A stretch of DNA of 64,000 bases, taken from Halichondria panicea. Its lineage: Eukaryota; Porifera; Demospongiae; Suberitida; Halichondriidae. The notes below the pieces were generated by a model that ran no database searches, was not told the DNA's origin, and worked only from the letters and a program-made list of their open reading frames with translations. A program made the translations under genes and the position numbers. This document shows positions 1 to 64,000 of this stretch, in pieces. Positions within the stretch are counted from its first letter, which is position 1. Each line of letters opens with the position of its first letter. The DNA lies in NCBI RefSeq assembly GCF_963675165.1, contig NC_087391.1:4142646-4206645 (forward strand). Direction: 5' to 3'.

Positions 1-178
1 GGTATTATGTTCCATCTGGTAACTACAAAATTAGCATAGGTACATGTATCCTTACGATAAAAAGAAAAGCACACATACACAAACTCGGAGGGTAAAACCA
101 CAGATTACCCCTTGTACATGTAGAAAGTGAATAGAAGGACCACAAATACATAACATTTGCTTTACCATATTACCATAC

Positions 179-3100
179 CTGCTAATATAAATGCTCTAGC
201 CATTCCCTGGATGCCGTCAGCCTTGACCACACCCCTTCCCGAGTCACAGCTGGACAGAACGACGAGTGCCGGTGAGATACTCAGCTTCTCCACCTCATCT
301 GGGTACAGCAACACCTTCTTGTCGTCTACAACCTCCTTACTCCGACTTGAGCCTCGGCCAGCAAACGCTAAGAACCCAGTGACGGCACTTCCATGGGTAG
401 CAAGATGGACGACTTTAGCAGTATTCATCATCGATAGAACAAGCATCTTTGTGGCTTGGTCGTGGAGGGTGGGGTTACACTTGAGAATGTGAGCCACCCA
501 TTCTGCTTCCTTCGTGGCATGAGGAAGTTTACCCAGGCTCCATGTGTCTCCTTGGTAATTAAAAGTGGGGATAGTCGGGTTACCTACGATACAGAAGCTT
601 CGACTCTCTAGCAGAACTTCAACAACTACTTCCGGCAGCTGCCAGAGAATTCCCAGTGTGAGTAGTGAGGGCATGTAGCGGAATCGATACTTGTCACCGA
701 GGAACTTCTGGTTGGCGTGGTCCAAGAAAGCTAGCACAGGCATAAGGTTGGTATAGCTGTCTGGAATCAAGATGATATCTTTTGGCTCTGGTGAGTTGGT
801 TTGTGAATGAACTGACTCCAAAACATCGAGAAGTGGCTTGCCCAGTAGATCAAACAGCATCGTCAACGGTGATGTCTCCTCGTATGTTGACACAGAGTAC
901 ATCTCCATGTTGCTCTCAATGAGTATCTCAGAGAGTGAATAGCGGAGATAATAATCCAATGATTTACCTTCGAATTGGTCGTCAGAGAGGGTCACCTGCA
1001 GCATGTTGGTGGTCATGTGACCATGTACAGGGGAGAAGACCCAAATGAGTAGCCTGGAGCCAGTATAAGAGATGTAGACCACCGTGGTGCCAACGCGATC
1101 GATTATCTGGTTAATCTGTTGGGTGTTGAGTGGAGAAGTGAGGGGGAGGTCCAGTGAGCGACCCTTTCTCTCCAGCATCAGCTCGCCTGGAAGAGAAAAG
1201 TGGTGCTATGACTACAGAACATAATACTGTATAATAATATTATGTGCATGTAATGTATCAGTGGGTAGGTAGATCAGAAAAATGCAGAATGTATATTAAA
1301 TAACACACCCATGCACTGAGAAAACACATTCCAAAGCATACACTTCCGTTGCAAGGGAGTGCACACAACACTAGAAATTACGCAATTTAAGTACGGTTGA
1401 CATTTCGGTCAATGTTTAACGGTTACCCAGTGATCGGGCTCGGCTTTGCTCAGCACACTCCAATGCTTTGCCCCACTCTCCCAGGTTGTACAGGCAGTCC
1501 TGCAATCTATGGAAACTTCTTGAGTTGGTCTCCGACAGCGATACAGACAGTGTCAGTCCCTGGGTAGAGCCTTTGATGGTTTGAATCGTCTCCTCGTGAT
1601 GCTCAACCACCTTCAACAAATCATTCCGCCCCTGCTCGTAAAGATCATTGATAGACGAGGGAAGGTGGGAGGGGGCTTGGGGCAAGCGATTAACATTCGG
1701 ACCTTTGTACGTAACCAGGGCCAAACCATTGTGAGGTGTACCCTCTGACTGACTTTGCAGTCGGTCAAAAAACTTTTTGTTGTCGGATTCGGCTTTTTCG
1801 TAGCTTGCACAGCCTCTGTTATGGAAAGCAGTTGACTTTGTAGCACGGTCTTTGCTGATGGTCATGGCTTCAGTGTAGTGGAGAATGGCCGATTCGAACT
1901 TCTTTTGAATCATGAGCAGGTTGCCGATATTTCCATAAGCTCGGGCCTGTCCACCTACGTCTCTTCCATAGATGGCTTGGCTCAAAGCGAGGTCATAATA
2001 TTCCTCTGCCTTCGTAACATCACCCAGAGATTGATGAGCAGTACCTGTGTGGGATGATCCATATCAAAATACATACCTACATGTACGTAATGGTGACATA
2101 TACTCTTTTCTGGCTTAGCACAATAAAAAATAAGGGGTAAATTATTCATTGTATTATCCATTTTACTCTCATTTGCAGACATATCACATGCAGAGTTGCT
2201 ATTATTAATTGCAACCATATCTGCTGACAAAACCATAAAAGAAAGAATCTGCTGACAAGAGTGTCATCATGGTGACACTGCTGCTAACTTGCAAACCATA
2301 AGTGTTAGCACTGCATATGTGGGCAAAATTAAACCATTATGCACACCTAGTTAACACCTGACTGCTGACACATGATACTGTCAAACACCTGATACTGACA
2401 TACATGTATATGCAACCTCACCTAGATTATTGTAGGCACGGCCAATGGCTTGTGGTGAAGGTTCGTTGTTAATGGTTAACTCAAGACTCTTCTCCAAGTG
2501 GAACAAGGCCTTGTCTTTCTGATTAAGACCCAGGTAAGCATTGCCCATGTTTCCATGGGCCCAGCCGAGGTACACAAAATCATTTAGCTCTTCAGCCGAT
2601 TGGATGGTTTCTTCATACTGCTTCATAGCATTCTGGTTATCTCCCAAACTCTGGTAAAGATTTCCCAGGCTAGTACACGCTGCCAGCTTGTCTTTAGCAG
2701 TGATGCCTAATTCAATAGCTTTCTTGTACGACTTGACAGCAGCCATAACTTTATGAGAGTGGTTTAGTGCAGAGCCTTTTTTCGAGTAGAGGATGGCTAG
2801 ACTTGGAGCAATGATTCGATATCTCTTGGCTAGGGTGAGAGGGCAAAAAGCATCTGCAGCTTGCTCAAAATGACGAGAAGCTTGCTCATAGCGACCATGA
2901 CCTAGATCGATCTCACCGATGTAGTAGTGAGCCAAGTACACATTTCCTAACAGCTCAGGGTCATTTTCCGACTCATGGAGCATTTGCTCGAAAGCTCGAT
3001 TAGCTGCAGAGTATTTGGTTAGCTTATAATAGGCCAATCCTTTGCCAAACAATACTGGAATTGAATTATTTGGTGCCCGTTCAAGAATATTAGCCATCTT

Positions 3101-6100
3101 GGTGTAATCGTGAGCGTGGAGGCATTCAGCTGCGCTCTTCACTGCTTGATAATCTGGATCACTTTCGCTGTAAATCAGTGGGCGAGGGGGAGGAAGAGGG
3201 GTGGTGATGGAGGTGGTGGAGTGAGAAGCTTGCTGTAACGACTGTGGCTGGTGTGAACTCTGTGATCGTGGCTGACGTTCTACATTCTGTGCTTGAGTTG
3301 GATGATGAAGATTAGTAACATCGAATGTGTTGGAATATTGTGAAAGAGAGGTGTTAGTAGGTACATTTTGGGAGTGTGCTACGGAGTAAGTTGGTTCAGG
3401 AATGTCATCTGGATGGACTAATGTAGTATCTCTTGTTGAGGAAGAATCGTGAGTGCGAGGGAGCACGAGCTGTTGCTTGAAATATTTATGGGAATCGCTT
3501 GACACCCTCATTGGTTGAGGCTCTGGAATATTGTGTTTTCCTTCAGAAGATACATCGTGGCTTCTGGTTGAGCTCCTATTCCTTGAGTTGCTGGAGTGTT
3601 TTCTATTGCTTGAATCTGGTGAACTATGATGTTTACATAAAGTTTTTACGTCACTACCTACATTACTACTAGCTATAACGTTCTGATTTGTCTGAAGATT
3701 GGGTGAGGCTTTCGACGAATTTGAAGTTGAACCTGCAGTAATGGAACGACAGCAGTGAATGCCAGTTTTTCCTGACCATACAATGATTTACCTTTGTTTT
3801 CTCCTGGAGTTGATTCTCTCCTGACGTTTGAGGTGACTACGTGGATGTATCCATAGTTTCCAGGTGAGATCGTTGGCCTGGTGTGAGGAGAAGGGATGAG
3901 GACGCTAGCACCAACCACGAATTTCGAATTAGATTCCTCCGGTCCATGGCTCTCTTGAACAGACACTGATGCAAACATGATACAGAAACAGTGAAATATA
4001 GCAACAGTGTTTGAAGTGCATCTTTTATGCTGAAATACCCTGGGGATTCCCCTAGCATAAATAATAGTGACATAATTATTTTCTTTCTGCTATTTTGAAT
4101 AAAATCGCAAAAATTTGTACTCGCAGATAATTGGAAATTGCATTAGGCCACTGCAACTTTGACATTAGTTTTGAACTCCCGTCCAGCTCCCTCATGCTCA
4201 GTAGCTTGATCACCTCATGAATTTATATTATGCATTACGTAATGTCAAAAATGGGCCTTCTTAATTGCTAATGCTGACTGCAGTTTATTTGTGAGAGTAT
4301 TGTTTATTCATAATGGTAATAGACAGCTCGTTTTCATCAAAATTTCCTGACGGGAAACTAAAGTCAAGATGCAGTGGTTTTAAATCCACTTGTGAGTAAT
4401 TAGCTTGACAGGTAATTGCACGCTGTGACAACATGCTAGATCGGATGTGATACGGCTGTACACTCTCCAGTCACTAATAGCACATCATCGATTATCATGC
4501 TTGTCATGCAATCTGATTGGTCACTGAGAGATGTTACAATTGTTTGTCACCGCCCACGCAGTTTATATTGTATTGTAAATTTGCAGCTCAGCTGGCAAGT
4601 CCTTTTCATGGGTAGTGGTTTCTAGTCTGACTATAGGTACACGTACATGTACATCCTTTCATCAAACATAATAATATAATAAAACATAATAAATCAATAT
4701 AATAAATCACCACGGGTGCTGATACCTCGGTAGCCTCGATTCCGCACTGAAGATGGGCCTGGTATCGACTGTTTGCGCATGCGCTACCTATTCCCAAGAA
4801 ACTGGGGAATTGGATAACATTGTATAATGCTCAGTAAAACAATGACGTCACAACAAACGGAAGTGGATTGAAGAAAGTAGATAGAAGTTCGGTTTCTAGC
4901 CTATATATCTGATAGCATTTCTAATATCCTGCTATGTTAACAAAAGACTCACAGCCTGCAACAGTGTGGATGACAATTGTCGGAACGGAGTGAAGGCTGA
5001 CAATAGCCTATATGGACAGGCCACGCCCATCTGCTATACTAACCTTGGTGAAAGTGTACATGTACAGACTCTATCAGAAAGAAATAGCTGACGTACAGAT
5101 CTGTCTCTAGCTAGCTAGCTATAATTATAGATCTGCGTATGACTTTAGAATTTGTATTCTTTGTCTGTATTCAGGATATTTTTTTCTGGTAAAATTTCTG
5201 TTTAATGGGAAACTTTACGGGGAAATTGTCCAATAATTTTGCGCATGCGCTAGCAGGCCTCCTTGTTGAGGCCTTGTGAAGGAGACTAATACCTCGGTGG
5301 AATTGAATAATTTGCATGCAGGGAATGAGTAGGAAATTATCGACTGTGATTGTTGCTATTAGGATGCTAAAAGTAACATGTAGTAGACTAAGTATACGGT
5401 ATGTGCAGCAATGATGCACTAATTGATGCTGGCTGCTGAAACTTTTGCAACTCTTTTATCTTTTTATCATTGTAAATATAACGCATAGACCCCTTGCAGA
5501 AGGCGTGGTTGTGCGAATCCCAAGTAACATCTGAGCTGAGTAGCCGGATACATGCATCGAGAAAGGCTTGAATATCTTGGTGTTTTGCTGTTCTGCAATT
5601 TCTTCATACAAAATTGAGAATGTCATGAATCATAAGCCAACAGATCTCATATTGAAGGATTAAGCCCACTGATGAGATCTATAGCTTTCCAGGTACCTCT
5701 TCCTGCCACCTTGGTCTGTTTTGAAGAACCCTCTATCAAGGGTATCCTTTTTGTATAGAATAATTTCCGTATGACACTCTACAATACGAAAAATACGAAA
5801 ATTTCCACCATACGAGAATAACCTGCTATACGGTAGCTGTGCTCTACTGCATGCAGAGACAACTACAAAGTATAGATTTTGCTACGCAAGAGTCTAAACC
5901 GAGACTAAAGAGACCGCAATGGCCTCCAAAACTAGCCATAACTCGAGAACTAACGAATTAGAATCCAAGAAAAAGCCTATAATTATAGAAGCTACATGCA
6001 TGTATCACTTGCACCTGCATGCAATGCAACGGTAGAGCAGTTACATCAGGAATACACACACACACATGCACACTACCGTATACCCCGCTGCGCATGCACA

Positions 6101-6452
6101 CCGAGGCTAATTTTGAGCTAAGAATAAAATAAATGTACAGTAAGTGCATGCACAATGTACATGTATAATATATCTAGCAAACTACCCCTTCCCCATGGCA
6201 ATTGAAACTAATTACTTTATATTCACTATCAAAAGTGCATGAATTATTATGATTATCGATATATAGATATAATTATTATCTATAGCCGACCGATAATTAT
6301 TTGAACACACATGTATGTACGTACAAATGGAACTAGATTATTATTAATTATTGTCTACCTATACCTCATTCAGTCTATAGTATATCAAACTCACCACTGT
6401 AATCTGACGTATCTGGTTTGACGGCTTTACTAGCGTTCAAATTTTCCGTCAT
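179..6452 (-). CDS. TPR-CHAT protein (TTC28-like), 3' end beyond the window
   Basis: Five exons by hand: 6452-6395, 3965-3792, 3732-2422, 2044-1427, 1186-179. All introns, and the last donor at 178, are phase 1, and the frame stays open for about 1056 residues. The order is a short N-terminus (starts MTENLNASKA), a Ser/Gln/Thr-rich low-complexity linker, about six to eight TPRs (for example GNLYQSLGDNQNAMKQYEE and GNAYLGLNQKDKALFHLEK), then a CHAT domain. CHAT is a caspase/separase-like Cys protease fold; the expected dyad is visible as HLATHGS (His at 395-393) and VLSSCDSGRG (Cys at 248-246). It is paralogous to the TPR-CHAT part of the gene at 56.4-62 kb but has no GTPase in front. After the last donor the paralogue continues with an exon starting at LAG/AQA, so the C-terminus should lie left of base 1. 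The first intron is 2.4 kb and full of repeats. The start is the first in-frame ATG followed by a GTGAGT donor. Substrate and function are unknown. Confidence 0.85.
3966..6394 (-). other. Repeat-filled first intron of the TPR-CHAT gene
   Basis: This 2.4-kb intron shows no coding exon that I can support; the short ORFs in it have no recognisable content. It holds a dispersed repeat (about 4811-4985) with an inverted copy at 38972-39176. It also holds several short repeats carrying the palindrome GCGCATGCGC (near 4771 and 5240) and a related GCGCATGCAC next to CCGAGG near 6090. AT-rich stretches with TATA runs fill 6180-6360. Confidence 0.6.
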
Positions 6453-7236
6453 TGCTGATCACGATACTAAATTGTAGCCAAGGTAACAAGTGTGAAGGTG
6501 TACTTTCGAGCTCTTGTTTGATAAAGACTTCGAACGTTCTTGAAGTTAACACTACTTGGTTTGTCTGATTCTTTATTTTCGTTTGTCACAAGCACCATCA
6601 TTGGCTACTAATTATGTGGATGGGGCCTGTATCAACGAGAACATTCCAGTTTAATAATCTAACTTTATGAATTTGACTACCTACTTGAGCTCACAGGCCC
6701 TAATAATCTTAACTGTTTAGTTCTACTACATACATACCATGTAAGAGCATCCTCTTTTATAGACCAAACAAATATAGCTAGCTAGCTAGCTGGCAAATTC
6801 AAAGTTGGGGGATTTCCCTTCCTTTGACCACAGTACATTGTATAGTGCAGTAGTTGGGCGTGGCTTGACCGTCCCTGATCGACCTTCAACCCGAATAGGG
6901 AGATCCAACTATTAAAGCATAGTATACCGTATAGCGCGAAATTTTCGAGGCACTTATATTTCGTGGATTGGCCTCTAAAAACCATTTCGTTGCACAATGT
7001 TCGCGGAATGGCTGCTTACCGGAAGCCACGCCTTTAAATCTTTGCATGATAGCAGGTAATTCTAATTAAAGAACACTTTTTGTGGACCTAATTTTCGTGT
7101 AGAATTCTAACCCACGAAATCCGCGAAAATTAAGCCCCTCGAAAATTTCGCGCTATACGGTATGCAGCGCTAGCGCTAGCATCTTCTCATTCTGTGAATT
7201 GAACGAGGTCGAGGCTAGTTGAGTCACTGTCATGCC
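6453..7236. promoter_or_regulatory. Divergent intergenic region between TPR-CHAT gene and LCLAT1
   Basis: The two genes start 784 bp apart and point away from each other, so this stretch must hold both promoters and both 5' UTRs. No TATA box can be placed with confidence. A 238-bp MITE (6925-7162) fills the part closest to the acyltransferase, ending 75 bp before its ATG. Confidence 0.5.
6925..7162. mobile_element. MITE with TACCGTATAGCGCG ends (TA target site)
   Basis: The ends are inverted repeats of about 25 bp: CCGTATAGCGCGAAATTTTC on the left and its complement GAAAATTTCGCGCTATACGG on the right, flanked by TA on both sides. The interior has no ORF. A shortened relative sharing both terminal and internal sequence lies at 19353-19510. 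The TA target and short TIRs suggest a Tc1/mariner-type non-autonomous element. Confidence 0.8.
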
Positions 7237-9186
7237 ATGATGTTGTTCCAGAGGGTAAAGGGTGTTGCCTTTGCTCTGGTCCTCCTCCTTGTGGCCTATG
7301 TTGGTGGAATATTTTTTCTCTTCCCTGGGTTTCTCTTCTTGCTCAGTCCTTATTGTGGCAGACTCTCCCAGAGGATCAATGATTATACCGTATCACTATG
7401 GCTACGGCTAGTGCCTGTGAGTCCCCCCCATATAATTATTATGACCCGAAGTTGAAGTATGACAAATAATGCACTGCCCCATCCCCCCCCTACCGGGGAT
7501 AGGTGGGGATTAGACCAATCACATGATCTAATACCCCTACCTTTGGGCATGTTTATTTGGTCTAATCCCCTGGTGCAACATGGGGGTTATGTGGGGATTA
7601 GACCGGCATTGTATCACACTATAGCTATTTCTTCATGGTTTCACTGTAGCGAGAAGATAACAAGTACAGAATCACTATATAAATATGTTTTTACATTGAC
7701 AGCTATAAGCTTACTCCTATAGAGCTAGTGAAGTCGAGGCAGAGATTGCTTCAGGATTAAATTTTGCTGTCACTGTATACGTGTTGGAAGGAAGAGTGTG
7801 GGCAGATATCGTGTGATCTTTAATTGACCTTTGACCCAATGTATGCATCAGGTGATCTCTAAGTGATCTGTCTAAGTCCCCTAGGTAGGGGAGCAAATTC
7901 AAGTCTAATCCCCAACTAATCCCCACTTATCCCCGGTAGGAGGGAGGTGGGGCATTACTTTGACAAGTGCATAACAGGCATAGAGGATTCCATTCGATTA
8001 CAACATGTGCTCTTTCAACACATGCACTCCTGCTATTAAAAAAGCAAAGGAACTTGAAGCGTAAATCTATAATCATTATCTTGTACATACTAGGATGTAT
8101 CACTCTATCCTCTCCCTGGCTAGACTGGAAACCACTCCCCTCGCTCTGGGCTCCTGGGGACTGGCAAGTTGCCGTGTTGAGAGTTGTCCCGTTGGAATGC
8201 AATTAGAACAAACGTAATGCGTGGGTGATATCACTTTAGCCTCGATAACGGATCGCCAGTGATGCACTTAATACTCGAGGCTGATAAAAAAGTGACATTC
8301 TTCACGCACTGGGACAACTCTCAACACGGCAGCTTGCCAGTCCCTTTCTCCCAAGTGGTTTTTAGTTTACTCCCTAGCCCTGTTAATAACAATATTCCCT
8401 TTTGTGTTGTGAAAAAGCACATTAAGGTAGTGAGTATAACCACAGTGCAAATATTTACGCATCAAAGGTAGAGTAACCACAGTGCAGAATAAATCAACTC
8501 TATTGCATCGTAACTTTTGTAATGTATGACTCATGCAATGGCTAGTGTAGTGTTTCAGGCCCAAGCAATAACTATAATGTGTATTGCTATTACTGTGCAC
8601 AGGAATGTATCACCTTTCCTCGTGCTTATAGCTTATAATAATGATTATTCTTTTGTATTATCATACCAATATCATGTGGTTGTTCGACCTTTGCCATCTC
8701 TCCTCACATGTGTCGTGACTGCATGCATGGACCTCATATGACTGAATCAGGCTCTATTAGGTATAACTGTACTTATATATAATCTTTAGTGAATTGTTCA
8801 TGGACCATAGCGTGTGAATGCTAAAATTTGCATTTTTATAAACTATATTATTCTCTCTTCATGCACTACAGAGGTTGTGTTTGGTGTGAAGGTGAAAATC
8901 TGTGGAGACTTGAAGCGGTTGGAGGGGCCATGCCTGATTATTTTAAATCATCGAACACGATTTGATTGGCTGTTTTTGTGGAGTTTCATATTGAGGATGG
9001 GTAATCTTACCAAGCACAAAATTATCCTCAAGAAATCACTAAAGAAAATCCCACCCTTTGGTCAGTGATTAACCCTGTACCTGTACATTTGTTAATTCTC
9101 AACTTTAGTCATACATGTATTCATAGGTGTGCTGTTAGTTTTCGTCTCATTGCAACCGTTGAGCAGTTACAGCTGGAACAGACACA

Positions 9187-9245
<59 letters not shown>

Positions 9246-12200
9246 CTATCTATTTGATGCCTGTTGCTAATTCTAAGAACCAAAATTTGAGGTTAATGTT
9301 TGTTGTATGCTTGCTTCAGTTTAACCACATAGAAGAACCCACATTCCCCAATCCCACTATCAACTACATGTACCACAAAACCTGACCCAGACAATACAGG
9401 GTTGTACTTTATACCTAAGCCCCCCTCAGAAGTTTTCTTTTAAAAGCCAACTTGAAGTATCACAGCAACCAATATCAAGTCCAAGTTAGAAGATAAGTCT
9501 TATAATTTATGTCAGCTTGACCTCAACATTTTACAGCTTTACAATAATTATTCAGCATGGCCCCAATGTGAATAGATGTACAATAACTATTGGGTGTTAT
9601 ATAGCACTGTAGTTGCATGTGTATGTGACTGAATGCAACAGATGAATGGGGAGAGTTGGTGCACCATTAAAGACTCTTTAACCCATCATTCTCGGCTCTC
9701 CAGGCCGAGCATCTGTGTGCTTTTCTGTTTCTGTCTGTTTCTGTGTTGTGTGTACCTTTAGTCAATTAAAGAAATCAGATCAGCATGACCACCCCCCAGT
9801 AACATACATGTGTACATAGATAACTAATTATGAGTACAGTACTGTAATCTATAAATATAGTAGGATGTGTAATAATGTAAAGTAATACTAAGGATAAAGA
9901 AAAGGCACAGCGCTGACAGCATTTTTCTTAAAAAAGCACAGAAAGACACATACATGTAACAGGTCAAATTCTATCAATTACTACATCTACATGTACATAT
10001 AATTACCCAAACCCCCCCCCCTGGCCTCCCTTGAGAGTAGTTAAAACCAGCAGATTAGACCCAAAAAACACAATTCATGCAAGTAAAGACTAGATCACAA
10101 GAGTTGAAGGTAATAAAGTACAAATAAATAAAACTACATATTAGTATAATAATAGTTAGAAGCATGAATATAAATAATAGCTAGCTAGCTTACCAGCTTG
10201 AAATTAGTTATTCCTGCAACCATTCATGTCTCATAAGTTTAATTTGTAAATGCATTATAAGGAAATAGGAGAGGTGGTTACCCAATTCTACGGTCAGATA
10301 AGGCAGTTCCTCGCAATTTATTTTTTCGTTTCAACCCCTCCAACACACACGTGCTCCTCGAGTACGGGGCTGAGTCTGTGGCGTTGGGTCTATGCCCTCT
10401 GGCATTGCGCCTTATGTGGCTGGGCCTCTCGTTTCGGGCTCAGTCGAGGAATCTGGTTTCGATATGAAGTCACTGCCCTTAGTTTATGTGGTCCACTTCT
10501 CACAACCCTAGGTTATTTAACTGAAATTTATTTAACTGAAAACCAATTAATTTGAAGAGACTGAATGGCTACTTGAATATCGGCTATATACATACTGAAT
10601 TTCAACACTTAAATGTTTTCACAGCCATGAATAAACAAGCTAAAGAATTCCTAAAAGCCAAATCGGCTCAGTATCAGAAACTTCGCTCAGCTGTCTCTAT
10701 CCTAGAGGAAAACATTCAAAGGCAAAACCAACTGAAATTAGGAGCGATCCCGGAAGAATTCATACCGAAACCTAACTTAACCTGCGAAAACGACACTTTC
10801 CATCAACAATTTCTATCAGAATACTCCCACATCTTCACAAAATATCTAGAAGCAGTAATAACCAGCAACAACCAGAGTTTGGCCCAAACAAAGACGGCAC
10901 TAGAATCTCTTGTGAATGACACAGAACGAGATTTACTTAAATTTGAAATACGTGACACAGATATCCAAATACAATACAGAAAATTCCTAAAAGAAAACAA
11001 GATCCACGGACACGTCCCCACACCTGAGTTGCAAATCAGACTAAATAAAAAACATCGGCCGCCAAGGCTTTCTCTCGGTGCGAAACGCAATACTCGCAGA
11101 AAACGGTGTAGAGAAATGTCTCAACACCCAATAGCCCAAAAAATTCCCAAAACATCACAAACTCCTTTTTTATGGGAAGGCCCCCAACCGAAACACAACC
11201 CACCAGGTGCGTCCACAATCTGAGCTCACTCACCCTCACCACTGCCGAATCACAATTACTAAATAAAGGCCTAAGCTTCGCACTCACCAAAAACTTATGT
11301 AGTACGGAACCCAAATTACAACTGTTACGAGAGTTTAACGAATACTCAAAGTCACTTAGAAGAATATACACTAACTCTATATATTATCGCACGCCGAAAC
11401 CAGTAAAAAGTGGTATACCCACAACGACAGAAAAAGTACATAGACCAATGCGATTCCTACCAACAACCACATACTCTTCTTTTAATGATACATACAATAG
11501 TGGATACAGAAATGTCGAACAATACATTTCCGTCACAAAAGATAATATCAATGACCAGTTACACGAAATCTTCAAGCCCAAAACAAATGTCACACTCGCA
11601 GAATCTTTAGCACTACAAAAATTCAAAAAACAAAAAAATCGAGTCACCATTAAGCCAGCAGATAAGAACTTAGGCGTAGTTATAATGGACACCACAGACT
11701 ACGTCCAACAATGCCTCCTAATCTTACTAGACGATAAGGTATATAAAAGAACCGCCGAGTATCCCACCACCAAAATCACCAACCAACTCCAAGAAGTTCT
11801 GTCAAAATACCATACCACACTCACTAGTACCGATAAGCGGCTAAAACGATTCGTTCTCCCCAATAAAGACATTTTCCAAATTCCACAATTTTACGGCATT
11901 CCGAAAATTCATAAACAATTCAAAAAACTGCCACCAGTCAGACCCATAGTTGCAAACTGTAATTCTCCACTAACGCCAGCTAGTAAGCTCTTAGATCATG
12001 TGCTTCAACCCCTAGCTCAAACGTACGAAGATTACCTACAAAATTCCGCTTGTTTGTCACTAATTCTAGAAGACTTACAAATTCCCGACAATGCGCTATT
12101 AGTAGCAATTGACGTCGACTCATTGTATCCCTCCATTCCTCAAGAGGAATGTCTGCAGATAATATACACCGAAATGTTAAGTCATAGGTACACGTCGCTG

Positions 12201-13711
12201 CTAGACCCAAATCTAATCATCCAACTTCTACAAATATGCGTTAATCACAATTATTTCGAGTTTGGACCAGTTACATTCCAACAAATACAAGGTACAGCAA
12301 TGGGAGCCCCGTTCTCACCCACCATCGCTAACATATTCATGTCGGTAATCATCAGAAGATTTTTAGAAAAACAACCAGCTAAACCTCTCCTGATTAAAAG
12401 ATACATAGATGACATTTTTATAGTGTGGCAGCATGATGAAAACTCGCTAATCAGCTTCCTATCCGAACTCAATATATCCCACCAAAAATTAAGTTACAAA
12501 TATTCCTACTCATCTCAACAAGTCTCGTTTCTAGATATGACAATTTACAAAGGTCCCCACTTCCACAAATCTCGAAAACTAGACACAAAAACCTTCCAAA
12601 AACAACAAAATCTCTACCAGTACCTACATTATACATCAAACCATCCGAAACACATCTTCAAATCCATCATTACCGGAGAATGTACCAGACTTGTGCGCAC
12701 AAACACCACCATCCAGGAGTTTCAAACCATGACTCAGCTCCTTAGCATACGCCTTAAAAAACGAGACTATCCCCAAACCCTCATTGACAAAACCATCAAT
12801 TCCGTGTCATATGAGAGAAGACCTCAGTTACTTCGGAAAATGAAAAAACCTCCTGCCAGAGTAAGACCACCCATTTTCAAGTGCCTCTCGCCTCCAAATT
12901 TCCAATTACTAAAAAGTGTCACACTACAGCACTACAAAGGCTTACTATTACCCAGTCCCAGAATAATCAATCTGAAACACCAAAATCTCGGTAAAGAACT
13001 CGTTAGGGCCAAAATCAGTTTAAACGAAGAACAAACGCTCAGAACTGAAATAACCTTTGATCAAGTCCACCAACACACAATTACAAGAAGCGTTCCCACT
13101 CTCACACAACACACTCGAATAAGTAAGTGTATGAAACCGAGCTGTGCAACATGTCAACACCTAGTATGTAATAGATTTTTCAGATCATCGAAATCAGAAA
13201 AAACGTATCCAATCAGACACCAATTTTCCTGCAATTCAAGATATCTCATATATCTAATTACATGCTCACATTGCAAGAAACAGTATGTGGGTTACACCAC
13301 TCAAACGCTTCGAACTAGAATCAATCATCATCGTAGCAATATTTTCAACAAAGTAAGAACGTATATAAGCAACCACTTCAACTTTACCGATCACTCTGTC
13401 AGAAACCTGAAAGTACAGTGTATTGACGCAACAACGTCCTTCACAGAACTCCAAGCTTTAGAACACTACTGGATAGCTACACTTAGAACAATTATTCCAC
13501 ATGGACTAAATGTATTATCATAATGTATCCACGTGTTTTTAATTAAGTCACATGACTTGCAGTAAATACACCTCGATCCATTTAAAAAGATAGCTGTGCA
13601 AAATCTAAAACAGATACTGAGATTGCGCATGCGCGTACCGTTCCCCATGTAGGGGATTGGGACCTTTACCCACAAGGGTGGGGTCCCAATCCCCCACCCT
13701 TGTGGGTAAAG

Positions 13712-13769
<58 letters not shown>

Positions 13770-14865
13770 CTATCTATTTGATGCCTGTTGCTAATTCTAA
13801 GAACCAAAATTTGAGGTTAATGTTTGTTGTATGCTTGCTTCAGTTTAACCACATAGAAGAACCCACATTCCCCAATCCCACTATCAACTACATGTACCAC
13901 AAAACCTGACCCAGACAATACAGGGTTGTACTTTATACCTAAGCCCCCCTCAGAAGTTTTCTTTTAAAAGCCAACTTGAAGTATCACAGCAACCAATATC
14001 AAGTCCAAGTTAGAAGATAAGTCTTATAATTTATGTCAGCTTGACCTCAACATTTTACAGCTTTACAATAATTATTCAGCATGGCCCCAATGTGAATAGA
14101 TGTACAATAACTATTGGGTGTTATATAGCACTGTAGTTGCATGTGTATGTGACTGAATGCAACAGATGAATGGGGAGAGTTGGTGCACCATTAAAGACTC
14201 TTTAACCCATCATTCTCGGCTCTCCAGGCCGAGCATCTGTGTGCTTTTCTGTTTCTGTCTGTTTCTGTGTTGTGTGTACCTTTAGTCAATTAAAGAAATC
14301 AGATCAGCATGACCACCCCCCAGTAACATACATGTGTACATAGATAACTAATTATGAGTACAGTACTGTAATCTATAAATATAGTAGGATGTGTAATAAT
14401 GTAAAGTAATACTAAGGATAAAGAAAAGGCACAGCGCTGACAGCATTTTTCTTAAAAAAGCACAGAAAGACACATACATGTAACAGGTCAAATTCTATCA
14501 ATTACTACATCTACATGTACATATAATTACCCAAACCCCCCCCCCTGGCCTCCCTTGAGAGTAGTTAAAACCAGCAGATTAGACCCAAAAAACACAATTC
14601 ATGCAAGTAAAGACTAGATCACAAGAGTTGAAGGTAATAAAGTACAAATAAATAAAACTACATATTAGTATAATAATAGTTAGAAGCATGAATATAAATA
14701 ATAGCTAGCTAGCTTACCAGCTTGAAATTAGTTATTCCTGCAACCATTCATGTCTCATAAGTTTAATTTGTAAATGCATTATAAGGAAATAGGAGAGGTG
14801 GTTACCCAATTCTACGGTCAGATAAGGCAGTTCCTCGCAATTTATTTTTTCGTTTCAACCCCTCC

Positions 14866-14902
<37 letters not shown>

Positions 14903-16280
14903 ACACACACACACACACACAGTCACCTTTACCGTAACCCTCGTGCGGCTATGCCTCGAGGCATAATTATCTCATGGGAGTTGATCTCATGAAAGTTGAT
15001 ATGATCTCTTGTGAGGCAATCTTATTCATAGTCATGCAAATCTGTCTATATATTGCGCATGTGTAACAGTATTCATAATAGTAACAACATCTATTACTTC
15101 ATGTACTATTCGGAACTGGAACTAAACTATCATAACATGCGCCTCCGAATATAGATAGATGACCTATATGCATGCCCTCATGATCCCCTAGAACTGGAAC
15201 TGGAACTAAACTATCATAACATGTGCCTCCGAATATAGTCGATAGATGACCTATATGCATGCCCTCATGATCCCCTAAATATGGAAAAGGAGCGTCTAAC
15301 TTCGTATACTCGAGGCTTACGTTTCATAATTACCGGTGAAATCGCATTTCCTTACACGGAAAGCCACAAGTGCTTGCAAACTGCAGCGCTGTATTTTGTA
15401 TAACTTGTAAAAATTCAACCACTTTTTGTACAATTTCGCACTCTCCATATATGGCAATGCAGTTGTAACCATTTACTGAACGTGTTCCCCGTATTTTATA
15501 GTTATAGAACTCTCTTTCTCTTCTCTCTATTTATGGGCTCTTCATGCCACTCTCTCCCCTGCAGGTTGGGCGATGCAAGCTGCTCACTTTCTCTTCATCT
15601 CTCGCGACTGGGCTAAGGACCAAAAATATCTCACGGATAATTTTTCCTACTTTAGGGCCCTCGACTACCCCCTACAGCTGCTCATCTTCCCTGAGGGTAC
15701 CGACCTCTCTCAGTCAAACAAGGAGAAATCACAAAAATATGCCAAAAAGAATGGACTATCACCGTACGAGTGTGTGCTCCACCCGAGAACGAAAGGATTT
15801 GTACACTGTATGACCGAAATGAGGAAATTCAAGGTTGCCCCTATAATAATTAACATGTCAGTTGGCTATGTTGGAGGAATTCCACAGAATGAAAGTGACA
15901 TGGCTTTTGGGAATTGGCCATCAGAGATCCACTTTTTCTCGGAGCAAATCCCCCCTAGCGATATTCCAACAGACAACACAGAACTGGAAAACTGGCTGAC
16001 AAATGTATGGGAGAAGAAAGAACATCAATTGAAGGAATTTTACTCAAAGAACAGATTCAATGCACCTTATATGAGTGCAGCCAGTATTGTTGAGGCCTAC
16101 GGGGAGATGAAATGGTTGCTTGGGTTTTGGGTGGTGTTTTTTGCTTGGGTTGGTTACTCGTTGGCTACATCGTATTTCTACTGGTGGTTCTATGCATTGT
16201 GGACCGTTTTCTATATTGTATTTAACCTGGTTTCCAACGGTACTGATGATATGGCAGTTAGGAGATATGTGAAGAACTGA
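7237..16280 (+). CDS. LCLAT1: Lysocardiolipin acyltransferase 1-like (LPLAT/PlsC family)
   Basis: Three exons: 7237-7416, 8874-9060, 15565-16280 (phases 0 and 1), giving about 360 aa, close to LCLAT1/AGPAT8 length. An N-terminal hydrophobic segment (about residues 8-32) is followed by the acyltransferase block I NHRTRFDW (NHxxxxD, catalytic His/Asp) at the centre of exon 2. Exon 3 opens WAMQAAHFLF and carries block III FPEGTD. The stretch KKNGLSPYECVLHPRTKGF matches LCLAT1 rather than AGPAT5 (family knowledge). Two hydrophobic segments lie near the C-terminus. Family members move acyl groups from acyl-CoA to lysophospholipids (lysocardiolipin, lysophosphatidylinositol) in ER or ER-mitochondria membranes. 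ATG 7237 is followed at once by a second ATG (7240), and either could start. The AG used at 8872-8873 is the only one near the exon 2 start that keeps the frame. Intron 2 is 6.5 kb because a Penelope-like element sits in it. Confidence 0.9.
7467..7957. mobile_element. MITE in LCLAT1 intron 1, GC-rich inverted ends
   Basis: The left end AATGCACTGCCCCATCC..CTACCGGGGATAGGTGGGGATTAG is matched in inverse at the right end (CTAATCCCCACTTATCCCCGGTAGG..GTGGGGCATT). The element is about 490 bp. The interior repeats the GGGGATTAGACC motif several times and has no credible gene. Confidence 0.65.
8156..8345. repeat. Foldback repeat in LCLAT1 intron 1
   Basis: Arms 8157-8190 and 8311-8344 are inverted copies (GGGACTGGCAAGTTGCCGTG.. 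and its complement) differing at about one base, around a 120-bp centre. Weaker complementarity extends outward on both sides. Confidence 0.65.
9244..10350 (+). repeat. Left pseudo-LTR of the Penelope-like element
   Basis: 1107-bp direct repeat, copy 1. It starts TACTATCTATTTGATGCC just after a (CA)n run and ends in CCAACACACAC. It contains a small hairpin (CTCGGCTCTCCAGGCCGAG, near 9692-9710) and a run of C at about 10012-10021. No hammerhead ribozyme core was found by eye. Confidence 0.85.
10627..11223 (+). CDS. Penelope-like element ORF1 (N-terminal region, coiled-coil-like)
   Basis: First ATG at 10627, giving about 198 aa. The start is Lys/Gln-rich and probably helical (MNKQAKEFLKAKSAQYQKLR). 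It is followed by GAIPEEFIPKPNL, similar to the conserved segment before the RT in Penelope proteins (which usually has a GxIPKGLR-like motif), and a basic tail (KRNTRRKRCR). In most Penelope elements this region is fused to the RT. Here it is in frame 1 and the RT is in frame 0, with a 52-nt overlap that contains TTTTTTA at 11166-11172. Confidence 0.7.
   Translation: MNKQAKEFLKAKSAQYQKLRSAVSILEENIQRQNQLKLGAIPEEFIPKPNLTCENDTFHQQFLSEYSHIFTKYLEAVITSNNQSLAQTKTALESLVNDTERDLLKFEIRDTDIQIQYRKFLKENKIHGHVPTPELQIRLNKKHRPPRLSLGAKRNTRRKRCREMSQHPIAQKIPKTSQTPFLWEGPQPKHNPPGASTI
11172..13523 (+). CDS. Penelope-like reverse transcriptase with GIY-YIG endonuclease
   Basis: About 783 aa, intact. The RT has IKPADKNLGVVIMD, YGIPKIHK with PVRPIV, AIDVDSLYPSIP, GTAMGAPFSPTIANIF and the catalytic YIDDIFIVW. 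A Cys cluster (CMKPSCATCQHLVC) precedes the C-terminal GIY-YIG nuclease: YLIYLITCSHCKKQYVGYT, then the Arg in TLRTRIN, and the Glu in LEHYWIATL. This RT plus GIY-YIG pair defines Penelope-like elements, which nick and prime on target DNA. The ATG at 11172 overlaps the slippery heptamer, so the protein could be made alone or as a -1 frameshift fusion with ORF1. The sequence starts with SSLTLTTAESQLLNKGLSF, a typical Penelope RT lead-in. Confidence 0.92.
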   Translation: MGRPPTETQPTRCVHNLSSLTLTTAESQLLNKGLSFALTKNLCSTEPKLQLLREFNEYSKSLRRIYTNSIYYRTPKPVKSGIPTTTEKVHRPMRFLPTTTYSSFNDTYNSGYRNVEQYISVTKDNINDQLHEIFKPKTNVTLAESLALQKFKKQKNRVTIKPADKNLGVVIMDTTDYVQQCLLILLDDKVYKRTAEYPTTKITNQLQEVLSKYHTTLTSTDKRLKRFVLPNKDIFQIPQFYGIPKIHKQFKKLPPVRPIVANCNSPLTPASKLLDHVLQPLAQTYEDYLQNSACLSLILEDLQIPDNALLVAIDVDSLYPSIPQEECLQIIYTEMLSHRYTSLLDPNLIIQLLQICVNHNYFEFGPVTFQQIQGTAMGAPFSPTIANIFMSVIIRRFLEKQPAKPLLIKRYIDDIFIVWQHDENSLISFLSELNISHQKLSYKYSYSSQQVSFLDMTIYKGPHFHKSRKLDTKTFQKQQNLYQYLHYTSNHPKHIFKSIITGECTRLVRTNTTIQEFQTMTQLLSIRLKKRDYPQTLIDKTINSVSYERRPQLLRKMKKPPARVRPPIFKCLSPPNFQLLKSVTLQHYKGLLLPSPRIINLKHQNLGKELVRAKISLNEEQTLRTEITFDQVHQHTITRSVPTLTQHTRISKCMKPSCATCQHLVCNRFFRSSKSEKTYPIRHQFSCNSRYLIYLITCSHCKKQYVGYTTQTLRTRINHHRSNIFNKVRTYISNHFNFTDHSVRNLKVQCIDATTSFTELQALEHYWIATLRTIIPHGLNVLS
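13664..13711. other. Perfect 20-bp hairpin at the 3' end of the Penelope body
   Basis: Stem 13664-13683 (CTTTACCCACAAGGGTGGGG) pairs fully with 13692-13711 across an 8-nt loop. It directly abuts the second (CA)n run and lies 140 bp after the RT stop codon. Confidence 0.9.
13768..14874 (+). repeat. Right pseudo-LTR of the Penelope-like element
   Basis: Second copy of the 1107-bp direct repeat, with no net indel against the copy at 9244-10350. It ends directly in a (CA)n run (to 14921), after which the older host repeat resumes. Confidence 0.85.
14968..15564. other. End of LCLAT1 intron 2: short direct repeat, no gene
   Basis: It holds a tandemly repeated block: GGAACTGGAACTAAACTATC with GATAGATGACCTATATGCATG occurs at about 15112-15190 and again at 15190-15275, differing at a few positions. 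A pyrimidine-rich tract and CTGCAG acceptor lead into exon 3 at 15565. Nothing coding was seen. Confidence 0.5.
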
Positions 16281-16833
16281 GAATGTATAGACTATATTAG
16301 TAGGATATTGTCACTTGATCTCTTAACATTATTTTGTAATTCTTTTCGTATCATGATCATGATCATACTTTCAAATTGCTGTTATTATTAATTAACAGAC
16401 TAGCTAGTGTGCATACTGATATTTTGTATAATTACTGTGCATACACTCAAAGGACTGAACTAGCTTGCATGCATGCATGCAGGTATAATATAGGCCCTGA
16501 AAGTTCACATGCATAATTATCATTTTGTTTCAAATTGAGCATTCAGGTTTATTTAACGATTATTACCAACCAAACACCATGGAATTAATTATACTCAGGA
16601 GTTCATGCACTCCTGTTATACTGCATTGTACATGTCAAAACACAACCAATGAATGAACACAGACAGTTTAACAAGAATACTGTCAAAACTACACTAGCAC
16701 ATACTAGTGTACTAGTGTGCATATTATTAATACCTACATAAACAATATCTACACAGTGTATCTCGGTAGCTAAGGCAATATATTATGTATATCAACAGTT
16801 TTTAGAATATTGTGGATGACTGAGGATTGGGGA
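16281..16833. other. Convergent 3' region between LCLAT1 and eIF5
   Basis: The two genes converge, so this 550 bp should hold both 3' UTRs. The sequence is AT-rich with TCATGATCATGATCA and GCATGCATGCATGC runs. No ORF is supported. Confidence 0.4.
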
Positions 16834-19800
16834 TTAAATAGCATCTATGTCAATGCCGCTAGCCTCAGCCTGTAGGGAACAAGAAAAAAGACACAGTTAT
16901 ATCAGAATATTAAACCATGCTACATGCAAACTACAAACATCAAGTAAGCTTAAGAAGTTTTGACCTCCATGTAGACACGATGCTACACCCATCACTCAAA
17001 AACTGCTAGCATCAGCATCAGCATCAGCATCAGCACAGTACGCAATACAATACTGCCTCAAACACTTCAATGTAATCACCCCTCACCAGTATTGGCTGTG
17101 GTGGTTTCTCTTCCTGCACAATGAGCGAATTCCCGGCCTGAGCCTCAGAGTAGACCACCTCCACCTCTTCATCACTGGACTCCTCCTCCTCGGCTGTACG
17201 CAACCACGTTACAAATGGGGCAGCCTTCTCACGGATCAACTTGCCAAGATCACTCTTGACATGCTTTTTGGGTACCTAATCATGAAGTTAGAATAAACAA
17301 GGGATAGTGATTTAGTAGGTTCTGGTGGCCACCTGGAAAAGCGTACATACACTGAAGCCACACATCAATACAAATACAATATCGCACTCCTTAAGATATC
17401 TTGTATCAAAGATGCACGTGTGGGGAAAAAGCCCGTGCACCTGCACTAAAATCATGGCTGACAAACTAAACACCTGTCCTACACAGCTAGTTTAGAGAAT
17501 GGCTATTACCTTGTCAGCCCACTCCAATATGGCCTCCTCTTCGAGAATGTCATTGTCATAGAAAGCTTTGAGAATGATGGCTACTTTGGGAAGGAGAGAA
17601 GGGAACACTTCCCCTACTAGACGCTCTACTCCAATCAGTAGGTACTTCTGACCCTTGCGGTTTTCCACAACAAACTGAAGGGAAAGGTGAATATGGTTGT
17701 GACTACAGTCAGGGGACATTACAAATGCTATGTTGTATATTGGTCATGCACCAACTATGCGTGATTAGATTACTATTTATATTACATCACCGTGAAAACC
17801 CAAAGGATGAGACGAAGTTTCCCATACGTGAAGTCATTTACTTAGCCAATATAAAGTTTACATAATTACTTGTACATGTGATGTAGATATGACATAAATT
17901 TAACATAAACATGTCACGTAGTACAAACCAGCCCCAAAAGCATTCCTCACTCACATGCAGCAAAATGATGCGGTACTCGCTGATCTCATTGATCATCTGC
18001 TCAGTAAAGAGTAGTTCCCCCATTATCCCAGCGGCCTTGTCCATGAGGTCCAACTTCTCAGCCTCAGCCTTGATCTTGGCCACGTTGGACCCCACTGCAC
18101 TAGCTCCACCAGTGTTCTTGAAGCCCTGGAGAAGGGGGAGGAAACAAGATAGCATACATGAATGCACAATTTACTGTACAGACCGACATAATTGTTAATT
18201 ATACAATATACCTTGTCTTCATGCATGTATAAGAACATTAATTGCTAAAACGTGACAGTACAAGAAAGCCTGGCCATCACCATATTTGGACAAAACAGGA
18301 CCAGTGGTATACTGACAAGTGAATATGTACATTCCAGGGTGAGTTACCTTTTATGGTAACCCTTTTCCCAACACTAATTACCAGGATCCCACTTATTAAT
18401 TATGACCTTTTAATCCCCATGCTTATACTACCCACGCTCTGTATCAGCACGCTGAGACAACACTAAATCTAGTGTTTGGAGACTACCCAAGAGCCTAGCC
18501 TCTCGATCTTATAGCTTTTGAGTATTTCCTGTCTGTTGGATTCTATTTCCAAACAATAGCCTGTCGTGTGCTATATTCTGACAGTAGACAGTGATTAAAG
18601 GAACTGACAGAGCTAGAAGATCGAGAGGCTAGGCTAGGCTACCTTGGTTGTCTCCAGAGTCTAGATAGTGTTGCCACGACCACTATTGTACTAGTTGGGC
18701 GCATCTACATGTAGCATAACTTGAGTAGCATAAAAGGTTTAATTAAAAGGTCATAATAATAATTATTAGCAGAAAGGTCAAGTGGTGTCTGACTTCCTCT
18801 GAAACAATATAGTACGTGGTACAATGTAAGGTCACCTCTCATTATGATTGTAACAAAGGAACATTTCTGGTAATATACTGCAAGTACTGCCCGCAATGAT
18901 GCTACTCACCTCCACCAGTTTGTAGAAGCTGTCAACCCTGTCCACCATGGTCTTCTCAAGGTCACTAGTGAGCGTGATGTTGGTCACATGACCAGCCAAG
19001 CCCTCAATCCGAGCCTTCACTGCATCTTCCGTCACATCAGCACTCCAGTCGTCATCACCACCATCATCACCATTCTAGGGGAGGACATAAACATTACATA
19101 CTTACAAACTAGGTAAAGATCAATACATCCAGTTCTACATTTACAATCAGGTCCGCGGCATCACAGATAAAGGAGAGAGGGATTGGAAAGGAAAATACCT
19201 TTGAATAAACAACCGCGTTGCCAATTCTTTAATCGAGGCCGCTGTTTTTAATGTTGGAAAAAATAGCCAAAAAGACAAACGATTGTCTTACTGCCATCTG
19301 CTGCATATCTTGCAATACTTGAGACAATAATTATGTGACGTAGTACACTACATACCGTAAAGCGCGAAAATTTCGAGGCATTTATATTTCGTGGATTGGC
19401 CTCTAATAGCATTTCGTTGCACAATGTTCGCGGAATGACTGCTTATCGGAAACCACGCCTTAATATCTTTGCACATAATAATTCTAATTAAAGAACAATT
19501 TTCGTGGACTTACAGCTCTAGCTATAGAGTACTTACCGTATAGCGGGTAATTTTCGTGGGGTAAAATATATTCGTTATTTTCGTGGGCAGGCTGACCTCC
19601 ACAAAATTTTTACGTAGGTGTGGCTTATCGGAACGTAAGAATGCCGTTGCAGCCACGCGATTAAACGAAATTTTTACTCATGAAAACCACCTTTTCTCGA
19701 GTTGAACGAATTTTTTACCCCATGAAACTTACCCGCTATACGGTATAGAGACCAAAATACTTTTTATCCTCTAGCAACTTCACAACTATCTAATTTTGAT

Positions 19801-22301
19801 TTCCAAGCCTACCATGGAGGGGCATTGTATCGAAGCTTTGAAAGGGTCTGGATTTGCTTTTAACAGCTAAATAAACTTGTTTTCCCCATTAGGGCTGGCA
19901 ACGCGGATAGTTTCGAATTAAGCCACACACCACTCACAGTAGGCGTTTTGACTTCCGTTTCCAATCCATCTCTCCATTATATGATAGCATCAATAAAAAA
20001 AAAAAAAAGGATATCACAGCCAGTAGAAACATGAAGCATACAGTAAAACTCATGCTCTCCTATTTGATAAGTCGCTGTGTTCTCACCTGTACGGGGGGAT
20101 CATCCAAGAAGTCATCGTCCCCATTCTCAGTGGCTCCATCTTGGGTGGTGTGTGTGGGTGAGTCCTGCTTCTTGTCCCTCTTGCCTCCCTTCTTATCACG
20201 ACCTCTTTTCTTGTCTCTGTGGGAACAAAATACATGAAAGCACCTGCGGTGCTGATGCCTCGGTGGAGATGCCAAAGCTACATAACATAAAGCTACTAAT
20301 AGCTTACACATGATGAACATTTTTTCATTAATTAATTTGCTGCATGTAAACTCAAAGAGTGGGTAATGAACGACCATGATCATTGTTAAAAACGATCGAT
20401 GCCAAAATTCAAGTCTAAAATTAATGGCTGCCATCAGCAGAGCCTTGCAGCTCTCTTCTCACTCTTGCAGCAGCTACCAATAGCTAGCGTTCTAGTGCAG
20501 AGCTAACTACTAAGCAGAGTAGCAACACTCGGTAAACAAGTTTGACTACGTGTTCTTCTGAAAAGGCTGCAATGGCATTCCAAGTAAGCAAAACTAGGCA
20601 TAACTTGATAACGAAGTATTATTTTGCAAATCCACGAATTAAAATCCAAGAAAACATGACTAGAAGCCTATAGAAACGTTAACTTCCTTGAGCGGCTGTA
20701 GCAGTCTACACACACAGACACTACCATATACCTTGCTTGCGCATGCGCACCGAGGCATAATAGTATCACTGGACTGCTCTATAGTGTATTCTAAATTATA
20801 CACATGATTAGACTTGTGCTCAAACACACGAAACAGTGAACGTATTCAAGCTTAAGTAAAAGAACAAGTAGATAAATCAACTAACACTAAAAGGTTACAA
20901 CACGAGCACGAACTGTCAAAAGGGCACTATTAACTACACAAGTGACCTACTTTTTCCCAGAGCTGTCCTCAGTGGTAGCATTGGGTGGGTTCTTGATGAT
21001 GAAGGTGGAGAGCTTGTGACGAGTGTCTATGATGTTGAGGTTACCACACGCCCTGCAGCCTTGCTGGATCTTGCCTTTGGACGCTTGGACATGCTGCAAA
21101 GAAACAGAAATCATACAAATTATACATTGCACAAATTTATCTCTCTTTGCAGCCATTATGCAATACTAATATTCATCTAATGCTTCCAGAAAAGAGACTC
21201 CAGATAATTATTCATACTACAGGTATACACCACGAATACAACTTCCACAACTTCCCATACGCAATGAAGTTGAATGGACACTTAAGCACAAAGGAAATCC
21301 ACACCATTAATCACTGTACTGTACTGTTTAGCACTGTTTAGCTATTGAAACACACTCACCAGGTCAGTCTCTGGGTTGTCACACTCAGGACAGAGTACAA
21401 ACTTCTTGATGAACACGTCGAGCATGTCCTGAAGTTTGGGGCCCTCATGAGAGCCATTGACAATGTAGCGGCCTAACTTTGCATCCATCTGGGTCTGTGC
21501 TCCCAGCTCAATGCCAAAGTACTTGCAAGGGTCTACAGAGGACGTGCGTTCACATCACAATTCATATGCCAGTGTAACTAATAGAAGGTGCTAATGCAAT
21601 TGTAGCTGTAAATAACAGACAGACAAGCACGGAAAGACATGCTTTTGTGGGGAAAAAATGTGTCTAGAAATTGGTTACATGCACATTAACACACAATACA
21701 CTACATGTACATGCATACACTAAACAATAGACTCAATCCCTCCAAAGAATCCATACTACAGTGACAGGCGAATACGCCAGACTTTCTATGGGGACATTCC
21801 AACCAAGCTCCAGCAATTGCCATGGATATACATGACTGATGCACTAGTCTACTGTTAGCTTCCAGTCACTAAGGTAACTCACATGATGGTAGTCTGCCGA
21901 GGGCTTTCCCAACTTCCACCATGTTGACTATCACTGTTTTTATTCCATTACCTTTTCCCTCAACCTGTGGATAGCAACAACACAGTTACAACACAGTTAC
22001 TGTAAATTACCCTGGACAGTGCACACATTGATAATACCATCTACTACAGTACATTGTTCTTAACACCAGTTCCACTCAAGCGTCACGTACACACTGACAT
22101 GTATGACCTTTAAATATTCTAGCATTAGGAATTGGAGAGAGTCCAATAGATAATTAGGTATCCACGTATGGGGACAGTAAAGTATAACAACTATTGTAAT
22201 GCGTGATAACATGGTTGTGAACCTACCTTGGCCAAGATTAAAGGCATCTTATAACGATAAAATTGGTCGGGGTTTTCTCTGTTCACATTCACCATTGCCA
22301 T
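16834..22301 (-). CDS. EIF5: Eukaryotic translation initiation factor 5
   Basis: Ten exons: 22301-22227, 21964-21883, 21532-21360, 21093-20951, 20216-20087, 19074-18910, 18125-17955, 17674-17510, 17275-17087, 16869-16834. They total 1329 nt, 442 aa (human about 431), with all junction phases consistent. The start [20 protein letters not shown] is the conserved eIF5 N-terminus (eIF2 GTPase-activating domain; the Arg of VNVNR corresponds to the catalytic arginine finger in known eIF5). The Zn-binding Cys pairs are seen as LCPEC and GCRACGN. A charged Lys/Asp linker follows (exons 4-6), then the C-terminal W2/HEAT domain, an acidic tail ([17 protein letters not shown]) and the diagnostic end DIDAI. 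eIF5 promotes GTP hydrolysis by eIF2 on the 48S complex and binds eIF2-beta and eIF3 through W2. The next gene upstream, SCYL1, ends 637 bp away on the same strand. Introns 4 and 5 are loaded with MITEs. Confidence 0.96.
19167..19980. mobile_element. Nested MITEs in eIF5 intron 5
   Basis: The outer element has inverted ends (GGAGAGAGGGATTGGAAAGG near 19170 and TTTCCAATCCATCTCTCC near 19959-19976). Further in, AACCGCGTTGCCA and GGCAACGCGG are also inverted. Inside it lie two TACCGTA-type elements: a truncated copy (19353-19510) of the 6925-7162 MITE, and a complete one (19536-19746) that starts ACCGTATAGCGGGTAATTTTCGTGG and ends in the inverse CCGCTATACGGTA. Confidence 0.65.
20240..20765. repeat. 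Repeat with GATGCCTCGGTGG / CACCGAGGC ends in eIF5 intron 4
   Basis: The left side GCTGATGCCTCGGTGG and right side GCGCATGCGCACCGAGGCATAATA are partly inverted. The same right end appears at about 28626-28650 and, degenerated, near 6090. An internal stretch (CAAAACTAGGCATAACTTG.., TTAAAATCCAAGAAAAC) is shared with 27960-28070. No gene. Confidence 0.5.
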
Positions 22302-22938
22302 CTTTGCGAGCCTGGTGGTTAACTTTCAGGGGAGAAGAGAGAGCTAGAAGTGTCTAACGTAAAGTGTTTTTGGGGGATTGCACATGAAATGGGAGCAACT
22401 TGAAGCACTTGTTTGCTATCCAAGGGATTAGACGTCATACAAATGGACTTCAGTGTAGTACTGGTTGATGAAGGTCGGTTGGACGTAACTACTAAAGAAG
22501 TTATATCCGCATCTGTAGCTACAGTTGAGTCCGAGTTTTCTCTAGGTAAGTGGTCAGATAAGGCCAGAATTGAGTCTGCAATAGAGAGGTACAGTATTAA
22601 ACAGTGGTATACTGTACATGAAAAAGTGCTCTTACTTTGTATCTGGAAGAACGACATACACACACTTGTGGTTGCACTGAGTGTCTTGAGCTGTCAAATC
22701 TGAAGTGGTTAAAAGGTTACAACAGCATAAAGTTACTAAACATGCCTGTTTACTTACAATTTGCGTTCTTGTTCTCCTGATTTTGCCAAGTCACTGCAAA
22801 TTTTGTCGTTGCGTGCACTGTGTTGGCATGTGACTATCATGTGACCAGATCTGAGCATGCGCAGCAGTAGACTAATACTTTATTAATCGAAAAATTACGC
22901 AAAAACGATTGCAACCACATAAAATTATACTGCACAAA
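22302..22938 (-). promoter_or_regulatory. eIF5 upstream region with probable non-coding first exon
   Basis: On the minus strand a strong donor context (AAATT/GTAAGT) lies at about 22760 after the sequence GCAAAATCAGGAGAACAAGAACGC. This is consistent with a non-coding 5' UTR exon at about 22761-22860, spliced to just before the ATG at 22301. GCATGCGC at about 22853-22860 resembles an NRF1 half-palindrome. The ORFs of about 95-114 aa here, on both strands, have no recognisable domains. Confidence 0.4.
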
Positions 22939-25900
22939 TCAATTCTTTTTAACTGCTCCTAATCCACTAGGTTTGAGTCCTACTCCTGCAGCCTTTTTCT
23001 CACGAGCTGCTTGCTGTTTTAATCGTCTCTCTTCTCTCTTTCTTTGTAACTGTTCTTGTTTAGAAGAGCCACTGCTTTCACTTTTTGATGGAGTTTCATC
23101 CATAGTCCCCCAACTAGGTTCATCAAAGTCATTCCATCCGTCACCATCACCTCTTGAGCTAGCAGCAGCAGGTTTAGTAACACTGAATGGTGAAATTCCT
23201 GGTGGAGAAATCAATGTATACATAGTAATTGTGCAGTTGTTACCGTATAGAGGGTCATTTTTGTATGGTGGAAATTTTCGTATTGTAGCGAAAATTAAAA
23301 CTACAATAACAACACTATCATGAGCTGTACGAATAAAACTATTTAATAGGGCAGTTCATACGCAAATTTGCACCAACAAAAGTTACCCGTCAGGGCTGCA
23401 TGCAGGATTTTGGATCAGGGGGGCGAATTGGGCAAATTAAAATGTAGGAGGGGCGATAGGAGGGGCGAAGTCATCAGAATTATTTATAGCAGTACAAATA
23501 AATCTGCCAGATCCTAGGGGGGGCGAAACTGTGCCCAGGGGGGGGTAAATTACCCCCCTCAATGCAGCCCTGCCCGCTATACGGTACCTTTTGTTGCTGG
23601 TCTTGATTCTAATCCCCCCGATTGTGCATTGGAAACCTACAAGAAGAAATTTAATTAAGCTGACACACTCCAGAATAAATTATTTCAAATCCCAAAACAA
23701 TTACCTGTTTTTGTGGTTCTTTAAAGTCCTCATTCCAGTCTCCCCATCCATCACCACCTCCACCACTGTCCCACCCATCACCCCCACCAGCACCCTCACT
23801 AGCCCCGCCCTTTCCACTAAACAGCGATGCCGACACAGGAGGAGGTGGTGTTTTCTCAGTTCTAGTATTCTTTGCTGACCAGTGCCCTGGAACGTTGTCG
23901 AAAAAATCACCACTCTGTTCAGTTTTCGGTTTAGCATTAGAGGGTTTACTGTCAAACGCATCAAAGAAGTCAGCCCCACTGCTGGGTACAGTCTGAGTGG
24001 TGTTTGATGATTCAATATCACCCCACTCGTCATCGTCCCAACCCTCCATGTCACTGTCCTCTTTAGCTTCAATATCGGGACTGAACTCGGGTTGACCCTG
24101 GTTACCAACTGGTTGGCTGTCTGTATTGAAGTCCTGTGAAAATAAAAGGGATAAAGAACCCCTCCAAATCACCACCCCCTGAAAAAAGGGTCAACTGAGA
24201 AGTTTGTGTACAAAATAACTATGCCTCTGTACAAAGGCCAAAATTTTGCTCCCAATTTTGCCCACTTTAGGCCGAGTTATGCGCATCTAAAGCTAGCTAG
24301 TGAAATCCTCCTGTCAAGGTTGGATACTCTACAGGATAGCTACATTATGTATATTTTTTAGCTACATGTATCAGTAGGATTGGTCTCACCTCCCATTGGT
24401 CGTCATCCCACCCACTTTCATCAGGTGGTGGCCTCTGGGGTGAGGAAACAGCTTCTCTCTCTTGCTTTCCTCCACTCACATCTGGTTTGGCTGTAGGCTC
24501 AGGAGCTGAAGTGATGAAAGCAGCAAGATATGACAACAGGGAATAACTATTGCAGTTAATGTACTAAATGTACAAACACAATTATTTATGCTTTGCAGTG
24601 TACCAAAAATTCACCAGTGCAGCTAACCGTATCACAAAACGTATCACAAAATGTACATACGCCAATCACCTCTGGGCTTTACTTCTGGCTGCTTCTGGCT
24701 TGCAGTGGTTGTGGGTGCCTTGTAGAATTTTGAGGTGAGTGAGCTCACGGCCCATCCAGTCCAGCTGGTGCTGCCTGCAGCTGTGAGGAGAAACATAAAC
24801 TTTACAAGCAGCTACAATAGAGAAGTATTCATGCAGCTACCGGCCTCAGATGAGCAAAGAGACATGCGATTGTCTCATCGTACACCATATTACTACAACA
24901 TTTTGCGAGCAAGTTTCTTTGCAAAAATGAGCTGAGTCAGCAGAACATTTTTTTTATAAGGCAAAGATCCTACTGTCATACTGTACATAATTTCATAAGC
25001 ACCATTGATACATTAATGTGGATCTACTAACGCTTACATGCATGTACAACACTAGATCACTGAAGTGCTAAACCCACGGCTGTTTTATAGACTAGGATAT
25101 CACAGCAAAGAAGCCTGCTGAAATATGGCTCCAGCAGAAAGCCTTCCAACAAACCTACAATCACAATTCTAGTTTTCTACTTTAGTGACCCTTTTCCATT
25201 GTTCCTTTGGTACAGGATCACTTTAGCTGCGAATAAAAGGTGCGCGTAGCTAGCCTATCATTGTCATTTTACAAAGATCAACTGTATACCTTTTCTCCAG
25301 GAAGCTAGCAGCCCAGAGGAGAATAGGGTCAAAAGTTCTTAATTAAACGCATTCTGATTGTCTAATTTCTTTCTTTGTTACCTCCAACCCTGTCATTGTG
25401 GTTGGACGTAATAAAGAAAGAGTAGACAATCAAACAGTACTAATCCTGCGGAAGCAGATTTTAACTATCCTCCTCCAAGTGCAGCCAACAAGTAAGTTCA
25501 AGCTTCTTAAGCTTTTGCTCGCTTTTATTTGACAACAAAACAAAATCTGCCACTTGTGTGGAGGCTACTATCCATGCTAAACTATAGCATCCAGGTGAGA
25601 AATCACAAACAGACAAACTAGAACACTGAAGTGCTAACCCTGCCACTTAGAATTATGGCTCCTGGTATGTTCTGGGGTTAGAGAAGCAATAATTCTAGCC
25701 TTCTACTTAAGTGACCCTTTTCCATAGTTCCTGGTACAGGATCACTTCAGCTGTAAATACATACCTTGAATAAAGACTACGTAGCCAACGTGTAAGTTCA
25801 AACTTTCTTTTATAAACGAAGCTTTAACAATTTGATTTGTTGTCTAGAGGCTATCCATGCTGTAAACTGTAAACGCAGCGCTACGGCATCCAGGTGAGTA

Positions 25901-28111
25901 GACTCAAACAAACTAAACGACCACTATAACCCGCTGGCCGTGGATTAATAATAGCATCAGTAAGTGCTTATCCATGTGCCCCAATGCAAAAATTGGTGCA
26001 CCTCTCAGCCCCTCCTCTCCCCTCAGGGAGTTTATTAACAAGTGGTCAACTAAAACTAGACAGCAGGAGAACCAGGGAGTCAATTCTGACACAGCTACTT
26101 TTTAGTGCCTACAGTACAACATCCTAGTTTGTATCAAGAGCATACGCAATAAATACCCACGGTTTTTCTGCATGGGGGCATATAGATCTACTAACTCCTA
26201 AACCTACGTACCTTCTGTCTTCTCCTGCTCTTCAGCTGCCTCCGGGTCATCTGATATTCGCTCAAGCTTGTCCAGGAAGAGATGGAGAGTTTTGAACACG
26301 TGATCCCTCACCTCCTTCTCTTTGTCTAGTGTCATGGCGCACAGAGCTGGGAGGAGCTTGGTCGCCATGTCAGCAGTGGAGTAAAATGGGTGAGTGGCAG
26401 CCATTGAGTTGATGGACGCGATACGGGCAGCTGGGAATGGGTCTTTGAGAGCTCGGATAAAGGCTGTTGCTAGGACCTTCCGTCGAGTCTAGAGAGGAGG
26501 AGGGGGTACACAGTGATAACAGATACTCATTTTATAGTGTTCAAAGATATATGATGTTGATATATGCTACATTTATACCATAGAAACTGGATTATTAGCG
26601 TATGCACTAATGGGATCAATAGCAGAGCTCTATACGCTTATATTCGAGGATGCGCTTATAATGCAGTCATTTTGAGCCCCACCCAGTAACCGGATATCTC
26701 TGTGACGAGTAATGACTCCATAGCTAGAAAGTGAACAAGCTAGGCAAGCAGGCAACCCTAACTAGACACTATATATATATGCTACAGTTCATTTTACAAC
26801 ATTATTATAAATCATTCATATTGACAAGGAAATGGAACAAAAGGACCTCATCTATGTCTCACATTCTCTCAGCATGACCAGACAAGGTAACAGCATGTGT
26901 GTGTGGACACTTTCATGGACTGCTTTAACTGCTAATGAGTCGAAAATTCCGCTCTATACGGTAGTTGAGACTTGTAGGGGATCTTTGAAGGCCACAAAAA
27001 AGTGTTTTTTTTTCTATCGTTGCTTTATAGATTCACGATCATTCCTCATAATGATAATGAGGTTATTACAGTAAAAAGTTATCGTATCCGTTTTGCCGTT
27101 GTGTGCGGTGAAGCCCAACGCACGGGTGAATACTCCATGAGCATCTTGTTGGAAGAGCGCTTCAATTCTATAGTCAAAAAACCTGCAGTTGAGCATGCGC
27201 TAAAATTACGCTTATAATCGAGTTAAGGGTTAACTAGTGTTCAAGCTGGCGCTGTGCTAATACCTCTCGCCATGATTTGCTTTCGCTCAAAAGTATAGAA
27301 GAGAAAATATAGAAGAGGAAAAAGTGCATAAAATAATCTGTCTAAAACTGACTTGCAATTGTATAATTATGGTATCATTGTTGTGTTTTGTGGCTGCTTA
27401 TACCAAGACCTCAAGGATCTAGGAAGCAACAAAGAAGAAGATTTTGTTTTCAATTAATTATAAGCGGAAGTGCATAATTATTTCATAAAGTTAGCTTATC
27501 TATATAAAGTCACTGAGAAGAAAAGACTTATTACATGCATCTATTGTTGTATTATGTGGCTTTAATACCAGGACCTCAAGAAAGAAGAAAATTGGATCTG
27601 TAGTTCATGCAGTGTATAATTATAATATTTAAGAAGAAAAGACTTGTGTACATGCATATTGTTATCTATAGTAGTGTTTTGTGGCTTACCAGGCCCTCAA
27701 GAAAAATATGATTCTGCCAGGAGGATCTGGATCTGGGGAATGAGCGCGCATGCGCATTACATCCATAGGAATAATTAAAGGGTGTGTCCAAAGAGATCAA
27801 TTTCACAAATGGCTACTGCTAGCTAGCTGTTTTAACAGGTATTTTCTGAGTCTTGTAGCTAACAAAAAGCTAGCGCTTTAGTGCAAGGCTAACTCATATG
27901 TTGAATAGAAAGTTTGTGCGGACAGATGATGCTATGAAAGATTCTGAAGAGACTGCAACAGCCTTCAATGTGAGTCAAACTAGCCATAACTCGAGAAAGA
28001 AGCTTTAGTTTGCTAATCCACGAATCAAAATCCAAGAGAACGTGGCTAGAAGCCTATAGAAGCTGTTAGTTTTCGTCGCATTGCAACCGTTGAGCAGTTA
28101 CAGCTGGAACA

Positions 28112-28149
<38 letters not shown>

Positions 28150-31100
28150 CAGCTTTACCGTATCCCTCGTGCGGCTACGCCTCGAGGCATAATAATCCAG
28201 TTTTTACATTATAAAGTACAACCAAACAACCACTAAACTGCATTAGTCAATACAACGGAAACCCTTTGTATGACTGTGGTCTGTAGCACCTGACCATACA
28301 AACCATACACCACACAATAGACAAGTATTGTTGAACAATACAATGTACAACAATACAAGTTACAATGTAGCTATTAGCTGTACCCTTTTAGTGACCTTCT
28401 TCCATTGTTTGTGATACGGGATTACTTTAGCTACAAATAAGCGCCTAGGCTACCATAACACCAGGCAACTTTCAGGCATTGTGCCTACAATGGTTGTAGG
28501 TAATGAATTACCTCGTGTATGTATGTTACAAATTGCCTACAATCTGTTGTATTGCAACTTGTTGACAACAGACAGACAGACACACACACAAACACACTAC
28601 TACAGTATACCTCAGTATACCTCGCTTGCGCATGCGCACCGAGGCGTAATAATCATATACCGTAGAGCTAGAAATTAATGGGTGATACTATTTATGTCAG
28701 TGGAAATCATTTCGCACACTTATGTATGGCACAATTATTGATTCGAGGCCCATCATTTACAGTGCATTATGTTTTCAGAGCCATAACATTTTGCAAACCA
28801 TAGATTGAAGAGAGAGGGATTGGTAACGGAATCGATTCACATGCATGATGCTTCTACAATGAAGTCTACGTAGTAGCTCTGAAACCATCCGTGTTTCGCC
28901 TCTAAAACTCCTGCAAAAACCCGGGAAACTTATTGTGTCTAATACACGCTTCTCAAAGATCCTGCCAACACTAAATCACATGCCCCCTGATGGTACGTAT
29001 CATTTGGAAATGAAGAAAATATAATATTGATTTTCGTAAGTAGCTAGAGGTACACAGAGCGCTTTTTCATATTGTATCCCTATATAGCACCTATGATATA
29101 TAGCTAAGGTTGTGTTACTAAGTAGTGTGCTGTGTCCCAAATGGCCATAAAAATAAGGTGAAGTTGATGTTTAGCAGCAGAACTGCTCGTAGACTTTTCA
29201 CAGACAGCAAAAACAATTCTCATGAATTATTCATATTTAAACTCCCACGTTAGAAGTAAGCCACGATTAAAACCGCAGGGAAACACAGATCCTCCCTCTC
29301 TTTCCGGTTCAACACTCTTACATGTACTCTTATCTATTTTGACTGTGGTTACTCACCAGCTTTGATGTTTATGGCTTTACCATGCAATAATTATTATTGC
29401 CAATAAACATCTTGTATGATAAGGAACATCAAAGCATTATAATTATATGAAATATTTGTACTGTGGTTTCTTTAATCTTTTGCTCAAACATGCAACATGC
29501 AACCAAGGGCATATACAGAGAATTCTCTGTATACGCCCTTGATGCAACTCTCTGTATCCACTGAACTATCAGTGCAAGCAGGAGTGTATGGCAAGCTACG
29601 TTGAAATGAAATGATACACACACACACACTGACTTACCCCTGGTTCTAGGTGAGGAGCTATCTTCCCCAGACATATATTAGTGTTAACTCTGATAGCGGA
29701 CACATCGTCCATCTGACACTTGGCCAGGTACTTGAGCAGCTGAGCACACACCGCAGCTCCGGACAACTTGGGAGCAACTAATACCATCGCCTGGGGGGCG
29801 GGGGGGGTGAAGTTGTGAGAGGGACAGAACAAATACAGCAGACATCATAATAAAAAAATTGTGGAAAAGACATTAATTTGGGAATCAAGGCTGTGAGGGG
29901 TAGAAATATTCAAAAAAATCAATGTGCAGCATTAGTGCAGTTGCTTCTCTGCTCACCTTGACAGTCTGTTCCCTCATGGCAGGTATCGTGTCAGAGAAGC
30001 CGTCAGCAATTTTGGGAAAGATCTGGTTCACTGTGGACGAGTGGAGGTGACCAATAAAGTGCTCCAGCTGGGGGGGGAGGGGGAGGGTTGAACAATAACA
30101 ATAATTGTATATATCAACTAATATGCCCACAATAGTATGCCGACTTTTGGGCCCATTAGTCAGTAGAACGCCTACACAAATCCTGGATATGGACAGAATA
30201 ATAAATAGGGTTTTATACATATGTAGCTACGCATGCATATTAATACAATGCAAACGTTAAACTCTTCATATAAGTTGACATGTCATACTTGGGAAAAACT
30301 CACCTGTTTCAATAGATTGAGTCTGGTGGCCCTATCAGTCGAGGAGAACATCTTAACGACACACGGAACGATTCTCTTCTGATAGTCTCCCTCGTCCAAC
30401 AGACTGCCGAGCTTGAAGAGGGGGGCCAGGACCGATGACCCCGCCCCCCCAAACTCAAAGGCGTTGATCAACTGAGGGAGTATCTTGCACTTTGAGAAGC
30501 TCTTTGGGAAGGAGTCGAGGTGTTTGTTGAGGTAAGTGAAGAAATCATTCCTCTGAGCTGGCTCCATTATCTGCATGAGAGAGAGAGTACAAAGGTCACA
30601 CCAGATATCTCGTTTGACACCATAATTATATTCAGAACCAGTTCACTTATCAATTAGTAGCTGGTGGTACAACAACCGCACAACTGTAACATAGATACTG
30701 TGTTTTGCAGCTCACTTTTCCTGTTCCGGGCAATTTCCTAAAAGCAACAATGTTTAATCTTATCATGATTTTAAAGGTGACTTGTATAAACATCAATGCT
30801 TTTTTAGGACATAGTTTTGATACATGTACAAACAATGTACTTTACAATCTCTCAAGCTGTTTTTGCATCTTACTATTGCCCAAAACTTCTGCATAAGTAC
30901 AGTAAGCATTCTTCACTTGATAAGATTATGTAACATGATCTAGCTCTAGGCATTACGTCACTCTAGTGTTACAGAATGTACATGTAAATGACATCGTCTT
31001 TTTTAGATGCAGGATTAGGTCCGTATATCTTCTAATTTATCGGACACTTCTAATTACCCCGGACACTCTTTTGGGCAGTTTTCGTTGTTCTAATACAACG

Positions 31101-33542
31101 GACACTCCAGTACTTTAATATTACATTTGTTCTAAATATCCGGACAATACCTTGAAAAGTTGAGTTACCATTCATAGACGGCAAGTAAGACTTGGAGTGC
31201 TGCAGTTAGATAGAGCTATCTAACTGCAGCTAAAAGAGGAGAGAAAGCTCTTTGAGTAGCTAGTTTTAGATAGTTAGTGCAACTATTGAGTCGTACCTTG
31301 TTCTATTAAACTTAGCTAGCTCGCATGCAGCTGCATGCTTGTTCTAATTATTCTGGACACTTCGCATGCTCTATAAAAATCTGTTCCAATTATACCCGGA
31401 GTACCGTATATCTTCTAATTTATCGGACAGCAAAAATAATTATTTTGGAAATTGTCCGGGTATAATTGGAACAGAGCATGCGAAGTGTCTGGAATAATTA
31501 GAACAAGCAAGCAGCTGCATGCGAGCTAGCTAAGTTTAATAGAACAGGGTACGACTGAATAGTTGCACTAGCTATCTAAAACTAGCTACTCAAAGGCTAT
31601 CTAAGTGCAGCACTCTAAGTCTTACTTGCCGTCTATGAATGGTAACTCAACTTTTCAAGGTATTGTCCGGATATTTAGAACAAATGTAATATTAAAGTAC
31701 TGGAGTGTCCGTTGTATTAGAACAACGAAAATTGCCCAAAAGAGTGTCCGGGTAATTAGAAGTGTCCGATAAATTAGAAGATATACGGTATGTCACATAG
31801 CTCTCACCTGTACCTCCTCGATACTGAGTGCGATGCTGACGTGATGGTTGGCAAGGAAACTACCATGCTCTCTCAACTGGCTGAGCAGGTTTGACGGGTT
31901 GGGCCGAGACTTTGGGTTGGCACTGACCATCTCACAATAGTGGGCTATCAGGTTCTTGGGGAGCTGCAGTGGGGGAATATTATCATTGAGGTCTACCGTT
32001 CCTTTATAAGGCAACAATATGGCAGGCGTACGTAAACATTCTAAGACGACCAAAGGAAACTTTTAACCTGTATGAAAAACATAGTTTCAAGTTAACATAA
32101 TAAGTGCAGTTAACGTCAATTTCATGCAACTCTTCAATAAAATGATACGTTTAGCTGATAGTTATGGTCAAAATACACGCCTCCAAAACACCAGCTGAAA
32201 AATCATATATTCTGCCAGTGCAGAGCATACAGTGCCTTACACATACCTTGGCAGTGTTCCTGAGAGCAGAGACTTGGGACAAAGGTCCATTGTAGACCTC
32301 CCACACCAGACAACCAAGGCCCCACATATCAGTCGACCTGGAGACGCAATAATAAAAATGTTGACACAGTAAAGCATTCCATTGACTGATTGTGTTGTGG
32401 CTTTTTGAGCATCTCTCATAACAGGCAGCTTAATTTATGGGTTACACCAGGAGTGCATGAATATTCATGCACTCCTGGTTACACTAACAGAAATTGTTTA
32501 AAGGCTACACAAATGCACACAAACTCAAAGTAAACCCAAACATTGAAGCAGTATACATACCATGCACCTGATGATGACGTATACAATGTCATTTTGGTTA
32601 ATTATTATAGTCTCACCATTTCTCTCCTCTTTTAGCTGCCCCAGGCTTTCCTGCCTCTGGGGGGTCGTACCTCCTCAGTGCCCCCAGGCTCTTGGGAGGG
32701 GGGCTGGTATCACTGTGGGAGATCATGAACTCCACCCCTGCCAGCTTCCACTCCCCCGCTGAGTCCACAAACACCGAGGAGAGGCAGATGTTGCGATGGA
32801 CCAGACCACAGTCCTTAGACAGAAAGCCGACCGCTTTCTAAAATCATAAATTTAATTAGTTAAGCACCACTCATATTATCACATTAACCATGTGCATAGG
32901 TAGCCAAGTTAAATCATTTATCTCCCCTCCCCTTTAATATAATGTAAGGCTAACGATAGTCTCCCTCAGCCACAATTACTTACAACAACTTGGTGTAGAC
33001 CCCACGAGGTGCTGAAGTTGGAGCGGCCCTCAGGTATATCCAGGTGTTCCTCAAGGGGTGTGGCCACCTCCGTCACCATGTAAATAGTAGTCGACAGCTA
33101 AAGAAAACAATAAAATTAAACGAGACAGCAAAAAGCAGACAGTTGACTGACCTCAATGCCATCAATGTACTTGAGCACGTTCGGGTGCCTGAGGGTCTTT
33201 AGTCTGAGGTGAGCCGACTGGGCACACTTAATCTGTATTAAACGAGCGTGTATAAATCCAAAAGCATTGAAATGTCATAGTATTTAATAAGTATACTCAC
33301 TTCCTCAGGAGATTTGTCAGTGTAATCAAACACAAATACAGTCACTGGATCTCCACTGACCTGGATACACGTGTAATAATATTATTGAGCGAGAATAGAA
33401 TTGTTTAAACATGAGATCTCGAACACACTGAAGGATTTACCTTTCTTTTCCCAACATGGACACTCCATACACTCTTTCCTGAGAGACAACTGAACTTGTC
33501 CCCAATGTCAAATGGAAGTTCATGGCCTTGAGACTGACCCAT
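22939..33542 (-). CDS. SCYL1: SCY1-like pseudokinase 1 (N-terminal kinase-like protein)
   Basis: Sixteen exons: 33542-33441, 33360-33301, 33232-33152, 33097-32984, 32837-32617, 32337-32247, 31963-31808, 30570-30304, 30067-29957, 29790-29638, 26488-26212, 24780-24670, 24505-24390, 24133-23705, 23636-23588, 23198-22939. They total 2598 nt, 865 aa (human 808), all phases consistent. The kinase-like domain (exons 1-7) keeps the SCYL1 landmarks [25 protein letters not shown] and [14 protein letters not shown]. It has HRN in place of the catalytic HRD and GVE in place of DFG, so it is a pseudokinase. HEAT-like repeats follow ([39 protein letters not shown]), then [13 protein letters not shown], an acidic Trp-rich disordered tail with repeated GWDDD/GDGW motifs, and a basic coiled coil ([14 protein letters not shown]) ending GAVKKN. 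SCYL1 acts in COPI-dependent Golgi-ER traffic. The vertebrate C-terminal RKLD that binds COPI is absent as such. The 10th intron (3.1 kb) and 7th intron (1.2 kb) hold mobile DNA. Confidence 0.95.
23241..23587. mobile_element. TACCGTATAG-type MITE in the last SCYL1 intron
   Basis: It starts TACCGTATAGAGGGTCATTTTTG and ends with the inverse GCCCGCTATACGGTA, about 345 bp. An inner block rich in GGGGGGCGAA and TTACCCCCC is also found elsewhere as fragments. The right end sits against the donor of exon 15: the donor GTACCG is formed by the MITE end itself. Confidence 0.65.
24935..26160. repeat. SCYL1 intron 11: diverged tandem repeat pair
   Basis: Two related blocks (about 25040-25270 and 25560-25780) share TTTAGTGACCCTTTTCCAT.GTTCC, GGTACAGGATCACTT.AGCTG and the phrase CACTGAAGTGCTAA. 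Related stretches occur at 28385-28440 and 44270-44370. This points to one dispersed repeat family. No coding exon was seen. Confidence 0.5.
27228..28200 (+). repeat. Dispersed ~1-kb repeat in SCYL1 intron 10 (copy A)
   Basis: It runs from AACTAGTGTTCAAGCTGGCG to the (CA)n-containing unit ending CCTCGAGGCATAAT. An inverted copy covers about 40979-41842. It contains a triplicated motif (CCAGGACCTCAAGAAAG..; 'GTGGCTT.. CCAGGCCCTCAAGAAA'), a GCGCATGCGC palindrome near 27745 and the host repeat of the Penelope insertion at 28061-28193. Confidence 0.75.
28560..28660. repeat. Short repeat with CGCTTGCGCATGCGCACCGAGGC end
   Basis: It shares its 3' 25 bp with the repeat end at about 20737-20762 in eIF5 intron 4. 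A short CA/GACA-rich stretch precedes it. No gene. Confidence 0.5.
31021..31788. mobile_element. 768-bp foldback element in SCYL1 intron 7
   Basis: Two arms of about 370 bp are inverted copies around a centre near 31400-31440. The left start CCGTATATCTTCTAATTTAT equals the inverse of the right end ATAAATTAGAAGATATACGG. The same terminal sequence recurs in the centre at about 31403-31428. Only scattered differences were seen, so the RNA could form a very long hairpin. It ends 19 nt inside the intron, next to the exon 7 donor at 31807. No ORF. Confidence 0.85.
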
Positions 33543-33742
33543 AAATGATAGACCCACAACTTAACTTAGACTACAGATAATTAATACTGTACTGACTATG
33601 ATCGATTATACAGTACAGTACAGACCTCTGGCAGACCATTCCCAGGCGGATTTTTCTCTAATTATAAAGAGCGTCATTTAGAGACATACAATTAGACTGC
33701 ATGTAGATTATTGTATCTATGATTTAATCATAGATACTATGG

Positions 33743-33870
33743 GCTTAGAAGGGGCTTCCCAGGGCTGCTAGAGGGGTCTTCCAGGGGACTTTCCTGGGTA
33801 TATACCGCTTAGAAGGGGCTTCCCAGGGCTGCTAGAGGGGTCTTCCAGGGGACTTTCCTGGGTATATACC
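33743..33870. repeat. 64-bp unit repeated twice in tandem
   Basis: Units 33743-33806 and 33807-33870 appear identical, each running GCTTAGAAGGGGCTTCCCAG to TGGGTATATACC. Each unit also contains an internal near-inverse GGGCTTCC / GGGGTCTTCC pattern. Confidence 0.9.
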
Positions 33871-34975
33871 GTATTAACACAGCTTAATCATGGCGGAGCC
33901 GGAGATCGACCTAGCGAAACTGTTGCATCATCCCCAGCTAGGATAACAACCACAGGATCATCACCATTATTCTACACAGCAGGCTGTATGTAAATTTTAC
34001 TTAGATCTAGTAGTATATTTTTGTATAAACCTGCATGCATGCTAGATCTAATACATAAACAATTATTAATATTTATATGTAGATCTCGCAACTCTTTATG
34101 CATATCATACAGTCTACGCCTAGCACCTGCATACTGTAGTGATATCAGTGGAAGGCAATATAATAATTGAGCACAATGGTACATGTATTAATCTCTCAAC
34201 GGTCGGCTGGCTAGTTTGCACTGATTAATTTGTATTTCCCCATAAGAGGAAGCTTAGATATAGTCTACCTATTATATCGTTTGTTAATTACGCCATGCCA
34301 AGTGTCAAAGATATTTATAATCAGGGTTTTCATAGAGAGGGGGGGGGCGCCCTGGGATTCCCCCCTATAGAAATCTGAAAAATTAATGATGTCATAATAA
34401 TTTTCTCAAATTTCTGAAAAAAAAAACCCAAATTGCACTTCACATAATCATTTCATAAAAAGTTTGTCTGGGGAACAACCCCCATCAGACCCCCCTGAAT
34501 TAAACGTTTCCTCCTCCCAGCTACAAATCCTGTATAAAAATCGCCTCTCTCCCTCCCCCCTCCTTCCCTCTTCTTCACCAACACAGTACTGCCTGACGTA
34601 AGTAATACTTTGGGACTGCATGGGTTTTTATTTAGCAGGCTGTAGATCTTTTGTGAGCTATTGCTAGCAGCACCACCCACTAGTCCGTGAGTGTTGGTCA
34701 CTCATCAGTTAACACTCAATAATTAGACAATTGGACGGACACTCGTCACAAATAGTCCAGAGGAGGAATGCATGCCAGGGTCAACTACGTGGTGGCCGTA
34801 TGTTTTACATATAAAACTGAGTTCACCCTCGCAGACAAACCAGCTTGAGGGATGCCTTTTATTGCGTTCTTTAAAACCACAAGGAACATTAGCCTAGCTT
34901 CTGTGGTAAACGTACTGGTTTGCTGCACTGGATAGCTTTCAAGCAGGCAAATAAACAATCACAGAAGCGCTAGCT

Positions 34976-35184
34976 ACCGTATAGCGGAAAATTTTCACTA
35001 TGGCTCAAGAGCCCTTAGCAGAATTTTCGTGGGTTCTAATATTTGCGTTTCAATGTCAAGAAACCACACCCACCAATTTGCCTGTGAAATACTGGTGCGT
35101 AGAAAGTTTATCCCAGTTTTAATTTGCTCGTTAACAGCTCTGCCCTCGAAAAACGCGAAATGTTGCACCTCCCCATACGGTATA
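34976..35184. mobile_element. TACCGTATAGCG MITE upstream of the NACHT/Roc gene
   Basis: The left end ACCGTATAGCGGAAAATTTTC and right end CATACGGTATA are inverted. The inside (AGCAGAATTTTCGTGGGTTC, ACCACACCCACCAATTTG, AATACTGGTGCG) is shared with the copies at about 52318-52530 and 55826-56308, so this is a distinct subfamily. Confidence 0.75.
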
Positions 35185-35523
35185 ATTTTTACAGCAAAGG
35201 TCAAGAAACCCATGCAGAACAGGAATGTTAAAAGGCCACGCCAATGCATGAATCTCATTACATGAATGGCCTGATGGCTGATTCTGCATTACTTACGATT
35301 CTGCACCATCTGCATTTGCTGTTATATAATTATGGCCTGATTCTGCATGCATGCATCATCTGTAGTAAACTATTATGCTGTTATTATACTGATTCTACAT
35401 CATCTGCATTAGTATTATGCTTATCGTTATTATATTATTATGATTACTGCTTATCATAACAGCAACTAATTCTACTACTGTGACGTGGTAACGTCTGACA
35501 CTGACAAGTCATCTTGAAACAAC

Positions 35524-38500
35524 ATGTATGCAGCTAGTGACTCCAGAAATGAAGATACTCCAAATAATCCTAGCCTCATGGAACTGCAGAGAGAGCCTGT
35601 AATACACTTCAGTATCACAATTTTTCAGGAAAATTTTTCGAACCAGGCCATTTCCAGAAATAACCAGACAAGTACTCGAGACTATAATGTAATTAATGAG
35701 CAAGACACAAGCCAGCAGCTGTTGACATCTGCGATACTTGCATTGAAACCAAAAGAGTTCAAACCAAAACGATGTGAAGTCTCCTTGGAACAGACAGAAA
35801 AAGATAGCGTGAATGAAAAAATTAGACCTACTGGCCACTACATTGTAAGTCGTTTTTGCTTCAAAGTGGTTGTCACACTTTCTACTACCATTAAACACGA
35901 TAATAAAGAGTGTGAAACCAGGTACAAACAGATGTCACCTTTTCCAGACGATTGGCCACCACCATTGAAAGAGAAGTTTACAAAACTAGCGAGAAAGAAA
36001 CAGATTCGCTTAATTCAAGCTAAACACCAACCATCAATCCAGTATGATTACGCTACTGGTAATGTGGACAATATTGTTGAGAGAAAGAAAGCGATTACGC
36101 TAGAACAGATCTTCGAGCCTTTAAGTGGCGATTCTGAAATAGCTGCACCAAACAGGTACATTTTTGTAATGGACGGAGCCCCAGGAGTAGGCAAAACCAC
36201 ACTCAGCAGGAAGATATGCATTGATTGGGCACAAGGGAAGCTCATCAAGGACCACCACGTTGTTATCTTCAAACCACTAAGAGAACTAAGAGGTGACACA
36301 GCTGCCTCACAAGAACCCCTAAAACAACTTGAACTTATCAATGAATCGTATACCGAAGTTGACGCAATTCGTTTAGCTGGTTCAACTAAAGTATCAGTAG
36401 CTGGAGCAAAAATTCATTCTATTTCAGAAGCAAAGGCCGTCAATGAATCATCAAACTCTGAGCAAGTCCTTAATGAAGCCATGAAGGCTGGATTTGTCCA
36501 TGTGAACACTACTAATATCTTATTCTTTGGAATGGCCGGTACTGGTAAAACCTCCACTAAGCATCTCCTTCTGGGAGTGCCTCCTTATCAAGATCGAAAT
36601 AGCACTCCATTAGCTAGCACAGCAGAGAGGATACGTATTAATAGAAAAATTCGTGACACTACAACGCTGAAAATGGTAGCTCAAGAAGATCCCTCAAGAA
36701 CATGGAAACCAGTGACTAGTGATGACCTACAACGCATTGTTGCTGATGCTATTAAATATTATGTATCCAGCTCAGATCCTAACTCTGAATTATCTGCTAT
36801 CCCACAAGAACTCAGCATTGCTCTAAAGCAACTTGAAGCTATCAATGAATCCGATATGGAAGTTGACACAATTCGTTCAGCTGGAGCTGGAGCAAAAATG
36901 ACACAAGAAAGAGAAAGGAGTAAATCTCTCAACACTGTTTCGAATGTAATGGCGAATATTAAGCGGTTTTCTGATTATGATCATACTGCTGTTCAAGAAA
37001 AGTTTGGATCTCATTGGATCTACATGATCGATAGTGGTGGCCAACCACATTTTCATAATCTACTGCCACTCTTCATGCCGAAGATTTCTGTAGCTCTGTA
37101 CATTCTTCGTCTCTCTGACTGCCTAGACGACCATCCACTGGTTGAATACTACAAAGACAGTAAGCCAGTTGGTGAATGTTTCAAGTCACATCTCTCAGTT
37201 CTCGATAACTTCAAATATCTCGTGCAGTCAATTCAATCTCACAGTGAAAACTGCAAGCTGATATGCATTGGTACTCACAAAGACCATCAATCTGAATGCA
37301 AGGAAACATTATCTGAGAAGAATAAAACTTTGTTAAACTTTGTGGAGAAGAATTTCACTGCGTTTTTTAATTTGGGGAAAAAAGATGTCATATTTCCTAT
37401 GGATTGCAAGCACTGCGATCCTGACAGTAACGATGTGGCACAAACAATCCGTGCATATATTCATAAACTCTCTCAAAATCTGAATATAAATAATGAAGTC
37501 CTGGTCCCTTTTTGGTGGTTTGTTTTGGAAATTGTAGTCGAGAAAGTTTCTAACGATGAAAACAGACAAGTTTTAAGCAAGACCGAATGTGTAGAAATTG
37601 CAAAAGCATTACATAATTTTCACGAAGATGCACTTTGTGAAGCCTTAAAATTCTTCCATGAGCATCACATCTTTCACTACTATCCTGCTATTCTTCCAAA
37701 TGTGGTATTCTGTGATACTCAAGTGCTACTTGATAAGGTAACGGAAGTTGTCGAGTTTGCTGCATACTCGCGAGGAAGTACCACTTCAATACATGGGTTA
37801 GGAAACTGGTTAAACTTTACTGATAAAGGAATTATTACCATTGAACTTTTATCTGATAAGAATTTTGAAAAACATTATGTCGATGGACTTTTTGCACCCA
37901 CTCATCTCATTGAAATATTCAAGCACTTGCTGATAGCCACCCCATTTGGTATATTCTCGCGAAGGCAAGATAAGCGTTTCTATATGCCATCACTTCTATC
38001 CTTGCTCCCACCAACTCAAGTCAATGACAAACGAGCTGAATTGCTTAAGACAGGTTTGATCCCACTCGTTTTACACTTCAAAAATAACTGGCAGTGCTGT
38101 GGAGTGTTTTGTTGTCTCCAAGTGTACCTGATTAAAGAATGTGAATGGGAAATTGAAATGGAGGATCACCAGTTGAGTAGAAACTTTGTACAATTCGTTC
38201 ATCGAGAGGAAGATTGTTTTATCACGCTAATTGACGGATTTTCATTCCTCGAAATTCATTCCAGTAACAATCAAAAAGAAATGTTGTCTTTGATATATGA
38301 AAACGTTCACTCTGGTCTTCGATCTGCTTACCGAGCCCTAAAATACACATATGAGGATCCTAAAGTATCATTTTTGTGTCCCCATGATTTTCTCGAATTT
38401 CAACCACTTTCAACTGAAACAAGTCCCCAAGTGCCCCACCACCCAGCTTGTGTTATGTCTGAGGACAATGTTATGAGGTGTACTCTATGCAAGGAGATGA

Positions 38501-38845
38501 CGTATAGGCTAGAAGATGGTCATAAAGATTGGGTCTCTGCTTGTGAACTCAAAGGTGAAACAATGCTTACCTGTACTGTAAATATTCTATACCATATGTA
38601 CCTAGGTCTCTCGTAGCACATAAAATGTGTCCGCTAGCTAGTCATCTCGGTAGTGTAACAACTCGGTAATTTGATCTCGCTAACCTGCCATTTCATTGCT
38701 CACTATAGATTACGTATAGCCTGTATCTATTCCTACTGCATACGTACAGATCCTCTAGCCTCAGGACAGCACACGAGATTATTGCCAGCAGATAAAGAAG
38801 GTGAAACTGTGTCAAAGCGTCAGAAGAACAATGTCACTGTACAAG
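35524..38845 (+). CDS. NACHT-like plus Roc/COR-like GTPase protein (two P-loops)
   Basis: Exon 35524 to 38554, open for 1010 codons, then a likely exon 38750-38845 (phase 1 to 1); the 3' end was not found. An 87-nt stretch (35845-35931) has good splice signals (GTAAGT..ACAG) and may be an intron that happens to keep the frame. Domains in order: unknown N-terminus; a NACHT-like segment with Walker A GAPGVGKTTLSRK (about residue 219) followed by CIDWAQGKL and PLREL, but no visible Walker B; a spacer; then a second P-loop GMAGTGKTS (about 338) with the GTPase motifs DSGGQPHFHNL (G3) and GTHKDH (G4); then a COR-like winged-helix region (VPFWWFVLEIVVEKVS.. FHEHHIFHYYP..). Two Cys pairs near the end (ACV..RCTLCKEMTY) could bind metal. 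The start has a stop codon (TGA 35515) just upstream in frame. Likely a STAND/Roco-type signalling switch; partners unknown. Confidence 0.75.
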
Positions 38846-40428
38846 GTATGATTTACATTACAGTTAGGCAGCAAATATTGTGTGCTAGAGTTAAAACTAT
38901 ATCTGGTTTTGTGTGTACCGTGTAGAAACTGGATTATTAGCGCTTACTTGACTATAAGCGTATCACTCTGTTCAGACAATTGTCATCCACACTGTTGAAG
39001 GCTGTGAGTCTTTTGTTAACATAGCAAGCTAAGGGTATATATAGTTATCAGAAAATGCTATTCGATGGGCTAGAAACCTTCAATCGAAATTTCTATCTAC
39101 TTCCTTCAGTCCACTTCCGTTTGTTGTGTGTCATTGTTTTACTGCATGAGCATATAATATTATCCATGGGATAATGCACTTATTGCTAAGCAACCTAAAT
39201 GCAGGTTAAATCTGCGCATGCGCGACATGCGGTTGCTTTGTCAACCAGAAGGATGCGTAGCAACAAAATTGAGTTTCTCCCAGTTGAAGACGAGTTCATG
39301 AGAACGAAAACGGCTAAAAGACAAAGAAATAAAGACTCTAGAACACCAGGAGAGCTTGCAGAAGGCTACTAAAGATTTTGTAAAAACGTTGACAACCAGC
39401 AACCCGTTTTGAAAATGGATAGTTCTGAAGGATAAACAGCGTGTGCTTGCTTTCTATCATGCTCCAGTGTATCAGAAGAGGAAACGTGGACTGCTATAGC
39501 AAAAGAAAGTGTGACAACCGTTTTGAAGCAAAAACTACTTACAAGAGCCTGAACAGGCTTAAAATGGTGGTGCAGTACACTTCTACATGTGCAATATTCC
39601 GCTCAAAGCACTCATTCCCAACACTGATGCCTGTTAGATGCATTAAATATGACTGGAACAAAGAAGTTATACAGAGCATCAGAGAGCATCAGAAAACATG
39701 AAAAGAGACGGATAAACATTGCATTGCATGATCATAAGTGTGTAAATTTATTGTTTTTCTTGTTCTCTCACTGCTGAAAAACGTTTCATTCCAAATAAGA
39801 ATCACTTCCTAGTGTGCAATAACAAGTGTGCAATAATACTTCCGGGTGTGCGATATGGAAAAATATCTGCAAACTTGGTGATAAGTCGCTTCCTGCGCAA
39901 TTTGAATGTAAAACGCTGATGTCAGCACTTATTAAAAAGCAATAAACGATGATATCTAAAGCTCCCCCCTATCCGGGGGGATATTAGTGCATGGGCAAGC
40001 AGTCGATACCAGGCCCACTTCCCTGATGAAGTGGGGCCTGGGATCGAGGCTATAAGATTAAAGAGGAGGGGAATTGGAAATGGAAGTTACCTCGATTTAT
40101 GTCCGCGTTACGCCGGGGTTTAATCGAGGCTACGTATCTAACACAATCTAGAACCTTGTTAATTATCTGCAATACATTCTACTACATTTGTACTACTACA
40201 CTTGGCACATGTACAGTACACCAATGAGTCGCGCAGTCGTAGGTGTGTATTGGATTTAGAAGCCCAAAGGCACTGATTTAGCATCCCGAGGGCTTCTAAA
40301 TCACATGGACCGAAAATGTATACTCCTAGTCCATGCTAGCCTCGATTACAGGCTAACTTGGAATTGCTGCCTGATATGCGTATGGCGTATATTACCCCCA
40401 AAAAGGGGGTAATCCGTATATTTGTGGA
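38846..40428. other. Repeat-rich region after the NACHT/Roc gene
   Basis: It holds an inverted copy (38972-39176) of the 4811-4985 repeat. A stretch at 39250-39720 has short ORFs, one starting MRSNKIEFLPVEDEF (39252, about 40 aa, unrecognised). A segment near 39507-39548 matches, in inverse, the possible intron at 35845-35885. At 40062-40130 a fragment resembles the GGATTGGAAA-ended MITE family. No gene can be supported. Confidence 0.5.
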
Positions 40429-40797
40429 TACAGTAGAGCCTCACTAGAGCCGGACCAGACCCCATCCGAATACATGAAACTTTCGGATTAACGGATGTCA
40501 TTAAGTGATCATTGACGAAGACACTTGTGTACATGTATTATGATATTACTGTCGCCAGAAGGGAAGCTGCTAGCTAGAATAGTCTTTTATCTCAACTTTC
40601 TCTCCAATACAGTGAATTTTGTCAGCTCTCTTCATTTTCTTCGCTGTGGCCATTGTATTGAGCGAGGAATTATTATTGCTGATCAGCGCAGTAGTCTAAT
40701 CTATTGACAGCCCCTCCTCTTTTTCATTTGCCATTTTGTCCGGATTTGCGAGGTTTCGGACTAAAGGAGGTCCGGATTAGCGAGGGTTCTATCAGTA
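40429..40797. mobile_element. Non-autonomous Tigger/pogo-like element
   Basis: The left end CAGTAGAGCCTCACTAGAGC and the inverse right end (TCCGGATTAGCGAGGGTTCT) resemble the CAGTAGAACCTCGCTTATCC ends of pogo/Tigger elements (family knowledge), with TA on each side. It is about 367 bp; no transposase ORF. Confidence 0.75.
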
Positions 40798-40978
40798 AAA
40801 TTAATTCTGAAGTTATAGTTTATGATGTTACATCATTAGAAGTTTTGTGCATAGATGACGGAGTCCTGCTTTGACTTACACCCTTTATTGTGTAAAGCGA
40901 AGTCATTAAGAGATAAGCTACCCCTATATATATACACTGTAGGCAACAGACTCACAAGTCTAATGAGCAGCATGCTGC

Positions 40979-41842
40979 TCATTATGCCTCGAGGCGTAGC
41001 CGCAGGAGGGATACGGTAAAGCTGACTGTATGTGTGTGTCTGTTCCAGCTGTAACTGCTCAACGGTTGCAATGCGACGAAAGCTAACAGCTTCTATAGGC
41101 TTCTAGCCACGTTCTCTTGGATTTTGATTCGTGGATTAGCAAACTAAAGCTTCTTTCTCGAGTTATGGCTAGTTTGACTCACATTGAAGGCTGTTGCAAG
41201 TCTCTTCAGAATCTTTCATAGCATCATCTGTCCGCACAAACTTTCTATTCAACATATGAGTTAGCCTTGCACTAAAGCGCTAGCTTTTTGTTAGCTACAA
41301 TACTCAGAAAATATCTGTTAAAACAGCTAGCTAGCAGTAGCCATTTATCTCTTTGGACACACCCTTTAATTATTCCTGTGGATGTAATGCGCATGCGCGC
41401 TCATTCCCCATGTGTGAGAAAATAATATCCAGATCCTGGCAGAATCATCTTTGTCTTGAGGGCCTGGTAAGCCACAAAACACTACCATATATCAATATAG
41501 ATAACAATATGCATGTACACAGGTCTTAGATATTATATACATTGAACTACAGATCCTGGAAGAATCAATTTTCTTCTTTCTTGAGGTCCTGGTAATTAGC
41601 CACATAATACAACAACAATAGATGCATGTTAATAAGTCTTTTCTTCTCAGTGACTTTATATAGATAAGCTAACTTTAATATAAAATTCATTATAGAAACT
41701 ACTATAACACCATAATGAATAGATGCATTTAGACAGATTATTTTATACACTTTTCCTCTTCTATACTTCCTCTTCTATACTTTTGAGCGAAAGCAAATCA
41801 TGGCGAGAGGCATTAGCACAGCGCCAGCTTAAACACTAGTTA
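40979..41842 (-). repeat. Dispersed ~1-kb repeat, inverted copy B
   Basis: Inverse of 27228-28200 with small indels: it begins with the complement of the (CA)n unit (ATTATGCCTCGAGGCGTAGC) and ends at GCGCCAGCTTAAACACTAGT. GCGCATGCGC lies at about 41390. Confidence 0.8.
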
Positions 41843-42390
41843 GACTTGCAGCAATAGCTAGTAGACTTGGTATTTAAAGGCAATAGAAAAGTGAATAGTG
41901 CTTCGACAAAAAGGATCACCCCAATGATTAATTAGTGGGTGGGGCTTCATTTTAATAGATAATGGAAGCCAGTGTTTCATTTCATCATAAAAGTTTTACG
42001 CAGATTGATATACACAGTAAACAGCAGCGGGTTGAAGTGCCTCTTATAATTTTATGTTGGTCCCAGTCCTTGATGCACCTGCATGAGGATGTTATAGGAA
42101 AGGCATAATGTGTTACTGTGGGTCCTCTGGTATTATGGACTAGGCAAATCATCTGCTACCAAATCTTGCATACCTTTTATATTCGACAAAGATGTCATTG
42201 CTGAAGCTAATGATCACTCTTGAAAGCTTTTAGACTAGATACTCAGAAGTTATTCACTCAAGTCAAATTCTGTATAGGAAGAGTACACCACTCTTCCTAA
42301 CTGTATGTATGCATAGAAGCTCTAGCCTCCTTGAAGTTCTAAACAGAGCTAGAAGAATCAACACTGCTGCAACACAATTATTACCCAAGA
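41843..42390. other. No gene seen
   Basis: AT-rich single-copy-looking sequence. There is no open frame above background and no repeat end that I recognise. Confidence 0.35.
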
Positions 42391-42394
42391 TACA

Positions 42395-42500
42395 TGGGCG
42401 GCCACGGGTATAGTATAGTCGGCTGGTTTGTTGTGGTTTCTGAGCCTGCTCACCTGGATGCCATAGCGGTACGTTTACAGCATGGATATAGAGAAACGTT
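42395..42500. repeat. GGGCGGCCACGGGTATAGTA repeat, copy 1
   Basis: The sequence GCGGCCACGGGTATAGTATAG.., followed by GCTCACCTGGATGCCATAGC and GTTTACAGCATGGATA, recurs at about 43914-44030 (CACGGGTTATAGTAGTCG.., CTCACCTGGATGCCACAGCA) and, degenerated, at 53718-53810. The CACCTGGATGC..AGC and GTTTACAGCATGG parts appear a third time at 44120-44165. Confidence 0.6.
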
Positions 42501-42563
42501 TTCCGGTGCAGGTTGGTATACAGTTATAATCATTATTTTGTCTTTCAATTTTATTCCTTCTAG

Positions 42564-42957
42564 TTTTCATCTCCAGAGAAGGTTGAGCTAGTTAAGGGGT
42601 ATGGTGTGTGGCTGACGAGGAGACAGCTGGACGAGGTACTATCCTCCTCAACAAATTCACCAACTCGATTGATCAGACATCTCATGGGTGTGTTTTTCAT
42701 GCCTGATGTGCTAGCCACCTCCAGTTGTAATGGAAGGTGTAACACTCATGCTCTCGATGGAAACATCATTTCTGCATGTTTCATTAAGTGTTAATTCCTA
42801 CCAAAAAGGCTGTGTAATAATGGCTGCAAATTTTCATACGACGCAGAGTTTGTTCAAGACAAACACCAGGTTGCTAAGACAGCACTAGTTGATGCAGTAA
42901 ATGACAAGTGTGCGTCACGTCGCCATACCATGAAGAGAGCAGTCACTGTGTAGTTGT
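42564..42957 (+). pseudogene. BEN-domain fragment with an in-frame stop
   Basis: After an acceptor-like CTTCTAG the frame reads FSSPEKVELVKGYGVWLTRR.. with LDEVLSSSTNSPTRLIRHL, MGVFFMPDVLATSS and ALDGNIISACF. This matches the BEN pattern (basic residues before a leucine, LaR-L-lF, Ser-rich turn, ld-i--i). The frame hits TAA at about 42792, then continues open in the same frame (LCNNGCKFSYDAEFVQDKHQ..) to TAG near 42955. It could be a decayed gene, or an exon whose intron I cannot place. BEN domains bind DNA or chromatin. Assignment is by pattern only. Confidence 0.45.
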
Positions 42958-43065
42958 GCTGTTCGGAACTAAGAGACTAATCTACTTTGTAATACTAAAA
43001 TTATACTATATACTTATAATTATGTCACTGCATGATATAATTGCATTTAATTCCCACTGTTGAAC

Positions 43066-43235
43066 TAGGTTGAAACTACCTTGAAACCACCTTGTTGCAA
43101 CCACCTTGTTGCAACCTTAATAACCAGGTTGAAACAACCTGGTTACAAGCTTGAAACAATTTCGGTGTTGGCAAGGTTGCTGCAACCTTACCACAACCTT
43201 GTAAGACTTGCTTGTTTCAACCTTGCTACAAGGTA
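43066..43235. repeat. Degenerate array of AACCTTGTTGCAACC-like units
   Basis: About 170 bp built from variants of CCTTGTTGCAACCACC / AGGTTGAAAC, in both orientations, with about a dozen AACC or GGTT cores. It can fold in many registers. It is not a simple microsatellite. No coding frame. Confidence 0.7.
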
Positions 43236-43544
43236 GTTATTTCTGTATGGGTATAGCCTTCACACAACAAGTTATTAGTTTTAATAGTGGCAGATTTAGC
43301 TTCGTGTTGAATAAAAGCTAAGAAGCTTGAACTTGCACGTTGGCCATAGATATTACGTGGCTTTAATTCGAGGCACTATAATTATTACAGCCACCATGCA
43401 GGAGTTCATTAAGAGGAATTCCCACGCTCTACGTCTAGGCGTCACTAACACTGTAAACTGTTAGCCATAAATAAAATAGAATGTGGGCTGGGTGGGTGGG
43501 TGTCTGTGTGAAGTCTACCGAGACATCAGCAGTGCTTTCATTAT

Positions 43545-43830
43545 AACAAGAGTTCATTAGGAAGAGTACGCAACTCCAATAGACTGTACACAAAAAGCGT
43601 TCCTCCAGACCTACGTCACAGATGCTGGCTGTTGTAACCGCAACTAGCAGGAAAGGCAATGAATAAAATTAGTAACTATGTTTTCCTACTGGCAGTTGTA
43701 AATGAATAACATTAGTGATAATTATCACAATCATCACAATCATCACTATGTTCATACAACAGCATGTGGTTGCGACATAGGTTGCAAAAAACGCTCCCTA
43801 TGGTTGAGTTGCGTACTCTTCCTTGATTAT
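43545..43830. mobile_element. MITE with AGGAAGAGTACGCAACTC inverted ends
   Basis: The left end (43559-43576) and right end (43805-43822) are exact 18-bp inverted repeats. Internal GAATAACATTAGTGATAATTATCAC and the right end are related to 49750-49905, where a diverged copy lies. No ORF. Confidence 0.7.
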
Positions 43831-44432
43831 AATAATTAATGGTGTTTGTTCATTGACAAGTGTCTACCTCTTGTGTCATATACTCAGTGGTATATAGATT
43901 ATTGATTATTAACCCGAGGCGCGTGGGCAGCCACGGGTTATAGTAGTCGTTTGGTTTGTTTGTTTGTGACAGGTGAATCTACTCACCTGGATGCCACAGC
44001 ACTGCGTTTACAGCATGGATAGCCTTCATACAACAAGTTATTAATTTTAATAGTGGCAGAATTTGATGTTAAACCTTCGTTGTCAAATAAAAACGAGCAA
44101 AAGCTAAGAAGCTTGTGACTGGGTCTGCTTACCTGGATGCTCTAGCACTGCGTTTACAGCATGGGTAGCCTCAACACAACAAGTCAGTACTTGGCAGCTT
44201 TCGGTGTTAAAGCTTCGGTGTCTAATAAAAGCGAGCAAAATGTAGCTTGAACAGAACTTGCACATGCGTTACTTATAACTGAAGTGATCCTGTACCAGGT
44301 CCAGAAACAATGGAACAGGGTCACTAAAGTAGAAAGCTGTATATACCAGGAACAATGGAACAGGGTCACTAAAGTAGAAAGCTTGCTTTAGCTGACTGGG
44401 ATCCATGCAGGACCTGGAGCCATACTTCTCTG

Positions 44433-44435
<3 letters not shown>

Positions 44436-44466
<31 letters not shown>

Positions 44467-46593
44467 AAAGATTTAGCAATTAATTGCAAGGATACACAAA
44501 TAGCTACAAAGCTAGGGTGAAGTGAGTCCTATAACATACGTTTTAATAGTTACAGCATGTGATGTGACTTAAATGAACTTATACTAGTACAGTCTACTAA
44601 AGTAAAGTCCTTGTGGCTAACCAGCCTATTCCATATTGTGATTGCATGCGGAAAAAATGAGAATTTGTAAAAGGATGTTCTACATTGGTAGGGGACCAGA
44701 GTAAAATAGTTAACAGTTCTACTACTGTACGTCATATTTCTCTTGGTTGCTGGGTTGTTTGGGAAGTCAGTTAGATTGTGTAGTATTTTGAAAAGGTGGC
44801 ATAGCACCGCAGCAAGGCGCCTCAGCTGCAGAGAGGGAAGCCTGGTCAAGGTGAGCAATTCTTCACTTTTCAAATTCCATTTCTTCAGACAGACTCTCAT
44901 AGCAAATCTCTGGACTTTTTCTAAATTGTTTATTTCACACTTGTGAAATGGGTTCCATACAGAGGATGCGTATTCCAGATGTGGTCTCACGAACGATGTA
45001 TACAACTTTAACAGTGTTGTTGGAGAAGAATTCCCAGAGAACCTGCGATGTAGTAGACCTATCAACTTCCTTGTTTTATTACAAATCGTATTGATGTGAG
45101 TGTGCCAGCTCAAGTCAGCCGATATGGTAATTCCTAAATACTTGTAGTTAGAAACCTGCTGCAGTACATAACCATTTAGAAGTAGAGTTGGAGCCTTCAA
45201 TGAGCGCGATGTTTTCTTAGAAACGGACATAAACTTACACTTGCCAAGATTAAATTCTAATAATTTAGTGTTCAAAAAATTTGAGACTTTAGAAATGTCC
45301 TTTTGAAGATTCATGTAGTCATTAGTAGATGTGATAACTCTGTATAAGGCCATGTCATCAGCAAACATATTTAGCTTACTGTCTTGAGAAATAACATCTG
45401 TGACTTGGTTTATGTTACGTAATGAACAATAGTGGACCCAAAACCGAACCTTGGGGCACACCTGAGAGAACATGTAAGCTGTCTGAGTTACTGCCATCAA
45501 TACCCACAAACTGTTTCCTCTTCAGTAAGTAGCTATGCACCCAGTTTAGTAAATATTTGTTAAAATTAAGTGACTGTAGATGTTTCAGAAGATTGACATG
45601 GGGGACAGTATCGAATGCCTTTTTGATATCAAAGAAAACTACGCATACTTCATGACCTTGATCCAGGGCTCTACTCCAGTCTTTTATCACCTGTATTAGG
45701 GCTGAGATAGATGAGCGTGATGACATGAAGCCCCACTGCCTTGGAGATATAGGTGCCTGGTCGCACAGGTGTTCCTGACAAAGAGACTTAACGTGTTTCT
45801 CTAAAATTTTGCTTATTGTAGGAAGTATCGAAATTGGTATATAGTTACTAACATGAGCGGGGTTGCCTCCCTTCAGTACAGGAACAACTCTAGCCATCTT
45901 CCAGGCTGCCGGAAAACATCCAGTCGAGATAGAGGAATTGAAAAGAGACGTGAGTGGGGCACTAATACTTGCAGCAGTGCTCTTTAGCATCTTAGCAGCT
46001 ACGCCATCACAACCCATAGATTTTCCAATTACAAGTTTGGTAAGGTCTTTAAATACTTCCTCTTCAGTGCACAGTAACTCTTCAGGACACCCAGAAGGGA
46101 TCATGTTGCCAAAGTGCTCCATAGAGATGTTAGCCTGTAAGGGAGGGCAGTTACGATTGTAACAAGAGTGGAAGAATTTATTAAAAGCTTCAGCTTTGCA
46201 AGTTGCTTGGTCTATAGTTGTGCCACTCTCTTCAAGGGTAGGAATAGAACAAGTTCTCCCATTTAGGGTTTTCACAGTCTTCCAAAATACTTTTTTATCC
46301 TTGGTATTCAATTGGGAGAAAAATTTGTTCTTGCTTTTCCTAATCATTGCCACCACACTATTTCTCTGAACTCTGTATTTCTCCTTATCCCTATGACAGT
46401 TAGACGATTTAGCTCTCTGAAAGTAAGTGTTCCTCCTAGTTATCCCTTTAATAATTTCTCTATTGATCCATGGGGTTTTACTTTTCACCTTGATAGTTCT
46501 ACATGGAATACTGAGTTCCATAATCTGCAGGAATAGTGATTGCCAGGCGAGTACACTGGAGTTAACATCATTAGGATTTAGTTCTTCTTCCCA
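44436..46593 (-). pseudogene. 5'-truncated, frameshifted LINE (CR1/Jockey-like RT)
   Basis: The minus-strand poly(A) is seen as 30 T at 44436-44465. RT fragment 1 (46521-45415) has the SNY-PIS-LPTISKILEKHV block, FFDIKKAFDTVPH and GVPQGSVLGPLLF. Fragment 2 (to 44550) is in another frame and starts with NQVTD, then the catalytic FADD and the thumb region (KYLGITISADLSW; RPHLEYASSVWNP). The frames change at about 45420, by a small indel. The endonuclease domain is missing, so it is 5'-truncated. The first Arg of the usual NYRPIS is Ile here. It lies inside a repeat that is uninterrupted near 54470-54715. Not active as it stands. Confidence 0.85.
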
Positions 46594-46850
46594 GTCTCCA
46601 GGCTTCTTTGCTGTGATCCTAATCCACAGTGCATATATCTATAGTACTACTACCTGTTCTCAAATGTTTCAGCATGCCTCCAGTCTGGTTTAGTTTTATT
46701 GCTCCTGAGTTGCTGTGCAAGTCATGCATGAATGATGATGATAACAACATCACTATATGCACTGCATTATATCAGTCTTCTGGTTTCTTTATAATCATGT
46801 CACCAGCCGAGGGTTTGCACTTTAGTGCTCTAGTTGAACAATTAATGGTG
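46594..46850. repeat. Host repeat interrupted by the LINE (copy 1)
   Basis: From TCTCCAGGCTTCTTTGCTGT to GTTTGCACTTTAGTGCTCTAG it matches 54486-54715 closely. The LINE separates this part from its left part GAGCCATACTTCTCTG (44418-44433). Confidence 0.8.
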
Positions 46851-47270
46851 GCCACTATGTAACGTACTTACAAACACTTTTTAGCATGTTTCATGGTCTG
46901 GTAGGTACAGGGTTATCCCATTATGGAAATACAAGTACAGCGGATAAATTTGACAACATTTTAAGTTTGGCGACTTGAAGAATAATTATATAATTTAATT
47001 GCAGATTGTAAATTTACAATTTTATACTGTTAATGACGTTTACGTATCTATTGTATACAAGCCGTAACATTGTAGACATTGTTTTTATATTTTATATATA
47101 TATAATTTATATTCCCTTACCTTATTTTAGAGATATTTTCCAAAGCATCCAAAATATTTTGTCATTGGTTTGACTTGTTTGTATGTTGTGTCAATGTCTG
47201 GGTGAGTGCTAGCACACAGTAAACCACATGTACTGTCAGTTCATGTGCTCCTGTTCAACCAACCATGTAG
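46851..47270. other. No firm exon seen upstream of the Death/ANK gene
   Basis: AT-rich. A short stretch ending ATGTCTGG/GTGAGT (47193-47206) could be a donor, but the only phase-compatible frame has a stop codon 12 nt upstream of its ATG. The 5' end of the gene is therefore undetermined. Confidence 0.3.
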
Positions 47271-47371
47271 ATATCGAGAACATAGGTGGACAGACTGCTG
47301 CTGATATGGCCAGAGGGTGGGGGTACCATGCCTTGGCTGACTATGTGGAGGGGTTCAGCCTGGACCTAGAG
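47271..47371 (+). CDS. Putative exon, ankyrin-repeat-like, 5' of the Death exon
   Basis: CATGTAG acceptor and GAG/GTGAGT donor enclose one open frame, DIENIGGQTAADMARGWGYH.. (34 aa). It looks like a terminal ankyrin half-repeat (GGQTAADMARGWGYHALADY). It begins in phase 1 but ends in phase 0, whereas the next exon (47778) needs phase 1. A linking exon is therefore missing, or this exon belongs to a different transcript. Confidence 0.4.
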
Positions 47372-47777
47372 GTGAGTTGACCATCAGCTGTTGTACACAG
47401 TAGTCAGTAGGTATCTACTGAGTTGCATGGTCAGTACAGCTAGATCAGTGGTTTCCGTGTGATGCCGTTCATGCACCTTCCATATATTGTTAAATCTCAT
47501 GCAGTTAATTAGTGATCAGTTTCTTTGAAGGTGCATGTTGGGTTGTAAATAGTGTTGGTCACAATGTCTATAACCTCGATCTAGCAACATTTGCATCCAT
47601 AGTTTATATTATTGCCCTCCGGCAGTTTACTTGTACAGTGCAATACCACATGCAGTGTATGACTAGACAATGACAATGCCTCAGGTATGCCTTCTCAAGA
47701 TCAGTACACTCCATAATTATACTACATGATCATGAGCCCCTTTGGCTTTAATACTTCCTTTTCTAACTATTATGTAG

Positions 47778-50700
47778 ATCCTCTGTCCTCGTACCCAACA
47801 CTGGAACAGCTGAGTCAGTTGGAATGTGACCAATGGCTTCAACTTGGTGTTCGCTTGGGATTGGGCAATGACCAACTGGAAACCATAAAGAAGAGCCAAT
47901 ATCCCACAGCAGCAACTCTCCAGGCAGCCAAAATCAAGAATATTGACATGCAGTGGAAGGATATTGTGGAAGCTCTAGTGAGCATTGGAGAGTACAAGTT
48001 GGCAGAGAGTGTGTGCACTCAGCAAGGTCAGTAAATGATTGCTCCTGTTTTATTACTAACATTCTTGTATGGGAAACTACTCCGTACTGCAAGCTTGTGT
48101 AGACTTTTTTCTCTTTTGCTGTAGAGTAAACAACCGATTATCATGTTCGAATACTTGTTCTCGAGGACAGCAGCTCAGAGCACTAAGTGGAGTGACAAGG
48201 CCAAACATTCAACTATTCTAGTTCCAACATAGCCACGATTTTTCGAACTCTCTCTCTCGTATCAACAGAAGGCGCTCTAAAGAGATAGCTACAATGCATG
48301 ACCGTAATTTACAACAAGTAAACTATGTACAGCTCTGGTTTCGAGGTCTGACTGCAAGCCGTTAGACAATAGTGGCCTCTTGAAAAAGTGCAGTAGTGCC
48401 ATCAAAATCCAAACGATTAATACCTTTTCTCCATTTTTTCCTAAGTTGCAGTTTTACGTCATGCTACACTGGAAATTATAAAGAAAAGGTATTAATCGTT
48501 TGGATTTTGATGGCACTACTGCACTTTTTCAAGATGCCTCCATTGTCTAACAGCTCGCAGTCAGACCTCGAAACCAGAGCTGTACATATATACTTTACTA
48601 TATAGTTGTAGATTACGGTTATGCATTGTAGCTAGCTCTTTAGAGTCTTCTGTTGATACGAGAGAGAGAGAGCGAAGATTCGTGGCTATGTTTGAACTAA
48701 ATCTGTTCCAATAGTTGATTGTTTGGCCTTGTCATGACCACTCCGCCGAGGAAGCTTTTTGCTGATCGTGGGTTCGGACTTGAATAGAGCCTTACCTAGT
48801 CTATATACCTATATGTACTATCAGCTTAGTGCTCTGAGCCGCTGTCTTCGAGAACAAGCGTTCGAAAATAGAAAATAGAACGTGTTCGATAATCGTTCGT
48901 TTACTCTATTCGTCTGTATTCACGTCTGCACTGTACAATGCAAGTAAACTTAACAATTGTATGCTGTCTTAATTAATTATGCTAACAATACCAACTGCAG
49001 GGGAAGGTGAGAGTGCTCTGTCAGTGAGTGCATACTATGGCTGGCTGGACTGTGTCAAGCGTCTTGTGGAAACTGTGGGCCTCAATCCAAAAGGTGAAAA
49101 TGGTACCTCAAGAACAAGTTTCATGTTCACTCCTATAGTTAGACTGAGCCCACAATAGTCGCTTATCAACATGATCGAGGCTTATTTTGGATAATATTAT
49201 AGTTATTATGACTAATAACTAACTGGGGGCTCAGACAAACAAAAAGCAAATAAGTAGAGCTTGTCTATAAGAGTGAAAGGAAAAAACAATTTCTTGAGGT
49301 ACTGTTTCGTCACAAATACCGTATATGCTTGATCAGGAGCCGCGGCTACTAATATTTCATTTTGCTGGAAGAGGAGGCTACAATTCGAGAGAGGCCACTG
49401 TTCAAGAGCAGCGTTTATTCAACAACCTTTAGTTTGTCATCAAAAGTTCTTTTCACCTGCATAAACTTGAACTCTGCCATGAGAAAGTCTTTGTGAAGCA
49501 CTAACAAGCTGCTACCTGTAACCAACCAGCAGCTACGTACATATAGCTAGCTGCATGCTAGTATTAATAATTTTTTTGGCTGCCATGTTTACTGTTCACT
49601 GAGGCTACTATTTGAGAGCGGCTACTACATATTGCTAGCAAGGGAGGCTACTATTTGAGTGCGGCTCTTATACAAGCGCGGCCTCTGATCGAGCATATAC
49701 GGTACTCCCCTCCAGGTTCAAGGTGTTAGCAATAACAATGCTGATAGTAACCTAGGAAGGCAATGAATAACATAAGTGATAATCATCACTATAATGTTAT
49801 TCGTTGCAAATTTCAGGTTTCCCAGTATATAATTATACAACCTGACTGTGGTTTTGACGTAGACCTATTATGACTTGAAGTGGAGTTGCGTACTTTTCCT
49901 AATGAAATCACGAGGAACAGCAACTAATGTAACCTGCAAAATTAGTAGTGCCGTATCTCAATTGATGAAATTTACTCCATGCTCTCCCCCTTTGGAAATC
50001 ACAGCCTGTTAGACTAGATGCCTCTTTCAGAACACCATCAAGGATCTTTACTAGTGCAGCCATACATTGTGACAAAGCAGTAACTGTGTTCTTGTCATCT
50101 GCTTCAATCTTGGCTTATTAGTCTCCTGCCAAACTATACTGCACCTGATAGGGGGGTTCCAAACTACGAGCGCGCAGCACGAAATTTTTTGGGGGTTACG
50201 CCCACTTTCGGTCACACGTGACTAGGGAAAATCCCATACTCAGCCAGGGGAAGTCCCATAATAGACTTGCGTAGAGCATAGATAGTAGAGGAAGGGGATT
50301 GGAAACACAGGCAATTAGCACTATTTCACACGAACCGTCCTTGCTACAACCTCAATTATAGCCGCGACCATGGATGCAGCTTAAAGTGCTGAGCTTGCAA
50401 TAAACTTGTTGTGCACTAATATAATGGCAGTTTATGAGCTTAAGCAAGCTTATGATCATGCATAGACAACAATGAACAATCAATAAAAGGTAAAGCATGG
50501 TCTAAACATGAATTATCAATGTTCTTCCAGTGATTTGATTTTCTCAGTCCAAGTTTTTGCCACACATCGACACTGCGGTGACAAAATCAGAGCATGAATA
50601 GTGATTTTCAATATCTAATGGGCAATAATATGGACATTGATCTTTAATACTGCCGAGTCTCTAATATAAACTCAGCTTAGTTATGGAGATGCTACCCCGC

Positions 50701-53700
50701 AAAGATGGCTAGTGGAAATCAACAAATCGGCCAATAACTCAAGAAGTATGATATCCCCACTTCCAATAATAATATAGCTCAAGCAATAAAATACCATCAT
50801 GTACTACTACTGTGATCATTCATTTAATAGATGCAATTTATAAGTCAGTTCCTACCCCACAAATAAAAAGAAGAAGCTAAGTGTTGTAAAATCTTCAAAT
50901 TTTGTGTGCTACCAGAGTGAACATGACTTCTAGCTAGTAATAATGTTTCATTTTATACCTAGCCATGCCTCAAGACAAATTTTAGGGCTATTCATACATT
51001 TACTTACCTAGTATATCCTCTCATTTGCTTGTTTTCAAAAGCTTCTTTTGACCTCAAAACCAGTAAAATCACACCTCAAGGTGTCTATTGGTTGCAACGC
51101 GCACGGCCTCACGTTGCAAGCATAAGCTCACATGATCCCGTTTCCAATCCCCTTCCTCTACTATCTATGCGTAGAGCTAGCTAGCTGCCACGAACAGTCA
51201 ACTAGCTAACCTAGGCTAACCTGAACACTCCTTTGGCAGTTCCTGATCAAAACAACAGGTACAATCATTGAATCAAATTACAATAGCTACAAAACTGATA
51301 AATAGCTAGCTGATAGCTGTAGTAAAGCCACAATAGCTAGACTGAAAGGGGGGATCTGTGGCACCCTGGAATCTCCCCTGGATCCGCCACTGACTGTTGA
51401 GATTTAAGTCTGCCCGAGCAAGAACTGTCACAATAGTTTCTTGTGCAGATATATATATATCGGTAGTCGAGCGTACGTAGGGCCGGCGGTAGTGGCTGCT
51501 TCTGAGAGAATTATCAAATGCCACCTGTAGTTCACGTGATGGAAACACGCAGCTGAACCAAGAATGCTATGAATATCATTACGTTCCCAATACATTTAGG
51601 AAGTCCCACGCCCATCGCAAATCCTCTAGAAAACAGCAAAAAGGGGTGAATCAGATTGACTTTAATTGCTCTGAGATTGAGAGAAGTCTTCTCTTGGTAT
51701 ACCAGCAAAGAGTAGAGTCTAACCTTTAATCTAAAAGTCTATTTGTGTTGAGTTTGACCTTCATAAAGTTCTCATAACTTTGTCATACTTCACTGAAATT
51801 CAAAGTTTCATATACCATTCGATTCCTTGTTAAAAAAAGCGCTTCTATCTATATGATGTAGAGCTGGTAAGCTCCTTAAAAGTTAGCATTTTCCATGTAG
51901 AAGTCCCAGGCATACTTGTCAACCACATAAAGCATAAATGAAGCCATAATTGACCACATAACTTCCGGGGTCGAACTCAACGCAAATATACTTTTAACTA
52001 GCTACTCATTAAAAGTGAACGTGATATTTTAGCTATGCAATGCTCAAACTCTCATATTATCGAGTCAAAATACCCTTGTGCAAGAACTTCGTACAGCAAT
52101 ACTTTTCCCACCCCCCTAACCAAAGATTAACGCTATAATTACTGCAATATTGTTGCTAGTGTGATAGGTTGAACCAATTATGTCCGACTTTACAACAGCG
52201 ATTTTGTAACTGTATTATCTACGTAATCGTATGTTTGTTAAAAGTTTTAACCGAAAGTCAAGAGCACAACATCTCAAAAAAGAAAAACAATACAAATTAG
52301 TGGGTATAGTATAAAGTACTGTATAGTGGAAATTTTAGCCAGTGCAAATTTTCACTATTTGGCTCCAGAGCCCTCAGCAGAAATGTTCGTGGGTTCTAAT
52401 ATTCGCATTTTCAATGCCAGGAAACAGCACCCACCAATAGCTTTGCATTAGAAATACCAGTGCGTGGGTATTTAACTATTTTAATTTTCGCATTTTCTGT
52501 CTATACCCTCGAAAAACTTACCTCACGAAAATTTACGTCGTCAAGGCAGTAATTGCACGTCGTCATTAACGACGTGCAATTACTGCCTTGACGACCAATA
52601 ACGGCCGCGGCAAATTTTTTTACTGAAACTGCTGCTAAAAATGTCCTTAACTGAAACTGCATCACAAACGATTAACAATCAATAGTATGGCTACTCATGC
52701 AATAAGGGATTAATAGCACTCATAACAAGCACTGGCAAGGTTAATAGCACTCGACGTATAGCCATACAATTATTATTTTGTAAGGCATACTTAATAAAGA
52801 GTTATAATTATCTTATTTTGCTATACGCACTATTAGAGGTTTCAAACACTATAATGAACCAAAGCATGTGGTGTATGTACAAGCATGTTGATCCAAATAG
52901 TAAGTGTTTAGCAGTGCTGTTAGGTTGTTGATTGGTCTTCCACAGAGCCCGTCAACAAGGCTGGTGACACCCCACTCTCTCTAGCCTGTGCTAATGGCCA
53001 CTCGGACACTGTCAAGTATCTTGTGAACCAGCATCATTGTGATCCTAAAAGTAAGCATTGGTACATAATTATGTACATCAATTGCTGCATCACTCAATAC
53101 ACTCGTACATGTACAGGTACAGTCAACAAGGCTGGTGACACCCCACTCTCTCTGGCCTGTACTAATGGCCACTTGGACACAGTCAAGTATCTTGTGAACC
53201 AGCATCATTGTGATTCTAAAAGTAAGCATTGGTACATATTTATGGTACATCAATTGCTGCATCACTCAATACACTCGTACATGTACAGGTACAGTCAACA
53301 AGGCTGGTGACACCCCACTCTCTCTGGCCTACAAAAGTGGACACTGGGAAGTGGTCAAGTATCTCGCCATCACTCATCACTGTGATACAAAAAGTAAGTT
53401 TGTTCATGGTTGTCAATGAATGACCTGTTGGTTTTATCACACTATTATTCTATAGAATTGCATATTATTATTGATACTGTAGCTGTAAGTTTGGCTCTAT
53501 TATTGGCAGTTTAAAATGCTGCAGGCATAATTATTATAAGTGCAAATGATGTACTGGGACTGACTACCAAGCTAATTGCATGCCATTGGTAATCTTTAAT
53601 CCATGATTCGCCAATCGCCAAGTTTACCCGCTATAAGTTATAGCCTATAGCATATACTACGGGACAGACAGATTGAGGATTGAGGAAAACGGTTCCCCTT

Positions 53701-56700
53701 TTTACTAGATAAAGTTATTAACCCGAAGCGCGTAGGCGGCCTCGGTTACAGTAGTCTGTCTGTGTGTCTGTGTGTCTGTCGCTCAGTTTGGCTTACCTGG
53801 TGCTTTGGGCATCACAATTTGTACGTAGGGAAACTTAAAACTAAGGCTTAAAATTTGGCAGATTTTGCTAAGAAGTCTTTGTTTCGCAGAAAAGTCGAGC
53901 TAAACCTAAGAAGCTTTTTGCGTACTACTAAACACGGCTATTATTTGGAACATTAATTACCCTAAGACCTCGATTTAAGGCGACCCTCCAAATATGCGAC
54001 ACCCAGGAGCTTCAGCAATATTCTGACCTCTAAAAGTGAGCGACAGCTGCGTTGACAAAAAAAAGTAATGTCGCGCTCTAAATAGAGGTAAATATAGCCA
54101 CTCCCTAGCCTCGATTATAGCCCACTGGAAAGTCAGTGTTTTAAGCGGCCTAAAATCGAGGCAAGTAGACTCTATAAAGTTATCTCCAATTAGATGCGAC
54201 CCTATAAATATGTGACACCTGGGCTTCAATATAATTTTTCAACCTCCAAAAGAAGCAACCTCTGGCTTCGTAATTATTAAAAAGTGTTGCTTTAAATCGA
54301 GATCTTACGGTAGCCCAGCTAGATACGGCTATTATTCGAAACATAAGCCAGTAATTACTGTTTGCTTTGTGTGTTTGTGGAAAAGGGTCGATACAATAGA
54401 AAGCTAGAATTGTGTCTGGTTTGTCTCCACATTAGCTGACTCTGGAATCCTACTCCAGGAGCCATACTTCTCTGCATGAGACTCCAGGCTTCTTTGCTGT
54501 GATCCTAGCTAGTCCACAGTGCATATATCTATCTATGTACCACTAAAACCCTGTTCTCAATGTTTCAGCATGCCTCCAGTCTGGTTCCTGAGTTGCTGTG
54601 CTAGACAGTTAAGTCATACATGATATTCATCACTATATGCACGGTATTATATCACTCTTCTGGTTTCTTTATAATCATGTCACCAGCCGAGGGTTTGCAC
54701 TTTAGTGCTCTAGTTATTATTATTATTTTTTTTTTTTCATGTAATATCAAACAGTACAAATGTACAAAAGCAAAAGATAAGAGGGGGGGGCATACAGTTT
54801 AGCGGATACCATCTGCTGAAGTAGGTAAAGTTTGTTGGCGATGAAGCCACAGGCAGGCATTTCCTCTCCAAAGTGCAATGGCCAGGCGATGAAACAGATG
54901 CTTCTTGGTGGAGGATGTGGAATGTGTCATGGTTACTCTCCGGTCGATGGCATTTCTGATGGCACCTATGATGTTGATTGTTTCTTCACCTAGACCTCCT
55001 AGTGTTTCTGCCACAATGGGAATGAAGTTTACACCTATGGAGCGGCAGGCCTATATGGGTGGTGAGCTTGCGCCTAACTCCAACTTCTAGGGTGTGTCCA
55101 GGGGAGAAGGCAGCTTCATGAATGAGGGTTTGCTGGAGCGGTTAAATTACATGGACGTCCAAGGCAGCGGGTCTTGACAGGGATTCTGGGATTAAACCTT
55201 GGGCCTCTTGGGATGGTTCGAGAGCTGCAGATTGAGCGGCTGAGAAAATGACATCTCTGACCGCATTGTGGTGGGTGATTCTGTCTCCATTTCCGCCACA
55301 GCCAACTTGATGGTCACCATATTCGTCGGCGGAGGTGCGACATGCTGGGCAGAGGTGGGGGGCACTGTGGAGAGGGATGCCGAGCCAATATTTCAAGCAG
55401 CTGTTGAATTCCTTGTTCTGCATGTGGAGGCCAAGCACATCTGCTGGCACCCCGTTCAACCAATCTCCAGCATGGGGTAGAGCAGACGAGTTTGCCAAAG
55501 CACGAGCCCTGGTTGAAGGTGAGAGGTTTTGGTACATGGCTTCATCAATGGCACAGGACAAGTGGCGCTGACGTAGAGGGATGTCTATGTCATCGAGATT
55601 GAGCCATTCAGGGTGGGAAGAAGAGGATGACAGGGCACTCACAGCTTATTCAAGATAGGCGTCCAGATTGGTCGGGCGATTAAGGATACGTTCCAGGGTC
55701 TTGGTGGAGGCAGCTGAGGAGATGAAAGCTGCAGGGGCATGTAAGACAGCACTGCGGAGGTTGAGGCCGCCACGGTTGCTTGGTAGGGAAGTTTTCTGCC
55801 ATTGATTATCAGCAATCACTTGGTAGAGAGTATAATTATATTGAAAATTTTCAAGAGCCCTCAGAAAAAAATTGTTGTGGGTTGTGTTTAATGCCAGAAA
55901 ACCACACCCACCAAGACCTTTGCATGTGAAATACCAAGAGTATATGATATAGAGAGAGTATCAATGATATAGAGAGAGTATCAAACGTAGGCATACTGTA
56001 CATCAGATGTATGCGGAAAGTAACGTGACTTCCTGTATCTGTTACAAGCTTGGAATTTGCACACTGACCAATCCAAGTGTGGGTGATGTAATCTATCAAG
56101 TAGATTACATCACTTGGATGGGTTGATAGATTACATCACCCACACTTAGATTGGTCAGTGTGCAAATTCCAAGCCTACGTTTGATACTCTCTCTCTATCA
56201 TAATACTCTTGGAAATACCAATGCATAGGAGTTTCTCCCAGTTTTAATATTCGCGTTCACTACTCTGCCCTAAAAAAGTGCACTTTACGAAAATTTCCCG
56301 CTCTACATGCATGGTGTGTATTTTTTGATACAGTTGAACAATTGAATTCCTTCTGTACAGGGGTGGAGGAAGAGCACCTTTATCAAGAAGCCATCAAGAA
56401 CGATCGAACAGTGTCTCTTCGCTACCTCAAGCTCCTTCTTCTTGGTCCTGGCCAAGTTGGAAAGTCAACCTTTCTCCGTAGACTTCTTGGTGAAATGAAA
56501 TGGGACATTGACTCAGATCCAAAACCTCATTGTAGCACAGAAATGGCTCGCTTACAGCAAGTATGTATTAAATATACTCCTATTGCTGCCGCTGTTACTA
56601 CGGATGGTTGGCACACTATTGAAGAATTACACAATCAAGTTGCCGTATTAACCTCAATGTTGGTGAATGAACAAGTGCATGTTAAAGAAGTTGGTAATAC

Positions 56701-59700
56701 CAAGTTAACAGAATCCCAGAGAATAAACAATCCTGAAGAAGAGTCTCACCAACCTCAAGTACAATGCAATAGTCATTCAAGTGCTTTGCCACTAACCAGT
56801 ACTCAGGAACGTCTGGGAGCTACAACCTCAACTTACAATCTAAAATTGGATTATAAATATCAACAAGATACATTGTCTCCAAACAACATAGCAAATGTTC
56901 TCGATAAATATAAAGAGCTAAGACACAATTTGAAGCTAAAACCACAAATTTTGATCGAGACCCTGCTTAATATAGTGGATGTAGGTGGGCAACTAGCATT
57001 TTTGGATATGTTTCCATCATTAACAATTGGTCCTGCTATGTACTTGGTGTTCATGAAGCTCCTAGACGGATTAGGAACTGAACACCCTGTAACGTTTGTC
57101 GATACAGATCCAATTGTGTGCAAAGAGTACACTTACACATCAGAAGATATCATTTTCACTGCTCTTTCAAGCATTGCATGTTTTGGAAATTCGGATGCTG
57201 AGGTAGAAGAATACATAGCGAGTGACAACAAATCAAACAAACTTTCAAGTTCAATAGCGTTATTGTTAGAAACATTTAAAGATGAATACTTGGAAGCAAC
57301 GAAAGAAGTCCAGTTAGTGGTTGATCGAAACGAAACAGAACTCAAAACCCGATTAAAGGACACTGGTCTTCATAATATAGAATACTATGACCGAGAAAAA
57401 GGTCATATCTTTTTGAACAAAAATGGAGAGATTGCTACTTATCGAAAATGTCTTAAAGAATTTATACCATTGTTTAAGAAACTGATCATAAATATCTCGA
57501 TTACTAACAATTCTCCTTTGCTTATGGGAAACTACAATATAATTACATTACCAGACCTCAGTGTAAGTCATCTAGTAACTGAAACAAGAAGTAAAGAAGA
57601 AACAAAGAGCAAAAAGAAGAAAAGTGGATTTGTACCTCCAAGAAGGCAGATATTTCTATTGTTGAAGCGTCGTCGTAAACGAAAGATAAGAGGCAAACAA
57701 AGTGCTTTGAAAGCACGGCCATTAAGTGATTCTGAAGATGATAAAAACTTGCCGGATGTAGTTCAAGAAAAAAGCCTTAAGACATTAAAATCAAGAATGC
57801 AAATAGTAACAATATCCAGGTATACTGATCCCCCAAAGTTGAAAGGTCATGTTTCTGCTAAACTTGCATATTTAGAGTCTGATTCAAACAGTCAAGAAGA
57901 AGATATAGGCAACCGAACTGACATTTTTGCTACTGATCAATGCTCCTCTGTTAAAATGGATCTCGTACACAATTGCCAATATTCATATTCAGAAGAACCA
58001 GTTGCACAAACAAGGCAAGCCCTGTTATCCATGAAAGGGACAGCTATTTTCAGAGTGGGGGCACCTTCAACTGAACTAGAATTTAAGCGTCTGCGGGTCT
58101 CAGTCAATGTTCAAGCATTCTATTTGTTGATCAAGCGTGAGAAATCAGCTATAGTCACATACATTTCTACTGAAAACAAACAAGAACTGTATTGCTTTGA
58201 AAATCGAGGATTGGGTAGGAAAAAGAAACCAGTTTACAGAGTCACATCTGAGGCTGAAACATTGTACGATTTCTCCAAGTCTGCAATAGTTCATGGATCA
58301 TTTTCAAAACGAAACTTAGTGGTTATCAAGGAATTGGAAACACCAAAAAGTAACTTTGTTGGTATTCCATCACATGAGAAACTTAGTCAGTCCAATATTG
58401 GATTAGTAGATCATATATCTACCTCTGAAACATCATCACAACAACTCTATAGCTCAGAACGTACTGACTCCATGAGACTTCCTACATTGGCTGCTGCAAA
58501 TAGCTTAAGCACGAGTTCACCACCTGTAGCAGCAGAATCTCCAGTTAAAAGTAAAGGTGTAAGAGGAAGGGTACAAGTAGATGGTGAACAAAAGGCCTCA
58601 TTGAATGCTTCTATTCCACGAGCAAGTACTATAAGGACAAGTGAGAGGACAAGGGAGAGAAACTCTCCTCGCGAAAACGACAGTAGCCTACAGCGAAGTA
58701 TCCCTACACGAAGATCACCTGATTGGATTGCCATAGCAACTAAACTTCTTCATGTTCCCGACTATCAAAAAATGATACAGATTCTCAATGGTGTCACACC
58801 AGCTCAGGAAGATCTTGTAGCTCATAAATTCATCAAGGGAATTGCTTACTTCAAAGTTGGCAAGTTACGACAAGCAATGAGTGACTTACACGAATGTGAG
58901 AAATTTGCTTTAGAATCCATTGAAAACGAAAGATGTGCACACTCTCAAAGCCAATTGGATAGAGGAGTATTTTCAATGCAACCATTTGGATCACAGGCTT
59001 CCCCCCAGGCATCAAGTTTGCAATATTTGCAACAATCATCCAAAAAAGGAGACGTTGCTGTTTGTAATGTATACATGGGAGATCTGCACTATACTTCAGG
59101 CTCCTATCTTGAGGCATCGAAATGTTATCAACGAGCGGCCGATTTGTATGATAGAGAATGTGTAGCAAGACTGTTCAGGATGGTTCCCCCCACCATATCA
59201 ACAATTCACTCGAAATGTGGCAGCTGCTTACGCAATTTGTCCAAATCAATGGAGGCCATTCAAGAGTACAGAAATGCTATCGAGACAGCCATTAGAGACA
59301 AAGACCGTCTTGCTGCTCACACTAGCCTTGGAAACCTCCAACAGACTCTAGGTCAGAACAAAGAAGCACTGGTAGAGTATGAACATGCCCTTGATCTAGC
59401 AGAGAAACTCAATGAACACATGTCAGTTGGTTGGACTCATGGGAATATTGGAAATGCCTTCCTCGGACTGAATGAAAAAGACAAAGCACTATTTCATCTT
59501 CAAAAAGCCCTTGATATCACTATTAAGTACGAACCTAAACCAGATTCTATAGGAAGAGCATATAATAACCTAGGCACTGCCTACCAGTCAATGGGTGACC
59601 TTGACAAAGCTGAAGAACACTATGACCTTGCTTTAAGTCAGGCTATCTACGGCAATGACCCAGCTGGACAATCCAGGGTTTATGGAAATATCGGAAACAT

Positions 59701-62700
59701 ATATATTGTCAGGAAACGTTTTGAAAAAGCTATCCCTCACTACACCGAAGTGCTTCGCCTCTCCAAAGATGAGGCTACGATAAGCACCGCTCACCACAAC
59801 AGAGGATGTGCACTATATGAGTGGGCAGAGAGTAAAATGCTTGCTCTAGAACAATCTTTACAGAAAAATTCCTCAAGTAACGAGCCAACATTTCGATTTC
59901 ACGGATCCCAAACTACACTTCCCCAAAAGCATAGTCCTCGTATTGTGATCGATAGCATTGCCAAACTCTTCAGAGATGGAATGTCAGATTTGCAAAAGGT
60001 TGCTGAAACTCACGAAGCAAAACTTGACCACATCAAAGGATCAGCCAAAGGACTTTCACTTTCAGTCTCCCTCACAGAGTCAAATTCTCGCACTTTTCAT
60101 CGCTTACAGGACTGCATGGTCGCCATAGGCAACTGGAGGGAGGCTCTTCTCATTGCTGAGCAAAGCAGAGCTCGTACGCTCGGCGAAATAATGCTTGCAC
60201 GGAAAGAAAGTCAACTTGAAAAGGCTCTTACCTCACCACTAAACCTGGAGCATGTGTACTCCATTGTGAGCTCACAAAAGTCTCCTGTTCTCTACCTCAC
60301 CCACACTGGAGCTAGTCTGTTTGGCTGGGTGCTCGTCCCAGCTGAAGACAGTGACAGCATTTCAATCGAGATGTTTGAAATTCCCATATCAGATGACCAG
60401 TTCAATGGAAAGAGCTTCGATTATCACATCAGATATGGCCTTACAGAGGTCTTGGTGGAGCAGAGCTATGAGATGTATCGCAGCATCGATTATGATGAAG
60501 AAACTACTGCTCCTGTTGCTCAACTCTTCAAGGTCATTGGTAAACCCTTTCAAATGACTCTTGACCGACTTCTTCCAGGAAACAAGAAAGCAAAAATGCA
60601 AAAGATTGTTTTGATTACTGATACTTACACCAGTCTATTGCCATTTACTTGCATGTACGATCCAGACAGTGAAACCTTTCTTGGTGATCATTATTATTTT
60701 GAAACCATGCAATCTTTGTTGACAATGGGTATAATGAATCAGCTCCCAGAACCAATGGTTGAATTACCAGCAGATCCACAAAGTATGTGCATTGTGGGAA
60801 ATCCCATCATTCCCAAATTTTACCTTAATGGTGAAGTATGGTCCCTGGGGAAACTCCCTTATGCAAGACGAGAGGCTCAGTGGGTGGGGCATATCCTGAA
60901 CACTCCACCTATTCTGGACGAGCAAGCGACCAAAAGTGCTGTCGTAATGCGATTCATGAGAGCCAAAGTGATTCACATAGCAACCCACGGCAGCTCAGTC
61001 TCGGGTTTCCTAGCATTTGCCTCACTCACCTCTACCAGACAAGGGGAGGGGGTTGACTCCAGTGGAGTACTGCTGCACCCGGAGGAGGTGGAGAAGCTCT
61101 CCATCAGTCCAGCTCTTGTCGTTCTCTCCAGCTGTGACTCCTCAAGAGGTACCGTGAAGGCGGACGGTGTGCAAGGGATGGCAAGAGCATTTTTGTTGGC
61201 AGGTATGTATATACTATGATGTACTTATGGTATAAGTATAATACGTAAACCATAATTATATGTATGCTAGAAGAGTAGGTATATGTAATTGAATACATAA
61301 AGAGGAGTATCTAATTCCCACGCACATTCCATTCTACATCTTGGACTAAATCCCTGTCACTAACACTTGTATGTATAAACTGTTAGCCATGAATAAAATT
61401 AAATGTGGGCTGGAGGTACAAACCACATGTGTGTGCGCTGATATCATTTTTAACCACGACACCTACGCACCACTTAAGATGAGGTCTGATAGTGACGTGG
61501 TATGACATACTCGTACCGTAACCTGGTTTACACTACAACTGCTACAGTTGGATACTCTTCTTTATGTACTCCTGGTATATGTAATTGAGTACAATAAAGG
61601 CTGCTACTAAATTAAGTTGTTTTTCTGCAGGTGCACAAGCTGTGCTCACCGCTCTGTGGAGGGTGCCTGACGAATCTGCAGCTGTATTCATGCGTTTCTT
61701 TTACCGGTTCCTTGAAAATGGGTTTGAGAGCTCCCTCTCACTTCAGAAGGCAATCCTCAGTTTGAGATGCTTCTCCAAGTACTCACAGTACATACATTGG
61801 TCCGGTTACCAGCTAACAGGGAGATCCATTCGTTTGGATATGAAGCCGTCTCCAGTGACGACTATATTAGAGAGTACCCTGAGGCCAAGCTCTCCGTTTC
61901 CTCGGCTCATGCTAGTCAAGAAGCTGGAGAGTGTGTTGGTGGATAATCCAAGACTACCCACTGATATTCAGGTTCGTAATTGCCAATCACTCTCAGGCTA
62001 ATTACTTCAGTGGTTCATGAGCCAGATCTCACCCTAGTGTACTGAACAAACTTGCATGTGTGGTGTATACTATATAAGTATTAATTGTGACGGATAAAAC
62101 AACTGTTTGGACAGCAATGTTACAACTTTTTAGTCACTGTTTGCTCAATACGAAATAATTATACTTCAAAAATTAATTATGAATATTGGTTGAATGTAAC
62201 CAGATTCTTCATGGATCTCCTGGAGTAAAGCCATCTGAAATTGCCATTGACTTCATTCACTCTTGCCACGCTAAATTTGCAGCTGGCATTTTCTGGATCA
62301 GCTGTCGCACACCAGACATCATTGACGCCAGTCTGAAAAGCATTGAGAAAGTGAGTGAATCGACAATCACTGTGTTACCACACCCAATTTCAAGCTGTAA
62401 AGTCACTGTATGAAGTGGTGGTATAAAAAGAAAGAGGCTTAATTACATGTTGTGACTGATAGACAAGCATCACTAATATGATGCCGCTGAATAGGATAAT
62501 AATCGTAATAGGATAACAGAGACAGATTGCTTACTAATTCTTGTAAGTTCGTATACAGTTCACGATACATCTGTTAAGGACATACGTTGATAAGTACAGG
62601 GAATTTGAAGATCGAAGTGACTTACAAAGTGTTTGTGAAGTGACGTGTTTTAATATAATTATTTTGATGATGAAGTAGGTAGGTCTAGGTTAATATGTTG

Positions 62701-64000
62701 TGTAAAGCGCAGAGATTCCAAAGCCTTACTACGTGACTGAAATAGAAGTGACAGGTGGTATTGTAGGCAGGATTAAATGTTTAGGGGGGGGGCTTTACGC
62801 ACGGTAGCGCGCCGCAAATTTTCCCGCTTTGTTGACTTCACCGTTATATCACAGTATTACAGTCTATAGATAGAGTCTACTTTCTACTTAATGGTTACAG
62901 GTTGCATGCAGGTATATATAGCGTTAATAAATGTATTGCATGCAGACAATTGACAAGCCTCTGAACAAGCTGCGACTTAGTGACACACAGCAAGCATTGG
63001 TGGTCCTGGACAATACAATTGAACTGCCAAGCTCGGGAAAACTGATCAGCTTCCTAAAGCACACAAACGTTCACATCATCATTCTGTCAAAGTCAGCAGA
63101 TCCCCTCGACTTTTTCGTAAAAGAAGTTGATAAAGCCTTGATCAGAGGTTGCAGTATACACGAAGTGAAAACACTCTCAACAATTGACTCCACCCAGCGA
63201 ATCGTGTACGAAATCTCCAAGCAGTACTATCTAAAAGCAAACAACAATGATCAAGCAATCTTTGAGAAGTTGGCTGAGTTTACATCCGGCTCACCCCTAA
63301 TTGTTGATATAGCCGCACAAGTTCTGCTCAAGTATGTGCAAGAGAATTCTGACGAACCTTCTGAAGGTCTAAACCAATTTGCCGATTCCATTCAGCTTTC
63401 AAAATCTCGGAAAGTTGTCCATAAATCTCCTCCACTGGCAAGTTTTCTTCAAGGAGTTGAAGATACATGTTTTCAAGTGAGGGAAATTTCAGATGCATTC
63501 ACACACCTTGTTTCAAACGTCGCCAGTGTCTCGCCGAATCACACAGATGTGTGGGAGTCAGAGAGTAAGTATGACTCTTGGGACTCGATCGGAGCCTTGA
63601 TCCAACGTTGCGTATCCACTCCAGGAGAAATGTTGCTGCTTCAAGCCCTGTCCATTTTTGGTTGTATACCAATTCCAATTCCTTTGGTCACTACCATGTC
63701 CTCCCTGATAGCTCAGTCATCAGGTCACTCACACTTGGGTGGAATCTTGCATGAGCGACTAATGGAGGCAAAGTTGATATTAAGGTATCCCCAGCCAGTT
63801 GTTCTTCATTCTACTTACACTAAAGGTGACAAAGCCAGTGAAGAGCCACTTTTCTTATACCTTCCTCAGCACTTGGCTAGTCAGCTGTGGCTATGTAATG
63901 ACATCGATCAAGTAATGGCTGTAACAGTTGCATACAAAGCATTGCAAAAGGTTATCGACGAAAATTCATCAAAAAATCCAGAGCTCTTACATTTTTATCT
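47778..64000 (+). CDS. Death-ankyrin-GTPase-TPR-CHAT-NB-ARC-like giant gene (partial)
   Basis: Exons: 47778-48026 (Death-like: CDQWLQLGVRLGL.., WKDIVEALVSIGEYKLAESV), 49001-49093 and three near-copies 52946-53050, 53117-53221, 53289-53393 (ankyrin repeats, one per exon, all phase 1), 56361-61202 (one 4.8-kb exon), 61631-61971, 62204-62350, 62946 to beyond 64000. The large exon holds a GTPase with G1 GPGQVGKST and G3 DVGGQ (Roc/G-alpha-like; G4 not clear), a basic and Ser-rich linker, a set of TPRs, and the CHAT domain with HIATHGS (His 60986) and VLSSCDSSRG (Cys 61133). Later exons finish CHAT and add an NTPase: GSPGVKPSE (damaged Walker A), LVVLDN (Walker B-like), IIILSKSAD and SGSPLIVDIA (NB-ARC GxP-like), then helical winged-helix-like sequence. 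The frame is open through the right edge. Likely a receptor or death effector; function inferred, no ligand known. Confidence 0.8.
48124..48907. mobile_element. Foldback element between Death and first ankyrin exon
   Basis: The left arm (48124-48437) and right arm (about 48481-48907) are inverted copies. Ends are AGAGTAAACAACCGATTATC and its near complement GATAATCGTTCGTTTACTCT. The right arm has about 90 extra bases. The centre holds TAAGTTGCAGTTTTACGTCA. No ORF. Confidence 0.8.
49094..50268. other. First part of the ankyrin-gene intron: MITE remnants
   Basis: It holds a stretch with short inverted ends (TACCGTATATGCTTGATCAGGAGCCGC near 49319 and GATCGAGCATATACGGTA near 49687), about 385 bp, with GAGGCTAC-TTTGAGAGCGGC repeats inside, then a diverged copy (49750-49905) of the 43545 MITE. 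No exon seen. Confidence 0.6.
50269..51177. mobile_element. MULE-like MITE with 9-bp target duplication
   Basis: The target duplication GCGTAGAGC is at 50269-50277 and 51169-51177. The element 50278-51168 has perfect 29-bp inverted ends (ATAGATAGTAGAGGAAGGGG.. and complement). A 9-bp duplication is the hallmark of Mutator-like elements. The 890-bp interior has no ORF. Confidence 0.85.
51178..52317. other. Intron sequence, no exon seen
   Basis: AT-rich. A stretch near 51340-51390 (GGGGGGATCTGTGGCACCCTGG, GGATCCGCCACTGACTG) looks like a worn repeat end. No coding signal found. Confidence 0.35.
52318..52640. mobile_element. Degenerate TACCGTATAG-type MITE with inserted hairpin
   Basis: Its left part (GTACTGTATAGTGGAAATTTT; GAGCCCTCAGCAGAAATGTTC; CACCCACCAATAG) matches the subfamily at 34976-35184. 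A perfect hairpin, 52537-52595, replaces the expected right end: stem 27 bp (GTCGTCAAGGCAGTAATTGC.. and complement), loop CATTA. Confidence 0.75.
53051..53393 (+). repeat. Tandem duplication of an intron-plus-ankyrin-exon unit
   Basis: Intron-exon units 53051-53221 and 53222-53393 (171 and 172 bp) are near-identical including the introns (GTAAGCATTGGTACATA.. TACATGTACAG). Exons 52946-53050 and 53117-53221 differ at only a few bases. Confidence 0.9.
53394..54415. other. Intron before the GTPase exon, part 1: old repeats
   Basis: It holds a degenerate copy (53716-53810) of the CACGGGTTATAGTAG repeat and a pair of related blocks (about 53960-54010 and 54180-54245) with GCGACCCT..AAATATG-GACACC. 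No exon found. Confidence 0.45.
54416..54715. repeat. Uninterrupted copy of the repeat hit by the LINE
   Basis: It contains GAGCCATACTTCTCTGCATGAGACTCCAGGC.., equivalent to the sequences on both sides of the LINE at 44436-46593, and runs on to GTTTGCACTTTAGTGCTCTAG. It serves as the empty site. Confidence 0.8.
54721..55815 (-). pseudogene. 3' fragment of a retroelement with CCHC/endonuclease-like tail
   Basis: Minus-strand A-tail (12 T at 54726-54737). The protein reads LPSNRGGLNLRSAVLHAPAAF (55800 region), a stop codon near 55648, then a frame with CPACRTSADEYGDHQVGCGG and HHNAVRDVIF, then RPAALDVHVI before another stop. The Cys-Cys-His-Cys cluster followed by HNA and RP-D motifs resembles the C-terminal zinc knuckle and restriction-like endonuclease of some retroelements. 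A third piece (55014-54799) is in another frame. The RT core is absent. Confidence 0.6.
55826..56308. mobile_element. TACCGTATAG-subfamily MITE split by a nested foldback
   Basis: The outer halves (TTGAAAATTTTCAAGAGCCCTC.., CACACCCACCAAGACC; and GGAGTTTCTCCCAG.., ACGAAAATTTCCCGCTCTAC) match the 34976-35184 subfamily. Between them sits a foldback (about 55937-56214), with arms near 56045-56096 and 56123-56174 (CTTGGAATTTGCACACTGAC..) and outer GATATAGAGAGAGTATCAA repeats, the left one duplicated. Confidence 0.7.
61203..61630. repeat. Intron with a repeat shared with 43395-43490
   Basis: The 428-bp intron of the giant gene contains ATTCCCACGC.., GTCACTAACAC and AAACTGTTAGCCAT-AATAAAAT..AATGTGGGCTGG, also present at about 43413-43490. 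The splice sites are G/GTATGT and CTGCAG/GT. Confidence 0.6.
62351..62945. other. Intron of the giant gene, no repeat recognised
   Basis: 595-bp intron between GAAA/GTGAGT and TGCATGCAG/ACA. AT-rich, with a G run near 62785-62793 and a CGCGCCGC patch near 62808. Nothing coding. Confidence 0.5.

Follow-up and report, generated by a model that had tools for sequence, protein, structure and literature searches.

The gene at the right-hand end of the window, i.e., the whole 64,000-nucleotide stretch of Halichondria panicea DNA analysed here (C15:4142646-4206645), probably consists of a GTPase, a linker, TPRs, a caspase-like CHAT protease, and a degenerate NB-ARC/winged-helix-like module; the Death and ankyrin exons upstream are probably cargo delivered by a Helitron-like element. 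The best-supported predicted protein is a GTPase-TPR-CHAT-pseudo-NB-ARC chain. The first-pass annotation had joined all of these modules in a single gene at 47778-64000. Its chain holds from the GTPase to the NB-ARC-like module, which are connected by one exon and by splicing as in RefSeq protein P0003, but not for the Death and ankyrin part, which lies in an insertion that is absent from a sister copy (copy B) and is collinear with a place on contig C5. The proposed interval also missed a frameshifted ankyrin exon (47271-47371), an open reading frame at 35518-38613, and the gene end at 64133. The genome searched is 131 Mb in size.

The following features make up the gene proper:

56361-61202, plus strand: GTPase-TPR-CHAT single exon of 4.8 kb, AG/GT borders
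56444-56470, plus strand: GTPase P-loop GPGQVGKST, intact
56978-56992, plus strand: GTPase DxGGQ motif, intact
about 59225-59824, plus strand: TPRs inside exon 56361-61202, separated from the GTPase by the linker
from about 60512, plus strand: first part of CHAT, inside exon 56361-61202
60986-60988 and 61133-61135, plus strand: CHAT His codon (HIATHG) and Cys codon (LSSCDS), both intact
61631-61971, plus strand: second CHAT exon, found with Pfam; its splicing is seen in P0003 (copy C)
62204-62350, plus strand: exon with the degenerate Walker A position HGSPGVKPSE, NB-ARC-like module
62946-64000, plus strand: last exon, CED-4/Apaf-1-like, running past the window to a stop codon at 64131-64133

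The GTPase, the TPRs, and most of CHAT are located in one open exon (stop-to-stop frame 56204-61219, 1671 aa) and therefore share a reading frame whatever the introns. Pfam CHAT matches this exon with E 2.2e-25 (90.1 bits; cut-off 24) and the exon at 61631-61971 with E 3.2e-11 (43.7 bits; same cut-off), reaching E 3.6e-42 in the spliced P0003, and TPR_12 matches upstream of CHAT with E 7e-30. The CHAT and TPR matches are far beyond chance, and the modules are present where the first-pass annotation had placed them, with the His and Cys of CHAT intact as it had stated. Genome-wide, CHAT matches are found at six loci (10 pieces). P0003 (LOC135348378), the RefSeq model of copy C, splices the CHAT exon to the second CHAT exon, the P-loop exon, and the last exon; matching borders are present in the window, and the intron that splits CHAT is in phase 1. 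That the GTPase, TPRs, CHAT, and C-terminal module form one gene and chain is well supported by these predicted joins. The first ATG of the window exon is at 56495, i.e., 3' of the P-loop, and the in-frame ATG of copy B and of RefSeq protein P0001 is absent, so an intact GTPase needs some upstream exon.

The C-terminal module had been labelled a STAND NTPase. A GK[ST] motif at the Walker A position is absent in all 10 gene copies read (six homologs, of which two are identical here, plus the window, B, A, and C, the latter being P0003), and the position reads xPGx[KN]PSE in nine of them and VHGLKPSE in copy A. Pfam NB-ARC gave no match in the two window exons scanned apart (E up to 1) or in the spliced P0003, P0054, and P0108 (E up to 0.5). 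With Walker A lost in every copy read, the label NTPase is unsupported. The six best Foldseek matches of a last-exon model are CED-4 chains (E < 1e-3); as the model is of low confidence (pLDDT 47), these count as support only. The last exon has a Walker-B-like LVVLD, a GSPL motif, and a winged-helix-like end. Judged from the model, the module may be a degenerate form resembling CED-4/Apaf-1.

Sister copies and relatives indicate which parts of the chain are constrained. Copy B, also on C15, keeps the counterpart of exon 56361-61202 with 97.6% protein identity, P0001 on another contig is 95% identical to this exon, and copy C has a TPR-CHAT with a different N-terminus. By the Nei-Gojobori method, three pairs give a dN/dS of 0.04-0.09 for TPR-CHAT, which indicates strong purifying selection, and of 0.18-0.29 for the last exon. 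A pattern search of whole proteins found the His motif in 120/120 and the Cys motif in 116/120 of the homologs listed. The structure model of one TPR-CHAT homolog, P0008, has a mean pLDDT of 65.7. For the GTPase, dN/dS is 1.25 between the window and B, 0.70 (window) and 0.91 (B) against its relative P0158, 0.79 in one other pair of relatives, and 0.11 and 0.27 in two distant pairs. Values of 0.70-1.25 suggest weak constraint and leave the function of the GTPase within the chain in doubt. Yet all 14 indels in three overlapping pairwise comparisons are multiples of three, and there are no stops where 3.2 would be expected from 60 random substitutions.

P0158 (RefSeq LOC135348600, on C15) has Ig domains and a COR-A match (E 6.8e-7, under the Pfam cut-off), and its GTPase is 87% identical to that of the window. 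The window exon looks like a fusion of two C15 gene types with a junction near 57.47-57.55 kb: a sponge TPR-CHAT gene may have received its GTPase from a relative of the Ig-GTPase-COR-like P0158, the two being fused within one exon. Between the window and B, dS over 56361-61202 is 0.01-0.02 in GTPase and linker and 0.09 in TPR-CHAT, and this gap suggests gene conversion among copies.

Several further members of these families were observed. A fourth, more diverged TPR-CHAT-pseudo-NB-ARC copy lies on the minus strand at window 1-3175 and continues into locus L017; its CHAT exons are 51 and 58% identical, with His and Cys intact. Genome-wide, the GTPase family gave at least 105 matches from the 100 candidates scored out of 189; many of them lie in open frames several hundred aa long, which amounts to a large expansion. 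One relative of the window GTPase, P0243 (RefSeq LOC135339913), carries PF00531, PF00656, and PF13676, which we take to be Death, caspase, and TIR. In proteins from other sources, ankyrin, a different GTPase type, and TPR-CHAT occur together, with Roc in P0024 and PF01926/PF04548 in P0028, P0029, P0031, and P0035; these predicted layouts hint at repeated GTPase-CHAT fusion.

In front of the gene, the following features belong to the insertion:

43901-43909: 9-bp duplication ATTGATTAT, left copy
43910-54714, plus strand: Helitron-like unit composed of element X (start TAACCCGAGGCGCG), a captured C5-like segment, and the terminator of element X'
44436-46592, minus strand: LINE nested in X, with dispersed copies (the longest 96-98% identical) and RT-like ORFs (named by eye)
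46836-53717, plus strand: C5-like segment, exons and introns, from 47200 on collinear with C5:7026503-7032846
47271-47371, plus strand: additional ankyrin exon upstream of Death, 101 nt, frameshifted
47778-48026, plus strand: Death exon, 249 nt, phase 1-1, AG/GT borders
49001-49093, plus strand: ankyrin exon 1, phase 1-1
52946-53050, plus strand: ankyrin exon 2, phase 1-1
53117-53221, plus strand: ankyrin exon 3, phase 1-1
53289-53393, plus strand: ankyrin exon 4, phase 1-1
53718-54714, plus strand: element X', with the 3' hairpin terminator GCACTTTAGTGC followed by TCTAG, the same as in X
54715-55800, minus strand: LINE with its (ATT)n tail to the left and a right end common to four dispersed copies
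55801-55809: 9-bp duplication ATTGATTAT, right copy

Compared with copy B, the window has 11,891 extra bases (43910-55800) flanked by ATTGATTAT; copy B has the same flanks, a single ATTGATTAT, and nothing between, which makes it an exact empty site. The cargo corresponds, introns included, to one place on C5: 47200-48900 to C5:7026503-7028228 (89% DNA identity), 48900-50347 to C5:7028228-7029679 (97%), 50574-52587 to C5:7029683-7031688 (93%), 52600-53225 to C5:7031682-7032301 (92%), and 53120-53900 to C5:7032024-7032846 (88%), and the search piece 53700-55900 matches C5:7032635-7033729 (86%). About 230 bases (50348-50573) are without a match at the collinear place. Other C5 places are similar piecewise, e.g., C5:6708218-6709960 with 93% across the whole of 47200-48900, and 46834-47400 matches C5:7002426-7003006 with 94%. 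Judging from these alignments, a mobile element seems to have brought the Death and ankyrin exons here as cargo from another part of the genome. Within the cargo lies a dispersed repeat about 890 bases long (50277-51169), with about 86-93% identity to copies on many contigs.

The captured exons belong to a known gene family of the sponge. The H. panicea RefSeq proteins P0123, P0159 (DAPK1-like by name), and P0168 have the order ANK, Death, ANK, Roc (precomputed Pfam for P0159 and P0168, own scan for P0123), and C5 carries genes of this type. The window Death exon scanned alone reaches E 0.0023 and 18.5 bits, below the Pfam cut-off of 22.6, and its relative P0123 reaches 1.4e-8 and 35.2 bits, above it. 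A genome search with the Death exon gave 53 matches. Besides its own, 32 of them show at least 80% identity across 55 or more of the 83 residues, with 26 on C5, three on C14, two on C6, one on C8, and none on C15. It measures 249 nt in four of seven other related loci, namely those whose borders the pattern search found. The ankyrin exon at 47271-47371 lacks one base compared with all six other copies covering the position (a seventh copy falls short of it). No start, ankyrin cap, or Roc part of the family was found in the window, and the block was for this reason rejected as a complete separate gene.

The ends of the insertion can be assigned to elements. X starts at 43910, from exactly where 28 of 65 other matches run through a 521-base query, and ends at 46835 with the hairpin GCACTTTAGTGC and TCTAG; 29 of 39 other scored copies stop at 46835 or the next base, and the rest at most 20 bases further (40 of 1144 candidates were scored for this count). 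The junction between X and the cargo was found once among the 40 scored of these 1144 candidates, and none of the 39 other copies spans it. At two C5 places (L073 and L076), the left cargo junction occurs without X, and X' stands at the same relative right-hand place on C5. All five solo X copies have a T before, a TT after, and no target duplication; terminal duplications flank none of the five. The 5' end of X reads TAACCC, which departs from canonical Helitron1 (5' TC, AT target), and the helentron-type features, namely, a 3' hairpin, no target duplication, and a TT target, were found with five solo copies. The unit between the Helitron-like ends is consistent with read-through gene capture. 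For a bat Helitron, terminator bypass and capture of downstream DNA have been demonstrated experimentally (PMC4778049), and helentrons are described as inserting at TT without duplication (PMC5148889).

In the proposed route, X would first have inserted into an intron within an ANK-Death-ANK gene akin to the C5 genes. Passing over its own terminator and ending at the following one, that of X', it would then have carried the stretch into a LINE tail in front of the CHAT gene. No donor copy in which X precedes Death came up in the genome searches (40 of 1144 X candidates scored), so this route is inferred. Most simply, the 9-bp duplication belongs to the insertion of the LINE at 54715-55800, of which the C8 copy examined has the same tail and end. 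The simplest order of events is the LINE with its 9-bp duplication, then the X unit into a TT of its tail, and then the second LINE into X. That all 11.9 kb arrived in one retrotransposition was rejected, as there is no tail at 43910 and the (ATT)n tail lies at 54715.

What precedes the GTPase exon in the mature transcript may also be explained in other ways. An open reading frame of 1032 aa on the plus strand at 35518-38613 contains a NACHT P-loop piece (Pfam NACHT E 2.8e-10) followed by a GTPase/COR-like module, with 84.7% identity between window 36313-38553 and residues 2-740 of P0158. There is perhaps one chance in a few that this frame is the natural upstream part of the gene, giving a NACHT/GTPase1-GTPase2-TPR-CHAT-NB-ARC-like protein from which the insertion is removed as an intron. 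P0158, encoded on the same contig, joins the GTPase1 module to the same GTPase2 in one protein, and the residue preceding its VEEEHL is R, which is what splicing in phase 1 at 56361 would yield. However, the Ig and helical parts between the modules of P0158 have no match at E < 0.5 in the 154 kb searched, the GTPase1 module is partly missing in copy B, and the intron would be about 17.5 kb.

Somewhat less probable is the layout proposed by the first-pass annotation, in which the Helitron-like insertion has been exonised and a single sponge protein has the order Death-ANK-GTPase-TPR-CHAT-NB-ARC-like. The cargo has kept its orientation and phase, so exonisation is possible. The Death exon, the four ankyrin exons, and the GTPase-TPR-CHAT exon can be joined in phase 1 across AG/GT borders without a stop (with the first exon begun at 47735, in the same frame as 47778), and phase 1 continues through the CHAT intron, as had been claimed. 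The five exons free of stops lie on the same strand with intact acceptor and donor sites, and the lack of B's ATG in the window GTPase exon calls for an upstream exon, a role that Death/ANK could serve. Chimeric transcripts from captured fragments are known (PMC4778049). However, the phases are no argument for a single transcript: both source families use phase 1 themselves, as the junction residue of P0158 and the Death-family exons show, and the shared phase was rejected as proof. The insertion is also absent from copy B, and the cargo is truncated, with its first exon frameshifted and its Roc half missing.

Protein and neighbourhood searches bear on the same question. No RefSeq model joining Death/ANK to CHAT was found in 90% clusters (1105-3517 aa, 120 of 1585 listed; 1523-4846 aa, 9 of 9 listed); RefSeq seemingly lacks the window copy's own protein in these lengths, which makes its silence weak evidence. 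Precomputed Pfam Death occurs in none of the 120 TPR-CHAT relatives among the matches listed (120 of 423), of which 32 have ankyrin and at least five a GTPase, the latter being a lower bound because Pfam misses the window-type GTPase in P0001. In the 154 kb holding copies A, B, and C, no Death counterpart was found elsewhere at E 1e-4, and no ankyrin exons were among the listed matches. Splicing of Death/ANK to CHAT in a fused, putative transcript is possible but unlikely, and it is equally unlikely that a recent Helitron-like delivery of sense, phase-matched Death/ANK exons now lets the sponge make a chimeric cell-death protein. Lastly, an old insertion that was precisely lost from copy B is very improbable, since, even with a single sister copy with these flanks read, the B site has one ATTGATTAT and no footprint and the cargo is still 86-97% identical to one C5 place, introns included.

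For the preferred GTPase-TPR-CHAT-pseudo-NB-ARC chain, a mode of action can be proposed. Once the TPRs engage a ligand or partner, a change in conformation would bring the CHAT His and Cys into line by analogy with Craspase, and the aligned CHAT would cut a protein target. Because its ATP-binding loop is lost, the C-terminal pseudo-NB-ARC may be a platform for docking or oligomerisation and not a switch driven by ATP, and the GTPase may add a switch, though it is weakly constrained.

TPR-CHAT proteins as such are already known, and what is new here is this arrangement together with the insertion. The open-licence literature searched yielded no paper on a TPR-CHAT of a sponge combined with a GTPase or a CED-4-like module, and the word CHAT is absent from the main text of a Dysidea NLR paper (PMC12909245). 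The insertion would be an animal case of the proposed domain shuffling by terminator bypass that can be read base by base, with a collinear source place, two terminators, a target, and an empty site. If the chimeric protein is made, this would be exon shuffling of immune genes in which the empty site, the source family, and the terminators can still be read. A caspase-like CHAT protease and a CED-4-like module without a normal ATP loop in one chain would give an early-branching animal an unusual apoptosome-like design, with a testable dyad and a testable ATP question.

Compared with Helitron/helentron capture (PMC4778049, PMC5148889), the window unit shares the 3' hairpin, the CTAG, the lack of duplication, the TT target, and the read-through to the next terminator. 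It differs in its 5' end, TAACCC instead of TC, and in the LINEs nested in and beside it, its class being taken from termini and target. The H. panicea ANK-Death-ANK-Roc genes (P0123, P0159, and P0168) appear to be the source family of the Death/ANK block, from which the block differs in having no start, ankyrin cap, or Roc part.

Craspase TPR-CHAT (bacterial Csx29) has the same TPR-CHAT order and His/Cys dyad, and its target binding is reported to move H585/C627 from about 7 to 3 angstrom (PMC9729208); the window gene has an extra GTPase and a C-terminal module, and the relation is by domain only. A PDB sequence search with the CHAT part (profile of 12 homologs) gave only TPR chains among the best 60 of 151 matches. 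Animal TPR-CHAT genes of the TTC28 type likewise have TPRs followed by one CHAT, and gene duplication is a further common feature, as in corals, for which 276 and 304 genes are reported, with one to two in most non-anthozoan metazoans (PMC12314368, PMC9145168). In contrast, the window gene has a GTPase in front, a CED-4-like module behind, and an intact His/Cys pair. In H. panicea itself, locus L018 (C8:1512500-1522499) has a plus-strand ORF (1771-6435) with a long TPR-CHAT, called TTC28-like from its long TPR array and CHAT layout rather than from a tree. At the Cys place it has VVVSGAHKSD, against VVLSSCDS in the C15 copies, and the L018 member may therefore be a dead protease, with the C15 family intact. 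With the NB-ARC of CED-4/Apaf-1, the last exon shares the order of structural elements in a low-confidence model. CED-4 and Apaf-1 recruit a protease instead of being fused to one, whereas the window module has no Walker A and is fused behind its protease.
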